Source: Desertivirga xinjiangensis (GTDB lineage Bacteria > Bacteroidota > Bacteroidia > Sphingobacteriales > Sphingobacteriaceae). From it: a stretch of DNA of 64,000 nucleotides. Both the position numbers and the translations under genes were made by a program. Position 1 is the stretch's first letter. Each line of letters starts with the position of its first letter. Shown here one piece after another: positions 1-64,000 of this stretch. The DNA lies in the NCBI RefSeq assembly GCF_024436435.1, contig NZ_JAFMZP010000003.1:496001-560000 (forward strand), written 5' to 3'. Under the pieces are notes generated by a model, which searched no databases, was not told the DNA's origin, and saw only the letters and a list, made by a program, of their open reading frames with translations.

Positions 1-14
1 ATATAATAAACTAA

Positions 15-1379
15 ATGGGATGTGGATCATGTTCAACAGGAGGCGGTTGTACGCCTGCTGGCTGCAAAAGTAACGGCTCTTGCCTTACTAACGGGTGCAG
101 TAAATTAGATGTTTACGACTGGCTGTCTGATATGGATATGCCATCAAATTATAAAGCTTTCAATATCGTTGAAGTAAAGTTCAAGGGTTCACGTAAGGAT
201 TTCTACATTAACCATGAGAATCTGTACCTTGAAAATGGCGAGTTGGTAGTGGTGGAAACGGCTACCGGAGGCTACGATATCGGGCATATTTCTCTTACGG
301 GTGAACTGGTGCGGATGCAGATAAAAAAGAAGCATCAAAAAATGGAAGATATCGTCAAGAAGATCATCCGCCGTGCAAGTCCTGCAGATGTAGATAAGTG
401 GAAAGCTGCAAAAGACCTGGAATGGGAAACTATGCATAAAGCGAGGACATTAGCCTTAAACCTGGGCCTGTCTATGAAGCTGAGTGATGTTGATTACCAG
501 GGCGATAAGTCTAAAGCGACATTTTATTATACCGCAGAAGGAAGGGTAGACTTTCGGGAGCTGATAAAGAAAATGGCCGAGTCTTTCCGTATACGGATAG
601 AGATGCGCCAGATAGGTATGAGGCAGGAAGCCAGTCGCCTTGGCGGATTGGGATCTTGCGGACGCGAGTTATGCTGCTCTACCTGGCTCACTGACTTTAA
701 AACAGTCTCTACTTCCGCCGCACGTTATCAAAACCTTTCTTTAAATACCTTGAAACTTGCCGGACAGTGCGGAAAGCTGAAATGCTGTCTGAACTACGAG
801 CTTGATACCTATATGGATGCCTTAAAGGATATTCCGGATGACGTTGACAGGCTTGAAACTGGTAAAGGAATGGCAAGGCTGCAGAAAACGGATATCTTTA
901 AGAAGTTAATGTGGTTCAGTTACCCCAACGAGGAGAGCTGGATCCCGGTGGAAATAAAAAGGGTGAGGGAAATCCAGCAATTAAACCGTGAAGGAATTAA
1001 GCCTGAAGATCTGAAAGATGAAGCGGTTGAAATAGAACCGGTACAGGTTACCAAAGTGCTTGACTACGAAAATGTGGTGGGACAGGACAGCATAACAAGG
1101 CTTGACGACAGAGGAAATAAACGTAAAAAGAAACGCAAACCACAGGGTGGAGGACGGCCTGAAGGCAATCAGGGCGGTCAAAGGAAGCAAGAAGCAGGGC
1201 CTAAAGATAACGCTGCTGCTAAGCCGGCAGTAGCTGCGAAACCTCAGCAGCCGAAGGCGACTGATGGGAATCAGCAAGGTGGAGGTCAAGGTGGTCAGGG
1301 CCAGGGTAGCCGTCGCCCTAATAATAGAAACAATCAAAGAAGACATAAAAATAATAACAAGCCGAAGTCAAATGAATAA
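15..1379 (+). CDS. PSP1-domain protein, RicT-like (YaaT family)
   Basis: 454 residues. The core carries the PSP1/RicT signature: CGRELCC at residues 215-221 and CGKLKCC at 252-258. In characterised RicT/YaaT proteins these cysteines bind an Fe-S cluster in a complex acting on RNA processing. A cysteine-rich N-terminus (Cys 3, 6, 12, 17, 23, 28) precedes the core, and a basic Gly/Gln/Asn/Lys-rich tail of about 90 residues follows; the tail looks disordered and could touch nucleic acid. It overlaps the start of gldH by 8 bases, so the two are probably co-transcribed. The family call is firm. The role in this phylum is inferred, and RicA/RicF partners are not in the window. Confidence 0.88.
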   Translation: MGCGSCSTGGGCTPAGCKSNGSCLTNGCSKLDVYDWLSDMDMPSNYKAFNIVEVKFKGSRKDFYINHENLYLENGELVVVETATGGYDIGHISLTGELVRMQIKKKHQKMEDIVKKIIRRASPADVDKWKAAKDLEWETMHKARTLALNLGLSMKLSDVDYQGDKSKATFYYTAEGRVDFRELIKKMAESFRIRIEMRQIGMRQEASRLGGLGSCGRELCCSTWLTDFKTVSTSAARYQNLSLNTLKLAGQCGKLKCCLNYELDTYMDALKDIPDDVDRLETGKGMARLQKTDIFKKLMWFSYPNEESWIPVEIKRVREIQQLNREGIKPEDLKDEAVEIEPVQVTKVLDYENVVGQDSITRLDDRGNKRKKKRKPQGGGRPEGNQGGQRKQEAGPKDNAAAKPAVAAKPQQPKATDGNQQGGGQGGQGQGSRRPNNRNNQRRHKNNNKPKSNE

Positions 1380-1854
1380 GTCAGTCTTTGCTGATCTCAG
1401 GTTTTCTTTACTCTTGTTGTGTTCTATTTATTTAGTTGGATGTACGGATAGTGCGCTGATAGATACCAGCACGGAGATTACCGGGAAAAACTGGAGCTAT
1501 ATTAAACGTGTTACTTTTCCCGTAAAAATTGATAATGCAAATAAACTATATAATGTTTATTTCAATCTCAGACATACTGCGGATTATAAGTACTCGAATA
1601 TTTTTGTGCTGATACATCAACGATCACCAGGCTTAAAGACCATCACAGAACGCCGGGAGTTTCAGCTGGCTTATCCTGATGGTGAGTGGCTGGGAAGTGG
1701 TTCAGGAAACCTTTATTCATATCAGCTTTTGTTTAAAGAAAAATATAAGTTTCCAAAGGCAGGGACTTATGTTTTTGAGTTTGAGCAGAATATGAGGGAT
1801 AATCCGCTTCGTGAGATTAGTGATGTGGGGATTAGAGTGGAGCCGGTGGAGTAA
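1372..1854 (+). CDS. gldH: GldH-type gliding motility lipoprotein
   Basis: 160 residues. The N-terminus is a lipoprotein signal ending in YLVGC, followed by the GldH-like beta-rich body (VTFPVKI, YNVYFNLRHTADYKYSN, and a C-terminal FEFEQNMRDNPL). GldH is an outer-membrane-associated lipoprotein of the Gld/type IX secretion gliding set, and is also kept in non-gliding Bacteroidota. The same frame is open 36 codons further upstream (from 1264), but that stretch lies inside the ricT-like tail and lacks a signal peptide. The ATG at 1372, overlapping the upstream stop, gives a proper lipoprotein start. Other gld genes are not in the window. Confidence 0.82.
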   Translation: MNKSVFADLRFSLLLLCSIYLVGCTDSALIDTSTEITGKNWSYIKRVTFPVKIDNANKLYNVYFNLRHTADYKYSNIFVLIHQRSPGLKTITERREFQLAYPDGEWLGSGSGNLYSYQLLFKEKYKFPKAGTYVFEFEQNMRDNPLREISDVGIRVEPVE

Positions 1855-1910
1855 GTAGCCGGTTGATTGGCACACGTACGCCTGTGCTATAGAAAAACTG
1901 AGCAAGCCAT

Positions 1911-3191
1911 CTAATAACCATACTTATCTTTCCAAAGCCGTTTAAGATGTTCTCTTAACTTAAGTTCGGCGGCATTGTTGCCGGGTTCAAACAAGCGTGT
2001 GCCTGCCAGCTTGTCGGGAAAGTACTCCTGCTCCTTAAAGTTACCTTCGTAAGAATGAGAATACGCATATTCTTTTCCATAGCCAATGTTTTTCATAAGC
2101 TTAGTTGGCGCATTGCGAAGGTGAAGGGGGACGGGCAAATCTCCTGTACGTGATACAATTTCCTGCGCTTTGTTAATGGCTTCGTAGCTGGCATTGCTTT
2201 TTGCAGAAGAGGCCAGATACGTTACGGTTTGAGACAGGATAATTCTTGATTCGGGCCAGCCGATAACGTTAATAGCCTGAAAGCAGGTATTAGCCAGAAG
2301 CAAGGCGTTGGGATTTGCGTTGCCTATATCCTCAGATGCGAGAATAAGTAGTCGCCTGGCAATAAATTTAGGATCTTCTCCGCCGGCAATCATTCGGGCC
2401 AGCCAGTACACAGCTGCATTAGGATCGCTTCCCCGGATAGATTTTATAAAAGCGGAGATGATGTCATAGTGCTGCTCGCCGGCTTTGTCATACAGGGCAA
2501 GGTTTTGCTGGACATTATCGAGAACCAGCTTATTGCAGATGGCGATCTCGTCTTTTCCTATTGCATTTATTACAAGCTCCAGAACGTTCAGCAATTTCCG
2601 TGCATCGCCCCCGCTTAGGCGTAGCAAAGCTTCATGTTCTGCTATGGTTATCTTTTTCTGGGAAAGATATTTGTCGCCGGCTATTGCCCGGTTTATAAGC
2701 TGAACCAGGTCATCTTCCGTCAGGTGTTTTAAGATGTAGACCTGGCACCTCGATAATAAAGCCGAGATGACTTCAAAAGAAGGATTCTCGGTGGTCGCTC
2801 CGATAAGGGTAACCAAGCCTCGCTCTACAGCTCCAAGTAAGGAGTCTTGCTGCGATTTGGAGAAACGATGTATCTCATCAATGAAGAGTACGGGAAGATT
2901 TTCTTCGGTTTCTTTGAGGCGGGCCGCTTTTTCGATCACTTCCCTGACATCTTTAACACCAGAATTGATGGCGCTGAGACTGAAGAATGGACGTTGTAAT
3001 TGTTGGGAAATAATATAAGCCAGGGTGGTTTTACCCACACCCGGAGGACCCCACAAAATGAGTGAAGGAAGATTTCCGCTCTCTATCGCTCTGCGCAAAA
3101 TTGCATTCTGGCCTACCAGGTGCTGTTGGCCAACATACTCGTCCAGGTTCGCCGGACGCATTCTTTCAGCTAAAGGAGGTAAAGTTGCCAT
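1911..3191 (-). CDS. rarA: Replication-associated recombination ATPase RarA/MgsA
   Basis: 426 residues, normal for the family. It is an AAA+ clamp-loader-like ATPase with Walker A GPPGVGKT at residues 48-55, Walker B/DEIH at 106-109, a sensor-1 GATTENPSF segment, and the C-terminal MgsA domain (NAAVYWLARMIAGGEDPKFIARRL). RarA acts at stalled replication forks together with SSB and recombination proteins. It lies 67 bases downstream of glnS on the same strand and may be read from the glnS promoter. The start ATG at 3191 gives the usual short N-terminus before ERMRP. Confident family assignment. Confidence 0.95.
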   Translation of the reverse strand: MATLPPLAERMRPANLDEYVGQQHLVGQNAILRRAIESGNLPSLILWGPPGVGKTTLAYIISQQLQRPFFSLSAINSGVKDVREVIEKAARLKETEENLPVLFIDEIHRFSKSQQDSLLGAVERGLVTLIGATTENPSFEVISALLSRCQVYILKHLTEDDLVQLINRAIAGDKYLSQKKITIAEHEALLRLSGGDARKLLNVLELVINAIGKDEIAICNKLVLDNVQQNLALYDKAGEQHYDIISAFIKSIRGSDPNAAVYWLARMIAGGEDPKFIARRLLILASEDIGNANPNALLLANTCFQAINVIGWPESRIILSQTVTYLASSAKSNASYEAINKAQEIVSRTGDLPVPLHLRNAPTKLMKNIGYGKEYAYSHSYEGNFKEQEYFPDKLAGTRLFEPGNNAAELKLREHLKRLWKDKYGY

Positions 3192-3258
3192 AATGTTCGT
3201 GCTTGATGCCGGAGCTGGAAAACAGGGGCTACTGAGTGCTTTCCTGTTTCCCTTATGA

Positions 3259-4926
3259 TTATCCCTTCTTCACTTCTTTTGCCCAGGTATCTTTTAAACT
3301 CACAGTCCGGTTGAATACCAGTTTCCCGGCAGACGAATCTTTGTCGAGGGTAAAATATCCTTTACGGATAAACTGATATCCTACCCCTTGTTCTGCCTTC
3401 GCCAGGTCGGGTTCAATATAAATCTGAGGAATGGTCTGAAGGCTTTCGGGATTAATAAGTTCTTTAAAGTCTTCTCCGTTAGCCGCCGGGTCCTCAGATC
3501 TGAACAAGCGGTCGTAGATTCGAACTTCGGCTGTTACTGCATGCGGTATACTAACCCAGTGTATTGTGCCTTTTACATGGATTCCGGAAGTATCCTGACC
3601 CGATTTTGATTCAGGAAAGTAAGAACAATGTACTTCTGTAATGTTGCCGCTTTCATCCTTAACGAAATCATCGCATTTAATAATATAAGCGTGTTTCAGA
3701 CGTACCATTAGACCAGGTGCAAGACGGAAGAATTTTTTTGGAGCGTTTTCCATAAAATCCTCCCTTTCTATCCAGAGCTCACGGCCAAATGGAATATCGC
3801 GGGATCCGCCGCCCCCTTCTTCCTCGGGGTTATTTTCCCCATGAAGAATCTCTTCACCTTCAGGGTAGTTTGTAATAACGAGTTTGATCGGATCGAGAAC
3901 AGCCATACGCCGCCAGGCCTTTTTATTCAGATCTTCACGTATACAGAACTCCAGAAGGCTAACGTCAATACTATTTTCGCGCTTTGCTACTCCAATGCGG
4001 TCGCAGAAATCACGGATAGAAGCGGCTGTAAAACCTCTGCGGCGCAAACCACTTATTGTAGGCATGCGGGGATCGTCCCAGCCATTTACGAAGCCTTCAT
4101 TTACCAGTTGAAGTAATTTGCGCTTACTCATAACCGTATAGGTCATGTTAAGGCGGGCAAATTCATACTGCCTGCTTGGAAAGATGTCAAGTTTATCTAT
4201 AAACCATTCATACAAGGGGCGGTGGGGGATAAATTCAAGAGTACAGATAGAGTGCGTGATCTTCTCTATCGCATCCGACTGTCCGTGTGCAAAATCATAC
4301 ATGGGATAGATGCACCATTTATCACCTGTGCGGTGATGCTTAGCATGTCTGATCCGGTACATCAAGGGGTCTCGAAGATGCATATTTGGGGAAGAAAGAT
4401 CTATCTTGGCTCTCAATACTTTTTCGCCGTCAAGGTATTTGCCGTCCTTCATCTCCGAGAACAGGCGTAAGTTCTCTTCAATTGTTCTGTCGCGGTATGG
4501 CGAAGGTGTTCCTGGCTCAGTAGGGCTGCCTTTTTGGGCTGCAATTTCATCAGGACTACTATCGTCAACGTATGCCAGGCCTTTTTCTATAAGCTTTACA
4601 GCGAAGGCATAAAGCTCATCAAAATAGTTTGATGCGTATAACTCGTTTTCCCAGTTAAAGCCCAGCCATTTAACGTCCTCTTTTATGCTTTCTACATATT
4701 CGGTCTCTTCGGTCTCAGGATTAGTATCGTCAAAACGTAAGTTTGTTTTGCCATTATACTTAAGGGCAAGTCCAAAATTGAGGCAAATAGATTTAGCATG
4801 GCCGATATGAAGATACCCGTTGGGTTCAGGTGGAAAACGCGTATGTACCCGGCCATCATTCCTGCCATTTTTGATATCGTCTTCAATTATTTCCTCAAGG
4901 AAATTCAATGATCGTTCTTCGCTCAT
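3259..4926 (-). CDS. glnS: Glutaminyl-tRNA synthetase
   Basis: 555 residues, a class I aminoacyl-tRNA synthetase. The HIGH motif is at residues 40-43 after FPPEPNGYL, and the second signature appears as VMSKR near residue 270. The C-terminal beta-barrel anticodon-binding region is complete. It charges tRNA-Gln directly, so this organism need not rely only on GatCAB transamidation. A TACTTTTG -7 element lies 18 bases ahead of the ATG, so the 5' leader is very short. rarA follows on the same strand. Confidence 0.97.
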
Positions 4927-4944
4927 GTTTTGATTAAAAGGCTA

Positions 4945-4952
4945 CAAAAGTA
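4945..4952 (-). promoter_or_regulatory. Bacteroidota-type -7 element for glnS
   Basis: On the minus strand this reads TACTTTTG, matching the TAnnTTTG -7 consensus of the primary sigma factor of this phylum. A GTTG at 4971-4974 sits 18 bases upstream, where the TTG-containing -33 element is expected. The predicted start point leaves a leader of roughly a dozen bases. Pattern match only. Confidence 0.5.
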
Positions 4953-5154
4953 GCAAAATCCTCTTTGAGACAACAAGATTTGTTTTTATTGCCAGTACAT
5001 GTTGTCATATATTTAAAGTCATAATTGAATAATTGTTTTAAACTTTAAAGGATGGCACCTAGAGAACGAAAAATACAGCCGGAAAATTAAATATTGTAGA
5101 AAAAATTACCCAGTTTAATTTTTTAAGAATTATCTTTATCACAATTTACTTGTT

Positions 5155-6570
5155 ATGAAAAGGATTTTAATAGTTGATGATGAGATAAATATCGGATTGC
5201 TTCTTTCTAAGTTTTTGACCCGGAACGGTTTTGAGGTTGAAACGGCTACTCATGGTAACGCCGCCCTGGACATGCTTGCGAAAGAACGGTTTAATCTGGT
5301 ACTATGCGACTTCAGGCTGGAAGATACCGATGGGCGTGAGATGCTCAAAAAAATAAAGGCTGCATATCCCGCAACAGGGGTGATCATCATAACAGGATAT
5401 TCGGATATCAAGCTTGCTGTAGAACTAATCAAAATGGGGGCCTACGATTATATCACCAAGCCCCTGTACCCCGATGAGATTCTGAATACGATCAATAAAG
5501 CACTGGAAACACAGGATGCTTTATCAAAAAGTTTACCCGGTGACAACGGCTTGGGCCAGAGCTCCAGGAAAGAAAAGGGAACGGCGAACGGTGCTTTTCC
5601 CGAAGAGTTTGTAACCGGCGATGACTCCGCATCCAGGGAGCTGCAGAAGCAGATCGAAGTTATTGCTCCCACCAGCTATAGCGTTATACTTACCGGGGAA
5701 AGTGGCACAGGGAAGGAGTCGGTGGCTAAGGCCATTCATTTAAAAAGCAGCCGGAAAGATAAACCTTTCATCGCAATGGACTGCGGCTCACTCACTAAGG
5801 AACTTGCGGGGAGCGAGTTTTTTGGTCATGAAAAGGGCTCATTCACCGGGGCTTTGTATACCAAGATAGGTCACTTCGAAATGGCAAATGGGGGGACCCT
5901 GTTTTTGGATGAGGTAGGGAACCTTTCTTATGATATACAAGCGGCATTATTAAGAACCGTCCAGGAACGTAAAGTTAAGCGTATTGGAAGTACGAAGGAA
6001 ATAGATCTGGATGTACGGATCATTGTGGCTACGAACGAGAATCTTGCAGATGCGATAGCTAAAGGTCGCTTCAGGGAAGATCTTTATCACAGGTTTAACG
6101 AATTTAGTATACATCTGCCTCCTCTGAGAAAAAGAGGGAATGATATCTTATTATTTGCCGATACATTCTTGAAAGTTGCCAACAAAGAGTTAAACAGGCA
6201 TGTTGAGGGTTTTTCAGACGACGTTATAGAATGTATACTAAACTATAACTGGCCCGGTAATATCCGGGAGCTGAAAAATGTGATAAGAAGGGCAACCTTA
6301 CTTACAGAGACCAATAAAATACAGCTTAAAGCCCTGCCGCTTGAGCTTTCTACTTTTGCCCGTATTTCTGCAATAGAAAGCGCTGTTGATACCATCCAAA
6401 AGAAGGAGACAACCAAGAAAGGCTTAAAAGATGCTGCTTTAGAAGCGGAATATGAAGCTATTTTACGTGTGTTAAAAGAGGTGAACTTTAACAAGACCAA
6501 GGCTGCCAAAATCCTCAATATAGACAGGAAAACGCTTTACAATAAAATGAAAGCAATCAATCTGGAATAA
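5155..6570 (+). CDS. Sigma-54-dependent response regulator (NtrC family)
   Basis: 471 residues. The receiver domain (1-120) has the acidic pair DDE at 8-10, the phospho-acceptor Asp52 and a conserved Lys in ITKPL. The AAA+ sigma-54 interaction domain has Walker A GESGTGKE at 181-188 and the sigma-54-contacting loop GSFTGA at 228-233 (Ser instead of the commoner Ala). A Fis-type helix-turn-helix ends the protein (NFNKTKAAKILNIDRKTLYNK). It activates RpoN promoters when phosphorylated. It is the first gene of a four-gene operon (gaps of 8, 7 and 9 bases), so the downstream kinase is the likely phosphodonor. The targets are unknown, and I found no convincing -24/-12 promoter nearby. Confidence 0.94.
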   Translation: MKRILIVDDEINIGLLLSKFLTRNGFEVETATHGNAALDMLAKERFNLVLCDFRLEDTDGREMLKKIKAAYPATGVIIITGYSDIKLAVELIKMGAYDYITKPLYPDEILNTINKALETQDALSKSLPGDNGLGQSSRKEKGTANGAFPEEFVTGDDSASRELQKQIEVIAPTSYSVILTGESGTGKESVAKAIHLKSSRKDKPFIAMDCGSLTKELAGSEFFGHEKGSFTGALYTKIGHFEMANGGTLFLDEVGNLSYDIQAALLRTVQERKVKRIGSTKEIDLDVRIIVATNENLADAIAKGRFREDLYHRFNEFSIHLPPLRKRGNDILLFADTFLKVANKELNRHVEGFSDDVIECILNYNWPGNIRELKNVIRRATLLTETNKIQLKALPLELSTFARISAIESAVDTIQKKETTKKGLKDAALEAEYEAILRVLKEVNFNKTKAAKILNIDRKTLYNKMKAINLE

Positions 6571-6578
6571 GTGATATA

Positions 6579-8285
6579 ATGATATATTTCTTTATCTGGC
6601 TGCTGCCGGCAGTGCTGACCGGCTTAATTGTTCTCCTTTTTAAATATAGAAACAGTCAAAAAAATGTTGAACTGCTTTCGGAAGAACTGCGGATGGAAAG
6701 GCTATCGCGCGAGCAGGCAGAGCAGAATCTGATCAGGCAGGAGGACCTGCTTGTAAATATCGAAAAGATTGCTCATGATTTGAAGGAGGCTAGCTTCAAG
6801 CTAGTGCAGAGCGAAACTCTGTTGAAAGAGGCGGAAGCTCTTTCTCATAACGGAAGCTGGGAATGGTCGCAGGAGAAAAACGCATTTTACTGGTCTGACG
6901 AATTATATAGGATCCACGGCATCGAGCCAGAGTCTGCGGAGGTTGATCTTCGGTTCTATCTCACCTTAATCCATCCGGATGATGTGCAGTATTTTGTTAC
7001 TACCCTGGCAGATACCCAAAATACCTTATCTCCATTCTCTATCGACTACAGAATTGTGCGGGCTGACGGCTCTATCAGGTATCTGTCATTAAACGGAACG
7101 TTTAAGACTGATTTTTCCGGCCGGGTAAATAAAGTGCTTGGGAATACTCAGGATGTCACGGAACTGAAAACCACATCACTAAAGCTGGAACGGAGTGAGA
7201 GCATATACAGGGCCATTGCCCGAAACGTTCCGGATAGTGCCGTTTTTCTTTTCGACGAAAACCTGTGCCTGCTGTTGGCTGAAGGCACGTCGGTTAAGAG
7301 CGTTGATCCTGGCAGTCTGATCCTGGATGTGGACAGCTTTCATAAAGTTGTTTTCCCGGTAGACCACAGGCAGTCGTCGGAGTTTATTGAGAGTGCGCTG
7401 CTTGGCCACGAAAACAGGTTCCATTGCTTTATCAACCAAAAGACTTTTAAGATAAGTTATACGCCGGTTTATGTGTCAGGGGGAGAAGTCTTCGGAGTGA
7501 TGGTGGTGATGCATGATATTACCGACCTGGAAAGAACTCAGCGATCCCTGGAAGTAAAAGTAACCGAATTAAACAGGTCCAACAAGGATCTTGAACAGTT
7601 CGCCTATATTGCTTCCCATGATCTCCAGGAGCCACTCAGGAAGATACGGGCGTTTGGCGAACGCCTTAAGATGAAATATGCAAACCTTCTGGAGGGCGAA
7701 GGTCTGGATTACATCAGCCGGATGGCTAATGCTTCAGAGCGAATGCAGTTATTGATCGATGATCTGCTAACTTTTTCAAGGATCAGCAGGCCAGGTGATG
7801 AATTGCAACCGCTTAAGCTTGAGTATACTATAAGTCAGGTAATCCAAGATCTGGAATACTCGATTGAAAAGAAAAAGGCTGTTGTGCACGTCGATGTTAA
7901 GCATGAATTAAAGGTTGTGCCATCACAATTAAGGCAGTTGTTTCAAAATTTATTCAGTAATTCATTGAAATTTGCAAAAGAAGAAGTACCCTTGCTTATA
8001 AATGTAACGTCCGTTACTGTGTCGGGCCAGGATCACGAAGGCTTGCAAAATGAGAAGAATTATTGTAAAATTGAAATTGCAGACAATGGCATCGGATTCG
8101 ATAGCCAGTACGACCGCAAGATCTTTACCTTATTTTACCGTCTGCACTCCCGAAACGAGTATGAAGGAACGGGTATAGGCCTGGCAATTTGTAAGAAGAT
8201 TGTTGAAAATCACAATGGATTAATAGAAGCTGACGCTGAAAAAGGCAAAGGCGCTACATTTAGAATATTCTTACCGGTAGAATAA
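6579..8285 (+). CDS. PAS-domain sensor histidine kinase
   Basis: 568 residues. One N-terminal membrane helix (about 4-22) is followed by a coiled coil, a PAS domain with PAC (about 90-200, beginning SHNGSWEWSQEK), a second weaker PAS-like region (about 210-320), then HisKA with the phospho-acceptor His347 in IASHDLQEPLRK. The HATPase domain has N box NLFSNSLKFA, G1 DNGIGF, and G2 GTGIGLAI. Short non-cytoplasmic sequence suggests it senses a cytoplasmic or membrane cue, possibly through a PAS ligand. It sits 8 bases after the sigma-54 activator and 7 before a lone receiver, so either may accept its phosphate. Confidence 0.93.
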   Translation: MIYFFIWLLPAVLTGLIVLLFKYRNSQKNVELLSEELRMERLSREQAEQNLIRQEDLLVNIEKIAHDLKEASFKLVQSETLLKEAEALSHNGSWEWSQEKNAFYWSDELYRIHGIEPESAEVDLRFYLTLIHPDDVQYFVTTLADTQNTLSPFSIDYRIVRADGSIRYLSLNGTFKTDFSGRVNKVLGNTQDVTELKTTSLKLERSESIYRAIARNVPDSAVFLFDENLCLLLAEGTSVKSVDPGSLILDVDSFHKVVFPVDHRQSSEFIESALLGHENRFHCFINQKTFKISYTPVYVSGGEVFGVMVVMHDITDLERTQRSLEVKVTELNRSNKDLEQFAYIASHDLQEPLRKIRAFGERLKMKYANLLEGEGLDYISRMANASERMQLLIDDLLTFSRISRPGDELQPLKLEYTISQVIQDLEYSIEKKKAVVHVDVKHELKVVPSQLRQLFQNLFSNSLKFAKEEVPLLINVTSVTVSGQDHEGLQNEKNYCKIEIADNGIGFDSQYDRKIFTLFYRLHSRNEYEGTGIGLAICKKIVENHNGLIEADAEKGKGATFRIFLPVE

Positions 8286-8292
8286 AATATAA

Positions 8293-8703
8293 ATGATCAG
8301 GAATAAAGTAATTTTAATAGCAGAAGATGATGCAGATGACAGGCTACTTATAAAAGAGGCATTTGAGGAAAATCAAACATCGGCGACGATTATTTTCTTT
8401 GAAAACGGGGAAGAGCTTCTTAATTATTTGAAAGATTTTTCAAAGGGAGAAGCTGCGATATTACCGGACTTGTTCATACTGGATTTAAATATGCCAAAAA
8501 CAAATGGCAAAGAAGTCTTGAAATATCTTAAAGAACAGAATATCTTTAAGGAAATTCCTGTGATTATACTGACAACCTCAAAACTAAGGGAAGAAGAAAA
8601 AAATGTTTTAACTATGGGGGCAGCAGGTTTTTATACCAAGCCTTCCTCGTTCACGGAGCTTGTGGATTTGACAGCCTCCGTTTACCGGACCTGGATAGTT
8701 TAA
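8293..8703 (+). CDS. Single-domain response regulator (Rcp1-like)
   Basis: 136 residues, a lone receiver domain with no output domain. Visible residues are the acidic cluster EDDADD near residue 12, the phospho-acceptor Asp64 in LDLNMPK, the switch Thr in ILTTSK and the Lys in YTKPSS. Lone receivers of this type usually act as phosphate shuttles or protein-protein switches. Position between the PAS kinase and the receiver-PAS-kinase gene suggests a relay role in this operon. The partner cannot be told from sequence. Confidence 0.92.
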   Translation: MIRNKVILIAEDDADDRLLIKEAFEENQTSATIIFFENGEELLNYLKDFSKGEAAILPDLFILDLNMPKTNGKEVLKYLKEQNIFKEIPVIILTTSKLREEEKNVLTMGAAGFYTKPSSFTELVDLTASVYRTWIV

Positions 8704-8712
8704 CTTATTATA

Positions 8713-10137
8713 ATGAGTGTAGTCAAAATATTACTTATTGACGATGATGAGGATGATTTCATTCTGACAAGGGAATTGCTTTATGAAAGCACCAACAGGT
8801 ACCAGTATGAACTTTCCTGGTGTAATAACTACGGGGAAGCCATTGCTCTTATGCTGAGGTCTGAGCATGATCTTTTCCTTGTAGATTATCGCTTAGGAGA
8901 ATCTTCAGGGATTGATCTGCTCAATGAAGCAGTAAAATCTAATTGTACCAAGCCAATCATTATTTTAACGGGCAAGGGCGACCGTAAAATAGACGATGAA
9001 GCTCTGCGTTTCGGAGCGGCAGACTACCTAGTAAAAGATGAGATCAACAGCCGGAGTTTGGAAAGAGCTATTCGTTACGCCTTCGAACATCATAAGACAC
9101 TTAAGAAACTAAAGGATAGTGAAAATAAGTTCCGGATAATCTTTGAACGCTCCAAAGATCCGATGCTCATAACCGACTTTGAAGGCAATATCTTCGAAGG
9201 AAATCCGGCCGCTTTTGAATTTTTTGGACTTGGAAAGGAAACTTTTTTAACTAAAAACGCCACGGAACTCTACAAGGATAAAGCTACAAGGACCAGGTTT
9301 ACCTGTTCGATGGGAGAGAAAGGTTCTGTTACGGACATGGAATGCGAATTTGTGGACAGTAAAGGAAATGTAAAATATGGTAGCCTGACTTCTTTTTTGC
9401 AAATAACGCAACATGGGAATAATGAATTGTATTATTCTATGATCCGTGATCTGACGCAACAAAAGCTCAATGAGCGACAGTTGCCCCCGGAGCAGAAACT
9501 TTATGCCATAGAGCGGATATCAAAAAATCTGGCTTTAGAATTCTACGACCCTCTGTCGAATATAATCCTGGCTATAGATGAATTAAAGATAAGTATCGGG
9601 AACCCAGAGGAGTTGATGTTACTTGATATCATCAAAAGAAACTGCAACAAAATAGATCAGTTTACGCTGCAGCTTATAAAAAGTACGGAACCACCTCTGG
9701 TCAATCTCAAGCGGACGAACCTGAATGACCTACTTCATGCCTGCACAGCGCAAGCTGAGAGCCGGTATGATATCGAGGTTGAAGTTTTTTTTATGAATGA
9801 TGGGCCGGTATGGATAAATGCTGATGAGGATAAGTTAGGATATGTGATCCATCAGCTGTTAAAAAACGCCGTGGAAGCTACTGTGGGGCCCTGCAGGGTG
9901 TCGTTGAAAGTGGAGGAAAGCGAAGGGAAGCTGATCGTTGAGGTGTCTGATAATGGTGAAGGCATCAGTGAAGAAAATCTATCCAAGGTGTTTGAGCCGT
10001 TTTTTAGCACTAAGCCTCGTTCTTTAGGTATAGGCTTAACCCAGGTCCGGCGTATTATCGACGCTCACAAGGGTAGTATCAGCATTCAGAATAACGAACC
10101 GACAGGTACCAACATTTTAATAACACTTCCTGTTTAG
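8713..10137 (+). CDS. Receiver-PAS-kinase protein lacking the phospho-acceptor His
   Basis: 474 residues. An N-terminal receiver (DDDEDD, Asp58 in LVDYRLGE, ILTGKG, YLVKDE) is followed by a PAS domain (about 135-255) and a kinase module. The ATPase lobe is intact: N box LLKNAVEA, G1 DNGEGISE, F box FEPFFSTK, G2 GIGLTQ. The dimerisation helix reads LALEFYDPLSNI where active kinases have IAHEIRNPLTNI, so the phospho-acceptor His is Leu275 (codon TTA at 9535-9537). It therefore cannot autophosphorylate at the usual site. It may bind ATP and respond to receiver phosphorylation, or pair with the upstream kinase. Last gene of the operon; its stop overlaps the GH3 stump on the other strand. Confidence 0.9.
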   Translation: MSVVKILLIDDDEDDFILTRELLYESTNRYQYELSWCNNYGEAIALMLRSEHDLFLVDYRLGESSGIDLLNEAVKSNCTKPIIILTGKGDRKIDDEALRFGAADYLVKDEINSRSLERAIRYAFEHHKTLKKLKDSENKFRIIFERSKDPMLITDFEGNIFEGNPAAFEFFGLGKETFLTKNATELYKDKATRTRFTCSMGEKGSVTDMECEFVDSKGNVKYGSLTSFLQITQHGNNELYYSMIRDLTQQKLNERQLPPEQKLYAIERISKNLALEFYDPLSNIILAIDELKISIGNPEELMLLDIIKRNCNKIDQFTLQLIKSTEPPLVNLKRTNLNDLLHACTAQAESRYDIEVEVFFMNDGPVWINADEDKLGYVIHQLLKNAVEATVGPCRVSLKVEESEGKLIVEVSDNGEGISEENLSKVFEPFFSTKPRSLGIGLTQVRRIIDAHKGSISIQNNEPTGTNILITLPV

Positions 10138-10727
10138 GACTTCGGGGGGCTTATATGGCTCATGTCCACCGTGTTATACTCCCTGCCGGCTTCCCCTGCC
10201 CCATATAGTGCGAAATGTTTGACGCAGGCCATTATATTGGAATTGGAAGAAAAACTGTTGTCCCTTCCCTGATATCCACTCACCATGGCTTTAGCTATCT
10301 GCCCGCCCAGGAAAGGGTCCTCACCGGCGCCTTCCGCAACCCGCCCCCACCTTGGATCACGCGCCACGTCTACCATTGGGCTGAATGTCCAGCTAATGCC
10401 GTCAGCGCTGGCTTCCTTTGCTGCTATCTGTGCAGTTTTCTCAATTGCTGCCATATCCCAGGAACAGGCCAGGCCCAAAGGAATGGTAAATATCGTTTCA
10501 TAGCCATGAATAACATCCATTCCGAATAATAACGGGATTTTCATCCGGCTTTCCTCTACTGCAAGACGCTGAATCTCCCTAATCTTTTCCACTCCCTTGA
10601 TGTTGAACATACCACCAACCTGACCTTTTCTGATCTTTGCGGTAATATTGTCGTTGGTTCCAAGTCCTGTAATAATGTCGCCCTCAGCCGGAAGATTGAG
10701 CTGTCCGACTTTTTCCTCCAGTGTCAT
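10134..10727 (-). pseudogene. GH3 beta-glucosidase (BglX-like) stump, both ends lost
   Basis: About 197 codons match the N-terminal third of BglX-type GH3 enzymes: MTLEEKVGQLNLP, GGMFNIKG, LLFGMDVIHGYETIFTIPLG, WTFSPMVDVARDPRWGR, MACVKHFALYGAGE, REYNTVDMS. The match stops at VDMSHI and a stop follows within five codons, next to the stop of the receiver-PAS-kinase gene. The nucleophile region, second domain and fibronectin-like domain are all missing (a full enzyme has about 750 residues). Upstream, an in-frame TAG lies four codons before the first Met, and no signal peptide is present. It reads as the last gene of the PUL, cut off by a deletion or recombination at the locus edge. Confidence 0.85.
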
Positions 10728-10819
10728 CAGCCAATACTATATGGTAGCAAAAGAATGAAGCAGCAATTCTGCCGATGGTTTGGAAGATGACCAATATCTC
10801 CGCTTCTTTAGCGATTCCC

Positions 10820-13012
10820 TCAATTCCTGATCTTTATTGTGGCAGATGATTCTGTTTTTTGTGAAGAAGATGCAAGATATACCGTAAACTTATCTTCCTC
10901 CAACATCCAGCTTCCTGTCTTCGCGTTGTAAAAAGCAAAGCTTTCAACCGGAATACTGATCCTGGTACTCCGCTCTTCGCCCGCTTCTAAAAACAACTTT
11001 CTAAATGCTTTAAGCTCCTTTACTGGACGCATGACTGAAGGATTTTCCTGACCTATGTACACCTGTACCGACTCTGCCCCTTTTATTTTCCCGGTGTTTT
11101 TTAAAGTAAAAGAAATAATTACCGAATCGCCCTTGCTGTATATCGTTTTATCCGTTGAAATTCTTCCGTATCTGAACGTCGTGTACGAAAGTCCATATCC
11201 AAAAGGAAACTGCGGGTCAATTTTTTTCTTTTCGTGCCAGCGGTAACCAATCAAAATATCATCTTCGTAATGCTGTGTATCACTCACTCCCGGATAGGAC
11301 CGCTTACCAAAATAATGAGCGCTGTTATCTTCCAGTTTCACCGGAATGCTGAATGGCAGCTTACCCGAAGGATTTATATGGCCGCTGATGACGCCCGCTG
11401 TCGCTGCCCCTGCCTGAGAGCCTAAATACCACGACTGTATCAGCGCGTTTATTTTACCCAGCCAAGGCATGCTTACGGCATTACCGCTTATCAGGATCAC
11501 CCCGGTATTTTTATTTACCCGGAGTATTTTTTCTATCAGTTCATTTTGACCGTAGGGCAGGTCCATATTCTTTCGGTCGCCGCCTTCGCAGTCCTGACTG
11601 TAGTTCTTGTTCAGGCCACCAAAAAACAGTACGATGTCTGCTTCTTTAGCTATTTTCAAAGCTTCCTGTGTTAAGGAATCTGCATCCAGTCCGGAGGGCA
11701 ATTCCCTACTATAGTCAGGGTTTCCTGAGGCGTAACCCAGCGTGAACAGGATATTCTCTCTTCCGTATTCATTGATCATACCCTGTAACGGCGACACCTC
11801 CTCCCTGGCTTTCAACTCAGAAGAGCCACCACCCTGGGAAAGCCGCTTAACGGCATTCTCGCCTATTACTGCGATTTTCTTATACGACCTTTTTACCGGA
11901 AAAAACTCTCCCTTGTTTTTCAGCAATACGATCCCCTCTTCGGCAATCCGGCGGGCCAAGGCGGTATGTTCAGGGGCCAGCTTTTTCCCATAAGCCCGGC
12001 TGCGGTCCATATTCGTCCGGAAGTTCAGACGCAGTACGCGGCGTACTTTCTCGTCGAGCAGGGATTCGGGCCATTTTCCGTCCTGTATGGCCTTCAGAAA
12101 GGGCTGCGCCAGGTAATATTTGTCGTAAGCCGAGCTCTCCCCCCAGGTTAACCCGTTTGTCCACGAGCCCATTTCAATGTCCAGTCCGTTGTACACGGCC
12201 TCTCTGGTATCATGGGCCGACCCCCAGTCAGTCATCATGACTCCGTCAAAACCCCAGTCGCCTTTCAGTATTTCATTGATCAATAATTCATTGTGAGAAC
12301 AATACTGTCCCCTGAACTTATTATACGAACCCATCACCGCCCATACACCGCCCTCCTGCACTCCTGCTCTGAAGGCAGGGAGGTAGATTTCGTAAAGCGC
12401 ACGGTCGCTTACTTCCACATTGATCTTATCACGGTTTTCTTCCTGGTTGTTCAATGCAAAATGCTTCATGCAGGCCGAAACACCATTTTGCTGTACACCC
12501 CGGATATAAGGTACCACCATTTTTGAACTCAAATATGGATCTTCCCCCAGATATTCGAAATTCCGCCCGCTGAGCGGCGTACGGTATATGTTCACACCCG
12601 GGCCTAAAATCACATCCTTTTTTCGAAAACGAGCCTCTTCTCCCAACGCATTGCCATATTGAAATGACAGTTCCGGATTAAAGGTAGCGGCAAGACACGT
12701 TAACGCAGGATAAGCTGTACATGAGTCATTGGTCCAGCCCGCATGTGTCCAGTCATCCCAGGCAATCTCCATACGCACTCCGTGAGGGCCGTCGCTCATC
12801 CAGAGTTCGGGGATCCCGAGACGCGGGCACCCTGGAGTGCTGAATTTCGATTGTGCATGGATCATGGCAATCTTTTCCTCCAGCGTCATCCGCGACAGGG
12901 CATCCTCAATGCGGTAGTTAACAGGCTTGGTCTCATCCAGATAAACCGGTACCTGTGCGGACACGGAAAGGAAAAGAAGACTTAGTGCCAGGCTTGATGT
13001 TATCTTTTTCAT
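10820..13012 (-). CDS. GH3 beta-glucosidase
   Basis: 730 residues. A Sec signal peptide (MKKITSSLALSLLFLSVSAQ) is followed by the GH3 TIM barrel with GPGVNIYRTPLSGRNFEYLGEDP, the KHF motif in CMKHFALNNQE, and the nucleophile Asp262 in GVMMTDWGSAHD. The alpha/beta sandwich domain and a C-terminal fibronectin type III-like domain follow. It should release glucose from the non-reducing end of beta-glucan oligosaccharides in the periplasm. It belongs to a different GH3 subgroup from the adjoining stump. It lies 24 bases downstream of the first GH16, within the PUL operon. Confidence 0.94.
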   Translation of the reverse strand: MKKITSSLALSLLFLSVSAQVPVYLDETKPVNYRIEDALSRMTLEEKIAMIHAQSKFSTPGCPRLGIPELWMSDGPHGVRMEIAWDDWTHAGWTNDSCTAYPALTCLAATFNPELSFQYGNALGEEARFRKKDVILGPGVNIYRTPLSGRNFEYLGEDPYLSSKMVVPYIRGVQQNGVSACMKHFALNNQEENRDKINVEVSDRALYEIYLPAFRAGVQEGGVWAVMGSYNKFRGQYCSHNELLINEILKGDWGFDGVMMTDWGSAHDTREAVYNGLDIEMGSWTNGLTWGESSAYDKYYLAQPFLKAIQDGKWPESLLDEKVRRVLRLNFRTNMDRSRAYGKKLAPEHTALARRIAEEGIVLLKNKGEFFPVKRSYKKIAVIGENAVKRLSQGGGSSELKAREEVSPLQGMINEYGRENILFTLGYASGNPDYSRELPSGLDADSLTQEALKIAKEADIVLFFGGLNKNYSQDCEGGDRKNMDLPYGQNELIEKILRVNKNTGVILISGNAVSMPWLGKINALIQSWYLGSQAGAATAGVISGHINPSGKLPFSIPVKLEDNSAHYFGKRSYPGVSDTQHYEDDILIGYRWHEKKKIDPQFPFGYGLSYTTFRYGRISTDKTIYSKGDSVIISFTLKNTGKIKGAESVQVYIGQENPSVMRPVKELKAFRKLFLEAGEERSTRISIPVESFAFYNAKTGSWMLEEDKFTVYLASSSQKTESSATIKIRN

Positions 13013-13036
13013 TCAGATGGATTTGCTAGTTGGTAT

Positions 13037-13885
13037 TTATTGGTAGACTCGGACATAATCGATCGCATATTCGAGAGGCATCAGACTGGTATCAATCCCT
13101 TTCATTCCTCCCCATCCGCCTCCAAACGCCAGATTGAGTATGAGATAGAATGGACGATCAAAAGGCCAGTTTTCCCAGGTGCAGTTCTGTGGTTTCTTCG
13201 TTACAAATCTCTTTCTTCCATCTAAATACCACTCCATCCGGTCTTCGTGCCACTCCAGAGCATATATATGAAAGTCGGCGGGCGTGAGATTAAAAACATT
13301 TGAGCCGATACCGTTATTCCGCACGTGATTAAACGCTTCCGTATGAATGGCATAATGATTCTTTTCCGGCTCATATCCCACATGTTCCATGATATCGATT
13401 TCCCCGCTTTTAGGCCATTTACCGTAGGTGCTTTCTGATGGCATCATCCAGATGGCTGGCCAGCTACCTAAACATATCGGAAGTTTAGCGCGCACTTCAA
13501 CCCTGCAGTACTTCCAATCGGCTTTTCCCTTAGTCAGAATACTGGCGGATGTCAGCGGCCGCTTCTCTCCGCTGATCAGTGCGCTGTCGTTCCTCGCAGC
13601 GATGTAAAGCTTACCGTCTTTCTGGTAACAGTTTTCCTTCCGCTCCTTCGTATAATACTGCAATTCACCGTTCCGAAGATATCCCTCTTCAAAACTCCAT
13701 TTAGAAGCATCGGGCAAGCCCTTACCGTCAAACTCGTCATAAAAGACCAGCTTTGTGTACCCGGCGGGCACAGGCCCTGGCTGACGACGCCCCACTTTAT
13801 CATTCTGGCCTGCGGCGCCTCTCACTACACACATTGCAGCAAGGGTCATTGCAATATATAAACCTGTTTTTGTTCTTATTTTCAT
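13037..13885 (-). CDS. GH16 endo-beta-glucanase (laminarinase type)
   Basis: 282 residues with a Sec signal peptide (about residues 1-26). The GH16 catalytic motif ExDxxE is GEIDIME, with Glu162 (nucleophile), Asp164 and Glu167 (acid/base), in the bulged form typical of the beta-1,3-glucanase subfamily. Aromatic cleft residues are present (SWPAIWMMP, YALEWHEDRMEWYLDG). The expected activity is cutting beta-1,3 or mixed-linkage glucans. It lacks a lipobox, unlike its neighbour, so it is probably periplasmic or secreted. It and the next GH16 are close paralogues lying 8 bases apart. Confidence 0.93.
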   Translation of the reverse strand: MKIRTKTGLYIAMTLAAMCVVRGAAGQNDKVGRRQPGPVPAGYTKLVFYDEFDGKGLPDASKWSFEEGYLRNGELQYYTKERKENCYQKDGKLYIAARNDSALISGEKRPLTSASILTKGKADWKYCRVEVRAKLPICLGSWPAIWMMPSESTYGKWPKSGEIDIMEHVGYEPEKNHYAIHTEAFNHVRNNGIGSNVFNLTPADFHIYALEWHEDRMEWYLDGRKRFVTKKPQNCTWENWPFDRPFYLILNLAFGGGWGGMKGIDTSLMPLEYAIDYVRVYQ

Positions 13886-13893
13886 ATTCTTAC

Positions 13894-14736
13894 TTATTGA
13901 TATACACGAACATAATCAATTACATAATCTAAGGGAAGTTTACTCAGATCGACACCTTGCTGTCCGCCCCATCCGCCTCCGAACGCCAGGTTAATGATCA
14001 GGTAAAAGTGTTGATTGAACGGCCAGCTCTGCCAGGTGCTGTTAAGCTCTGTTTTGTATTCATGTACCGGCTCTCCGTCAAAATACCATATCAGCCGGTC
14101 GCGTTGCCATTCAAGGGCATAAACATGGAAATCGCCGGGTGTTGTCGTTGTTAATGTTGCTGCCTTGGCATTATTTTTAGTATAGTTGTACTTTTCCATA
14201 TGCGCGGTAAAATGCATCTTCGTTGCATCGTACCCTACGTTTTCCATAATATCGATCTCTCCGGATTTAGGCCATCCGCCATAAATTGCAGTCGATACAG
14301 GCAGCATCCAAATTGCAGGCCAGGTGCCCCTGGCTACCGGGAGTTTAGCCCGCACTTCCACGCGGCAGTACTTCCATCCGGCCTTAGCCCGGGTAGTTAT
14401 ACTTGCGGATGTAAAGGGTCGAGTTTCTCCATCTATCAACGCGTTATCATTTCGTGCCACGATATGCAGATTTCCATCTTTTTGATAACAATTCTCCAAC
14501 CGGCCGTTAGTGTAATATTGAAGTTCACTATTTCTGACGAACCCGATTTCAAACCCCCATTTTTGGGCATCAGGCAATCCGTCACCCTCAAACTCGTCTC
14601 CAAACACTAGTGTCTTGAACTCGACAGGGATATAATTATGATGTCCTGGTTCATTCCCTCTCAGATTGGCAATTTCTTCTTCACAACCCATCAGGAAAAG
14701 GGTAAGTATTAAAGTATATAGAAATGTGTTTTTCAT
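13894..14736 (-). CDS. GH16 endo-beta-glucanase lipoprotein (laminarinase type)
   Basis: 280 residues. The N-terminus MKNTFLYTLILTLFLMGCEEE is a lipoprotein signal (lipobox LMGC), and the acidic residues after the Cys fit surface export. Catalytic motif GEIDIME: Glu160, Asp162, Glu165. It shares almost its whole layout with the neighbouring GH16 (LQYYT, NCYQKDG, WKYCRVEVRAKLP, AFGGGWGG), so the pair arose by tandem duplication. The likely division of labour is surface cutting by this one and further trimming by the non-lipoprotein copy. Confidence 0.93.
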   Translation of the reverse strand: MKNTFLYTLILTLFLMGCEEEIANLRGNEPGHHNYIPVEFKTLVFGDEFEGDGLPDAQKWGFEIGFVRNSELQYYTNGRLENCYQKDGNLHIVARNDNALIDGETRPFTSASITTRAKAGWKYCRVEVRAKLPVARGTWPAIWMLPVSTAIYGGWPKSGEIDIMENVGYDATKMHFTAHMEKYNYTKNNAKAATLTTTTPGDFHVYALEWQRDRLIWYFDGEPVHEYKTELNSTWQSWPFNQHFYLIINLAFGGGWGGQQGVDLSKLPLDYVIDYVRVYQ

Positions 14737-14779
14737 AAAAAATTATTGTTAGGTTAACTCAAATCCTCCGCCAGATCTG

Positions 14780-16798
14780 TTATCTGGACGGTGAAAATAA
14801 AACAGCATCGGCAACGATCGCTTTCCCTTCATCCTTGTTGTTGATTTCTACGTAAGCACGTCTTCCCCTGGGCATTTTATACGTCCCCAGGTAAGCCCAT
14901 TCGCCCCCTGTTTGCCCTTCGGCGACTATATCCGCCTTTGAAATTGTTTTTTCAATTGTCTTTTTTCCATCGTAAATCATCACCCGGGTACGTTCGGCGA
15001 GGTCCTCTATCATCGGAATGTAGGCGTAAACGGCGTACTTCTTTTCACTTAATATCTCCGGAGTGTACTTTACAGATCTGTACACTCGCTCATTGCCGGC
15101 AGCAACCAGAAAGTTTGCTGCTGCCCCGTACGACCGGTAAGTATCTTTTCTTAGCTCCCAGTTTCCTGAGACAGTTACAGCCTTTCTATCGTCGTTATCG
15201 ATCAATATTTCTGCGGTACTGTGGTCCGTCAGCGGGTTATTCCTGATTTGTTCCTGCAGCGAAGCTACATCAATATCCTGAACGGCCACATGACGTTCCA
15301 CCGCCATACAAGCCGCAACCGCTGCAGATTGCGCGAGTACCATAAACACTGGCTCCATCCGTATAGAACCGTAGGCGATATGCGATGCTGACAGACAGAC
15401 AGGCACCAGAAGGTTTTCCACTTCCTTTTTTTGGGGAGTAATGGCCTTGTAGGATATCGGAAAGGGGGGGAACCCGTCGACCTCCACATTCCCTTCATTT
15501 CTGACAAATCCGTCTACCACCAGGCGGTCGCAATTGTGCGAATCCATGGTATAGGCCGCCCAGCCGATCGCATCATGGCAAACTTCCCGCCCCTCACAAT
15601 GATGCTGCGTCATGACCAGCTCGCCTTTCAGCCGCCTCGCCTCGCGTACGTACAACTGGTGGCTCCAATGCCCGTTCTTAACGTACTCGTCTTTCGGATA
15701 TCCCCATCTTTTCATTTCCTGCCGGATATTCTCCGGCATCCGCGGATCATTCCCCACAAAATAGAGCAGCCCTTTCGTATAGTCGACATGTTGCTGCCAT
15801 ATCTTCTCCCGCTCCTCGTATGGGGCCTCCGGATAATCCCAGTTTGCACCGATCATATCGGTAGAAAAGCCACCTTTGTTATTGATATCGGTTTTTCTAT
15901 TGGGCATCAGGCTCCAGGTAAACAAGTCGTGAAGCGATTTTCGTGGTGCGGTTTCGTGAAACCTTGCGAGCAACTCGTACTTTTTCGGGTCATAGCGGTC
16001 TGGCTCGGTAATATTTACCCTGTTAGCGGGATCGTCCGTCAGCGTGATTCTGAAATTGTATGCCTGAACCTTACGATCTCCACTTCCCGTCTTTTCCAGT
16101 CTGTTGTTGCTGATGCCCCATAATAGACCACTCGCCGGATCTCCTTTTACCAGATACGGATCGACATCGTCCCAGAACTGATGGCCCTTCATCAGTTGCA
16201 CGCCATTGTATGTTTCACCGTACACACTGTTCGCTTCCCGGCCTACCGTATACGATGCGCCGGCTTTGGCCATCAGGTCTCCTTCGTACGTACAATCAAT
16301 AAACACGGCAGCCTTAATGCGTTTGTTGGTTCCCGCTTGCGGGGCGGCGGTATCCTCTACCGTGATTTCGCAGATCCGGCCATCTTTCTTTTCCAGGTAC
16401 GCGAGTCTGCGGCCATACCAAACCTCCACTTCGGTTTCGTCTATATACTGGTTAAAGATTTTTTCAGCTATGCCCGGCTCAAATATCCATTGTTCTAGCT
16501 TCCCATAATGCTTTCCCAGCCTCCGGTAGAAGTCCCGTGCGAGGCCGGTCACTACGTACTTGTTACCAATGTCGGTATATCCTAAGCCCCCCGAGCTCAT
16601 CCCGCCCAGATTGTAACGGGGTTCTATCAACACTACAGATTTTCCCATTTTTTTTGCGGTATAGGCAGCTATCACGCCCGCTGAGGTGCCGCCATAAACA
16701 CATATATCTACGTTGGCAACCTGGTCTGCTTTGATGGAAAAAGAGAGGATTGACGATAAACAAAGAATTAAAAACAGTCTGATTACTTTCATGATCAA
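14780..16798 (-). CDS. Secreted FAD-dependent oxidoreductase with golvesin-like C-terminal domain
   Basis: 672 residues with a signal peptide. An FAD-binding Rossmann motif is at the mature N-terminus (VDICVYGGTSAGVIAAYTAKKMG), followed by the FAD_oxidored family body (YNLGGMSSGGLGYTDIGNKYVVTGLARDFYRRLGKHYG; HCEGREVCHDAIGWAAYTMDSHNCDR). The last 130 residues form a beta-rich golvesin/xanthan-lyase-type domain (SGNWELR...YRSYGAAANFL). Such proteins are frequent in PULs, but their substrate is usually unknown; oxidation of a sugar or a linked group is plausible. It is 43 bases upstream of the GH16 lipoprotein on the same strand. Confidence 0.85.
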   Translation of the reverse strand: MIMKVIRLFLILCLSSILSFSIKADQVANVDICVYGGTSAGVIAAYTAKKMGKSVVLIEPRYNLGGMSSGGLGYTDIGNKYVVTGLARDFYRRLGKHYGKLEQWIFEPGIAEKIFNQYIDETEVEVWYGRRLAYLEKKDGRICEITVEDTAAPQAGTNKRIKAAVFIDCTYEGDLMAKAGASYTVGREANSVYGETYNGVQLMKGHQFWDDVDPYLVKGDPASGLLWGISNNRLEKTGSGDRKVQAYNFRITLTDDPANRVNITEPDRYDPKKYELLARFHETAPRKSLHDLFTWSLMPNRKTDINNKGGFSTDMIGANWDYPEAPYEEREKIWQQHVDYTKGLLYFVGNDPRMPENIRQEMKRWGYPKDEYVKNGHWSHQLYVREARRLKGELVMTQHHCEGREVCHDAIGWAAYTMDSHNCDRLVVDGFVRNEGNVEVDGFPPFPISYKAITPQKKEVENLLVPVCLSASHIAYGSIRMEPVFMVLAQSAAVAACMAVERHVAVQDIDVASLQEQIRNNPLTDHSTAEILIDNDDRKAVTVSGNWELRKDTYRSYGAAANFLVAAGNERVYRSVKYTPEILSEKKYAVYAYIPMIEDLAERTRVMIYDGKKTIEKTISKADIVAEGQTGGEWAYLGTYKMPRGRRAYVEINNKDEGKAIVADAVLFSPSR

Positions 16799-16864
16799 TA
16801 CTTATGTTAACAAAGAAGCACCCCGTCCTGACAAGGTATCGGCAGGGCAGGGCACCTTACAGAA

Positions 16865-17701
16865 TTACTCAGCCGGTACAAAAACTGAAAACCAACATTC
16901 CTGTCCGGCACTGATCCCGGGGGGCGCAACTGCCAATACAAGCAAGTCATTGGTCAGCTGTACGATGTGGAACTCTTTAGCTTCTTTCTTGTCTGGTTTA
17001 TAATATACACCACCGGGAACACTAATGGTTGTCTTCAACATCCCTAATGACCATAGTCTTGTGTTACTGGTATGATTCAGTTTTGAATTCAGATCTATTT
17101 CAAATTTCCCGGTCAGGACAGTCCCGTCGTTACGCTTTTTAGTCAGGACCGACCCTCGCAGGGCAAGACTGAACTGCGATCCTTTCCCTTCACCGCGTAT
17201 CAGCGTACCATCCAGTTCGCCGACCATCAGGCTCCACCACGCCGGACCGGAATCAGCCCTGAAGCCGCCGTTACCCCATGCTCTTGCTGTTTCCCGCCAC
17301 TTCCAGGATTTGGTGCCTGTACCGCAAAGGAACGCGTATTCGGGAGCAACAGGGAATTTCAATTCTTCTACCACTATTTCCAGCTTTTTTTCAACAGTAG
17401 TCCCGTTCGGGTTAAACCCGGTAAAATAAATATCCTGTTCTCCGTTCATCACCATTAACACGGTGTCGGACTGTTTGCGGCTTTTGCCCGTTCCGTAGTC
17501 CCATAGCGAAAGGACAGGGCTGTGGTTTTCCAACACCACTTTATTGGTCTTCTTGCCGTCAACGACAAGAGGTGTTGCCGTAACATTTAATTGGTCGGCT
17601 GTGATAGAATCGCCTATCAGGTCTCTGTCTTCTACAGGCTTGCAAGCTACTAGTATCAGGGCTGCGAAAAAAAGACAGACATAGTTGATTAGATTTTTCA
17701 T
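16865..17701 (-). CDS. PUL surface lipoprotein, putative glycan-binding protein
   Basis: 278 residues. The lipoprotein signal ends LILVAC, followed by a PKD/Ig-like N-terminal domain (about 35-110) and a C-terminal beta-rich domain with many tryptophans (KSWKWRE, PAWWSLMVGEL, RLWSLGML, CWFSVFVP). No catalytic motif is visible. It lies 29 bases after susD, the place usually taken by SusE/SusF-like or surface glycan-binding proteins. I infer a binding role from position, lipoprotein signal and exposed aromatics. No exact family was recognised. Confidence 0.7.
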   Translation of the reverse strand: MKNLINYVCLFFAALILVACKPVEDRDLIGDSITADQLNVTATPLVVDGKKTNKVVLENHSPVLSLWDYGTGKSRKQSDTVLMVMNGEQDIYFTGFNPNGTTVEKKLEIVVEELKFPVAPEYAFLCGTGTKSWKWRETARAWGNGGFRADSGPAWWSLMVGELDGTLIRGEGKGSQFSLALRGSVLTKKRNDGTVLTGKFEIDLNSKLNHTSNTRLWSLGMLKTTISVPGGVYYKPDKKEAKEFHIVQLTNDLLVLAVAPPGISAGQECWFSVFVPAE

Positions 17702-17730
17702 CGTGTTCGTATTTTAATGGTCAGCATTCA

Positions 17731-19437
17731 TTATCTCCATCCCAGAAAACTTGCTTCTGCTGTGCCCCAACCGGGATTTTGGGTAAGCACACCTTCCGAA
17801 AGAGCGATCTGTGTTTCAGGAATAGGCCAGAAACCGCCGGTGGCGGCATAACGCGCCTTATATCCACCCCCTGCTTCTCCCATCACAGCATCCAACTTAT
17901 TGTTCTTTACCTTAACACCAGCCTGCCTGGCCAGTGCTTCTGGAGCATCTCCCCACCGCATCAGGTCAAAATAGCGTATTCCTTCAAAAGCCAATTCCCA
18001 GCGACGTTCCTTCTTTAGCGCAGATAATGAATAAGTTACCGGCTGAAGATCTACCCTTTGGCGAACGCGGTTGATGCCATTAGCGGTGCCTGTTAATTCC
18101 GAGTGCATTAACAGCACGTCCGCAAAGCGGATCAATACGAGGTCCTGGGTGTGGCACAGCTGAAATTCGGCCGGAGAGGCTCCGTCTTTTGGAACAGAAT
18201 ACGATGGAAGCACCTTTCCGGTCGCATCTTTCGCTGTAATCGGAATATACTTTTTCTGCCAGAAGCCAGTTTCCTCCATTTGTTTGCCGGCCCCCCAAAT
18301 GTAGCCGCTTAACTGATTCACATCTAAAATGGAAGCAGTACGCCGGACATCATCGGGTTCGGCAAGCTGCCATTCTTCCCAAAGATCAGAATTAACTGTC
18401 CCGAAACCCCAACCCTGTCCGAAAGGGAACGTATTGCTACTGCCATTGCCGCTTCTCAAGCCAAAATAAACGATAAATTGGTTGGAATAGCCGGTACGGT
18501 CCCATGTAGCGCCTATCCCGTATTTTATAGCGAACACACTTTCCTTATTTCCATCTCCCTCCCAACGAAGGCCTGCGCCGTTCGGATACGTATAATTGCT
18601 GGCAGTATACTCATTGGTTTCTGGCCACAAGTTTCGGAAATCGCTTACCAGGTCGTGCCCGCTGCTGGCAATACAATCGTTCAGCCACTCAATCACTTCA
18701 CTTTTAGAAATGCTCCCCGTACTGCCATCATCATTGGCCAGCGGAAGCGCATCTTTTTTATAGTAGCCGGTGTAGAACAAAAACACACGTGCCATTAGCG
18801 CCTGAGCAGCCCACCTGGAGGCATGTCCTGCCTGAGCGGGGCCGGAGTACGGCACTGCATTCAGCATGCTGATTGCTTTCTCTAAATCAGCTGCAATTAA
18901 GGCATACGTCTGCACGGCGGGCGTCTTTGGGATGTTCTCTACTGCGCTTTGAACGATCAAAGGCACCTCTCCGAATAGCTGCGAGAGTTCAAAGTAATAT
19001 AAAGCCCGCAGAAAATAGGCTTCGCCTTTGAAGTGATTTTTTTGTTCTTCACTCTCCCAGCCGGTGCAGTTGTCGAGGGTTTCCAGTGCGCTGTTAGCCC
19101 GGAAGATCCCCCGATAGCGGGAGGTCCATAAAGCGGCCATACGGTCTACGCCGTTGGTCATTAAACGGTCTATCGCCTGCGTCGCCAGGTCCGATTCGCC
19201 GCCCCCTCCAAAACGGTCGTCAGAGGCTACTTCTGCCAGGTAAAAGGCGGCCGACATGGGCGATGAGCTCGACATGCTCAATGAGGTGTATATTGCGGTA
19301 ATAGCCTGTTCCGCATCCTTTACGGTCATCGGCCAGTTCGAGGTATCCTGCTTAGTCAGGTTCTCCGTATCTAAAAACTTCTCACAGCCACTGAGCAATA
19401 TCACAACAGCAATGATCGACAGTATTCTCTTTTTCAT
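17731..19437 (-). CDS. SusD/RagB-family outer-membrane glycan-binding lipoprotein
   Basis: 568 residues. Lipoprotein signal with ILLSGCEKFLDTEN, then the SusD TPR-like helices (AEQAITAIYTSL, FRANSALETLDNC, GEAYFLRALYYFELSQLFGEVPL) and the C-terminal RagB region (LIRFADVLLMHSEL, RRWELAFEGIRYFDLMRWGD, WPIPETQI). SusD proteins form the lid on the SusC channel and capture oligosaccharides. It starts 22 bases after susC on the same strand. Confidence 0.95.
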   Translation of the reverse strand: MKKRILSIIAVVILLSGCEKFLDTENLTKQDTSNWPMTVKDAEQAITAIYTSLSMSSSSPMSAAFYLAEVASDDRFGGGGESDLATQAIDRLMTNGVDRMAALWTSRYRGIFRANSALETLDNCTGWESEEQKNHFKGEAYFLRALYYFELSQLFGEVPLIVQSAVENIPKTPAVQTYALIAADLEKAISMLNAVPYSGPAQAGHASRWAAQALMARVFLFYTGYYKKDALPLANDDGSTGSISKSEVIEWLNDCIASSGHDLVSDFRNLWPETNEYTASNYTYPNGAGLRWEGDGNKESVFAIKYGIGATWDRTGYSNQFIVYFGLRSGNGSSNTFPFGQGWGFGTVNSDLWEEWQLAEPDDVRRTASILDVNQLSGYIWGAGKQMEETGFWQKKYIPITAKDATGKVLPSYSVPKDGASPAEFQLCHTQDLVLIRFADVLLMHSELTGTANGINRVRQRVDLQPVTYSLSALKKERRWELAFEGIRYFDLMRWGDAPEALARQAGVKVKNNKLDAVMGEAGGGYKARYAATGGFWPIPETQIALSEGVLTQNPGWGTAEASFLGWR

Positions 19438-19459
19438 ATCTTTCCTATGTTAGTATCGG

Positions 19460-22400
19460 TTAGTATTTTATGCTCACTCCGAGCAGGAATGTGCGCGGAC
19501 TTGGATAAAATCCGACATCGATCCCGGAAGCCCATGCCCGGCCATCTCCATAGCCGATTTCAGGGTCCATACCCGAATATCCGGTAAACGTATACAGATT
19601 GTTTACTGCCGCATACAACCGGGCCTGCGAAACCGGCATGTTTCGGAACAGCCGTTTGAAATCGTATCCCAGCGTAACATTCTGAACCTTTACATAATCG
19701 GCGTCTTCGACGTATATATCAGATATTTTAGCCCAATTGGTGTGTCCTCCGTTGGTCAGCCTCGGCAATCTGTTGGAAGTGCCTTCGCCATGCCACCTGC
19801 CGAATATATCGGTCGTGTAGTTCTGATAGGGGGCGTCTACAAAAGATCGGTACGATCGCGCAATCTGGTGACCGAAGGCGCCTCTGGCAGTGGCTGAAAA
19901 GTCGAAACCCTTGTAGGCAAAGTTCAGATTAAAGCCTATAATCACGTCAGGGTGTGGATTACCAATAAGTACCTTGTCTTTATCATCGATCACCCCGCTT
20001 CCATCGGTATCGACAAATATCAGGTCGCCGGGTTGCGCCCCGGCGAGCTTTACCGGCGTATTGGCAAGTTGCTCAAGGTTCTGGAAAACGCCTGCCGTCT
20101 TGTATCCCCAGAAATATCCTACAGGGAATCCAACTTCGGCACGATACATTTCTGTGGTGTTCTGGCTTAATACCCCTGCGTCACCGTGTATAATACCCTC
20201 CGAATTGGCTATACGGACCACTTCGTTATGGTTGTATGCCATGTTAAAACTAAGGCCGTACCTGAAATCGCTGACCCTGTCGTTCCAGCTTACTACTGCC
20301 TCAGCCCCGGTGTTTTCAATCTCTCCTCCGTTAATGTACGGCGGGTTAGTTCCGTAAGTAGCCAGTATAGGCGCCTGAACCAACCAATCTTTAGTATTTT
20401 TTTTGTACCAGTCGAAGTTAAGTCCTAGCTTGCTGCTGATAAAACGCGCATCGAAGCCCAGGTTCAGCTGTTCCGATTTTTCCCAGCTTACCGAAGGATT
20501 CGCAACGATGTCGGGATATCCCCCCACTTGTAATGTCGTTTTATTTCCAAAGTAATATCCTCCCTGGTAGGGGTTGAAGGCAATCGTTGCCCTGTACTGA
20601 AAATTCGGTATGTCGCTGTTCCCGTTTTGCCCCCAGCTTGCCCTCACTTTAAAGAAATCCATCCAGTTGAGCACTGGTTTCATGAAGGGCTCGTTGCTTA
20701 TTACCCACCCAGCGGATGCTGCAGGAAAGTGGCCCCAGCGGTTTCCGCGTGCAAAGTTCGAGGAACCATCGGCACGCAGGCTGGCAGATGCCAGATATTT
20801 TTCTTTGTAATTATAGTTAACACGTCCGAAAAAAGACACCGATGCGCCATCCCCCCAGGGCGAGCCGCTTACCGATGTATTCGTTTCCGATATTCCCTGA
20901 GTATTGTTGATCCAGGCATGTTTCCACGAACCGGGGAACAAGGAGTTCGCGTTTTTTGCCGCCAGGTTATCTCCGTATCCCCATCTGGAAATAGAATGTC
21001 CCAGCAAAGCCTCCAGATGATGATCTTTGCCAGCGGTCACATCATACGTTAGCGTATTCTCTATATTCCATCCCCAGCCGGAGTTCTGACTTTGATTTAC
21101 ATGATCATTCTCGTCAACAACCGAAGGCGACAAATTGTACGAAGGGGTATATTGCCGGTAGCTGCCGGCGCTGTTGTTGTATCCAAACAGCGATTTGAAC
21201 TTCAGATCTTTTACTGGCTGGATCTCCACGAACGCGTTCATACGCAGCGCAAAGTTCTTGCTTATATTATGCCCGCGCATATATTCCATGGCCGCAATGG
21301 GATTGACCGCCCCGCTCCAGAACGTCCATTCGTCGCGATCCTTGCTGGGCTGGTCGAAATATTCGCCCGCGCCATTATAGACCGGCATCAGCGGTGTAGC
21401 GCTCAGCATACTGCCGATATCGTTCCAATAACGGTTACCAATAGCGATCCCCGCGTTTTCCCTATGCGAATAGGTAATGTTTTCACCCACTCTGATCACA
21501 TCGAAGCGATCGTTTTTAACCAGGGTATGCTGAGAATTAACCCTGACATTAAAACGTTTAAAGTCAGGGGCAACAGGCTCTCCTAATATGCCTTCCTGCT
21601 GGGCGTGAGAAAGCCCGATCGAATAGGAAGATTGAGCGCTACCGCCCGTAAAGCTTAGCGAATGGTTCTGGTCGATCGCATTCTGGTTCCTGATCTGGTT
21701 CAGCCAGTTGGTGCCATTCCATGTCCCATTGATAATAGCGTTATACTGATATGGTATCTGCGCAGCAAAATCAATGGTCGGGGCGCCATCGTTCCTTAGT
21801 GCCTCGTTAATTATTTGCATATATTCCGTGGCGTTCAGAAGGGGTGCCATTTTGTATACGTTCTGCCAGCCGACATAGCCGTCATATGCGATTTGTGATT
21901 TCCCCTTTCTGCCTTGCCGAGTAGTTACCAGGATGATCCCATTTGCGCCCCTTGACCCGTAGATCGCGGCAGAAGCCGCATCTTTCAGTATGTCGACAGA
22001 TTCGATGTCGGCCGGGTTCAGATTATTGATGTTTCCGCCAGGTATCCCATCGATTACGTACAGCGGATCGGAATTCCCGATGGTGCCCAGACCGCGGATC
22101 CTTACTTTGAAACCTTCGCCAGGCATACCCGAACTCTGAACAATGCTTACACCAGGCGCCTGGCTTTGCAAAGCTCCTAGCACACTATGTGTGCTTAGCT
22201 TTTGCAGATCTTCGCCCTTCACCTGCACAGTGGCTCCGGTAACAAGCTTTTTCTTTTGTATGCCGTACCCAATTACGACCACCTCATTAAGCAAGGCGCG
22301 GTCTTCCCGAAGAACGACATTGACAGAACTCCTATTGCCTGCTTTGATCTCCTGCGGTACGAAACCAACATAGCTAAATACAAGTACATTATCGGCGGAT

Positions 22401-22675
22401 GGCACCGTAATGATGTAATTACCGTCTACGTCTGTCACAACGCCAGTTTTAGTGCCTTTTACCAATACGCTTACGCCAATCAGCGGGTTATTCTCACTGT
22501 CTTTCACAGTGCCCCTGACTGTTCTGCCCTGAGACGGCTGACTGCTTTTCAGCATTGCCGGTACGCTCCCCATCATACGACAGGGTGCACAAACAGCTAA
22601 TAAAAATAAGAGTGCAAATCGAATAAGCTTGCCTGGTCTGGCCGCCTTTCTTCTCTTGTCAAAGTTTTGGTTCAT
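19460..22675 (-). CDS. SusC/RagA-family TonB-dependent outer-membrane transporter
   Basis: 1071 residues. An extended signal region is followed by a carboxypeptidase-D regulatory-like domain (GTVKDSENNPLIGVSVLVKG), a plug domain (VVIGYGIQKKKLVTGA; DPLYVIDGIPGGNINNLNP; DILKDAASAAIYGSRGANG) and the 22-strand barrel ending in the aromatic-terminated VSIKY. It imports oligosaccharides with TonB energy and is paired with the SusD downstream. It begins 99 bases after the GH26-like gene, with no clear TAnnTTTG element in that gap, so it is probably read through from the GH26-like promoter. Confidence 0.96.
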   Translation of the reverse strand: MNQNFDKRRKAARPGKLIRFALLFLLAVCAPCRMMGSVPAMLKSSQPSQGRTVRGTVKDSENNPLIGVSVLVKGTKTGVVTDVDGNYIITVPSADNVLVFSYVGFVPQEIKAGNRSSVNVVLREDRALLNEVVVIGYGIQKKKLVTGATVQVKGEDLQKLSTHSVLGALQSQAPGVSIVQSSGMPGEGFKVRIRGLGTIGNSDPLYVIDGIPGGNINNLNPADIESVDILKDAASAAIYGSRGANGIILVTTRQGRKGKSQIAYDGYVGWQNVYKMAPLLNATEYMQIINEALRNDGAPTIDFAAQIPYQYNAIINGTWNGTNWLNQIRNQNAIDQNHSLSFTGGSAQSSYSIGLSHAQQEGILGEPVAPDFKRFNVRVNSQHTLVKNDRFDVIRVGENITYSHRENAGIAIGNRYWNDIGSMLSATPLMPVYNGAGEYFDQPSKDRDEWTFWSGAVNPIAAMEYMRGHNISKNFALRMNAFVEIQPVKDLKFKSLFGYNNSAGSYRQYTPSYNLSPSVVDENDHVNQSQNSGWGWNIENTLTYDVTAGKDHHLEALLGHSISRWGYGDNLAAKNANSLFPGSWKHAWINNTQGISETNTSVSGSPWGDGASVSFFGRVNYNYKEKYLASASLRADGSSNFARGNRWGHFPAASAGWVISNEPFMKPVLNWMDFFKVRASWGQNGNSDIPNFQYRATIAFNPYQGGYYFGNKTTLQVGGYPDIVANPSVSWEKSEQLNLGFDARFISSKLGLNFDWYKKNTKDWLVQAPILATYGTNPPYINGGEIENTGAEAVVSWNDRVSDFRYGLSFNMAYNHNEVVRIANSEGIIHGDAGVLSQNTTEMYRAEVGFPVGYFWGYKTAGVFQNLEQLANTPVKLAGAQPGDLIFVDTDGSGVIDDKDKVLIGNPHPDVIIGFNLNFAYKGFDFSATARGAFGHQIARSYRSFVDAPYQNYTTDIFGRWHGEGTSNRLPRLTNGGHTNWAKISDIYVEDADYVKVQNVTLGYDFKRLFRNMPVSQARLYAAVNNLYTFTGYSGMDPEIGYGDGRAWASGIDVGFYPSPRTFLLGVSIKY

Positions 22676-22774
22676 ATTTGTTTAGTTTATGGCGTTTGTA
22701 TTTTCATCTGCCACACGTTTTTCTAACTCCTTCCAACAAGTTCCTCTGCGGCAATGAGATTTATTCCTGTCATA

Positions 22775-23926
22775 TCAAACCGGTCCCGGTTGCCTGATAT
22801 CTCCAAGCAAAAGCACATCGGGCTTGTTAACGAATTCAACGAAATTATCGCTGGCCGGATGCCCGGGAACTGGAATGTAATAGTGCGATTCATCGTTCCA
22901 GGCATTCCGCCAGAAGAGGATATAACTCAACTTATACTGCGAAAATATAGGGTAAAGATAGTCTGTAAAATAGTTGGCCTGTCTGATTCCCTCCATTCCT
23001 GTGCAGGTAACCGACGGCACTTTCTTATGCTTCACTGAAAAACCGTTTAGGAAACTCAGACTTTCATTTAATCTGCTTTTATATCCTTGCCCGTCAGGAT
23101 CTGACGGCTGATCAAAGAACAGGTCTATTCCGACGATGTCAACGTATTCATCACCGGGGTAATAATCTTCCAGCTCACCGGAAGACGCAGTCCCATACAC
23201 CGAATAAGCATACAGAATGTGATGTACATTTCTTTTCTCCCGCAGATAGGTAACGGTAGCCTGCCAAAGCTTCTTAAAATCTCCGGCTGAATTTTGCGCT
23301 GAGTTCCACCAATAAGCGCCCGGTTTATTGTGTGACATATACGGACGGAAAATTAGCGGAATATATCTCCCATTGGAATCTTTTAAAGAAAGCATAAAAT
23401 CGGCTAACTTATCAAGCCAGGCATAAAAAACTGTACGGTGTATGCTGTCCATTAGAATTGCGTCAATTGGCCGGCCAACCGTGGTATCGTCGTAACTCCC
23501 CCGGGTCAGCGGATTGTCGGCATGCCAGCTTGCCGTGGATATAATGCCCCGGGCGTGAGCCTCTGCTATTCTTTCCCGGATTAGTGCAAAGGGAACCGAG
23601 TCTATATTAAAGTCTGCGTTTGTTTCGATATTGCCAAAATCCCAGCCTGTAACGGCAGGATAGTCGCCCGTGATCCGTTTAATATCAGAACCGTTCTTGT
23701 CGGCAAACCATTTATTACCATACAACAGGTCGTCCTGATGACCGATCATCGTGCCCTTTTGAATCGTAGTTTCCATAAATGCAAGCAATTCCTTTACCTC
23801 CTCAGCAGCATAACGATCAGATATGGCAGACTGACGGCCCGGCAGATCGGCCTTCTGGTAAGTACAAGCTGTATAACTACATAAACAACAGGTAATTAAC
23901 AATACATTGATACTACTTATGGGCAT
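22775..23926 (-). CDS. GH26-fold lipoprotein with both catalytic Glu replaced
   Basis: 383 residues. The N-terminal signal ends CSYTAC, so a lipoprotein is likely. The GH26 fold is clear: GHQDDLLYG, YPAVTGWDFGN, SWHADNPLTRGSYDDT, LIFRPY, HILYAYS, DEYVDIVGIDLF, YILFWRNAWN, YYIPVPGHPASDNFVEF. Active GH26 enzymes have FRPxHE carrying the acid/base; here it is FRPYMSHN with Ser198 at the Glu position (codon at 23333-23335). The nucleophile segment xTEVGxEG reads VTCTGMEG, with Cys308 in place of Glu (codon at 23003-23005). The protein should therefore be inactive as a classical retaining mannanase or glucanase and may serve in binding. It heads the PUL operon, directly behind a promoter. Confidence 0.85.
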   Translation of the reverse strand: MPISSINVLLITCCLCSYTACTYQKADLPGRQSAISDRYAAEEVKELLAFMETTIQKGTMIGHQDDLLYGNKWFADKNGSDIKRITGDYPAVTGWDFGNIETNADFNIDSVPFALIRERIAEAHARGIISTASWHADNPLTRGSYDDTTVGRPIDAILMDSIHRTVFYAWLDKLADFMLSLKDSNGRYIPLIFRPYMSHNKPGAYWWNSAQNSAGDFKKLWQATVTYLREKRNVHHILYAYSVYGTASSGELEDYYPGDEYVDIVGIDLFFDQPSDPDGQGYKSRLNESLSFLNGFSVKHKKVPSVTCTGMEGIRQANYFTDYLYPIFSQYKLSYILFWRNAWNDESHYYIPVPGHPASDNFVEFVNKPDVLLLGDIRQPGPV

Positions 23927-23951
23927 AATCAGGTCCTTTCCGTTTACAAAT

Positions 23952-23959
23952 CAAAAATA
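23952..23959 (-). promoter_or_regulatory. -7 element for the PUL operon (GH26-like gene first)
   Basis: Minus strand reads TATTTTTG, a match to TAnnTTTG, 25 bases ahead of the GH26-like ATG. No obvious TTTG -33 box is seen, which fits a promoter needing an activator such as the divergent regulator. Confidence 0.45.
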
Positions 23960-24032
23960 GGCTTAACCGCCTAATACCGTTTTCCTGTGCCCATCATTTC
24001 CTTTTCCATATCTACCAGGTAATTGCGTAAAT

Positions 24033-24061
24033 GTTGCCAATAGTTGCCTGAATGTAGCAAC
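24033..24061. promoter_or_regulatory. Candidate operator: GTTGCC direct repeat plus inverted GCAAC
   Basis: GTTGCC occurs at 24033-24038 and again at 24043-24048, exactly 10 bases (one helical turn) apart, and GCAAC follows at 24057-24061 in inverted orientation. It lies in the divergent region between the PUL operon and its regulator, where AraC-type output domains of hybrid two-component systems bind direct repeats. Pattern only. Confidence 0.3.
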
Positions 24062-24139
24062 ACCTGTCCCTTTGCCAAACCACCCTATATCTATCCTGTT
24101 TTCCGGGATGAATTTTAAAGAAGTATATCCGGAAAAGAT

Positions 24140-24147
24140 TAAATTTG
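24140..24147 (+). promoter_or_regulatory. -7 element for the hybrid two-component regulator
   Basis: TAAATTTG matches TAnnTTTG. Transcription would begin near 24154, which rules out the TTG at 24145 as the start codon and favours the TTG at 24175. Confidence 0.45.
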
Positions 24148-24174
24148 TATAATAACCACCTTAAAAACCACAAA

Positions 24175-27100
24175 TTGAAAACATTTCTACCCATCGCTTT
24201 CTTTTTGCTGATTCAGTTATCGATATCCCCTGTTAAAGCATCCGCAGCGTTCGACGATGTCAATAGGTCGATCAACAGTCATGTCAACAAGTTATATCAG
24301 GACAAAAAAGGTTATATATGGATCTGTACTGACAATGGTCTCAGCAGGTTTGACGGGGCTGGCATCAAAACATTTTATCACGTCTATGGCGATTCAACTT
24401 CGCTGAAAAGCAACGCGGTGCTCTCAGTACTGGAAGACAGTAAAGGCCATTTCTGGGTGGGTACGACAGGGGGGCTGCAACTGCTTGACCGCAATACCGA
24501 AAAATTCAAAAATATTCACTTTTCTTATCCCCATATTACAGACTTTTCCTATATCAGTTGCATTCTTGAAGACCGGAAGGGCAATATCTGGGTCTCTACC
24601 GGTAAGGCCGGCGCTATACGTTTACAGGCAAAAACCCTGCGCCCCACCTACTACCTGCCTACAAACAGCAACATTTGTAGTAATATTATCAATTATATCT
24701 TTGAAGACAGGTACGGAAACATATGGCTCGGTTCGCAAGACCGTGGCGTAAGCGTTATTAACGTCGACAACAACATTATTGTCAATTACCGGTATGAGCC
24801 TGGCAACAAAAAATCTCTTTCCAGCAGTAAGATCTTTTCAATAGCAGAAACGCCCGGGGGAGACGTTCTTATCGGGTCTATCGACTCAGGTATCGACCTG
24901 TTTGATTATTCATCCAGAACGATCAAACGAAATTATATACCACGAAGCTACCTGGTATATACCATGATGACAGACAGGAACAACAACCTGTGGATAGGTA
25001 CCGACGGCGACGGCGTTAAACAATATAACTTCGAAACCAGGCAGACGACAACATACGAACACTTTGTGCAGAACATAAACCTTGCGAATGCAAAGGTTCA
25101 TAGTGTGATCGAAGACAAGCAGGGAAACATCTGGATGGGGCTCTACCAAAGGGGCGTTGTAATGATCCCTCCCTCGGGTAAAACGTCGGGATTCCAGATC
25201 ATTGGAAGCAACACCTTTTACGGGAAAAAAAGCATCAGCCTCGATTGTGTGCTCAGTATCCTGGAAGATCAGGATCAGCATCTTTGGATCGGCACAGATG
25301 GCGACGGAATCTACCGGTTTGATAAAAACAAAGATCTATACAGGCATTACCATCTGGGCAGGAGCCATGGCAAAAGTGCGTTATCGATCGTTCAGGACTC
25401 GAAAGGACGTATCTGGACAGGTACTTATCTATCCGGATTGTACCTGTACGATCCGCAAACGGATACATTTGCGCCCGAGCCCCTGCTCTGCAACGGAGAT
25501 AAAGTGACCGACATCAATACGATCGCCGAGGCCGACGATAAAACACTCTGGATAGGGACAAATAATAACGGAGTTTGCATTTACCATCCCGATACAAAAA
25601 AAACCAGATGGTTGCAGCACGATATCAAGAGAACCGGGGAACAACTGCTCAGCAACTCCATTCACTCCATCCTGCACGATGCTGCCGGTAACGTCTGGAT
25701 CGGGACCAGTACGGCCGGCCTTAGCTGTTACAACAAGCCGACCGGTTCTTTCACAAATTACACCGCTGCTAACGGGAAGATCAGCAATCCCAGTATTACC
25801 CAAGTCGTATCAGGGCACAACGGAAATTTATGGGTCGGCACGAAAACCGGCTTAAACTATTTAGACCTGCAGAAAGGAACCACTACCATATTTACAGAAG
25901 CAGATGGGCTCAGGTCAGCATCCATAAGCGCAATAGAATCCGACCATCAGAACAACATTTGGATCAGCACCATGAGCGGCCTGTCGAGGCTAAATACCAG
26001 TACAAAAAAAATAACCAATTTCGAAATAACCGATGGATTAACGATGAAAGGAGAGTTCAGGAGAAATGCCAGTTTCCGGTCTGCCCAGGGAGAACTGTTT
26101 TTCGGAGGAACAGGCGGACTGGTGCATTTTAAACCCTTTAAAGATATTGCTTCTCATCCTGTCCTTGGCCTGTACCTTACCGATCTGTATATTTATAGTA
26201 AGCGGGTTGAGCCAGGTTCTTCAAACGATTCCCCGATCAGGCAAAGCGCAGACGTTAGTACTGAGGTAAATTTCGGCCATCAGATAAAGAACTTTTCGTT
26301 CGGCTTTGCGGCCATCGAATTCAACCAACCCGGAAAAGTGATCTATCAGACTAAAATGGAGGGCTTCGAGGATGAATGGAAGACCGTCCGCACAGGTAAC
26401 CGCCTGGCCACTTTTACTAACCTTTCTCCCGGCCGTTACCTGTTCAAGGTACGCGCCTTTCTGGAAGGGACCAGGCCCGTCGAACGTACCATCGCTATTG
26501 TCATCCATCCGCCCCTGTTGCTCACGTGGTGGGCTAAAACGCTGTATACCGCAATCTTCATTGCCCTCTTGTGCCTGATATACCGGGCAATCAAGCACGG
26601 CCAGCATAAAAAGAAAGAAGACGCCCTGAAAGAAGGCGAGGCCCGCATGATGCAATCTAAATTACAGTTCTTCACGGATATTTCGCACGAAATACGTACC
26701 CCGCTTACTTTAATCCTCGCCCCGTTGGAAGAACTTTTAAAGAATGAAAACAACCCGTCGTTATCAAAAGTGTATCAATTGATCAATCAGAACGCTCATC
26801 GCATTCTACGGCTGATCGATCAAACCAGGGATGTAAAAAGGATCGACCAGGGAAAGGTCAGCCTTTGTACCGAAAACACAGAGCTGAATCAATTTATTGA
26901 AAGCATCGCACGTTCTTTCGACTATATTTCCCGCGAAAAGAACATTGAGCTGATTCTTGATACCGATAAGAATATTTCTCTTTTATGGATTGATAAAGAC
27001 ATTTTAGATAAAGTTCTGGTAAACCTGCTTTCGAACGCCTTCAAATACACAGATTCCGGGGGCGTCATCTCGGTAAAAACCGAAGTTCAGAATAAAACCA

Positions 27101-28194
27101 TCAACATTTGTGTAACTGATACGGGCATCGGTATTCCGGTTCGGTACAGAAAGCTGGTATTTGAGCGTTTTTACCGCGTTCCAAACGACGACAATAAAGC
27201 CATAGCGGGAACAGGCATCGGCCTCCACATTTCCCGCAGTCTGATGGAGCTTCACTATGGAACGATCTTCATCAAAGACACGCCTTCCCGCCAGGGCACC
27301 GCAGTGGTCATACAGATCCCTGCAAACGACCTGCGCCTGAAGCCTGTTCCAAAACAGGATGAAGTTGCCACGGGAACGAATCGCTCGGCTTCCGGCAGGC
27401 CAGCATCAGGAAAGCACCCGGGCCGCTTTACCTTGCTGATTGTCGAGGATGATAAAAGTATCCGGAGCTACCTATCGTCAATACTGGAGAAGGAATACAG
27501 CATTATTGAGGCGTGCGACGGCATAGAAGGGCTTGAAAAGGCGATCAGATACGTGCCGGACTGTATCGTCTCTGACCTGATGATGCCTCGTTTAGACGGG
27601 TTGGAGCTCTGTAAAAAAATAAAATCACATGACCGTACCCGCCATATTCCGGTGATCATTCTGACAGCTAAAGGAACGCTCGCCGATCGTATTGAAGGCC
27701 TTCAGGTAGGAGCCGACTCGTATATCCCTAAACCGTTTAATACAGATCACCTCAAAACCAGGATATCAAAGCTAATAGAGCTCCGGAGCATTATAAGCGA
27801 AAAGTTAAAAGACGACGCGAACGGCAGATCGGAAAAACCGGCGTTGAAGTCAATAGACGACGTATTCTTAGAGAAGTTGGAACTTATTGTCAGAAAGCGT
27901 ATCGACGACCCCGAATTATCCGTCGATGTGATCAGCAGCGAGATAGGGGTCAGCCGGTCTCACCTGCAGCGCAAAATGAAGCAGCTAACCAGGCAGAACC
28001 CTAGCGAATACATCAAAACAATGCGGCTAAAACATGCGGCCTGGCTGCTAAGTTCTAATAAACTGACTGTATCCGAAGTTTCATATGCTACTGGATTCAC
28101 TACCCTGTCACATTTCTCGAACAGTTTCAAAGAGCAATACGGAATGTCGCCTACCAGGTACCTTGAAATTCATGCAGCCCATTGTCAGCTTTGA
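24175..28194 (+). CDS. Hybrid two-component system regulator of the PUL
   Basis: 1339 residues from the TTG at 24175, which puts a good signal peptide first (MKTFLPIAFFLLIQLSISP). A TTG ten codons earlier overlaps the promoter -7 box. Order of domains: periplasmic two-component propeller repeats (many GNIWVGT-like blades, about 25-660), a Y_Y_Y domain (about 670-790), one membrane helix (about 800), HisKA with His838 in DISHEIRTPLT, HATPase (DTGIGIP, GTGIGLHI), a receiver with Asp1134 in SDLMMPRLDG, and an AraC-type DNA-binding domain. It senses an oligosaccharide in the periplasm and activates the adjacent divergent operon. All kinase and receiver residues look intact. Confidence 0.93.
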   Translation: MKTFLPIAFFLLIQLSISPVKASAAFDDVNRSINSHVNKLYQDKKGYIWICTDNGLSRFDGAGIKTFYHVYGDSTSLKSNAVLSVLEDSKGHFWVGTTGGLQLLDRNTEKFKNIHFSYPHITDFSYISCILEDRKGNIWVSTGKAGAIRLQAKTLRPTYYLPTNSNICSNIINYIFEDRYGNIWLGSQDRGVSVINVDNNIIVNYRYEPGNKKSLSSSKIFSIAETPGGDVLIGSIDSGIDLFDYSSRTIKRNYIPRSYLVYTMMTDRNNNLWIGTDGDGVKQYNFETRQTTTYEHFVQNINLANAKVHSVIEDKQGNIWMGLYQRGVVMIPPSGKTSGFQIIGSNTFYGKKSISLDCVLSILEDQDQHLWIGTDGDGIYRFDKNKDLYRHYHLGRSHGKSALSIVQDSKGRIWTGTYLSGLYLYDPQTDTFAPEPLLCNGDKVTDINTIAEADDKTLWIGTNNNGVCIYHPDTKKTRWLQHDIKRTGEQLLSNSIHSILHDAAGNVWIGTSTAGLSCYNKPTGSFTNYTAANGKISNPSITQVVSGHNGNLWVGTKTGLNYLDLQKGTTTIFTEADGLRSASISAIESDHQNNIWISTMSGLSRLNTSTKKITNFEITDGLTMKGEFRRNASFRSAQGELFFGGTGGLVHFKPFKDIASHPVLGLYLTDLYIYSKRVEPGSSNDSPIRQSADVSTEVNFGHQIKNFSFGFAAIEFNQPGKVIYQTKMEGFEDEWKTVRTGNRLATFTNLSPGRYLFKVRAFLEGTRPVERTIAIVIHPPLLLTWWAKTLYTAIFIALLCLIYRAIKHGQHKKKEDALKEGEARMMQSKLQFFTDISHEIRTPLTLILAPLEELLKNENNPSLSKVYQLINQNAHRILRLIDQTRDVKRIDQGKVSLCTENTELNQFIESIARSFDYISREKNIELILDTDKNISLLWIDKDILDKVLVNLLSNAFKYTDSGGVISVKTEVQNKTINICVTDTGIGIPVRYRKLVFERFYRVPNDDNKAIAGTGIGLHISRSLMELHYGTIFIKDTPSRQGTAVVIQIPANDLRLKPVPKQDEVATGTNRSASGRPASGKHPGRFTLLIVEDDKSIRSYLSSILEKEYSIIEACDGIEGLEKAIRYVPDCIVSDLMMPRLDGLELCKKIKSHDRTRHIPVIILTAKGTLADRIEGLQVGADSYIPKPFNTDHLKTRISKLIELRSIISEKLKDDANGRSEKPALKSIDDVFLEKLELIVRKRIDDPELSVDVISSEIGVSRSHLQRKMKQLTRQNPSEYIKTMRLKHAAWLLSSNKLTVSEVSYATGFTTLSHFSNSFKEQYGMSPTRYLEIHAAHCQL

Positions 28195-28523
28195 CAAGCC
28201 TGAAGGACAAACAAAGATCTGTCGTTGCAGTGGCCATAGGTCGGAATTATCCCACCATATAGCCGGCAATTGCTTTCTTTTCAGAGGAGCGCTTTAGAAA
28301 ACGCCTAACGAGTCGGAGACTTCTTTTTTATTGGTTAATCCTTAGTCCCTGGCGCGCTGAAGCCCCTGCTACAGACTAAGGACAGCGCCGAACTAACCTT
28401 TTCCTTAAATAATGACATTACGCGTGCGCTAGCTAGGCTAATCAGACACCACAACTAGCTTCCGAATCATCGAATCTTTGAAAGCTGTCGTGCAACTGAA
28501 CAAAACCGGCTCATTGATGTTTC
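28195..28523. other. Intergenic stretch with a weak inverted repeat
   Basis: No gene is supported here. The only structure seen is CCTTAGTC at 28340-28347 facing GACTAAGG at 28374-28381, with GGCGC/GCGCC at 28351-28355 and 28386-28390 overlapping it. No T-tract follows, so it is not a clear terminator for the regulator gene. No tRNA fold was found. Confidence 0.35.
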
Positions 28524-28531
28524 TAAGTTTG
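28524..28531 (+). promoter_or_regulatory. -7 element for the AI-2E-type permease gene
   Basis: TAAGTTTG matches TAnnTTTG, 43 bases ahead of the ATG at 28575. No clear -33 box. Confidence 0.35.
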
Positions 28532-28574
28532 AAAGCAGAGATGGGCTGCAGATCTGACAGTTTTATTATGGTAT

Positions 28575-29618
28575 ATGCCGGTTTTTAATTACAAGCAACG
28601 TAACAATATCCTGCTTATCATCCTTATAGTATTAGGATGCTGTATTCTTTATTCCTTACGCTTTATAGCTGGTGCATTGTTAAGCACGGTTATTATGTAC
28701 ACCATACTCCGGCCTGTGTATTTGCATATCACTGATACTTGGCGTTGGAACCGTATTGCAGCGTGTATTGCTATTATCGGGAGTTCATTTCTCGTAATTG
28801 TTCTGCCTTTCTTTCTCCTTAGCCTGATGGTGATTAATAAGATCTCCGAATTTGAAAGGGATCAGATCAAGTTAAAGGTTCTGGTACATAAGATTGATGA
28901 TTTTTTGGGCTCCAAACTTCATCAGCCTGATCTTGTAGAAAATGCGATGCAAAGAGTGACAACCTATGCGAGCGACCTGTTCCCTTCAATAATTGGTGGG
29001 GCATTTGACCTGTTGCTGGGTATTGTTATTATGTATTTTTTGCTCTACTTTATGTTTACAAATCATGAGAAATTTGAAGAAGGCGCGGTGAGGTATTCGC
29101 CATTCAGAGAGCAGAATGCCCTGAAATTTGCCGCCGAACTTAAATATACCACTTATTCCAATGTCCTGGGACAGGGCTTAATTGCAGTCGTGCAGGGAGC
29201 GCTTGTAAGTATAGGCTTCTTCCTGTTTGGTATAAAGGATGCAATCTTTTGGGGTGTTATTTCAACCTTTCTTTCATTTGTCCCCTTACTGGGCGCTCCA
29301 ATCGTCTTTGTTCCGGCAGCGCTGCTCGAAATGGCAAACGGTAATAATTCAGGGGGTATCGGAATGTTAATATGGGGATTTGTACTGGTTATTAATATTG
29401 ATAACGTCATACGCTTTTTAATTGCCAAACGGGTAGGCAATATACATCCCATTATCACGGTTGTGGGGGTAGTAATAGGCATACCGGTGTTTGGAATTAT
29501 GGGTCTGGTTTTTGGCCCTTTATTGTTATCCTACTTCTTTCTGACTGTACGAATTTACGAGACAAGCCGGATGGCGACAGAAAGGCTTGAGAAGATCAGG
29601 GCAGCAGATGAAGAATAA
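28575..29618 (+). CDS. AI-2E/PerM-family membrane permease
   Basis: 347 residues with about seven to eight membrane helices arranged as in the UPF0118 (AI-2E/PerM) family: an N-terminal helix pair, a soluble loop (about 95-145), then the C-terminal bundle with VLGQGLIAVVQGALVSIGFFLFG, VPLLGAPIVFVPAALLEM and HPIITVVGVVIGIPVFGIMGLVFGPLL. Members export or exchange small solutes or ions, and the substrate here cannot be told. It appears to be transcribed alone: a promoter-like element precedes it and a hairpin follows. Confidence 0.9.
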   Translation: MPVFNYKQRNNILLIILIVLGCCILYSLRFIAGALLSTVIMYTILRPVYLHITDTWRWNRIAACIAIIGSSFLVIVLPFFLLSLMVINKISEFERDQIKLKVLVHKIDDFLGSKLHQPDLVENAMQRVTTYASDLFPSIIGGAFDLLLGIVIMYFLLYFMFTNHEKFEEGAVRYSPFREQNALKFAAELKYTTYSNVLGQGLIAVVQGALVSIGFFLFGIKDAIFWGVISTFLSFVPLLGAPIVFVPAALLEMANGNNSGGIGMLIWGFVLVINIDNVIRFLIAKRVGNIHPIITVVGVVIGIPVFGIMGLVFGPLLLSYFFLTVRIYETSRMATERLEKIRAADEE

Positions 29619-29626
29619 ATTCAAAT

Positions 29627-29658
29627 AATTAATCTTTCTTTAAAAGAAAGCATTAATT
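29627..29658 (+). terminator. AT-rich hairpin after the permease gene
   Basis: AATTAAT at 29627-29633 pairs with ATTAATT at 29652-29658, enclosing CTTTCTTT/AAAGAAAG. It lies 9 bases past the stop. The low GC content and lack of a long T-tract make it a weak terminator call. Confidence 0.4.
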
Positions 29659-29750
29659 GAAAAATATTCAAACCGTTTAAGCTATTTTATTGTATTATAG
29701 CATACAAAATCATTTATTATCCTTACAGAAAACAATTAAACTTTTACGCC

Positions 29751-30038
29751 ATGAACGATAATACTAAAGTTTTAGTAGCCATGTTGGCCGGAGTAGCTGC
29801 AGGTGCGGCACTGGGAATTCTTTTTGCACCTGAAAAAGGCTCAGAAACGCGAGATAAACTTAATGATGCACTTAAAAACCTGGGTGACACTATTAAAGAC
29901 CGTGCAGCAGAGGAGATTGAAAATTTAACAGCTTTTAAAGAAAAAGTCGTAGACAATGTGAAGACTAAATTTGCTTCAGCTGACGATAATGTTAATCAAG
30001 CGACTCAACAGCAGGAACCTGTTGCTGGTCAATTTTAA
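29751..30038 (+). CDS. YtxH-domain small protein
   Basis: 95 residues. An N-terminal hydrophobic segment rich in Gly and Ala (VLVAMLAGVAAGAALGILFAPEKGSETR) is the YtxH hallmark; an amphipathic helix and a Gln-rich tail follow. YtxH proteins are membrane-anchored, often stress-related, with no known enzymatic role. A strong hairpin separates it from the next gene, yet the three genes at 29751-30917 keep the same order in many relatives as far as I recall. Confidence 0.88.
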   Translation: MNDNTKVLVAMLAGVAAGAALGILFAPEKGSETRDKLNDALKNLGDTIKDRAAEEIENLTAFKEKVVDNVKTKFASADDNVNQATQQQEPVAGQF

Positions 30039-30046
30039 AAACTGAG

Positions 30047-30088
30047 GTGTTCAAAAAGCGTTTGGCCAGCCAAATGGTTTTTGAACAC
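30047..30088 (+). terminator. Long hairpin after the YtxH gene
   Basis: GTGTTCAAAAA at 30047-30057 pairs perfectly with TTTTTGAACAC at 30078-30088, and an inner TTTGG/CCAAA pair (30061-30065, 30070-30074) extends the stem. Only a short T-rich stretch follows. Terminator or attenuator between YtxH and the holin-like gene. Confidence 0.65.
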
Positions 30089-30111
30089 TTTCTCATTAAA
30101 CTTAATTGTTT

Positions 30112-30477
30112 ATGGCAGAAACAACTGAAGAAAAACAAGAACAGAAATCGCCCGATATTTTTCACCTGATAAAAGAATATCTGTCAACAAAGGCTGAGTT
30201 AACCAGGCTCACTGTTATTGAGCGCGTAACAGTGGTGAGTTCAAGTCTGATAACTGATGCTTTTGTAGCTGTTACAGGAGTTTTAACTTTTCTGTTTGCT
30301 TCTTTTACCCTCGCATTGTGGATTGGCGAATCAACGGGATCGTATGCCATCGGCTTTGGGGTAGTAACTTTGATATATCTTGCTCTGGCCTTGATCGTAT
30401 TTTTCAGCAAAGAGCGCCTGGTTGATGGTTATCTCAATGATTTTCTTGTGAAGCGGATGTTTAAACGGAAGAAATAA
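30112..30477 (+). CDS. Holin-superfamily-like membrane protein (Phage_holin_3_6 type)
   Basis: 121 residues from the ATG at 30112; a TTG two codons earlier is in frame but unneeded. A polar N-terminus with a helix (IFHLIKEYLSTKAELTRLTVIERV) precedes two membrane helices (about 45-70 and 78-100). The family carries a holin-like name but is a common chromosomal envelope protein in this phylum, with no lysis function shown and no phage genes nearby. Its stop overlaps the next start (TAATG). Confidence 0.8.
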   Translation: MAETTEEKQEQKSPDIFHLIKEYLSTKAELTRLTVIERVTVVSSSLITDAFVAVTGVLTFLFASFTLALWIGESTGSYAIGFGVVTLIYLALALIVFFSKERLVDGYLNDFLVKRMFKRKK

Positions 30478-30917
30478 TGGAAAAGACTTTTAGCACTTTG
30501 GCAGAATTACAGGCTGAAATTCAATTCCTGAAGGTTCAGCAATTTAAGCAGGAGGAAGTTTTAAAAGAGCACCTAAGCAGCCCTAAGGCAATTCTTAGTA
30601 CTATTGGCGGCTTATTTAAAGCAGACTCTGGCAGGCAATCTTTTGTAAAAGACCTGGTAAATCAGGATTTGATCACTAATATATCGAGAGTCATACTCCC
30701 CATTTTTCTTAATGGCGTAGTTTTCAAAAGATCTGGTTTCATCACCAAAACGCTGGTTACATTTTTGTCGCAAAAAGCGGCGAAACAAGTGAACTCGCAT
30801 TCGGTAACCGGCATTGTAGACAAGATCACTGGCTTATTTAAAAAAAAAGGCGACCAGAAAACAACAGCACCAAGAATTAAGGACTATGGTATTCCTCCCG
30901 ACAGTGAAACTTATTAA
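30477..30917 (+). CDS. Conserved hypothetical protein of the YtxH/holin-like trio
   Basis: 146 residues, not assigned to a family. An N-terminal coiled-coil stretch (LAELQAEIQFLKVQQFKQEEVLKEHL) is followed by a mostly hydrophobic, helix-prone middle (SRVILPIFLNGVVFKRSGFITKTLVTFLSQ) and a basic, polar tail. The start overlaps the stop of the holin-like gene by one base, so translation is coupled. Probably a peripheral membrane partner of the two upstream proteins; function unknown. Confidence 0.75.
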   Translation: MEKTFSTLAELQAEIQFLKVQQFKQEEVLKEHLSSPKAILSTIGGLFKADSGRQSFVKDLVNQDLITNISRVILPIFLNGVVFKRSGFITKTLVTFLSQKAAKQVNSHSVTGIVDKITGLFKKKGDQKTTAPRIKDYGIPPDSETY

Positions 30918-30933
30918 AAAAAAACCGAATTTT

Positions 30934-30977
30934 AAAGGTTGATGGTACGATGTTTAAATCATCCTCCATCAACCTTT
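30934..30977. terminator. Bidirectional terminator between convergent genes
   Basis: AAAGGTTGATGG at 30934-30945 pairs with CCATCAACCTTT at 30966-30977, with an inner GATG/CATC pair. T-rich sequence follows on the plus strand and an A-run (T on the minus strand) precedes it, so it can serve both the upstream trio and fcl. Confidence 0.75.
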
Positions 30978-30984
30978 TTTATAT

Positions 30985-31920
30985 CTACCTTTCTTTATAT
31001 TGTTTTAGAAAGTCATTATAGGCATAACCAATGCCTTCCTTTAATTCAATTTTATGCTTCCATCCGGAAGAATGCAATTTTGAAACATCCATCAGTTTTC
31101 TTGGAGTTCCATCAGGTTTTGTCGAGTCGAACTGCAGTTCACCTGTGAAGCCCACAACTTCTTTTATCAGTAAAGCCAGATCTTTAATGGTTACATCCTC
31201 TCCGGTGCCGATGTTCACTAAGCCTGGTTCATTGTAGTTTTCCATCAGATAGAAACAAGCTTCGGCAAGGTCATCTGCAAATAAAAACTCACGCATTGGG
31301 CTGCCGGTGCCCCACACAGTAACATTAGGCTCTCCGTTTATTTTCGCTTCATGGAATTTACGGATAAGGGCAGGTAATACATGCGAGTTTTCCGGGTGGT
31401 AATTGTCGTTATAACCATACAGGTTGGTCGGCATCACCGAAATATAATTGCAGCCATATTGATCACGGTAGGCATCGCACAATTTGATGCCGGCAATCTT
31501 TGCTATAGCGTAAGGTTCGTTGGTTTGTTCAAGCGTTCCCGTAAGCAAATACTCTTCTTTTAAAGGTTGGGGAGCTAATTTTGGATAAATACAGCTGGAT
31601 CCAAGGAACATTAGTTTTGTAACTTCATTGAGGTAAGAGTTGTGAATGATGTTGTTCTGGATCATTAAGTTATCATACAAGAATTCGCCCCTGTAAGTGT
31701 TATTGGCCACAATACCTCCCACTTTAGCAGCTGCAAGGAAAACGTAGTCGGGCTTTTCTGAAGCAAAGAAATCGGCAACAGCCTGCTGGTTTCTTAAATC
31801 TAATTCTTTCGAACCTCTTGTAATTATGTTTTCATATCCTTCTCTTTCAAGTTTTCTTACTATTGCCGATCCAACCATTCCACGGTGTCCGGCGACATAA
31901 ATTTTAGCGTTTTTTTCCAT
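30985..31920 (-). CDS. fcl: GDP-L-fucose synthase
   Basis: 311 residues of the extended short-chain dehydrogenase family. NADP-binding GHRGMVGS is at residues 12-19, the catalytic YxxxK is in PYAIAKIAG, and the family-typical [22 protein letters not shown] and [16 protein letters not shown] segments are present. It performs the epimerisation and reduction that turn GDP-4-keto-6-deoxymannose into GDP-fucose for surface polysaccharide. The partner dehydratase (Gmd) is not in the window. Confidence 0.95.
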
Positions 31921-31939
31921 TAGATGTGAGCTATCTGCC

Positions 31940-31947
31940 CAAATATA
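31940..31947 (-). promoter_or_regulatory. -7 element for fcl
   Basis: Minus strand reads TATATTTG, matching TAnnTTTG, 19 bases ahead of the fcl ATG. It lies only 4 bases from the trmB element pointing the other way. Confidence 0.45.
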
Positions 31948-31951
31948 AAAT

Positions 31952-31959
31952 TATTTTTG
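31952..31959 (+). promoter_or_regulatory. -7 element for trmB
   Basis: TATTTTTG matches TAnnTTTG. Predicted initiation near 31966 leaves a very short leader before the ATG at 31974 and argues against the GTG at 31926 as the start. Confidence 0.45.
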
Positions 31960-31973
31960 CGGCTGATTTAATT

Positions 31974-32624
31974 ATGGGTAAAGATAAACTAAGAAGGTTT
32001 GCTGAAATAGCAACTTTCGACAATGTACTTCAGTTAGAAGAAGGAAAAAAACTGAAGGGCTGCTGGAGCAGCGCACAATTTAATAATAACAATCCGGTAG
32101 TTCTGGAGCTAGCTTGCGGAAAAGGAGAGTATACGGTAAATCTGGCGAAGTTATTTCCGGAAAAGAATTTTATTGGCGTGGATTACAAGGGTAACCGCAT
32201 TTGGCGGGGAGCAAAAACAGCCATCGAAGAAAAAATACCTAACGTGGCATTCCTTAGGATACAAATAGAGAATATACTCGATTACTTTGCGCCAGGGGAG
32301 GTTTCTGAAATATGGATCACTTTTCCCGATCCTCAGCCACAGGTCAGCCGGGAGAAAAAAAGACTGACTTTTCCTAAATTTCTTGAAAAGTACAAGCTGA
32401 TATTTAAGCCGGGCGGAATGATCCATCTTAAAACGGATAATGATGGCTTGCATGCTTATACGGTTGAAAAGATAGACGAGCTGGGTTTAAAACTTCATGC
32501 CCGCACGGAAGATCTTTACAAGTCTGCCCATGTGGACGAAGTATTGTCTATCAAAACTTATTACGAAAAGAAGTATCTTGTAGCTGATAAAAACATTAAT
32601 TATCTGAAGTTCAGCTTTGAGTAA
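31974..32624 (+). CDS. trmB: tRNA (guanine-N7-)-methyltransferase
   Basis: 216 residues from the ATG at 31974. The SAM-binding motif LELACGKGEYTVNLA, acidic loop GVDYKGNR and the TrmB signature WITFPDPQPQ with KKRLTFPKFLEKY are all present. It methylates G46 in the variable loop of tRNA. A frame open to a GTG at 31926 would add 16 residues, but that stretch contains the promoter element. The stop overlaps the next start (TAATG). Confidence 0.93.
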   Translation: MGKDKLRRFAEIATFDNVLQLEEGKKLKGCWSSAQFNNNNPVVLELACGKGEYTVNLAKLFPEKNFIGVDYKGNRIWRGAKTAIEEKIPNVAFLRIQIENILDYFAPGEVSEIWITFPDPQPQVSREKKRLTFPKFLEKYKLIFKPGGMIHLKTDNDGLHAYTVEKIDELGLKLHARTEDLYKSAHVDEVLSIKTYYEKKYLVADKNINYLKFSFE

Positions 32625-32968
32625 TGGAGAGAGATACCTTCTTTGATAAAGTGTATGCCGTAGCCAGGAAAATTCCTGCCGGGAGGGTAACTTCTTACGG
32701 GGCAATTGCACAATATCTCGGAATGAAAGGCTCGTCCAGAATGGTTGGCTATGCAATGAATGCTTGCGGGACTGCTTACCCGCCGGTGCCTGCACACAGG
32801 GTGGTTAATCGTAACGGTATGTTGTCTGGCAAGCATCATTTTCCCACGGAAAATCTGATGCAGCAAATGCTTGAAAGTGAAGGTTTGTGTGTTGAGGATG
32901 ATAAGGTTGCCGATTTCAGGCGGGCGTTTTGGGATCCCTCGTTAGAAATGGAGGCTTTGGAGGAATGA
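32624..32968 (+). CDS. Alkyltransferase-like protein (ATL), MGMT family without active Cys
   Basis: 114 residues, only the DNA-binding domain of the MGMT family. The active-site PCHR is replaced by PAHR (Ala57), so methyl transfer is impossible. The arginine finger is kept (GSSRMVG, Arg39), as is the helix-turn-helix SYGAIAQYLG. ATL proteins flip and bind O6-alkylguanine and hand the lesion to nucleotide excision repair. It overlaps trmB by one base and lies 22 bases before tag. Confidence 0.92.
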   Translation: MERDTFFDKVYAVARKIPAGRVTSYGAIAQYLGMKGSSRMVGYAMNACGTAYPPVPAHRVVNRNGMLSGKHHFPTENLMQQMLESEGLCVEDDKVADFRRAFWDPSLEMEALEE

Positions 32969-32990
32969 CAATAAACTATCATTTGTTCGT

Positions 32991-33572
32991 ATGACAGAAA
33001 ATCAAGCATCAGTAACCGAACTAACCAGGTGCTCCTGGTGTGGCAGCGACCCTCTTTATGTAAAGTATCATGATGAGGAATGGGGTAAAGAAGTGCATGA
33101 CGACCGCATCCTTTTCGAGTTTTTAGTGTTGGAGTCGGCGCAGGCTGGACTAAGCTGGATAACCATCTTAAGAAAAAGAGAAGCTTACAGGAATGCTTTT
33201 GCTCAGTTTGATCCCCAGAAAGTTGCTGAGTTTACTGAAGAAGATGTGGAACGGCTGATGCAGGACTCCGGCATTATAAGGAATCGCTTAAAAATTACAG
33301 CTACCATAAACAATGCAAAACGCTTTCTGGAAGTTCAAAAAGAGTTTGGTTCTTTCGATATATACCTATATTCATTTATGCCAGGCGGAAAGCCGCTGAT
33401 CAATAATCTTTCGAGCCCCAAAGATATACCTGCCCGGACGGAAATTTCGGATGCAATCTCAAAGGATATGAAGAAGCGCGGGTTTAAGTTCTTCGGGACC
33501 ACAATTTGCTATGCTCACATGCAGGCGACAGGGATGGTTAATGACCATATTACCGGATGTATCGCCCGGTAA
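32991..33572 (+). CDS. tag: DNA-3-methyladenine glycosylase I
   Basis: 193 residues. The Tag signature is complete: RCSWCG at the N-terminus (zinc ligand Cys), YHDEEWG, LFEFLVLESAQAGLSWITILRKRE and the C-terminal CYAHMQATGMVNDHITGC with the remaining zinc ligands. It removes 3-methyladenine in base excision repair. It sits between the alkylation sensor ATL and polA, giving a compact repair neighbourhood. Confidence 0.96.
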   Translation: MTENQASVTELTRCSWCGSDPLYVKYHDEEWGKEVHDDRILFEFLVLESAQAGLSWITILRKREAYRNAFAQFDPQKVAEFTEEDVERLMQDSGIIRNRLKITATINNAKRFLEVQKEFGSFDIYLYSFMPGGKPLINNLSSPKDIPARTEISDAISKDMKKRGFKFFGTTICYAHMQATGMVNDHITGCIAR

Positions 33573-33651
33573 TGCCTGGAATTGGATTAATCCTTAGTTT
33601 TGCAGCACCAGGTGGTCAGCGTTTTAAAATGTTGTTACCTTTGGCCAGGTA

Positions 33652-33687
33652 GTATTGACAAGAGTATTGATAAGCGTACTGATAAAT
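33652..33687. repeat. Three imperfect 12-bp tandem repeats upstream of polA
   Basis: GTATTGACAAGA, GTATTGATAAGC and GTACTGATAAAT follow each other directly at 33652, 33664 and 33676, ending 34 bases before the polA start. It may be an iterated binding site or chance; no known box is recognised. Confidence 0.45.
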
Positions 33688-33721
33688 TCAATATTCCTTC
33701 TTTCATCTAATTATTATAAAA

Positions 33722-36541
33722 GTGGAATCACCAAATAAAAAACTTTTTCTTCTTGATGGCATGGCATTGATGTACCGCGCGCATTTTGCCCTGAGTAAGA
33801 ATCCGCGTTTTACATCAAATGGAATTAATACCTCTGCGGTAATGGGTTTTACCAATACACTGCTTGAGATAATGAAAAAGGAAAATCCTTCACATTTAGC
33901 TGTAGTGTTTGATACCGATGCTCCAACTGAGCGCCATACCGATTTCACGGAATATAAAGCACACCGGCAGGCGATGCCTGAAGATCTTTCGGCTGCCATG
34001 CCCTATGTGGTTAAGGTGATAGAAGGTTTTAACATACCTGTAATTACATCCGATGGATATGAAGCCGATGACATCATCGGAACGTTGGCCAAAAAGGCCG
34101 AACAAGAGGGCTTTACTGTGTTTTGTATGACTCCAGATAAGGATTTTGCCCAGCTTGTGTCGGATAATATTTTTATCTATAAACCTTCCCGGATGGGGAA
34201 TGACATGGAGATCCTTGGAGTGCCGGAGGTGCTGGCCAAATGGGAGATCGAGCGGGTAGACCAGGTGATCGATATTTTGGGATTATGGGGCGATGCCGTC
34301 GATAACATTCCGGGCATCCCCGGAATTGGTGAGAAGACTGCCAAAAGCCTGATCAAACAATACGGTACCGTCGAAAACATTATAGCAAACAGCCATGAGC
34401 TGAAAGGTAAGATGCGCGAAAATGTAGAGGCTTATGCCGAGCAGGGAATAATTTCAAAGAAGCTGGCCACCATCCTCCTGGATGCGCCGGTAGAATTAGA
34501 TGTGGAAGCATTGCAGGTTATTCCGCCAAGCCGCGAAAAACTGGAACCTTTATTTCTGGAACTTGAGTTCAGGACAATTGGACGGCGTGTTTTTGGCGAT
34601 GACATTAGCGGCGGGGCCTCTCAGAGTACTTATGGCAAACAAACCGACTTGTTCGGACAACCTGTTGAACAAGCGGAAACGAAAAAGGAACCTTTTGCAG
34701 GATCTGTTACAGAACCTGCACCTCCCACAAAGAATATCCATAATACGCCTCACGTTTATCACTTGGTTGACACCAAAGAAAAACGTGCCGAGCTCATTGC
34801 TCTGCTTGAAAAGCAAGCAGCAATTTGTTTAGATACGGAAACGACTTGTATGGACGCCAATAATTGCGAGCTGGTTGGGATGTCCTTTGCTATTAAGGCC
34901 GGGGAAGCATGGTATGTACCGATGCCGGTACCACAGGACGAGTGTTGTGCGATTGTTGATGAATTCAAAGCTTTGCTAGAGAACCCGCAAATAGTAAAGA
35001 TTGGTCAAAACCTGAAATACGATATCCTGGTGTTGAACTGGTATAACATCCGGGTGCAAGGCGAATTGTTTGACACCATGCTGGCTCATTACCTTATTGA
35101 CCCGGATACCCGGCACAATATGGATATCCTTGCTGAGAACTTTTTGGGATATACCCCGGTAACAATTACTTCATTAATAGGAGCCAAGGGCAAGAATCAG
35201 CTGACTATGCGGGAGGCGGAGCTTGAGAAAGTGAAGGATTATGCTGCGGAGGATGCGGATATTACTCTCCAGTTAAAAGAAGTGTTCGTTCCCGCACTGG
35301 TTAAAGCCAATGCTGATAAGCTTGCAGGCGAGATTGAAAATCCTTTGATCTATGTACTTGCGGACATGGAAAGGGAAGGGGTAAAAATCGATAAGGAAGC
35401 CCTCGGGGAGTATTCAATTGAGATCGAAAAAGAGGTTAAGGTGCTGGAGCATACCATTTATGATAAAGCCGGTGTCAGATTTAATATTGCCTCTCCGAAG
35501 CAGTTAGGCGAGGTGCTTTTCGAAAAACTGCAGCTTGACCCTAAAGCAAAAAAAACAAAAACAGGTCAGTACCAGACCGGTGAAGACATACTAACAGCCC
35601 TTTCAGGCAAAAGTGACATTGTAAAAGATATTCTCGACTTCAGGCAATTGCAAAAGCTTAAGTCGACCTACGTTGATGCCTTGCCATTGCTGATCAATCC
35701 TAAAACAGGCCGGGTACATACTTCTTATAACCAAGCCGTAGCGGCTACCGGACGATTAAGTTCTAATAATCCTAACTTGCAGAATATCCCGATACGTACA
35801 GAAAGGGGTCGTGAGGTTCGAAGGGCATTTATCCCGCGAGCTGAGGGTCATGTTCTCCTTTCGGCGGATTACTCTCAGATAGAATTGAGGCTTATCGCTG
35901 AGATCAGCAAAGACGAAGCCATGATGGATGCCTTTTTGAAGGGACTGGACATTCATACGGCTACTGCCGCGAATGTGTATGGAATACCCCTGGATGAAGT
36001 AGATTCTACCATGCGCCGCAACGCTAAGGCGGTAAACTTCGGTATTATATACGGGCAATCGGCCTTCGGATTATCCCAGAGCCTGGGTATTCCGCGGAAA
36101 GAAGCATCCGAGATCATCGAGGAGTATTTCCGGAAGTATTCGGGAATCAAAACCTATATGAGCGATACTATGAACTTTGCCAGGGAGAATGGTTATGTGC
36201 AGACACTTATGGGCCGAAGAAGATATTTACGTGATATCAACTCTGCTAATGCAACTGTCCGGGGTTTCGCGGAGCGAAACGCTATTAACGCACCCATTCA
36301 GGGCTCGGCCGCTGATATGATTAAAATTGCGATGATTAATATTCACCGGGATTTTAGGGACCAGAACCTTATTTCGAAGATGACTATGCAGGTGCATGAC
36401 GAGTTGGTGTTCGATGTAATAGAGTCGGAAATTGATCAGGTGAAGGAAATTGTCCAGGCTCGAATGAAAAACGCGATCAAGACCGAAATTCCGATCGTCG
36501 TGGAAGTAGGGCAAGGCATAAACTGGCTTGAAGCACACTAA
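33722..36541 (+). CDS. polA: DNA polymerase I
   Basis: 939 residues, starting with GTG so that the usual KKLFLLDGMALMYRAHFAL opens the protein. The 5'-3' exonuclease domain comes first (YEADDIIGTLA, GDAVDNIPGIPGIGEKTA). The 3'-5' proofreading domain keeps its DxE motif (CLDTETTCMD) and YAAEDADITLQL. The polymerase domain has motif A SADYSQIELRL, motif B RRNAKAVNFGIIYG and motif C MQVHDELVFDV. All three activities look intact. It fills gaps in repair and replaces Okazaki primers. It follows the alkylation-repair genes and ends at a strong terminator. Confidence 0.97.
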   Translation: MESPNKKLFLLDGMALMYRAHFALSKNPRFTSNGINTSAVMGFTNTLLEIMKKENPSHLAVVFDTDAPTERHTDFTEYKAHRQAMPEDLSAAMPYVVKVIEGFNIPVITSDGYEADDIIGTLAKKAEQEGFTVFCMTPDKDFAQLVSDNIFIYKPSRMGNDMEILGVPEVLAKWEIERVDQVIDILGLWGDAVDNIPGIPGIGEKTAKSLIKQYGTVENIIANSHELKGKMRENVEAYAEQGIISKKLATILLDAPVELDVEALQVIPPSREKLEPLFLELEFRTIGRRVFGDDISGGASQSTYGKQTDLFGQPVEQAETKKEPFAGSVTEPAPPTKNIHNTPHVYHLVDTKEKRAELIALLEKQAAICLDTETTCMDANNCELVGMSFAIKAGEAWYVPMPVPQDECCAIVDEFKALLENPQIVKIGQNLKYDILVLNWYNIRVQGELFDTMLAHYLIDPDTRHNMDILAENFLGYTPVTITSLIGAKGKNQLTMREAELEKVKDYAAEDADITLQLKEVFVPALVKANADKLAGEIENPLIYVLADMEREGVKIDKEALGEYSIEIEKEVKVLEHTIYDKAGVRFNIASPKQLGEVLFEKLQLDPKAKKTKTGQYQTGEDILTALSGKSDIVKDILDFRQLQKLKSTYVDALPLLINPKTGRVHTSYNQAVAATGRLSSNNPNLQNIPIRTERGREVRRAFIPRAEGHVLLSADYSQIELRLIAEISKDEAMMDAFLKGLDIHTATAANVYGIPLDEVDSTMRRNAKAVNFGIIYGQSAFGLSQSLGIPRKEASEIIEEYFRKYSGIKTYMSDTMNFARENGYVQTLMGRRRYLRDINSANATVRGFAERNAINAPIQGSAADMIKIAMINIHRDFRDQNLISKMTMQVHDELVFDVIESEIDQVKEIVQARMKNAIKTEIPIVVEVGQGINWLEAH

Positions 36542-36607
36542 AGTCGCCGATTAATTAAAATTATCTCATTGGAAATGAGATGATACATCAATTATCGAAA
36601 AAAAGTT

Positions 36608-36640
36608 AAAACCCGTCAAAAAGTGACGGGTTTTGTTGTT
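36608..36640 (+). terminator. Rho-independent terminator of polA
   Basis: AAAACCCGTCA at 36608-36618 pairs perfectly with TGACGGGTTTT at 36624-36634 around a 5-base loop, followed by a T-rich tail. Confidence 0.9.
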
Positions 36641-36686
36641 TTCCCGAAATATTATTTCTTAACTTTCAAACCATCAAACAGACACA

Positions 36687-38102
36687 ATGAATGTAATTCA
36701 CCTCAGTGCGGAATGTTATCCTGTAGCAAAAGTTGGAGGCCTTGGCGACGTTGTTGCCGCCTTGCCAAAATACCAGCAACTTGCAGGAGAGTCCGCGATA
36801 GTTGTCTTGCCATATTATGACAGGAAATTTGTTCAGGAAAACAATTTTGATGTAATTCTGGAAGCGGAAATAACAATGGGCGGTACAATATTGCCGTTCC
36901 AGATTTTAAAAGAATCAACTGACAAGCTGGGTTTTCCATTACATCTCATAAGGATCCCCGGGCTTTTAGACCGTACGGAGATCTATTCATATCCTGATGA
37001 AACCGAACAGTTCATAGCTTTTCAACTGGCTTTCCTTGAGTGGCTCACTTATTTTGAGATACGTCCTGATATCATCCATTGTCATGACCATCATACCGGA
37101 CTGATCCCTTTTCTACTGAGTCATTCTATTAAGTACGGGCAGTTTGCCGATATCCCCACCGTATTGACCATTCATAATGCTCAGTATCAGGGTTGGATCG
37201 GCTGGGAGAAGTTTTATTACCTCCCGGAGATCGATCCAGCCAGCCTTGGTTTGCTTGAGTGGGGAGACTGTATAAATCCTCTTGCTTCTGCCGTGAAGTG
37301 TTGCTGGGCTTATACAGCAGTATCTCCTACCTATCTCCAGGAGTTGAGTTATCACGCTAACGGACTGGAGTCTTTATTTGCTGCCGAAAGCACTAAAGGG
37401 TTTGGAATCATTAACGGAATAGATACGGATATCTGGAATCCTGAAAGCGATCCGATGATTTCCGTAAATTATAACACACAAAATGTTGCCGAACGAAAAC
37501 AAGAGAACAAGAAATTGGTTTGTAAGGAGTTTGGTTTAAGTATTTCTAAACCTTTGGTTGCATTTATCGGACGGTTGGTTGGCGAGAAGGGTGCAGATCT
37601 GTTACCGGAGGCAATTACACGGGTGCTTACAGAGTTAAAAGGGGAACTTAATATAGTGATACTCGGTTCGGGTGATGGAGTGATTGAGGATGAGCTTGCA
37701 GGTATTTTGGAGTCTTTTAAGAAGGAATACAATGTATTTATCGGATACAACGAAGCATTGTCGCACCGGATCTATGCCGGCGCTGATTTTCTTTTAATGC
37801 CATCGCGGGTAGAACCTTGCGGGCTTAATCAACTCTACTCACTTAAGTATGGAACAATGCCTATTGTAAGAAGTACTGGGGGGTTGAAGGATACGGTTAT
37901 TGACATCACTGTTCCCGGGGGCTACGGTATCTGTTTTGACGAAGCTTCTGCAGATGATATTGTTACCGCTATTAAAAGAGCTGTTGAATTGTATAAAACC
38001 ACTGATGAATTGAATTTGTTACGTACGCAAATGATGACACTGGATTATTCCTGGAATCAATCTGCTAATCAATATATAGATCTTTATAACAGCCTTAAAT
38101 AA
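36687..38102 (+). CDS. glgA: Glycogen synthase (ADP-glucose, GT5)
   Basis: 471 residues. The ADP-glucose-binding KVGGLGDVV motif is at residues 15-23, and the GT-B C-terminal half carries FIGRLVGEKGADLL and MPSRVEPCGLNQLYSLKYGTMPIVRSTGGLKDTV. It extends alpha-1,4-glucan from ADP-glucose. It lies 6 bases ahead of glgC, which makes that substrate, so the two form a glycogen operon. The branching enzyme is not in the window. Confidence 0.94.
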   Translation: MNVIHLSAECYPVAKVGGLGDVVAALPKYQQLAGESAIVVLPYYDRKFVQENNFDVILEAEITMGGTILPFQILKESTDKLGFPLHLIRIPGLLDRTEIYSYPDETEQFIAFQLAFLEWLTYFEIRPDIIHCHDHHTGLIPFLLSHSIKYGQFADIPTVLTIHNAQYQGWIGWEKFYYLPEIDPASLGLLEWGDCINPLASAVKCCWAYTAVSPTYLQELSYHANGLESLFAAESTKGFGIINGIDTDIWNPESDPMISVNYNTQNVAERKQENKKLVCKEFGLSISKPLVAFIGRLVGEKGADLLPEAITRVLTELKGELNIVILGSGDGVIEDELAGILESFKKEYNVFIGYNEALSHRIYAGADFLLMPSRVEPCGLNQLYSLKYGTMPIVRSTGGLKDTVIDITVPGGYGICFDEASADDIVTAIKRAVELYKTTDELNLLRTQMMTLDYSWNQSANQYIDLYNSLK

Positions 38103-38108
38103 TAAAAT

Positions 38109-39368
38109 ATGTCCAATGTAATAGCCGTAATACTTGGAGGCGGCCAGGGTACCCGCCTTCATCCGTTAACTGCCACACGCTCGAAACCTGCTGTGCCGAT
38201 TGCAGGAAAATATCGCCTTGTTGATATTCCAATTTCAAACTGTTTAAATTCAGGGATCGACAGGATTTTTGTGTTAACTCAATTTAATTCAGCTTCGCTG
38301 AATAAGCATATTAAAAATACTTATCATTTTAACGTTTTCAGTCTGGGTTTCGTAGATATCCTGGCTGCAGAACAGACTCCAACTAACTCGGGCTGGTTCC
38401 AGGGAACAGCTGATGCGGTAAGGCAAAGCCTTCATCATATGACTCCCTTCGAATTTGATTATGTGCTCATCCTTTCCGGAGACCAGTTGTATCAGATGGA
38501 CTTTAATGATATGATTCAGAGACACATTGAAAGAGGAGCTGATATTTCGGTTGCAACGATTCCTGTGACGGCTCAAGACGTGCCTGGCTTCGGGATCATG
38601 AAAACCGATGAATCTGATAATATTACGGCATTTATTGAAAAACCTAAAAGTGACTTTGAAGAGTGGGCATCAGAAGTCAGTCCGCAGATGAAAGCACTGG
38701 GTAGGATTTACCAGGCGTCCATGGGGATTTATATTTTTAACCGAAGTGCTATTTATGATACACTGACCAATGATCCGCATACTGATTTTGGAAAGGAGAT
38801 TATCCCCGAGGCTATCAATAAAAGCAAAGTTGTAAGTTACCAGTATGAGGGTTACTGGACTGATATCGGAACGATTCCATCCTTCTTTGAGGCTAATATC
38901 GGTATCACGGATGATATTCCGCAGTTTAACATGTTTGATAAGAGAAGCATTTACTCGAGACCCAGAATGCTTCCGCCTTCAAAAATACAGGGCACTACGC
39001 TTGAGAAGACAGTTATCGCAGACGGATGTATTATTCAGGCAAGTAGAATTGAGCGGTCGGTAATTGGCATCCGGACAAGGATAGGCCGTGGCACAACGAT
39101 CGAATGCAGTTATATTATGGGTAGTGATTACTATCAAACGTTGGATCAACTAGAAGAAGCTAAAGCAAACGGGGCCCCGATAATGGGAGTCGGGGAAAGA
39201 TGCTATATAAAGAACGCGATCCTGGATAAGAACTGCCGTATAGGTAACGATGTACGTATAAACGGCGGGCCGCATCTAAAGGACGGCGATTATGAGAAAT
39301 ATACTGTTAGCAGTGGTATTGTAGTAATTAAGAAGTCGGCGGTACTTCCAAACGGGACAGTAATCTAG
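38109..39368 (+). CDS. glgC: Glucose-1-phosphate adenylyltransferase
   Basis: 419 residues. The nucleotidyltransferase motif GGGQGTRLHPLTATRSKPAVPIAGKYR is at residues 10-36, followed by the substrate segment FGIMKTDESDNITAFIEKP and a C-terminal left-handed beta-helix. It makes ADP-glucose from glucose-1-phosphate and ATP, the committed step of glycogen synthesis. Co-transcribed with glgA. A palindrome follows within 40 bases of the stop. Confidence 0.95.
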   Translation: MSNVIAVILGGGQGTRLHPLTATRSKPAVPIAGKYRLVDIPISNCLNSGIDRIFVLTQFNSASLNKHIKNTYHFNVFSLGFVDILAAEQTPTNSGWFQGTADAVRQSLHHMTPFEFDYVLILSGDQLYQMDFNDMIQRHIERGADISVATIPVTAQDVPGFGIMKTDESDNITAFIEKPKSDFEEWASEVSPQMKALGRIYQASMGIYIFNRSAIYDTLTNDPHTDFGKEIIPEAINKSKVVSYQYEGYWTDIGTIPSFFEANIGITDDIPQFNMFDKRSIYSRPRMLPPSKIQGTTLEKTVIADGCIIQASRIERSVIGIRTRIGRGTTIECSYIMGSDYYQTLDQLEEAKANGAPIMGVGERCYIKNAILDKNCRIGNDVRINGGPHLKDGDYEKYTVSSGIVVIKKSAVLPNGTVI

Positions 39369-39405
39369 CCGGATAGTAAGTTCAACGCAATTTGCACATT
39401 AACTA

Positions 39406-39430
39406 GGTAGAGATTTTTTAAATCTCTACC
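39406..39430. terminator. Shared terminator of glgC and the convergent hydrolase gene
   Basis: GGTAGAGATTT at 39406-39416 pairs with AAATCTCTACC at 39420-39430 around a 3-base loop. Its right arm overlaps the last codons of the minus-strand hydrolase, so coding sequence doubles as terminator stem. Confidence 0.7.
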
Positions 39431-40098
39431 GAAGAGCCAATATCAATAAGAGTTAACCGGAGCCCTGCATTGTCAAACTTTGCCAGGGCTTCGTTCTTAT
39501 CGATCTTAATATATCCAAAGGTATCATAATGCATTCCAATAATATTGGAACATTTAATAAATTTCGAAGCCATAATGGCATCCTCTATACCCATAGTAAA
39601 GTTATCGCCGATCGGCAAGAAAGCAGTGTCGAAATGATACATATCGCCGAATAACTTCATTTCCTGCATCAGGGCAGTATCTCCCGAGTAATAAAGTGTC
39701 TTATCCGCGGCTTCAATTATGAAGCCGGCAGCGGTGCCTCCGTACGTGCCATCGGGCAAAGAGTTGGAATGCGCTGCAAAAACCATTTTCACTTTACCAA
39801 AATCGAAGTTCCTTTGTCCTCCCAGATTCATGGGATGGCAGTTGGTCACGCCTTTATTGTTCAGCCAGATCATAATCTCAAAGGAGCATATCACAAGGGC
39901 CCCTGTACGCTTTGCAATGTCAACAAGATCAGCGGTATGATCCTCATGACCGTGCGATACAAGAATGAAGTCGGCTTCTATGCTGTTTACATCGATATCT
40001 TTTGCCAGTTCGTTTGGCGTAATGAAAGGATCGAAAAGTATTTTTTTACCTGCCGTTTCGAGTAAAAAGCAGGATTGACCGAAGTAAGTAAGATTCAT
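39418..40098 (-). CDS. Metal-dependent hydrolase, UPF0173 (metallo-beta-lactamase fold)
   Basis: 226 residues from the ATG at 40098, which gives the family start MNLTYFGQSCFLLE; an earlier in-frame Met (40119) would overlap the upstream gene. Metal ligands: SHGHEDHTAD (HxHxDH), the later AAHSNS histidine, and YSGDTALM. The fold is that of metallo-beta-lactamase, but members have no agreed physiological substrate. It starts 10 bases after ybaB. Confidence 0.9.
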   Translation of the reverse strand: MNLTYFGQSCFLLETAGKKILFDPFITPNELAKDIDVNSIEADFILVSHGHEDHTADLVDIAKRTGALVICSFEIMIWLNNKGVTNCHPMNLGGQRNFDFGKVKMVFAAHSNSLPDGTYGGTAAGFIIEAADKTLYYSGDTALMQEMKLFGDMYHFDTAFLPIGDNFTMGIEDAIMASKFIKCSNIIGMHYDTFGYIKIDKNEALAKFDNAGLRLTLIDIGSSVEI

Positions 40099-40108
40099 AC
40101 GGGTAGAA

Positions 40109-40414
40109 TTAACCTCCAAACAGATTTCCTAGATTTCCAAGCATCGACTGGCTGACTGCCTGCATTTCGGACTGGTGGACACTGTCGGCCTGACTAAGGG
40201 CTTTGTTAAGAGCAACAACAAGCAGCTCTTCGAGCTCTTCCTTATCGGCTTCCTTCAAAAAGATATCGTCAATTTCTACCGACGTTATGATCTTGTTTCC
40301 GGTAGCAGAAACTTTGATCTTTCCTCCTTCTGCCTCGCCTGTTACTGTGATAGTATCCAGCCGTTTCTTAATCTCATCAGCTTGTTGCTGAACCTGAAGT
40401 AGCTTATCGAACAT
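40109..40414 (-). CDS. YbaB/EbfC nucleoid-associated protein
   Basis: 101 residues, normal length. Family features: helical N-terminus (LLQVQQQADEIKKRLDTITVTGEAEGGKIKVSATGN) followed by a beta segment and a helical C-terminus ending LGNLFGG. EbfC dimers bind DNA with little sequence preference. In many bacteria the gene sits beside dnaX and recR; here it lies with a UPF0173 hydrolase instead. Confidence 0.92.
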   Translation of the reverse strand: MFDKLLQVQQQADEIKKRLDTITVTGEAEGGKIKVSATGNKIITSVEIDDIFLKEADKEELEELLVVALNKALSQADSVHQSEMQAVSQSMLGNLGNLFGG

Positions 40415-40457
40415 AATGAAGTTTTAAATAAATATAACAAGAGCTGAATATAAATGT

Positions 40458-40838
40458 TTATCGCGTGTTACGGATAATATCAGGGGATAAAGGTTTTGAA
40501 ATAAAACCGTGCACATATGCGTAAGACTGGGACCGCATGATGTCTTTTTCGTCAACAGAAGAACTTACAATATAAATTTTTATCGATTTAGAGAGGGCGT
40601 TTCTAAAGGTATCAAACTTCTCTAAGAAGTCCCAGCCGTCTACTACAGGCATATTGAGATCAAGTAGTATCACGTCGGGTAGAGCATCAGCAGCAGCTAT
40701 ATTTTGCTGAAGATATTCCAGTGCTTTGCCTGCTTCAGTATAACTCTTGAATTCGTCATAAATATTATGCTTTTCAATCATTATCTGCGCAATGCGCTGA
40801 TGTATGGGATCATCATCAATAATAAAAACTTTGCTCAT
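40458..40838 (-). CDS. Single-domain response regulator
   Basis: 126 residues, receiver only. Acidic triad IDDDP at the N-terminus, phospho-acceptor Asp in LLDLNMPVVDGWDF (near residue 60), Ser/Thr switch in IVSSSVDEKD and Lys in ISKPL. No kinase is adjacent. It ends shortly after the last helix begins (IIRNTR), slightly shorter than usual, but all functional residues are kept. Confidence 0.88.
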   Translation of the reverse strand: MSKVFIIDDDPIHQRIAQIMIEKHNIYDEFKSYTEAGKALEYLQQNIAAADALPDVILLDLNMPVVDGWDFLEKFDTFRNALSKSIKIYIVSSSVDEKDIMRSQSYAYVHGFISKPLSPDIIRNTR

Positions 40839-41015
40839 TACCAGTTAATACCTTTTTCTGTTGTGCGTAATATTTGCTTTATGGTTAAACAAAGCGATTT
40901 CATTGTATTCAAGTAAAAAAAACTAAGATATAACTAAATAAATCCGTTACAAATATGCATCATTGTGGTCACTTTTCAACAACATGTAGAATAAAAGACA
41001 AAATTTTCTACATAG

Positions 41016-42218
41016 TTAATCTTCTGAGGCATCTCCGGTTCCGGTATAGGCTGATTTGCGAACTACAGGCATTCCCACGATCTTAAATAGTTCATCTAAT
41101 TGGAGCAGGCTACCATTTGTTAAATTGGTTAATAACACAATTGTTACGTCACTTGTTAAATCTCTCAGATAAATGTGTCTAAAACCATGCCACCAGCCTG
41201 TATGATAGGCTATTTTATGGCCATCACCTTCAAATAAACGCCATCCGTATCCATAGTTAAAATGCCCCCTTAATAAAGGGTTCCGCCCTGTATAAGCGGA
41301 GTCCTGCCAGGCCTTGCTGAGTATTTTGTTCTTTTTAAGGGCATAGTCAAAGAGGTATAGATCCTGAACAGTACTATATACTCCTTTATCGCCAACAGGG
41401 CCATCCAGGAAATTTTGAACCACAGAATATCTCCATGTCCGGTCGTGGCCCACCACGTCAGTAGGGATCTTTTCGTATACGGCTTTCGAAAGTACAGCGG
41501 TATTTTTCATCCCGCCAGGCTCAAATATATTCTCTTTCATATATTCAGCATACGTTTTCCCTGTAACTTTTTCGATAATGGCCGCCAGGACCATATAATT
41601 CGAATTGTTATAATGGAACTTTCTGTTGGGTTGTGTATAAGGTGCCGGCTTACGTTCAGCAATGATCTTCATTACTTCCGCGTTGGTTATCCCTTTGCTC
41701 TGATTCCTTTTTTCTTTGCGCCAGATACCATCCACAAAATAAACATAGTTCATTAAGCCGGAACGATGCGCAAGTAATAATCTTACGGTAATCCCATCAT
41801 AAGGGAAGTCGGGAAAAAAATCTTTTACATTTTGGTCCAGTTTTAGCTTTCCCTGTTCTACCAACTGAAGGATAGCCACCCCCGTCATTGGCTTTGTGAT
41901 GGACGCGAGTTCAAACTTTGAATTTATGTGGAGGCTGTCGCGGTGCAGATAATCGGCCCAGCCAATAGCATTCTGATATAAGATCTTGCCTTTTTTTGCA
42001 ATCAGTACATTGCCGTTGAAACCTCTCTTTCTGTGAAGCTCTTTGATAAATGCATCTATTTTGGGATTTGCTTTCGCCGGGTTATATACTAATAAAAGGC
42101 TATCCGACTTATCGTCTTCAACGGTGCGTGTGTGGCTTTTTTTTTCGGCTGATGAACATGAACTAAAAAGTACGATTGCTAATAATATCCGGCTAACACT
42201 GAAACAAAATCTATACAT
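41016..42218 (-). CDS. Serine hydrolase lipoprotein, beta-lactamase/class C PBP-like
   Basis: 400 residues. Lipobox LFSSC at 18-21, then the serine beta-lactamase-like fold with SxxK at residues 106-109 (ASITKPMTG), a Tyr-containing second motif (FHYNNSNYMVLAAI) and HTGWWHGFR near the C-terminus for the third motif. Such proteins are usually peptidases or esterases rather than antibiotic-resistance enzymes. It is monocistronic. The substrate is unknown. Confidence 0.88.
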   Translation of the reverse strand: MYRFCFSVSRILLAIVLFSSCSSAEKKSHTRTVEDDKSDSLLLVYNPAKANPKIDAFIKELHRKRGFNGNVLIAKKGKILYQNAIGWADYLHRDSLHINSKFELASITKPMTGVAILQLVEQGKLKLDQNVKDFFPDFPYDGITVRLLLAHRSGLMNYVYFVDGIWRKEKRNQSKGITNAEVMKIIAERKPAPYTQPNRKFHYNNSNYMVLAAIIEKVTGKTYAEYMKENIFEPGGMKNTAVLSKAVYEKIPTDVVGHDRTWRYSVVQNFLDGPVGDKGVYSTVQDLYLFDYALKKNKILSKAWQDSAYTGRNPLLRGHFNYGYGWRLFEGDGHKIAYHTGWWHGFRHIYLRDLTSDVTIVLLTNLTNGSLLQLDELFKIVGMPVVRKSAYTGTGDASED

Positions 42219-42395
42219 ACAAATCTGATACCTTCGTTGAGGGGTGAAAAATAGAAAATATTACAAAAAGAGCGGCTAAAGAGTTTTAAACAAATACATA
42301 TCCTTTGAAAAATAATCTAGAAGCGCTAATTGTCATGGACTTAAAATTTTACCATTTGTTTAGCTGGAAAATGTAGGTCAAAAAGAAAAAATATC

Positions 42396-42403
42396 TAAGT
42401 TTG
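42396..42403 (+). promoter_or_regulatory. -7 element for fumC
   Basis: TAAGTTTG matches TAnnTTTG, 22 bases before the ATG, predicting a leader of about 15 bases. Confidence 0.45.
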
Positions 42404-42425
42404 CGGCAAAAATAATCCTAAAATC

Positions 42426-43823
42426 ATGACTTTCAGAATAGAACGTGATACGATGGGCGATGTGCAGGTTCCTGCAGAAAAATATTGGGGCGCCCAAACC
42501 GAACGCTCAAGAAACAATTTTAAAATCGGCCCTGAGGCTTCAATGCCAAAGGAGATCATTGAGGCATTTGCTTATCTAAAGAAAGCTGCTGCATACACTA
42601 ATACCGACTGCGGTGTTTTACCGGCAGAAAAACGTGACCTGATCTCGCAGGTTTGCGATGAAATATTAGAGGGTAAACTTGATGCCGAATTTCCTTTGGT
42701 TATCTGGCAGACAGGATCGGGTACTCAGTCGAACATGAATGTGAATGAGGTAGTGGCTAACCGCGCCCATGTTCTGCAGGGAAATACCTTAGGGGAAGGG
42801 AAAACTTTTATACATCCAAACGACGACGTAAATAAGTCGCAGTCGTCAAATGATACTTACCCAACTGCAATGCATATTGCGGCATACAAGATGGTTATTG
42901 AAGTAACTATTCCGGGTGTTGAGAAACTACGAGATACGTTACAAGCCAAGTCTGAGGCATTCAAAGATGTGGTTAAAATTGGTCGTACACACTTAATGGA
43001 TGCTACGCCTTTAACTTTAGGTCAGGAGTTTTCAGGTTATGTATCCCAGTTAAATCATGGTTTAAAGGCATTGCGTAATACCCTGGATCATTTGTCTGAG
43101 CTTGCTCTTGGCGGAACGGCTGTAGGTACAGGTATTAACACGCCGAAAGGCTATGATGTAAAGGTAGCCGAATATATTGCGAAGTTTACCGGATTGCCAT
43201 TCCGTACTGCAGAGAATAAATTTGAGGCGCTGGCTGCTCACGATGCAATGGTTGAGTCGCATGGTGCTTTAAAGCAATTAGCTGTATCATTAATGAAGAT
43301 AGGTAATGATATCCGTATGCTGGCTTCAGGTCCGCGTTCAGGTATTGGCGAGATCTTTATTCCGGAAAATGAGCCGGGTTCATCTATTATGCCTGGAAAA
43401 GTAAATCCCACACAAAATGAGGCTATCACCATGGTAGCTGCCCAGGTAATGGGTAATGATGTTACGGTTTCTATAGGTGGTTCAAATGGTCATTACGAGC
43501 TTAATGTATTTAAGCCTGTAATAGCCGCTAACTTTTTGCAGTCTGCAAGATTGATCGGTGATGCGTGTGTGTCGTTTAACGACCATTGCGCGATAGGTAT
43601 AGAGCCTAATTATGAAGGAATTAAAAAGCATGTAGATAACTCCTTAATGCTGGTTACTGCTTTGAATCCACACATAGGTTATGAGAATGCCGCTAAGATC
43701 GCCAAGAAGGCCCATAAAGAAAATAAATCGCTTCGTGAAGTGGCCATTGAGCTGGGCTTGCTCACCAATGAGCAGTTTGATCAGTGGGTGCGTCCTGAAG
43801 ATATGATCGGCGGTTTGAAATAA
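42426..43823 (+). CDS. fumC: Class II fumarate hydratase
   Basis: 465 residues. Superfamily signature [16 protein letters not shown], substrate-binding [24 protein letters not shown] and [20 protein letters not shown] are present. The oxygen-stable, iron-free TCA-cycle enzyme interconverts fumarate and malate. It is followed by a terminator-like structure that carries a repeat element inside its loop. Confidence 0.97.
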
Positions 43824-43836
43824 TTTATAAAATGAA

Positions 43837-43990
43837 GGTGTCCAAATCTCTTTGTTCGTCATCCTGAACTTGTTTCAGGACCTCTTGGGCTAAGCAGCTC
43901 TATGCATATTCAGGAAACACCGAATCGTCCTCCTGAACTTGATTCAGGATGGGCATGACGATACGCTTATTTTGGACACCTCTTTTTTTC
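43837..43990. repeat. Terminator with a REP-like palindromic element in its loop
   Basis: The outer arms GGTGTCCAAA (43837-43846) and TTTGGACACC (43971-43980) form a perfect 10-bp inverted repeat followed by a T-run (43981-43989), as in a fumC terminator. The about 124-base loop holds two copies of TCCTGAACTTGnTTCAGGA, each itself palindromic (near 43862 and 43931), flanked by CGTCAT and ATGACG. The inner unit looks like a dispersed REP-type element inserted into the terminator loop. Confidence 0.7.
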
Positions 43991-43995
43991 ACACT

Positions 43996-44517
43996 ATGCG
44001 ATATACAAATCACCGCTTGCTTGTTCCAGCTTTACTGGTTCTGCTTAATGTACTTGTCATGAGCTTGTACTCCTGCACGTTTAATCCTAACGTTCAGGGA
44101 AGAGGTTCAGACTATATGCAGGGAGTCTGGGATGAAGAGCCGCTTGCTTATCGCGATAGCCTGCTGCAGTATACCAGCCATCATTTTAAGTTCAGCTGCG
44201 ATTCTTTTTATGTGACGTTAAAAACTGAGGCAAAAACAAATTATTATCCCGATAGTTGCTTCAATGGCGGAAAATGGGCTGAATATGCCAAAGGGGTTTA
44301 CCTGGTGAGCAATGACACCCTGTATCTGGCCGGTACTTTTACAAAGGCTAACTATAAGCAAAAGCTCCATGGGTGTTACCGCATAGGGCAATACCTTCCT
44401 ACGTTTTTAATTAAAAGCACATCTCCCGGAGAAATCGAGTTGCAAAGTTTGCAGCAACATCTGCCGGTGACATTAAAGTTGAAAGAAAAAATTAACTGTA
44501 ATCCACAACCTCTATAA
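43996..44517 (+). CDS. Hypothetical lipoprotein after fumC
   Basis: 173 residues from the ATG at 43996; the same frame runs upstream into the repeat element, which is not coding. Lipoprotein signal ending MSLYSC, then a beta-rich body with YMQGVWDEEPLAYRDSLLQYTSHHFKFSCDSFYVTL and GTFTKANYKQKLHGCYRIGQY, suggesting a lipocalin-like or small barrel fold. No family recognised. Only one base separates it from the S1/P1 nuclease start, so the two are co-transcribed. Confidence 0.75.
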   Translation: MRYTNHRLLVPALLVLLNVLVMSLYSCTFNPNVQGRGSDYMQGVWDEEPLAYRDSLLQYTSHHFKFSCDSFYVTLKTEAKTNYYPDSCFNGGKWAEYAKGVYLVSNDTLYLAGTFTKANYKQKLHGCYRIGQYLPTFLIKSTSPGEIELQSLQQHLPVTLKLKEKINCNPQPL

Positions 44518-44518
44518 A

Positions 44519-45310
44519 ATGGCTGGAATATTCAAAAAAATGCTCATTGCCGCCCTGTTGGTTTACCTTCCGGGACAAACCATGGCATGGGGAATGCTTG
44601 GCCACCGTATTGTTGGCCAGATAGCTGACTCTTATCTAAATAAGAAAGTTAAAAAGGAGATCAGAAAAATATTAGGGAACGAGTCTATTGCCATGGCAAG
44701 TAACTGGCCCGATTTTGTTAAATCTGACCCATCATATAAATATCTTGATAACTGGCATTATGTAGACTTTGAGCGCGGAACAAGTTTTGCTCAGATGAAA
44801 TCAATTCTTGAAAAAGATACTTCTGCTAATGCCTATACTAAGCTGAATTTTCTGATAGCAGAGCTAAAAAAAGGCTCGCTCAGCCAGGAAAAAAATGCTA
44901 TGTATCTGAAGCTGGTGATCCATATTGTAGGAGACTTGCATCAACCATACCACGTGGGTTATCATGATGACCGCGGTGGTAATGATATAAAGGTTACCTG
45001 GTTTGGCAGTCCAACCAATATGCATACGGTGTGGGATTCGAAAATAATTGAATACCAGCAGCTGAGCTATACGGAATACGCTGAGTCTATTAATTTTACG
45101 AATCCTCAGCAACGTAAGCAGATTATTGAAGGCGGCCTGGTGGCCTGGTTGTGGGATTCATATCAGATCACCGAAACTTTATATAAGGATGTTAAAGCTG
45201 GGGATAAATTGTTTTACCGGTATAATTTTGATCATGTAGGCACACTGAATTCGCAATTGCTTAAGGGAGGTGTTAGATTAGCTGAAGTTTTAAACGAGAT
45301 ATTCGGATAG
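44519..45310 (+). CDS. S1/P1-type zinc-dependent nuclease
   Basis: 263 residues. The signal peptide is predicted to be cut before Trp in AMAWGMLGHRI, leaving the N-terminal Trp that ligates zinc in this family. Other metal ligands appear in GHRIVGQIAD, NWHYVDF, and HIVGDLHQPYHVGYHDDRGGND. The enzyme degrades single-stranded nucleic acid outside the cytoplasm, probably for phosphate or nucleoside scavenging. The C-terminus is complete. Confidence 0.92.
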   Translation: MAGIFKKMLIAALLVYLPGQTMAWGMLGHRIVGQIADSYLNKKVKKEIRKILGNESIAMASNWPDFVKSDPSYKYLDNWHYVDFERGTSFAQMKSILEKDTSANAYTKLNFLIAELKKGSLSQEKNAMYLKLVIHIVGDLHQPYHVGYHDDRGGNDIKVTWFGSPTNMHTVWDSKIIEYQQLSYTEYAESINFTNPQQRKQIIEGGLVAWLWDSYQITETLYKDVKAGDKLFYRYNFDHVGTLNSQLLKGGVRLAEVLNEIFG

Positions 45311-45316
45311 AGATTT

Positions 45317-45775
45317 ATGAAGATTTTAATGGTTTGCCTTGGTAATATCTGTCGGTCGCCTCTGGCGCATGGTATTATGGAGCATATTGTCAGGGAGAAA
45401 GGGCTAGACTGGGAGGTAGATTCGGCCGGAACAGGCGATTGGCATATTGGGTCGGCACCTGACAGGCGCTCTATAGCGATCGCTAAGAATTATGGTCTGG
45501 ACATTTCCAATCAATGTTGCCGCCAAATCACTGTGCTGGACTTCGAAAGGTTTGACAGGATATTTGTTATGGATAAGATGAATCTGCGCGACGTGCTCAG
45601 CTTAGCCAGGACAGAGGAGGACAAAAGGAAAGTGAAACTGCTTTTAGATACTGAAGTTGTTCCTGATCCATACTATGAAGATGATCAGTTCGACACCGTG
45701 TACAAAATGGTAGAAGATGGCTGCAGGAAGATCCTTGAAAAAGAGCTAAAAGCCGAAAGCAGCAGATCGCTTTGA
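45317..45775 (+). CDS. Low-molecular-weight protein-tyrosine phosphatase
   Basis: 152 residues. P-loop CLGNICRS with nucleophile Cys7 and Arg13, and the acid loop DPYYEDD near residue 118. Bacterial members remove phosphate from tyrosine kinases that control polysaccharide export, but no such kinase is in the window. It starts 6 bases after the nuclease gene and is probably the last gene of that transcript. Confidence 0.94.
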   Translation: MKILMVCLGNICRSPLAHGIMEHIVREKGLDWEVDSAGTGDWHIGSAPDRRSIAIAKNYGLDISNQCCRQITVLDFERFDRIFVMDKMNLRDVLSLARTEEDKRKVKLLLDTEVVPDPYYEDDQFDTVYKMVEDGCRKILEKELKAESSRSL

Positions 45776-45801
45776 GGTTTGGTATTGTGCTGTTTAATAA
45801 T

Positions 45802-45809
45802 TATTTTTG
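45802..45809 (+). promoter_or_regulatory. -7 element upstream of the small secreted protein gene
   Basis: TATTTTTG matches TAnnTTTG and would give a leader of roughly 68 bases before the ATG at 45884. Confidence 0.35.
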
Positions 45810-45883
45810 ATGTTAAGGAATATTACTATTGCAGGATTATCTGATCGATAGGACGTTCTATATTATAAAAAAACAAAAATACA

Positions 45884-46270
45884 ATGAAGAGGATACTTAG
45901 TAGCTGTTTTTTGATTTTTGGCATGTGTGTAGCTAACGCGCAGGAGGGAGCTGTTGAAGATCAAAACCCAAATTATCTGATCAGCCAGAAGAAATACATT
46001 GAAAATGCTGATTCCATAAAGTTGATGATTGCATCAACGGCAGAAACCCTGTACGTACCATATGATCCGGATGCTGCTAAGCATGCGCGCCGTCAGCAGA
46101 GGCGTGAGTGGAGACACCAGGAGAGAATGGTACCGGATAATTACTATTACGGAGGTTCAGGCTGGAATCTGGGTTTTGGCTATAACTGGTTTAATAATGG
46201 CAGCAGGTGGAATAACTGGGGCGGTTATCATAACAGATGGCATTCGCCCTATAGAAGATGGAGATGGTAA
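45884..46270 (+). CDS. Small secreted protein, Tyr/Trp/Asn/Gly-rich tail
   Basis: 128 residues with a Sec signal peptide (about 1-19, cut near ANAQ). The middle contains an Arg-rich stretch (KHARRQQRREWRHQER), and the last 45 residues are dominated by Tyr, Gly, Trp and Asn with repeated NW/GYN units. No family recognised. The composition resembles adhesive or self-associating surface proteins, which is only a guess. It ends before a strong bidirectional terminator. Confidence 0.7.
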   Translation: MKRILSSCFLIFGMCVANAQEGAVEDQNPNYLISQKKYIENADSIKLMIASTAETLYVPYDPDAAKHARRQQRREWRHQERMVPDNYYYGGSGWNLGFGYNWFNNGSRWNNWGGYHNRWHSPYRRWRW

Positions 46271-46304
46271 GTTGTTGTTGGCCGAAAAATAATTAGAGAT
46301 AATT

Positions 46305-46335
46305 AAAGGGGGATAGTGTTAACACATCCCCCTTT
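46305..46335. terminator. Bidirectional terminator between convergent genes
   Basis: AAAGGGGGAT (46305-46314) pairs with ATCCCCCTTT (46326-46335), and the inner GTGTTAACAC is itself a palindrome, so nearly the whole element is self-complementary. It lies 3 bases beyond the end of the minus-strand lipoprotein gene. Confidence 0.8.
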
Positions 46336-46338
46336 GTA

Positions 46339-48480
46339 TTATTTGAGCAATGTGAAGATGTAATCCTTAGAAGCTACCATAGGATTGACCACTGACTTTT
46401 CTTCGTTAAGACTTAAATCGACGGTGTCGAAATAGAAGTGTTTTCCATCAGACATGGTCTTACTGATCTCCTGGATCTTCGAGACGTTCATTGTGCTGCT
46501 ATTGGCTGCCATCAATGCCGCAAAGCCTTTTGGCTGATTTGATGTTCCAAAAAGATCAGGCAGGATCTTAATATCCACACCCAGATATGTGTTATCAACA
46601 GGTGCCACCATATGAGTCGGCGTTACAGAATATTTGCAGGTTAATGATTCTTTTGATTTATTAGTAAAGAAGATCTCCTGCTTAAACATGTTTTTATACC
46701 TTTTGCCAGAAAGAGGAGTATAGACCACCTTGTAAGCGAGTCCATTGCCAGCCTCCACCCATTCGTTCTCTACTGCTGTTTTACTTTGGTAAAGAATATC
46801 TGCCGGAATTTCTTTAAGAGTTCCTGAGGCTATTGAGCTGCTGCTGGAAGCGGCTGACAAAGTAAGAGCTGCTGGTGTTGAACTCATGGTGCTCTTATCT
46901 GAGGCTGCTATTGCTGGTGTTGCGGGCGTCGCTGGTGTCGCTGGTGTCGCTTCCAGGATCTTTCCGGTAGTGCGTCCGAGGTCAAAGTAATTTACGATCT
47001 GTAATCCCCTGCCACTTTTGATGCGGATAGTGTCGACATCAACACCGGCATCGCCATATCGTTTAATAGCAAACGTATTTTCTCCCTCGTAAAGAGGTAC
47101 TCTGGTATAGCTAATAGTAGCGGGGAGTGTTTGCCAGTTTCGGGTGTCTGCTTTTTCCGTTGCTACATTGGTTGCATCTGCCGCGAATGAAGTAACTGAG
47201 CTGGCCGCACTGCCAAGGTAGTTGTTGGCAAGCATGCTCAGCCCCTTGCTGGCAGATTTTTTTGCGGCAAAACGCAGGGCAATGTCGATAGCTTCACGCA
47301 TCATCCGGTCTTTTAAACACTGCTTAGCAATGGTGTAAAAGTTCTGAGAAAGCTCAAAGGGTTGTTCCGTACCATCCACTACGATACTTGCCCGCTTATA
47401 ATAGCTTTCGCGTTCGAGATATTTAGGAATAGCAATAGCATTAAGTCCGATATTTACGCCAGCAGGTACGGGGATGATGATGTCATTCTGCTCATCAGCA
47501 TATGAGCCTATGGTTGTACCTTCGGTGCCGGCTGCGGTGATCTTAGTTTGTCCTTTGAAAGGGCCCAGGCCATTTTCCCAAAAAATAACAGCTTCAGAAA
47601 CCGGTGTCTTTGGTTTTTCAGCCGGTTTAACCGGAGCTTTGCTTTTTGCAGATTTTGATTTGGACGTACTTGCGCTTGATTTTTTAACTACAGGTTTTTT
47701 AGCAGCAGCAGCAGTATTTTTACCTGGACTAACAGGAGTGATGTTGAACTTCTTCGCATAGAAGGCGTACTCTTCATCAAATCCCAGTTGCCTGGAAGTG
47801 CGGAGTAAGTCCTTCTTTAGCTGCTCGGGAAGAGGAACTCCGAAGAACTGGTCGTTGTTTTTGAAATACAGATCCGCTGCATTTCGGTATGCAATAAATG
47901 CATTATTTATATCGCCGACCCCTTCATATAAAAGCCCCTGAAGAATCTGCGAGAAAGCATCCTCGGCGTATTTATTCTTATTCTCTTTGTATTTTTCGTT
48001 AAGAGCGTTTAGTTTAATATTGATCCGTTTAGCTTCTACCAGAGCTTCATCGGGTTTCCCCAGCTGAAAATAATTGAGGGCCATGTAGTAGTGGATAGTA
48101 ACTTTTTCGAAGTCCTCTCCTTTATATGGCTCGGCCATAGGGTTTGTGAACTTCGCTGCTAAAGTTTGGCCCACATTACTCTTCACCTTATCGTCCAGCA
48201 TAATATATGCCTGTTCAAACAGTTCATTACTTTTTAAGTAATTGCCGTTTAAATGCTCCACTTTACCTTTCTCCATCAGGAACAAAAGCCTGTTCCGATC
48301 CTTTAAAAGGAATTTATTTTGGTCAATATTTGCCACTGCGGCTTTGAAATCACCGTCAAATAAATTCACTTCCACATCCGCTGTTTTCGCCTTGTACGTA
48401 GCACAAGAGTGGAAAACAAGGGATGCGGCAATTAAACAGGACAAGATGGATCCAGAGAGCTTTTTAGCTGCTCTTTCCAT
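46339..48480 (-). CDS. COG3014-type lipoprotein with TPR-like N-terminus
   Basis: 713 residues, clearly longer than the 450-500 I expect for COG3014. Lipobox VFHSC near residue 26; helical TPR-like region (about 30-240; YYMALNYFQLGKPDEAL). A Lys/Ser/Pro-rich linker (about 255-295) precedes the conserved beta-rich core (about 300-500; IIIPVPAGVNIGLNAIAIPKYLERE). A Thr-Pro-Ala repeat then joins a C-terminal domain (about 560-713). It lies 5 bases after the LpoB gene, so both probably act in envelope or peptidoglycan synthesis; this is inferred from position. Confidence 0.82.
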   Translation of the reverse strand: MERAAKKLSGSILSCLIAASLVFHSCATYKAKTADVEVNLFDGDFKAAVANIDQNKFLLKDRNRLLFLMEKGKVEHLNGNYLKSNELFEQAYIMLDDKVKSNVGQTLAAKFTNPMAEPYKGEDFEKVTIHYYMALNYFQLGKPDEALVEAKRINIKLNALNEKYKENKNKYAEDAFSQILQGLLYEGVGDINNAFIAYRNAADLYFKNNDQFFGVPLPEQLKKDLLRTSRQLGFDEEYAFYAKKFNITPVSPGKNTAAAAKKPVVKKSSASTSKSKSAKSKAPVKPAEKPKTPVSEAVIFWENGLGPFKGQTKITAAGTEGTTIGSYADEQNDIIIPVPAGVNIGLNAIAIPKYLERESYYKRASIVVDGTEQPFELSQNFYTIAKQCLKDRMMREAIDIALRFAAKKSASKGLSMLANNYLGSAASSVTSFAADATNVATEKADTRNWQTLPATISYTRVPLYEGENTFAIKRYGDAGVDVDTIRIKSGRGLQIVNYFDLGRTTGKILEATPATPATPATPAIAASDKSTMSSTPAALTLSAASSSSSIASGTLKEIPADILYQSKTAVENEWVEAGNGLAYKVVYTPLSGKRYKNMFKQEIFFTNKSKESLTCKYSVTPTHMVAPVDNTYLGVDIKILPDLFGTSNQPKGFAALMAANSSTMNVSKIQEISKTMSDGKHFYFDTVDLSLNEEKSVVNPMVASKDYIFTLLK
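46913..46951 (-). repeat. 9-bp coding tandem repeat (Thr-Pro-Ala units)
   Basis: On the plus strand GCTGGTGTC and close variants repeat four times from 46913, encoding ATPATPATPATPA in the lipoprotein. Length variation by slippage would keep the reading frame. Confidence 0.8.
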
Positions 48481-48485
48481 GTTAC

Positions 48486-49088
48486 CTATTTCTTTTTATT
48501 TCCTAAGTATTTTTTGATCTTTTTGTCGCCGATCCAAACTTTGTCGTTGGTTTGAATATTTGTCAGCTCAAGGTTGATTTGATAGAATACAGTTTTTTCT
48601 TTGCTATACTCATCAACAATGGAATTTATTGTACCCTGAAGTATGAAGTCTGCACCGTTCTCTAAGCCAAATTTTTTCATTGTTGATTTGGAGGCATTAA
48701 GCTGCTGATCGGCACGTTCTGCACGAAGTTCTTCCCGCATGTTACCTGCCTGTACCAGTTTCATTCTTCCGGAATTGATGATCTCTTTTTCAATGTCTTT
48801 TGAAAAAGTTTCGACGGCAATATGTTCGTGAGATTTATTGGTGATCATGCCCACGATGATTGTTGGTTTTTTCCCTTTGTTTTCAGCAGTAAAAGAATTG
48901 TACCATGAATGCTCCATTAATTCTTTGGATATTTCTTCAGCTGTTAACCTCGAGTCGGTTTCATTCCATCTACCACTTAAATCGGTAACTGAAGTTTCGC
49001 TAACACGCTGAACATGTGGCGCGCAATAACTTAAAAGAAACATTGCAGACACCGCAACAATAAATCTGTTTGTAAATTTTGATACCAT
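48486..49088 (-). CDS. LpoB-like penicillin-binding protein activator
   Basis: 200 residues from the ATG at 49088. This start gives a lipoprotein signal MVSKFTNRFIVAVSAMFLLSYC; an upstream in-frame Met adds 11 residues that spoil it. The body matches the LpoB/CsgG-like fold: VTDLSGRWNETDSRLTAEEI, PTIIVGMITNKSHEHI, GADFILQGTINSIVDE, YQINLELTNIQTNDKVWIGDKKIKK. LpoB activates the bifunctional peptidoglycan synthase PBP1B from the outer membrane. It is first in a two-gene unit with the COG3014 lipoprotein. Confidence 0.88.
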   Translation of the reverse strand: MVSKFTNRFIVAVSAMFLLSYCAPHVQRVSETSVTDLSGRWNETDSRLTAEEISKELMEHSWYNSFTAENKGKKPTIIVGMITNKSHEHIAVETFSKDIEKEIINSGRMKLVQAGNMREELRAERADQQLNASKSTMKKFGLENGADFILQGTINSIVDEYSKEKTVFYQINLELTNIQTNDKVWIGDKKIKKYLGNKKK

Positions 49089-49271
49089 ATAAAAATTGAA
49101 ATTTCTTAAAACAAATATCACAAAATTGTGTAGAGTAAAAAATCCATCGAAGTGAGTATTTTTTATTAAACGTAAAAGGCTTATATTCCGGGAGTTGCGA
49201 GTTGAGCCGCGGCAAGTTCACTTTTTGTTCGATTGGATAACAAAAATGGCCCCGGGTGAGGCCATTCTAAA

Positions 49272-49862
49272 CTATTGTAAGGTTTTTAGAAGTTTCGCCA
49301 CAGGAATACTGGCTGCAAATTTTTTAATCTCATCCTCGGTTGCGTTGTCTGCTTTCAGGGTAAGAAGGGAGGAGTTTAAAGGCAGTTGGATTTCGTAAGA
49401 AGTCTTGTTCGTTTGTGAATCTGTGTCCTTTTTCAATAAAGCTTTATATCCCTCCAGTTTTATAACTTTTTGATCGCCGCTGTTCGCTACAAAGGGCAGA
49501 GATAAAATGGCATTAATAGAGGACATCAGTGGAGAGTTTCCTATAATATCAACTGCTGCCGTCTTTTCGCCACTTCCATAGTCGCGGTGGATTACTATGC
49601 CTGCAAAACCCGATGTGCCGCTTACATTGTCGTTAGAAGTGTTTGAGGAGAGTGTTTCCAGTTTAGGCGGCAGGAGTTTTAAAATATCTTTTCCGGCAAT
49701 GATATCCAGTTCCTGGAGCATTTGCTGCATGGCAAATCTTGCTTCTTCTAGTTTGTTTGCTGAGTAGGAACTGCGGGCAGCCGATAATTGTTTATTAAAT
49801 TCCTGCCCATAGGTACTAAGACCTGCTGCAAGAAAGATCAATGTCTGTAAGAATGTTTTCAT
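49272..49862 (-). CDS. Secreted hypothetical protein, paralogue of the next gene
   Basis: 196 residues from the ATG at 49862, which opens a good signal peptide (MKTFLQTLIFLAAGLSTYG). The rest is a mixed alpha/beta domain: EEARFAMQQMLQELDIIAGKDILKLLPP, GFAGIVIHRDYGSGEK, EIQLPLNSSLLTLKADNATEDEIKKFAASI. The same layout is found in the upstream gene. No named family recognised. It starts 33 bases after that gene on the same strand. Confidence 0.72.
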   Translation of the reverse strand: MKTFLQTLIFLAAGLSTYGQEFNKQLSAARSSYSANKLEEARFAMQQMLQELDIIAGKDILKLLPPKLETLSSNTSNDNVSGTSGFAGIVIHRDYGSGEKTAAVDIIGNSPLMSSINAILSLPFVANSGDQKVIKLEGYKALLKKDTDSQTNKTSYEIQLPLNSSLLTLKADNATEDEIKKFAASIPVAKLLKTLQ

Positions 49863-49895
49863 CGTGTAATTAATTATGGTCACGTTAAGTCCGGA

Positions 49896-50732
49896 TTACT
49901 GTTCTCCGAGGGTTTTCTTAATTTTGTCAATGTCGATTGCGGATGCCGCCGTCATCAGATCCTGTTCTGTGGCGAAGTTCAGGCCTTCGAAAACCACAAG
50001 AGACGATTGCCCAAGTGGGACAGTGAGCTTGTATCCAGAACTATCGTCGTATTCGATTACCGCTTTATTACCCTTAAGCTTTGTTTGTTTCCATTTTTGT
50101 TCCCCGCCGGTAGTCTGAGCATAGGCTCCATTTGTGAGATAAAGGTTAACAGCGTTCATCATTACTGAGTTGTTAGCTATTGTCATACTCAGTTGCTTAT
50201 CATCCTTCAGGTATTCTCTGTGAATGGTTAAGCCAGCCCAGCCCCATCCGCTGCTGGTTACCTTGTCTTTATCCGCCTGCAGGGCTAAACCTGATACGCT
50301 TTCAGGCAGGGACTTCAACAAGTTCTGTCCTATCTCCATCTCCACGCCAAGTATTGCCTGCCGGAGCGCAAATCGTGCGTCGCCATAGTTGGCGGATTTA
50401 AAAGAACTTTCTGCGCTGTTTAGGTTCTCCTTCACATCAGGAGGCGTAGTAACCAGGCCTGCGCCGCCCTTGTTTCTTATCGGACCACCGCTGCTAGTGT
50501 TTACTGATGTGCTGCTTACTCCTGCACCCGCAGGGTTGTTCGTTTGGTTGCTCCCCGTTTCACCTGACTGCGCCTGTTTGCCGTTGATAAGTTCATCGGT
50601 TTTTTTGTCGATGGTTTTTTCTGCTACCTCATTGGCTTTTTGCTTTATTTTCTTGAGAAGGCTTTGGGCCTGGGAGCCGGTGCTGATCAATGCCAGCGCT
50701 ACCAGTAATGGAAAGATCCGGAAAGTGTTCAT
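49896..50732 (-). CDS. Secreted hypothetical protein with Lys-rich helix and shared C-terminal domain
   Basis: 278 residues. Signal peptide (about 1-22), then a charged helix (KKIKQKANEVAEKTIDKKTDELINGK), a Gly/Asn/Ser-rich linker (about 55-95) and a C-terminal domain matching the next gene's product: DARFALRQAILGVEMEIGQNLLKSLPE, GWAGLTIHREY, YKLTVPLGQSSLVVFEGLNFATEQDL. Likely periplasmic or outer-membrane associated. Function unknown. The shared domain indicates tandem duplication. Confidence 0.72.
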   Translation of the reverse strand: MNTFRIFPLLVALALISTGSQAQSLLKKIKQKANEVAEKTIDKKTDELINGKQAQSGETGSNQTNNPAGAGVSSTSVNTSSGGPIRNKGGAGLVTTPPDVKENLNSAESSFKSANYGDARFALRQAILGVEMEIGQNLLKSLPESVSGLALQADKDKVTSSGWGWAGLTIHREYLKDDKQLSMTIANNSVMMNAVNLYLTNGAYAQTTGGEQKWKQTKLKGNKAVIEYDDSSGYKLTVPLGQSSLVVFEGLNFATEQDLMTAASAIDIDKIKKTLGEQ

Positions 50733-50913
50733 AAGTAAAAATTTAAAATGTCATGTAAAGTTAAGATGAATGGCTGCTTTATGCAGGTTTATTAACGAAG
50801 TGTAAAGTGAAAACGCTACAGGCGAGAAAGATTTTCAAATTTGCGCACTGTGCGCTGTTATAATCTTTTGAAAAACCTCTGGGCTTTATTTCGCGCGACA
50901 CCTTTCTGTTTTG

Positions 50914-50921
50914 TATTTTTG
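50914..50921 (+). promoter_or_regulatory. -7 element for hisS
   Basis: TATTTTTG matches TAnnTTTG and ends 7 bases before the ATG at 50929, so the transcript is almost leaderless. It excludes the in-frame TTG at 50911 as a start. Confidence 0.5.
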
Positions 50922-50928
50922 CCCCCCT

Positions 50929-52329
50929 ATGGCGAATATTAAACCGTCTGTACCAAAAGGCACAAGAGATTTTTCACCTGTTGAAATGGTGAAACGAAAT
51001 TATATTTTCGATACAATAAAATCTGTATTCCGAAAGTTCGGGTACCAGGAAATCCAAACTCCCTGTATGGAGAATCTTGATACCTTGACGGGTAAGTACG
51101 GTGATGAAGGGGATAAGCTTATTTTTAAGATCTTAAATTCAGGTGATTTCTGGAAAGAGGCGGAAAGCAAAAAGGAGAAAGTTGCAGGTTTAGAATTCAA
51201 TTCAAAAACATTATTACCTATATTATCGGAAAAGGCTCTGCGCTATGATCTTACTGTGCCCTTTGCCCGCTATGTGGTGATGCATCAGAATGAAATTTCC
51301 CTTCCGTTTAGACGCTTCCAGGTTCAGCCTGTTTGGCGTGCCGATCGTCCCCAAAAAGGGCGCTATCGCGAGTTTTATCAATGTGATGCAGATGTTGTGG
51401 GTTCTGAAAGTTTGCTGAATGAAGCAGAGTTTGTTTTGCTCTACGATGAAGCGCTTAGCAAGCTGGGGCTCAAAGACTTCACCATTAAGATCAATAACCG
51501 CAAGATCCTGTCGGGTATAGCCGAAATAATAGGGAAACCTGAACTGATCGTGGAAATGACAGTGGCAATTGATAAACTTGATAAAATTGGTTTCGACGGT
51601 ATTGTGAAGGAGCTTTTGGACCGTGGTTTTACCGATGCCGATATAGAGAAGCTTAAGCCAGTGATCTTACTTGAGGGATCGAACGAACAAAAGCTGGCTG
51701 ATCTTAAATCTGTTCTGGAAACATCAGTAACGGGATTAAAAGGTATTGAAGAAATTGAAACGATATTCAAGTATGTTTCGAATCTTACATCACAATCGTC
51801 TGCTTTAAATGCCCGGGTGGAGTTGGATATAACGCTTGCCCGTGGGCTGAATTATTATACAGGTGCCATCTTTGAAGTTAAAACGAACGAGGTTGCTATG
51901 GGAAGTATTGGCGGTGGCGGCAGATATGATGATCTCACAGGGATGTTTGGCTTAAAGGGATTAACCGGTGCCGGGATTTCTTTTGGCGCCGACCGGATCT
52001 ACGACGTGCTCGAAGAACTGAATCTCTTCCCTGCCAGCACAGAAGAAACTACCAAAGTTTTAATCAGCAATTTTGATGCAGACGCAGAATTATATGCTTT
52101 GCCGGTTCTTCAGCAAATGAGGACCAATGGGATAGCGGCCGAGCTTTATCCTTCCTCTGCAAAGTTGAAAAAGCAAATGAGCTATGCTGATAATAAAAAG
52201 ATCCCGTTTGTGGTGTTAATAGGCAGCGATGAGATGAACTCGGGTGAGCTTACGTTAAAGGATATGCGTTCAGGGGACCAGCAAAAACTGCAGCTGGGTG
52301 AGCTGATCGAAAGAATAAAGCAGGGGTAA
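50929..52329 (+). CDS. hisS: Histidyl-tRNA synthetase
   Basis: 466 residues from the ATG at 50929, giving the family start MANIKPSVPKGTRDFSP. Class II motifs: motif 2 FRRFQVQPVWRADRPQKGRYREFYQCDADVVG, histidine-binding ARGLNYYTGAIFE and motif 3 GIGGGGRYDDLTG-like region with GAGISFGADRIYDVL. The anticodon-binding domain is complete. An earlier in-frame TTG lies in the promoter. It reads away from the paralogous secreted-protein pair. Confidence 0.95.
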   Translation: MANIKPSVPKGTRDFSPVEMVKRNYIFDTIKSVFRKFGYQEIQTPCMENLDTLTGKYGDEGDKLIFKILNSGDFWKEAESKKEKVAGLEFNSKTLLPILSEKALRYDLTVPFARYVVMHQNEISLPFRRFQVQPVWRADRPQKGRYREFYQCDADVVGSESLLNEAEFVLLYDEALSKLGLKDFTIKINNRKILSGIAEIIGKPELIVEMTVAIDKLDKIGFDGIVKELLDRGFTDADIEKLKPVILLEGSNEQKLADLKSVLETSVTGLKGIEEIETIFKYVSNLTSQSSALNARVELDITLARGLNYYTGAIFEVKTNEVAMGSIGGGGRYDDLTGMFGLKGLTGAGISFGADRIYDVLEELNLFPASTEETTKVLISNFDADAELYALPVLQQMRTNGIAAELYPSSAKLKKQMSYADNKKIPFVVLIGSDEMNSGELTLKDMRSGDQQKLQLGELIERIKQG

Positions 52330-52334
52330 GTTTG

Positions 52335-52499
52335 TTATTTGGAAATGTCTGTATGTTCTAACTGCGTTATCATATTCTCTAAGTGGGTAAGTGTAATCAT
52401 CTTTGTTTTGCCGTGAGATATTGCAATGAGGACAATTTTATCACCAGAAACCAGATAATCAGCTTTTGACTTAATACATAAGCCGGCCTTCTTAACTCC
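52335..52499 (-). pseudogene. PIN-domain toxin remnant (C-terminal end only)
   Basis: An open frame of 54 codons reads GVKKAGLCIKSKADYLVSGD..., then GKTKMITLTHLENMI near its end, matching the last third of PIN-domain toxins (ADYLVTGDK, GKTKIITP). No start codon or N-terminal acidic residues remain; the homologous part begins directly at the end of the antitoxin remnant. A deletion has removed roughly the first 85 codons. Not functional. Confidence 0.7.
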
Positions 52500-52686
52500 T
52501 TACAATTCGGCTCTCCTGGACGATTTCATCCATTGTCGGCTTCCTGCCAGGTTTAATTGAATTAATAATTTCCGTGGCCAAGGAAGCAGCATCGGCTTGT
52601 CGTTTGATAGTAACTCCCAACTCTTTTAACTACCGCTTTACCAAGGCCGTTTTATTTTCCGGCACTTTAATCAAAAAAGTATCCAT
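52492..52686 (-). pseudogene. Antitoxin remnant with in-frame stop
   Basis: From the ATG at 52686 the frame reads MDTFLIKVPENKTALVKR, then a TAG at 52630-52632, then LKELGVTIKRQADAASLATEIINSI and KPTMDEIVQESRIV before the final stop. Apart from the single nonsense codon it is a normal small antitoxin of about 64 residues. It precedes the PIN toxin remnant, as in VapBC-type modules. Confidence 0.75.
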
Positions 52687-52799
52687 ATACAAATTACTTT
52701 AGGCTAGGTATAAAAGCAATAAAGTGTTTTAACCTGATGTTGAGTGTTGATAAATTTAATTAACATACTACCAACATCCTTTTTAAAACAATCATCTTC

Positions 52800-53045
52800 T
52801 TTCGGGAAGTATAACCGAACAACAACCGAAAAGATTCGGGAAAGATTATCCCTTGGTTCGGGAAGTGTTCGGGAGGGCTTCGAGGTGTTGTTCGGAAAAC
52901 CCTACCCATTGTTCGAGGTTTGTTCGGGGAAATATATCCTTTCTTCGGGAAGTGTTCGGGAAGGCTTCGGAAAAAAGCGAAGCGGCTTCGGGAAACCTTC
53001 GGCAACTATAAAAGCGCCCGGCTTGCTTTCCCGAACACTTCCGGT
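52800..53045. repeat. Dense TTCGG/TTCGGGAAG repeat field
   Basis: TTCGG occurs about eleven times on the plus strand between 52800 and 53002. A 26-base unit starting at 52857 recurs at 52944 with one change (period 87), and its complement CCCGAACACTTCC closes the field at about 53031-53043. The frame open here on the plus strand encodes only repeated SGSVREGFG and is unlikely to be a gene. No other feature was seen between 52700 and the metA promoter. Confidence 0.75.
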
Positions 53046-53197
53046 ATTTAGTAATAAGCTTTCCGGAGGTCCAGTCGAACACGAGCCGGTCATTTCCAGA
53101 ACGCCGGAAATAACCCTATTCAGAAATTTTTATTTCAACCAATTGCCACGGGATAGTCATAGACGTTCCTTGGTTTAAAGTTCCGGGTTATTCTTCT

Positions 53198-53205
53198 TAT
53201 TTTTG
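53198..53205 (+). promoter_or_regulatory. -7 element for metA
   Basis: TATTTTTG matches TAnnTTTG, 27 bases before the metA ATG. No S-adenosylmethionine riboswitch fold was recognised in the short leader. Confidence 0.45.
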
Positions 53206-53232
53206 TACTCTAAAGAAAAAGGGAAGTGCTAA

Positions 53233-54177
53233 ATGCCAGTAAAGATACCAGATAATCTGCCAGCGATAGAGCTTTTAAAGAAGGAAAATATATTTGTAAT
53301 GAGCGATCTGAGAGCAAATACTCAGGACATTCGCCCTATGCGTGTGCTTATCCTAAATCTGATGCCTCTAAAAATTACAGCGGAGACGGATTTTGTCCGG
53401 TTGCTGTCTAACAACCCTTTGCAGGTAGAAGTGGAATTTTTGAGGCTGGACTCACATACTTCAAAGAATATTTCGGAAGAGCATCTGGAAATGTTTTACA
53501 AAGGTTTCGGCCAAATAAAAGGAAATTTTTATGATGGTTTGATCATCACCGGGGCCCCGGTTGAAATGCTGAAATTTGAAGAAGTAACCTATTGGGATGA
53601 GATCACTCAGATTTTTGATTGGGCAAGAACACATGTTACTTCCACATTATATATTTGCTGGGCTTCCCAGGCTGCTTTGTACCACTTCTATGGGGTGGAA
53701 AAGCGACCTTTGAAGGAAAAGTTGTTTGGCGTTTTCAAACATACTGCAACAGAAAAAGGTCATCCCCTGCTGAGAGGTTTTGATGATGAATTTTTTATTC
53801 CTCATAGCAGGCATACCACCATTTCGAAGACCGATATGGTTAATAATGAAGAGATCTCTATCTTGTCTGAATCTCCGGAGGCGGGAGTAGCTATTATATC
53901 TTCCAGAGGCGGACGCGAGTTTTACCTCACCGGCCATTCCGAATACTCACCGCTTACCCTTCATGAGGAATATGTCAGGGATGTAAATAAGGGCCTTACT
54001 GTACCTGTTCCGCAAAATTATTATAAAGATAATGATCCTGCTAATTCTCCATTAGTTTGCTGGACAAGTCATGCAAATCTGCTGTTCAATAATTGGCTGA
54101 ACTATTTTGTGTATCAGGAAACGCCGTATAATCTGCAAGATGTAGAGAAGCTGGGAGAGATTAAGGCTGGTAATTAG
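53233..54177 (+). CDS. metA: Homoserine O-acyltransferase (MetA family, acetyl type)
   Basis: 314 residues. Catalytic Cys142 in TLYICWASQAA, and the His/Glu pair in the GHSEYSPLTLHEEY segment. The acyl-CoA selectivity residue is Glu111 (TGAPVEMLKF). In studied MetA enzymes Glu here favours acetyl-CoA and Gly favours succinyl-CoA, so O-acetylhomoserine is the likely product. It activates homoserine for methionine synthesis. It is monocistronic with its own promoter. Confidence 0.93.
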   Translation: MPVKIPDNLPAIELLKKENIFVMSDLRANTQDIRPMRVLILNLMPLKITAETDFVRLLSNNPLQVEVEFLRLDSHTSKNISEEHLEMFYKGFGQIKGNFYDGLIITGAPVEMLKFEEVTYWDEITQIFDWARTHVTSTLYICWASQAALYHFYGVEKRPLKEKLFGVFKHTATEKGHPLLRGFDDEFFIPHSRHTTISKTDMVNNEEISILSESPEAGVAIISSRGGREFYLTGHSEYSPLTLHEEYVRDVNKGLTVPVPQNYYKDNDPANSPLVCWTSHANLLFNNWLNYFVYQETPYNLQDVEKLGEIKAGN

Positions 54178-54287
54178 GATAAAAATTTAGTGTTTTTTTG
54201 TTCTTCTTTTCTTCTTTTCATCTGGTGGCCTATGTTATCCAAAGGGAAAGCCCTGCCTGACTATACATTTGTATCTAACCTCTTCTA

Positions 54288-54303
54288 AGCCGGTTGACCG
54301 GCT
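54288..54303. other. Small hairpin downstream of metA
   Basis: AGCCGG (54288-54293) pairs with CCGGCT (54298-54303) around TTGA. There is no T-tract, so a terminator is doubtful. The rest of the 271-base gap shows nothing else. Confidence 0.3.
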
Positions 54304-54448
54304 GTAACTTAACGGAGGAAATCACTTCAAGTTACCATTCTATGGATGCCATGGCGAAATTTCAGGATAAAAATGTATAATAAAAAGTCAGTTTAATATT
54401 CATATGTATTCCGATTATTCAATTTCTTTGGAATTGTAATTATCTCAT

Positions 54449-55540
54449 ATGAAAAAGCGATTCAAAAAACTCTTAGTTATCATTCTCTTTTCTATCTGTT
54501 TAGCTGAAGCGTTTGCTCAACCAGGCCTTCATAGCAATGAGGCAAAGAAAGACTGGTGGCATATAGACGTGATACCTCCATATAAGCAATCCTCAAAAGC
54601 GAAAAAACTCGATTTTATAAAAGTCAAAGGAAATTCTTTCGTCGATGAAAATGAGAAGGTTATTATATTTAAAGGAGTCTCAATATCTGACCCTGACAAG
54701 TTGGTAAAAGATGGGCGTTGGAATAAAAAGCATTTCGAGGTAATTAAGAGCTGGGGAGCAAATGTAATCCGCATACCAGTACATCCGGTAGCTTATCATC
54801 AGCGGGGTGTCGTAGAGTATATTAAGCTTCTAGATGAAGCAGTCACCTGGTGTTCTGAACTGGGAATATATATAATCATTGACTGGCACTCTATTGGCAA
54901 TTTGCAAATGGAAATCCTGTCGCAAGACATGCACAATACCACTAAGAAAGAAACTTTTAATTTTTGGAGAACCATTGCAGAACATTATAAGGATATCCCT
55001 ACCGTTGCTTTTTATGAGCTCTTTAATGAACCCACAACATACGAAGGTCAGTATGGAACAGCTAGTTGGGCCGGATGGAAGTCCTTAATGGAACAATTGA
55101 TTGATTTGGTCTTTGTGCATAATAAAAATGTTATACCGTTAGTAGCTGGTTTTAATTGGGCCTACGATTTGACACCAGTTAAGGAAAATCCTATAGCCAG
55201 GGAAGGGATAGCCTATGTTACACATCCTTATCCTGGAAAGCGATCCATTCCAAGGGAGCCTAAATGGGAACTTGATTTTGGATTTGTAGCCGATAAATAC
55301 CCGGTAATTGCCACCGAACTAGGCTTCATGAGCAGCGATGAAGATGCTAATTTAAAAGATGACGGCGTATATGGAGCTTCGATTATGAATTACTTCAATA
55401 AAAAAGGAATTTCATGGGTAGTATGGGTTTTTGATCCGGAATGGATTCCTCAGATGATAGAAAACTGGGATTACGCACCTACCAGTCAGGGAAAGTTTTT
55501 CCGCGAGGTAATGCAAGGTAAATTTAAATACGCAGAATAG
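54449..55540 (+). CDS. GH5 endoglucanase-like secreted enzyme
   Basis: 363 residues with a signal peptide (about 1-23, cut near AFAQ). GH5 motifs: VIRIPVHPVAYHQRG, IIIDWHSIG, acid/base Glu in YELFNEPTTY, HPYPGKR, and nucleophile Glu in VIATELGF; the C-terminal SWVVWVFDPEW segment also fits. It should hydrolyse a beta-1,4-glucan or related chain. It has its own strong terminator, so it is not in the operon that follows, but it may feed it. No carbohydrate-binding module is visible. Confidence 0.92.
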   Translation: MKKRFKKLLVIILFSICLAEAFAQPGLHSNEAKKDWWHIDVIPPYKQSSKAKKLDFIKVKGNSFVDENEKVIIFKGVSISDPDKLVKDGRWNKKHFEVIKSWGANVIRIPVHPVAYHQRGVVEYIKLLDEAVTWCSELGIYIIIDWHSIGNLQMEILSQDMHNTTKKETFNFWRTIAEHYKDIPTVAFYELFNEPTTYEGQYGTASWAGWKSLMEQLIDLVFVHNKNVIPLVAGFNWAYDLTPVKENPIAREGIAYVTHPYPGKRSIPREPKWELDFGFVADKYPVIATELGFMSSDEDANLKDDGVYGASIMNYFNKKGISWVVWVFDPEWIPQMIENWDYAPTSQGKFFREVMQGKFKYAE

Positions 55541-55562
55541 TATTCGTGATATACAAATGATT

Positions 55563-55597
55563 AAGTCGCTGTGGCATCCACAGCGACTTTTTTTTTC
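55563..55597 (+). terminator. Rho-independent terminator of the GH5 gene
   Basis: AAGTCGCTGTGG (55563-55574) pairs perfectly with CCACAGCGACTT (55578-55589) around a CAT loop, with a run of nine T from 55588. Confidence 0.95.
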
Positions 55598-55784
55598 CAT
55601 TCAAGTGGCTCACTAAAAAGGAAGAGATTATACTGTAAATGGCTAAAAAAGTATTGAAGGTTGATCCCTTCTAATCGGAAATTTACAGGTATAAACCAAA
55701 GCATCTGATTTGTAAAGGATCCTGCTTGTTAGATGGCCATATCGGTTAGAAGCTAAGAAAAGCTTTGAATTTTTAAACTGTAAT

Positions 55785-56651
55785 ATGAAAATAGGAATAG
55801 ATAGTTACTGTTATCACCGCCTTTTTGGCGAGGTTTACCCCGGTCAGGTAAAGCCGGAAAAAGAACTTTCTTTCGAAGATTTCTTGTTTAAAACGAAAGA
55901 ATTGGAGATCGAAGGAGTATCCTTAGAGTCGTGTTTTATTCCTCGTTTCAATAACGATTATTTACAAGGGATAAGAGATTTTCTTGATACAGAAAATATG
56001 GATCGGGTTTATGCATGGGGGCATCCAGACGGACTGGAAGGAGGCAAGAATCAACAGGCGTTTGAAGAAATGATTCAGCATATTGAATATGCCGATAAAA
56101 TTGGTGCCAAAGTAATGCGTGTAGTGGGAAGTAGCTTGCAGTTCAGGTTTGAAGATCACACACGGCAGTTGGATAGCCTCAGTAAGATGTTTTCTGAAGC
56201 TGCGAAGGTTGCCGCTCAGTATGATATTAAACTAGCTGTAGAGAACCATATTGACTTTAATTCAGATGAGATTCTTCAATTAGTAACCAATGTAAATTTG
56301 CCAAATTTTGGGGTGAATTTCGATACCGGAAACTTTTTGAGAGTTATGGATGACCCTATTCAGGCAATGGAGAAACTGGCTCCTTATGTGTTTGCTACAC
56401 ATATTAAAGACCTGATGCCGGTTAAAGGAGTTCCGGTAAATGAGTGGTATTTTTTTTCATGTGTGCCTACAGGAAGTGGTTTAATTAATAATCTAAAGTT
56501 AGCTCAACTATTAAAACACCATAATTATAATGGCTTTCTTGCTGTAGAGATAGATTATTTGCACCCTGAATACATCAATCAGGAAGAGCAGGTGGTAAAA
56601 AGAAGTTTGGAAGTTCTCTGGAACATAGCACAACATTTGGAGTATGCATAA
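55785..56651 (+). CDS. Sugar phosphate isomerase/epimerase-like TIM barrel
   Basis: 288 residues of the xylose isomerase-like TIM-barrel family. Probable metal ligands: Glu in KLAVENHIDF, Asp in GVNFDTGNF, His in ATHIKDLMP and Glu in LAVEIDYLHPEY. No signal peptide, so cytoplasmic. It opens an operon: its last bases overlap the Gfo/Idh/MocA gene by 8. Together they suggest isomerisation or epimerisation of an oxidised sugar. The exact substrate cannot be told. Confidence 0.88.
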   Translation: MKIGIDSYCYHRLFGEVYPGQVKPEKELSFEDFLFKTKELEIEGVSLESCFIPRFNNDYLQGIRDFLDTENMDRVYAWGHPDGLEGGKNQQAFEEMIQHIEYADKIGAKVMRVVGSSLQFRFEDHTRQLDSLSKMFSEAAKVAAQYDIKLAVENHIDFNSDEILQLVTNVNLPNFGVNFDTGNFLRVMDDPIQAMEKLAPYVFATHIKDLMPVKGVPVNEWYFFSCVPTGSGLINNLKLAQLLKHHNYNGFLAVEIDYLHPEYINQEEQVVKRSLEVLWNIAQHLEYA

Positions 56652-57804
56652 TATCTTAAATGTTGGTATAGTTGGCTATAAGTTTATGGGAAGAGCCCAT
56701 AGCAATGCCTGGATAAAGGCCCCTTTGTTCTTCGATATTCCGGCACAACCGGTATTGAAGGCGGCCTGTGGCAGAAATGAAAGATCATTGAAAGATTTTT
56801 GCAGGCAATGGGGCTGGCAGGAAACCGAAACTGATTGGAGAAAACTAGTTACCCGCCCGGATATCGATATTATTGATATTGCACTCCCTCAACATCTTCA
56901 TTATGAAGTCGCTATTGCAGCAGCAAAAGAGGGGAAGCATATATTTTGTGAAAAGCCTTTAGCGATGAATAGCCGGCAGGCCGAAGAGATGCTTCTAATA
57001 TGTGAAAGTAATAAAGTAAAACACTATTTGAATCACAACTATAGAAGAACGCCTGCTATAGCTCTGGCAAAGAGAATGATCGACGATGGACGTCTGGGAA
57101 GGATTTTTCACTGGCGATCAGCTTATCAGCAAGACTGGATTGTGGATCCTGATTTTCCTCTTACCTGGCAGTTACTTAAGGAAACCGCACAAGCTGGTCC
57201 TCAATGGGATTTGAACTCCCATTGCGTGGATCTGGCACATTTCCTGGTAGGTGAGATCTCATCAGTAATTTCCTTACAAACCAACTTTATTAAAGAAAGA
57301 CCTCTTGCCGATGATTATAAAACCGGAAACTTGCAAGCAGAACGCAAGGGAAGTGAAAAAGGAGAAGTGACTGTTGAAGACGCCGCTTGTATGTTAGTGC
57401 AGTTTAAAAATGGAGCAATTGGTTCCTTCGAGGCAACCCGTTTCGCAACCGGTCGAAAAAATAAATTATCCTTCGAAATTTATGGTAGTAAGGGGAGTTT
57501 GGTATTTGACTTAGAAAGAATGAATGAATTACTTTTCTATTCAAACGAAGATCCGGAAGGCGAGCAGGGGTTTAGAAAAATACTTGCTACAGAGCCTACA
57601 CATCCTTATGTCAAAAACTGGTGGCCTCCTGGTCATCTAATTGGCTATGAACATTCATTTATACATGCCGTAGTAGACTTCATTCACGCAATACATGAGG
57701 ATAAAGAGATTGTACCCAGCTTCCAGGATGGCTTGAAAATAATTAAGGTACTGGAAGCTGGAGCCGCCTCTGCAGAAGTTAAACATCTGATCACCATTCA
57801 ATAA
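56644..57804 (+). CDS. Gfo/Idh/MocA-family oxidoreductase
   Basis: 386 residues. N-terminal NAD(P)-binding fold (VGIVGYKFMGRAHSNAW), the family EKPLAMN motif near residue 102 with catalytic Lys, and a C-terminal alpha/beta domain with HRRTPA-like HNYRRTPAIALAKRMI and DLNSHCVDLAHFL. No signal peptide. Members oxidise or reduce sugars, inositols and 3-keto sugars. It overlaps the upstream isomerase and is 13 bases ahead of the PhyH-type gene. Confidence 0.9.
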   Translation: MHNILNVGIVGYKFMGRAHSNAWIKAPLFFDIPAQPVLKAACGRNERSLKDFCRQWGWQETETDWRKLVTRPDIDIIDIALPQHLHYEVAIAAAKEGKHIFCEKPLAMNSRQAEEMLLICESNKVKHYLNHNYRRTPAIALAKRMIDDGRLGRIFHWRSAYQQDWIVDPDFPLTWQLLKETAQAGPQWDLNSHCVDLAHFLVGEISSVISLQTNFIKERPLADDYKTGNLQAERKGSEKGEVTVEDAACMLVQFKNGAIGSFEATRFATGRKNKLSFEIYGSKGSLVFDLERMNELLFYSNEDPEGEQGFRKILATEPTHPYVKNWWPPGHLIGYEHSFIHAVVDFIHAIHEDKEIVPSFQDGLKIIKVLEAGAASAEVKHLITIQ

Positions 57805-57817
57805 ATTCTAAAAAAAT

Positions 57818-58708
57818 ATGAAATCTAACAAAGAAAAATTCCTTGAAGACGGGTACGTTATTGTAGATGTATTGAGCCAACAAGAAATAGATGACTTCAG
57901 GCATTTAATGGACGCCTTAATAAGTCCTGATGTTAAATCAGAAGACACACAAACAAGAAGTTCATCGTTTCAACACCTGGGGGATGAGATCAGTGATTTT
58001 GGCAAGGAGGCAAGGCAATATTATTTCCATTTGTTAACAAAACCCGGAACGGAATCTATTCACCACGCTTTTCATCACCCGGTGGTATTAAAAACAGTAG
58101 AAGAGCTTTTAGGGCCAAATTTGATTGTGAACAATGCATCAATTCTGGCAGCCAATGAAGGTACGGAGTATTCATTAGGATGGCATAGAGATATTATCCA
58201 AATTCCTCAGGATGAAATTGAGGATTGGATTTTCTCGCCAAGACGTTTTCATAACAGTGTTCAGATCAACTTGCCTCTTGTAGATGAGAATTCGTTGTGG
58301 GTTGTTCCGGGAAGCCATTTCAGAGCTAACACTGAGGCAGAAAATGAAGCTTTTAAAGGCTCAAAGCATTATGCGCCGATAGGTGCAGAAATGCCGGGTG
58401 GAATTCCGGTTTCTTTGAAGGCTGGCCAGGCTGTATTCTATAATAACAATCTAATTCACAGAGGATTTACCGAGAAAATGAAAGTTCCTCGCCGGACTTT
58501 ACACATGGGATACCATAGTGCAGACTTTCCACCAACGTGGCATTTCTACCTCTTAAATTCCGATTTGCTTACACCAGCATACCTTGATACTCTAAGCCCT
58601 ACGATGCGTAAAATGATGGGTGAATATCTAGAATGCAAAAAACAATATCCTAATATGGCAGACACCTGGAAAAAAGAATACAACTTTCCAGAGGAGTATT
58701 CTGTGTAG
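57818..58708 (+). CDS. PhyH-family Fe(II)/2-oxoglutarate dioxygenase
   Basis: 296 residues. The iron triad is visible: His123 and Asp125 in GWHRDIIQIP and His214 in NLIHRGFTEK, with the 2-oxoglutarate-binding Arg nearby in PRRTLHMGYH. The family hydroxylates small molecules or lipids. A dioxygenase in a sugar operon hints at hydroxylation or oxidative cleavage of a glycoside, which is inference. A 13-bp hairpin follows the gene. Confidence 0.88.
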   Translation: MKSNKEKFLEDGYVIVDVLSQQEIDDFRHLMDALISPDVKSEDTQTRSSSFQHLGDEISDFGKEARQYYFHLLTKPGTESIHHAFHHPVVLKTVEELLGPNLIVNNASILAANEGTEYSLGWHRDIIQIPQDEIEDWIFSPRRFHNSVQINLPLVDENSLWVVPGSHFRANTEAENEAFKGSKHYAPIGAEMPGGIPVSLKAGQAVFYNNNLIHRGFTEKMKVPRRTLHMGYHSADFPPTWHFYLLNSDLLTPAYLDTLSPTMRKMMGEYLECKKQYPNMADTWKKEYNFPEEYSV

Positions 58709-58722
58709 ATAGAAAAGCCGGT

Positions 58723-58760
58723 AAAAGGTTGGAGTTTACATCATGTTACTCCAACCTTTT
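58723..58760 (+). terminator. Hairpin between the PhyH-type and MFS genes
   Basis: AAAAGGTTGGAGT (58723-58735) pairs perfectly with ACTCCAACCTTTT (58748-58760). It lies inside what would be the N-terminus of an extended MFS frame and so argues for the later start at 58801. It may partly terminate the upstream operon. Confidence 0.8.
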
Positions 58761-58800
58761 AAAATATCTTCAGTTGCAAACCAGTCTAATAAGAAATCAC

Positions 58801-60105
58801 ATGCAAGAGATCAATAGAGTCAGGCTTTTTAATGCCAGTAGTGTAGCCCTGGTGGTAACAGCGTTGACATTTGCTATCAGAGCTAACCTTTTGGGGGTTT
58901 TAGCGAACGAATTCGGATTGAGTCCACAAGAAATAGGAGAGATTTCGTCTGCTGCATTTTGGGGATTCACCATCGCTATGTTTATCGGAGGTCCAATCTG
59001 TGATTATATTGGTATGGGCCGGATGTTTCTTATTGCTTTCATTGGACACTTTGCTGGAATTATATTGACTATTTATTCAACCAATTATTGGACACTCTTT
59101 TCTTCCACATTATTAATTGGAATTGGGAATGGATTTGTCGAATCTGCAAGCTATGCCATGGTTAGCAGTATGTATACGAATCAAAAAGCAAAGAAAATAA
59201 ATGACTGGCATATCTGGTTCCCTGCAGGTATTGTGATAGGCGGAGTATTAGCATACATCCTCACCCTTGCTGGTGCGAGCTGGAGAGTACAAATGATCTT
59301 CATGATAGTTCCAACGATAGTATACGGATGGATGTTTTTGAAACAGCATTTTCCTAAATCTGAACGAGTTACTAAAGGTGTTTCTGATAGAGATATGCTG
59401 AGAGAATGTTTCAAGCCGCTGTTCTTGTTTATGATATTTTGTATGTTGCTTACCGGGGCTACCGAGCTGGGCACTAATCAATGGATTGCTGAGCTCTTAT
59501 CAACAGTGGGAGTTCCTTCTATTCTTCTTTTGGTATTTATAAATGGAATTATGACTATTGGAAGAGCGAATGCCGGATTCATATTAAAAAGAGTGTCGAC
59601 CATAGGTTTACTACTTTTTTCGTCAGTGTTTTCATTAATCGGATTGATTTGGCTGAGTTATGCAGAAGGGTATATTGCGTTTGCGGCAGCAGGAGTGTTT
59701 GCTGCCGGTGTTTGTTTCTTTTGGCCAACCATGATTGGTTTCGTATCAGAAAACCTTCCTAAAACCGGACCTCTAGGAATGTCATTGATGGGAGGAGTAG
59801 GTTTGCTTTCTACATCTTTGATATTACCTGTATTTGGGATAGTGTATGAAAATCAATTGGCTGATTCAGGATCAGGTTATTCAAATATTGAAGTTCTTAG
59901 AACAGCTGTGGCCGGCTCAGAACAGGCTTTGCAACTGGCCCGTATAAAATTAGAAGCTGGTGCGGGTACACTAAGGTTCGTGTCTATCCTTCCAGCTATT
60001 TTGGTTATTGGGTTTTTCTTTTTGTATATCAAAATGAAGAAGAAAAAAGCAGAAAATGTTTCAGCAAAGCGAGTAACTTGGGCTGTTAATAAAGTGAAGA
60101 TATAA
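58801..60105 (+). CDS. Major facilitator superfamily sugar/organic acid permease
   Basis: 434 residues from the ATG at 58801, with about twelve membrane helices. Family-like pieces: FWGFTIAMFIGGPICDYIGMGRMF between helices 2 and 3, and a positive tail (KMKKKKAENVSAKR). The frame is open 24 codons further up, but a terminator hairpin sits there. It probably imports the product of the adjacent periplasmic dehydrogenase or glycosidase. Substrate unknown. Confidence 0.9.
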   Translation: MQEINRVRLFNASSVALVVTALTFAIRANLLGVLANEFGLSPQEIGEISSAAFWGFTIAMFIGGPICDYIGMGRMFLIAFIGHFAGIILTIYSTNYWTLFSSTLLIGIGNGFVESASYAMVSSMYTNQKAKKINDWHIWFPAGIVIGGVLAYILTLAGASWRVQMIFMIVPTIVYGWMFLKQHFPKSERVTKGVSDRDMLRECFKPLFLFMIFCMLLTGATELGTNQWIAELLSTVGVPSILLLVFINGIMTIGRANAGFILKRVSTIGLLLFSSVFSLIGLIWLSYAEGYIAFAAAGVFAAGVCFFWPTMIGFVSENLPKTGPLGMSLMGGVGLLSTSLILPVFGIVYENQLADSGSGYSNIEVLRTAVAGSEQALQLARIKLEAGAGTLRFVSILPAILVIGFFFLYIKMKKKKAENVSAKRVTWAVNKVKI

Positions 60106-60147
60106 ACTGCCTATATATTAATCAATTTGGAAGGGTAATTATTTAGT

Positions 60148-62280
60148 ATGACTGTTTGTTCTTTTCAGACTATTCGATTAAAGATTTCTTTGTATAGTTT
60201 CGTTGGTTTATCCTTTTTAATGTTGTTCTGCACTTCTTGTGTACCTGGTAAACGGTATGAGCACACGGTTGATTGGGTTGCGGGGGGAGGAGACCCCGGA
60301 CAAACTAAATATTCAGAACTAGATGAAATAAATGTTTCTAACGTAAAAAATTTGAAGGTTGCCTGGGTGTATCGTTCCGGTAATATGTCTGGAAATGTTC
60401 AATGTAATCCCCTTGTGATCGGAGGAGTGATGTATGTGACGACTCCTGCCCATGAGCTGATCGCCGTGGATGCTACGAACGGGGAAGAAATATGGCGGTT
60501 CAATCCGGCAAGAGAAGGCGAGCAATTTGGAGGGATCAACAGGGGTATCGCCTGTTGGCAATCTAATAATAAGGGTAAGCTGTTATTTACCGCCGGGAAT
60601 TATTTATATCAGGTTGATATGTACACCGGCAAACCAGAAAAAGAATTTGGATATGAAGGGAGAGTTAATTTAAATGAGGACCTCGTAAGGCCAATGGATA
60701 AAATGGCCATTACCTCACCTGGAGTGCCAATGGTATATAAAAATTATGTGATAGTTGGAGCTTTAAGCTGGAGTGCGCCGTCGAATGTAAGTGCTTTTGA
60801 TGTTAAAACCGGCAAGCGAGCCTGGATATTTAATACTATTCCGAAGCCAGAAGAATACGGTTATGATACCTGGGGTAACAAAGATTTTTGGAGGGAGGGT
60901 GCAGGAGTGAATGTTTGGGGAGGCATAACCGTTGATGAAGAGAACGGTATGGTGTTCTTTTCAACAGGACAACCAAAAGATGATTTCTACCGCGGAGAGA
61001 ATAAAGGGCAGCAATTATTTGGGAACAGCATCATTGCTCTAAATGCCGAGGATGGAGAAAGAATATGGCATTTTCAGGCTATCCATCATGATCTGTGGGA
61101 TTTAGATATGCCTTGTGCTCCTATATTGGTAAGGTTAAAACACAACGGAAAAGCTGTTAAAGGAGTGATGCAGTTAACCAAAACAGGGAACATACTGCTT
61201 TTTAATCGTATCACGGGTGAGGTGCTTTCTAAAGTAGAGGAAGTACCTGTTCCTGCTTCCACTTTATCTGGAGAATATGCCTATCCAACACAACCCAAAA
61301 TAACCTGGCCGGAGCCGTTCGCAAAGCAGGTAGTTACGGAAAAGGACCTTACCACCCGCACTCCCGAGGCGCATGCTTATGCAAAAAGGGTGTTTGCCGA
61401 GTCGGATGCCGGATGGTTTATTCCTCCTTCTAAAAAAGGGATCCTTTATTATGGAATTCATGGTGGAGCGGAGTGGGGTGGAGGAGCATATGACGAAAAA
61501 GAAAACAAATTGTTCGTTAGTTCCAATGAGTTGGCCTGGTTAATTAAGATGAAAGATATTAATGAAGCAGTTTCAGGGCAGAGTGATAAAAAAGCCCTTA
61601 GTGCTGGTAAAGCGGTTTTTTTGAAAATGGGGTGCTCCAGTTGTCATGGCGCAAATAGAGAAGGGCAAGGCAGCGCTCCAGATCTTACGAAGCTAGACAA
61701 AAAATATAAAGCTGAAGACATTGTAAAGATTGTCAAAAAGGGTAAGAATGCCATGCCGGCTTTTTCCCAGATTGAAGAGAAGGATATGCTTGACTTGACA
61801 GATTTTTTGTTGAATAAAGAAACATCAACCATTGCCATCTCTAAGAATAAACCAGAATACCGGTCGCTTGGTTATACCAAGTTCCTTGATGAGGAGGGAT
61901 ATCCTGCCACTGCGGCACCTTGGGGGACACTAAACGCTGTTAATCTCACTACAGGGAAACTTAGCTGGCGGGTGCCTTTAGGTGAATATGAAGAATTATC
62001 AAAAAAAGGCATTCCGCCTACCGGAACTGAAAATTTCGGTGGCTGTATAGTGACTAAAGGTGGCTTGGTTTTTATTGGGGCTACCCGCGATGAAAAATTC
62101 AGGGCGTTTGATAAAAAAACAGGTAAAATATTATGGGAAGCTAAACTTCCCTATGGGGGTTATGCTACCCCGAGCACTTACGCTGTAAATGGCAAGCAGT
62201 ACGTTGTTATCCCGGCAACAGGCGGGGGCAAATTGGGCGGTAAAACGGGTGATGCCTATGTGGCATACACATTGGATTAA
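60148..62280 (+). CDS. PQQ-dependent dehydrogenase lipoprotein with inserted cytochrome c domain
   Basis: 710 residues. A signal peptide ends LFCTSC, suggesting a lipoprotein. The eight-bladed PQQ propeller is visible (NPLVIGGVMYVTTPAHELIAVDATNGEEIWRF, FSTGQPKDDFYRGENKG, HHDLWDLDMPCAPILV, GGLVFIGATRDEKFRAFDKKTGKILW). A c-type cytochrome domain interrupts it at about 480-565, with CSSCH (Cys496, Cys499, His500) and axial Met536 in NAMPAFSQ. It oxidises an alcohol or aldose in the periplasm and passes electrons through its own heme to the respiratory chain. No PQQ biosynthesis genes are in the window. Confidence 0.9.
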   Translation: MTVCSFQTIRLKISLYSFVGLSFLMLFCTSCVPGKRYEHTVDWVAGGGDPGQTKYSELDEINVSNVKNLKVAWVYRSGNMSGNVQCNPLVIGGVMYVTTPAHELIAVDATNGEEIWRFNPAREGEQFGGINRGIACWQSNNKGKLLFTAGNYLYQVDMYTGKPEKEFGYEGRVNLNEDLVRPMDKMAITSPGVPMVYKNYVIVGALSWSAPSNVSAFDVKTGKRAWIFNTIPKPEEYGYDTWGNKDFWREGAGVNVWGGITVDEENGMVFFSTGQPKDDFYRGENKGQQLFGNSIIALNAEDGERIWHFQAIHHDLWDLDMPCAPILVRLKHNGKAVKGVMQLTKTGNILLFNRITGEVLSKVEEVPVPASTLSGEYAYPTQPKITWPEPFAKQVVTEKDLTTRTPEAHAYAKRVFAESDAGWFIPPSKKGILYYGIHGGAEWGGGAYDEKENKLFVSSNELAWLIKMKDINEAVSGQSDKKALSAGKAVFLKMGCSSCHGANREGQGSAPDLTKLDKKYKAEDIVKIVKKGKNAMPAFSQIEEKDMLDLTDFLLNKETSTIAISKNKPEYRSLGYTKFLDEEGYPATAAPWGTLNAVNLTTGKLSWRVPLGEYEELSKKGIPPTGTENFGGCIVTKGGLVFIGATRDEKFRAFDKKTGKILWEAKLPYGGYATPSTYAVNGKQYVVIPATGGGKLGGKTGDAYVAYTLD

Positions 62281-62308
62281 ATCGCAGGAACGAACATTAC
62301 ATACTCAG

Positions 62309-63229
62309 ATGATAGAATTGAAAAAAAATTTAGGGGTTAAAGGTGTATTATTAACGGTACTCAGTCTTTTTATGGGATGTGGGGCCATTTACAAGGGAAA
62401 AGATCACAAATCAAGAAACAGCATCTATTCAAAAGACAACTTGGTGGCATGGTGTATTGTACCATATGATATTAAAGAAAGGGATCCTGAGCAGCGTGCT
62501 CAGATGTTAAATGACCTGGGAATTACCAAGCTTGCATATGATTGGCGGGAAAAGCACATTCCAACATTTGACAAAGAAATTCAAACCTTAAAAAAACACC
62601 GTATACATTTACAGGCTTTTTGGATGTATTCAGGCCCTGATCCTGAAAAAGAGGGTAACCTAAAATTGATACTTGATGCCTTAAAACGAAATAACACAAA
62701 AACTGAAATATGGTTTATGGTTGGTGGTATCGATCTGAGTAAAATGAGCCAGGAAGAGAAAATAAGAGCGATTTCAAAACCTGTAAAATATATTGCAAAA
62801 GAGGCTGCCAAAATAGGTTGTAAAGTGGCTCTTTATAACCATGGAGGTTGGTACGGAGAACCGGAAAATCAGCTGGCTGTTATTAACCATCTAAAATTAT
62901 CAAATATTGGTATTGTTTATAACTTTCATCATGCCGAAAACGACATTGATCGTTTTCCTAATTTCTTTCCAAAGATCCTTCCTCACTTATATGCTATAAA
63001 TTTGATGGGTTTGAAGGGCAAAAACCCGGCAAAGGTAGTCCCTGTAGGCGAAGGTGATCAGGAACTAGAAATGATGAAAATTGTAAAAGAAAGTGGATAC
63101 AATGGCCCCATTGGGATTATCAATGAAGATACTCATCCCGACGCGGAAGCCGGATTAAAAATGAATATGGACGGGGTAGCCAAAGTGGTTAAACAACTTG
63201 GTGATAAAAAAGCTCTGAGAACATATTAA
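62309..63229 (+). CDS. TIM-barrel isomerase/epimerase-like lipoprotein
   Basis: 306 residues from the ATG at 62309; the frame is open inside the preceding gene but that part is not coding. Lipoprotein signal LLTVLSLFMGCGA, then a xylose isomerase-like TIM barrel (LNDLGITKLAYDWRE, CKVALYNHGGWYGEPENQ, NIGIVYNFHHAENDIDRF, GPIGIINEDTHPDAEAGL). Its export distinguishes it from the cytoplasmic isomerase-like protein at 55785. It is 28 bases after the PQQ dehydrogenase and may act on that enzyme's periplasmic product. Confidence 0.85.
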   Translation: MIELKKNLGVKGVLLTVLSLFMGCGAIYKGKDHKSRNSIYSKDNLVAWCIVPYDIKERDPEQRAQMLNDLGITKLAYDWREKHIPTFDKEIQTLKKHRIHLQAFWMYSGPDPEKEGNLKLILDALKRNNTKTEIWFMVGGIDLSKMSQEEKIRAISKPVKYIAKEAAKIGCKVALYNHGGWYGEPENQLAVINHLKLSNIGIVYNFHHAENDIDRFPNFFPKILPHLYAINLMGLKGKNPAKVVPVGEGDQELEMMKIVKESGYNGPIGIINEDTHPDAEAGLKMNMDGVAKVVKQLGDKKALRTY

Positions 63230-63246
63230 TTAATGAGAGTCTTATA

Positions 63247-64000
63247 CTATTCGTAACCCGAAGTCCATATGGCAGCGTTTTTAAAAATTCTTTGAACAGT
63301 TTGCGATTTGAGCCATTTAGGATCATCGCCCAAAAGAGTTTGAAATATCCTGCCCTGTTTAAAGGGATAAACCCATGCAAGTGCGCGACTTTTATTTGAA
63401 GGTGCTTTGCTGGAAAGCAGGGTTGTGACTGGCATATCTCCTGCCAGGTAATAATGGTGGATACCCGGCAGTTTGAAGTCGTGGACATTTTTGGTGATGA
63501 AGTGTGGGGTTACATGAAGCTTACTGACCTCTCTTTTCCTTTGCCTGGGTTCTTTTTTTGTTTTAGTAAATTCTCTTCGAAATATCTGATTGTAAGCAGG
63601 CCAATTCAACTCTTCTGTTGCTGCGCTAGTTTTATTGTTATGAAAGGCCAGGCTTATTAATCCACCCCCCTTACTTAAATAATTTTCTAAAGCGAGTTTT
63701 GAGTGAGAGTTGATACCGGTTATATTTTCTCTATTTAGAATGACAAGTTTATAATCGCTTAAATCATATTGCCATAGGTCATTAATATTGCTCGAGATAT
63801 CTATTAGAAACCGGTTATCTTTTTCAATAGCATTCTTTATCGCGAGAGTTCCTTTTCCCCATTCGTCGGATGACGAATCTCTTTCCGCTATTAGTAAGGC
63901 CTTTATGCTTCTATTATAGATATGCTTAGTGACTTCCAGATCTTGGTAAAAACGTGCCTCAACTCCGGTAGATGGTACTTCGATGCCGCTTGCCCAAACT
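63247..64000 (-). CDS. ThuA-like protein, C-terminal part (runs off window)
   Basis: The minus-strand frame is open from the window edge to the stop at 63247 (251 codons), so the start lies beyond 64000. The sequence near the edge (VWASGIEVPSTGVEARFYQDLEV) continues through DYKLVILNREN, LENYLSKGGGLISLAFHNNK, LHVTPHFITKNVHDF, HHYYLAGDMPVTTLL and the ThuA-like end WVYPFKQGRIFQTLLGDDPKWL...RIFKNAAIWTSGYE. ThuA-domain proteins have a class I glutamine amidotransferase-like fold and turn up in 3-keto-sugar pathways. It converges on the lipoprotein gene with a gap of 17 bases. Confidence 0.8.
   Translation of the reverse strand, partial: VWASGIEVPSTGVEARFYQDLEVTKHIYNRSIKALLIAERDSSSDEWGKGTLAIKNAIEKDNRFLIDISSNINDLWQYDLSDYKLVILNRENITGINSHSKLALENYLSKGGGLISLAFHNNKTSAATEELNWPAYNQIFRREFTKTKKEPRQRKREVSKLHVTPHFITKNVHDFKLPGIHHYYLAGDMPVTTLLSSKAPSNKSRALAWVYPFKQGRIFQTLLGDDPKWLKSQTVQRIFKNAAIWTSGYE

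Follow-up and report, generated by a model that had tools for sequence, protein, structure and literature searches.

Why would a PUL that appears to serve β-glucan be headed by a lipoprotein with the fold of a GH26 β-mannanase, and what could such a protein be doing once the catalytic residues of that fold are gone? The question is raised by one gene of the window (the whole stretch of 64,000 nucleotides analysed here), the first of a minus-strand PUL operon. Its product, called pseudo-GH26 below, and three of its sites are as follows:

22775..23926, minus strand: pseudo-GH26 lipoprotein of 383 aa (ORF, PF02156, AlphaFold2 pLDDT 94, Foldseek to 4zxo)
23864..23866, minus strand: Cys21, the presumed lipidation site (YTAC; leader read by eye)
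23333..23335, minus strand: Ser198, in place of the acid/base Glu where barrel strand 4 ends (alignment to 4zxo, model)
23003..23005, minus strand: Cys308, in place of the nucleophile Glu where barrel strand 7 ends (alignment to 4zxo, model)

The reading frame of ORF 22775-23926 on the minus strand is uninterrupted over its 383 aa, and PF02156 (GH26) is the sole Pfam match of the protein (E 3.8e-36). By sequence, the nearest solved structure is BoMan26A (4zxo, E 1.1e-71), and by fold, as compared through Foldseek with an AlphaFold2 model of mean pLDDT 94.1, it is again 4zxo (TM 0.88/0.93, rmsd 1.5). With both the profile and the (β/α)8 barrel present, the protein belongs to GH26 as a family of fold and sequence, and the GH26 fold and intact frame of the original prediction both hold. 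The hydrophobic leader ending in YTAC plausibly serves as a lipoprotein signal.

The catalytic center tells a different story from the fold around it. We located the catalytic positions of the window protein through sequence alignment together with the DSSP strands. In BoMan26A, the acid/base Glu188 ends strand 4 and the nucleophile Glu292 ends strand 7 (PMC5217682); in the alignment with 4zxo, FRPWHEH pairs with FRPYMSH and TETGLEG with TCTGMEG, and in the model Ser198 lies directly past barrel strand 4 and Cys308 within strand 7, which places Ser and Cys where the two glutamates should be, just as was first proposed. Among the five further residues conserved through GH26 (His125, His187, Trp193, Tyr259, and Trp323 in BoMan26A; PMC5217682), two are kept, as His135 and Trp339, and the other three are replaced (His by Met197, Trp by Ala204, and Tyr by Phe270). 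A retaining hydrolase would thus be short of its acid/base Glu, its nucleophile Glu, and three of these five residues. The accompanying remark that the surrounding aromatic residues are well kept survives in part, with Trp339 retained but the +1 Trp and the -1 Tyr lost. Over columns with at least 90% conservation among the catalytic relatives, the window protein proved altered at 7 of the 11 conserved -1/+1 subsite residues vs 4 of the 51 remaining ones (Fisher p 1.7e-4); catalytic relatives scored alike carry a mean of 0.09 changes at the 11 active-site positions (maximum 1) and 2.5 at the other 51. The active-site departures are far beyond chance, and since the changes elsewhere are about as many as in catalytic proteins, the window protein is there about as well kept as a working enzyme. 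A catalytic Glu shifted to a nearby position was also considered and rejected: no clade-specific new Glu lies near strands 4 or 7, and Glu101 and Glu312 are ancestral, occurring in the catalytic relatives.

Is the loss confined to a single genome? Among 401 Sphingobacteriaceae genomes, the family of the window, no sister protein with the same catalytic loss was found, and the best other match (46% identical; Olivibacter domesticus, locus L061) is catalytic. This own-family search at first suggested a one-off loss, an idea that was overturned by a pattern scan of 85,000 named species genomes and by searches of other families, which yielded 13 further acid/base-less GH26 proteins in 11 other genomes. 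Three are from Dysgonomonadaceae (L053, L069, L160), nine from Barnesiella (L052, L186, L187, L188, L206, and a more degenerate branch of L196, L207, L208, and L209), and one is from another Bacteroidales family (L189); the nearest relative of the window gene is 47% identical to it. In a maximum-likelihood tree of 63 proteins, built with the active-site columns removed, the 14 pseudo-GH26 proteins are monophyletic with a branch support of 100/100, and all 49 catalytic relatives retain both Glu. Within the clade, the acid/base Glu is gone from every member and the nucleophile Glu from 11 of the 14, residues 198/308 being S/C in the window protein and S/E (two), S/D, G/S (three), A/S, A/G (two), C/G, W/G, N/G, and W/E in the others. 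What defines the clade is accordingly that the acid/base Glu is gone, replaced in many ways, and not Ser/Cys, the possibility raised at first. Because the tree needs one change at the acid/base position and at least four at the nucleophile, the acid/base residue would have been lost first, and the nucleophile later and repeatedly. Pfam GH26 scores lie far above the cut-off in all members tested, and L208, of the most degenerate branch, is still predicted to form a GH26 barrel (pLDDT 90.1, TM 0.84/0.88 to 4zxo).

The same survey bears on the suggestion that the protein is an active enzyme with a different mechanism, e.g., one using a Cys nucleophile. Cys308 does occupy the nucleophile position in the window protein, but we reject this reading because the Cys is found in that member only, the others having Ser, Asp, Gly, or Glu; moreover, the acid/base position is taken by Ser, Gly, Ala, Cys, Trp, or Asn across the clade, and the -1 and +1 residues have been lost as well. 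Such an enzyme is very improbable.

Has the gene, then, simply decayed? Loss of the catalytic residues, together with a truncated GH3 gene at the end of the PUL in the window genome, could be taken as the marks of a relic without function. Against this, the frames are intact in all 14 clade members, the fold is confidently predicted, conservation outside the active site is unchanged, and dN/dS is about 0.1 where measurable. Specifically, the ratio falls between 0.09 and 0.22 in 15 of 16 within-Barnesiella pairs, the 16th having a saturated dS; these ratios are rough, many other dS values being above 1, and they apply to Barnesiella pairs, with the window gene outside. On the dN/dS values and the active-site focus of the losses we reject decay, giving it scarcely any credence. 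What we have is a pseudoenzyme clade, a monophyletic loss of catalytic residues under purifying selection (in its Barnesiella members), in keeping with the selection, not decay, of the original prediction.

What selection now holds in place seems to be another part of the molecule. Mean pairwise identity in loops 3 and 4, the catalytic face, is 0.26 and 0.22 in the pseudo clade vs 0.56 and 0.67 in the catalytic relatives; in loops 7 and 8 it is 0.63 and 0.70 vs 0.47 and 0.53. A sliding comparison agrees, conservation being gained most at residues 341-370 and 306-335 and lost most at 191-215. The two segments concerned are:

22967..23011, minus strand: loop 7, residues 306-320, where conservation was gained in the pseudo clade
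22832..22906, minus strand: loop 8, residues 341-365, NAWNDESHYYIPVPGHPASDNFVEF, far more conserved among pseudo clade members than among the catalytic relatives

The clade bears the signature NAWN-x-E-x-HY-x-IP[VI]PGHPASEDF. In BoMan26A, loop 8 (323-342; about 339-358 in the window protein) occupies the glycone end, past subsite -2 (PMC5217682). Going by these sequence comparisons, we read this as a functional surface that would have moved to loops 7/8, on the glycone side.

The surroundings of the gene speak to the substrate. The PUL of the window comprises, besides pseudo-GH26:

24145..28194, plus strand: HTCS, hybrid two-component system regulator, divergent neighbor of pseudo-GH26 (Pfam domains)
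19460..22675, minus strand: SusC-like TonB-dependent transporter (TIGR04056, E 3.9e-275)
17731..19437, minus strand: SusD-like lipoprotein (PF14322/PF07980)
16865..17701, minus strand: 278-aa lipoprotein in the SusE/SGBP slot, of no known family
14780..16798, minus strand: FAD-dependent oxidoreductase with a golvesin C-terminal domain (PF12831, PF25275)
13894..14736, minus strand: GH16 laminarinase-like enzyme a, catalytic motif EIDIME intact
13037..13885, minus strand: GH16 laminarinase-like enzyme b, catalytic motif EIDIME intact
10820..13012, minus strand: GH3 β-glucosidase-like enzyme, 70-77% identical to the GH3 of most related loci
10134..10727, minus strand: second GH3, truncated to its N-terminal ~189-197 aa at the end of the PUL, the remainder absent

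Both GH16 enzymes are nearest to laminarinases/β-1,3(4)-glucanases (3iln), and since they are laminarinase-like and keep EIDIME, a β-1,3-glucan is the likely substrate of the PUL. The β-glucan context put forward at the outset is thereby supported, the locus being of SusCD/GH16/GH3 composition with laminarinase-like GH16s. The 278-aa lipoprotein at 16865-17701 gave no Pfam, NCBIfam, or solved-structure match and is a probable SGBP of a fold that matches no solved structure; it has orthologues in L183 and L061. The PF12831 FAD oxidoreductase recurs in β-glucan loci of this kind (window 14780-16798; L182 15412-16791 and 17703-19559; L052 11014-12462), with no obvious part in glucan breakdown. 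A DUF5040 + CBM96 protein stands beside GH3 in the pseudo-GH26 loci L052 (14725-16527) and L053 (13568-15364) and is absent from the window PUL. Over its residues 47-226, the second GH3 of Barnesiella, which is intact (L052, 16523-18778), matches the GH3 fragment at 10134-10727 with 50% identity; the fragment is cut off at a histidine-kinase gene (8713-10137). GC is 0.48 in the PUL (10134-28194) vs 0.42 for the window outside it. This GC difference and the truncation at the kinase of a GH3 that is intact in Barnesiella together suggest that the PUL was horizontally acquired.

The association with this kind of locus holds across genomes. An HTCS orthologue (45-55% identical) lies beside pseudo-GH26 or heads the same operon in all 13 other members, compared with none of the 68 neighborhoods of catalytic relatives. 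GH16 orthologues occur in 8 of the 13 member loci in the fragments first fetched and in 11 of 13 after a wider look (L216 has none on its contig, and L218 was not extended), vs 0/68 for the catalytic relatives, so that the expected clade beside GH16-containing PULs does exist. SusC/SusD orthologues are present in all loci except L069 and L215 (short contigs) and L216. Searched for in turn, the HTCS has an orthologue in 2 of 101 Dysgonomonadaceae and in 7 of 9 Barnesiella genomes; these are precisely the pseudo-GH26 carriers among the 110 genomes, and of 100 relatives the window's own genome is the only one with it. In one Barnesiella genome, a further HTCS copy, which is disrupted, lies at the end of a 7-kb contig that lacks pseudo-GH26, and in three Barnesiella genomes (L214 5047-9165, L217 10683-14878, L243) the HTCS orthologue is split into several ORFs, through either frameshifts or assembly errors.

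Such strict co-inheritance of HTCS and pseudo-GH26 in 110 genomes of two families gave rise to the thought that the protein is a regulatory co-receptor, which would present ligand to, or modulate, the periplasmic sensor domain of the divergent HTCS. The GH26 barrel would then be a dedicated HTCS co-receptor with a new site on loops 7/8, i.e., a dead mannanase in β-glucan sensing, a tentative idea that we hold to be rather unlikely. The gene is, to be sure, the immediate divergent neighbor of the HTCS, first in the opposite direction, in 8 of the 14 loci, the window included. But HTCSs normally bind their oligosaccharide directly, the whole PUL is equally linked, so that the co-inheritance is not specific to the HTCS, and in six loci pseudo-GH26 is the third operon gene, behind susCD.

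We favor, with a probability of roughly 0.6, a different role, namely that of a non-catalytic, membrane-anchored glycan-binding accessory (SGBP-B/SusE-like) of a β-1,3-glucan PUL. It is supported by the position directly 3' of susD, the SGBP/SusE slot, in 6 of the 14 loci, and by the lipoprotein-type leader in all; in every other clade member a hydrophobic leader is followed by Cys (lipobox-like, judged by eye). In the window, the gene stands immediately before susC, hence next to susCD, as an SGBP gene would. In a comparable GH16/GH3 locus, the SusE-positioned SGBP-B binds β-glucan (PMC7157763). For pseudo-GH26 we infer that it binds glycan, and likewise its ligand, the site of binding, and its exposure at the surface, along the following lines. 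A lipoprotein of the GH26 β-mannanase type would have lost its acid/base residue once, in the ancestor of the clade, and would then have been kept as a non-catalytic accessory of one β-1,3-glucan utilization locus with HTCS, SusC, SusD, GH16, GH3, and usually the FAD oxidoreductase, the nucleophile and other -1/+1 residues drifting several times independently. It may capture the glucan, or oligosaccharides derived from it, on behalf of the GH16 enzymes and SusCD via the remodeled surface round loops 7/8, on the glycone (-2/-3) side, and not via the old catalytic center.

Several observations weigh against capture. The old cleft is not conserved among clade members, so any ligand shared by the clade would not be bound there; the gene sits beside the HTCS and not after susD in the window and seven other loci; and in the window PUL the SGBP slot is already filled by a different lipoprotein. 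In addition, the closest precedent, the GH18-like pseudoenzyme BT1284 of another PUL, had no measurable binding to its expected glycan (PMC11180146), and for this reason a co-receptor or a scaffold role keeps some probability. As a scaffold subunit of the SusCD outer-membrane complex, the protein would bind protein partners through loops 7/8 and no glycan at all, which fits both a loop 7/8 surface newly conserved while the cleft varies freely and the result for the GH18-like protein; no partner is known, however, and in several loci the gene is not adjacent to susCD, and we consider this role doubtful, slightly more so than the co-receptor.

As for the origin of the proposed glycan-binding accessory, the nearest catalytic branch includes Olivibacter, where the GH26 gene clusters with GH130, MFS, and epimerase genes (L061), by its gene content a mannan pathway, and on this ground pseudo-GH26 appears to have been recruited from a mannanase into a β-glucan locus. 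Could it still be a mannan lectin, recognizing β-mannan through the retained -2 side with catalysis gone? This relationship, along with the largely retained Glu101, His63, and loop 2 residues, would agree with it; the PULs, however, carry GH16/GH3, with no mannan enzymes among the annotated neighbors, and we judge it improbable. The SusC, SusD, and 278-aa lipoprotein of the L061 mannan locus (2-5746, 6047-10972) are 59, 61, and 42% identical to those of the window PUL, and its SusCD is closer to the window SusCD than is the SusCD of other pseudo-GH26 loci.

These findings matter in practice, as automated pipelines would label the clade GH26 and predict mannanase activity in Barnesiella, Dysgonomonas, and Sphingobacteriaceae for a locus that probably consumes β-1,3-glucan instead. 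Carried by gut and environmental Bacteroidota, the clade offers a natural series of the re-use of a glycosidase fold, in which the acid/base residue was lost once, constraint moved to another face, and the nucleophile has been lost to differing degrees (Glu, Asp, Ser, Cys, Gly); the passage from an enzyme to a binding protein can thus be tested directly.

Pseudo-glycosidases in PULs are already known; the open-access literature yielded no conserved one derived from GH26, nor any dead or non-catalytic GH26 or GH26-derived SGBP, which is weak evidence as few subscription journals were covered. With BoMan26A (4zxo) and CjMan26C the window protein shares the whole (β/α)8 barrel at 37% identity, the loop 2/loop 8 architecture, and the extra GH26-conserved structural residues; unlike BoMan26A, it has Ser and Cys for Glu188 and Glu292 and has lost the -1/+1 subsite His, Trp, and Tyr, and unlike both it belongs to a GH16/GH3 β-glucan locus and not a mannan locus. 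BT1284 and the B. faecium GH18-like protein resemble pseudo-GH26 as dead glycosidase folds conserved across species in Bacteroidales PULs, but differ in being GH18, in their N-glycan substrate, and in an extra β-sandwich domain (PMC11180146). BuSGBP-B of the B. uniformis β-1,3-glucan PUL is described only as sequence-divergent, with no GH26 fold reported, in contrast to pseudo-GH26; as a non-catalytic binder in the SusE position of an HTCS/SusCD/GH16/GH3 locus (PMC7157763), it matches the role proposed here and, by analogy, is likely its functional counterpart.
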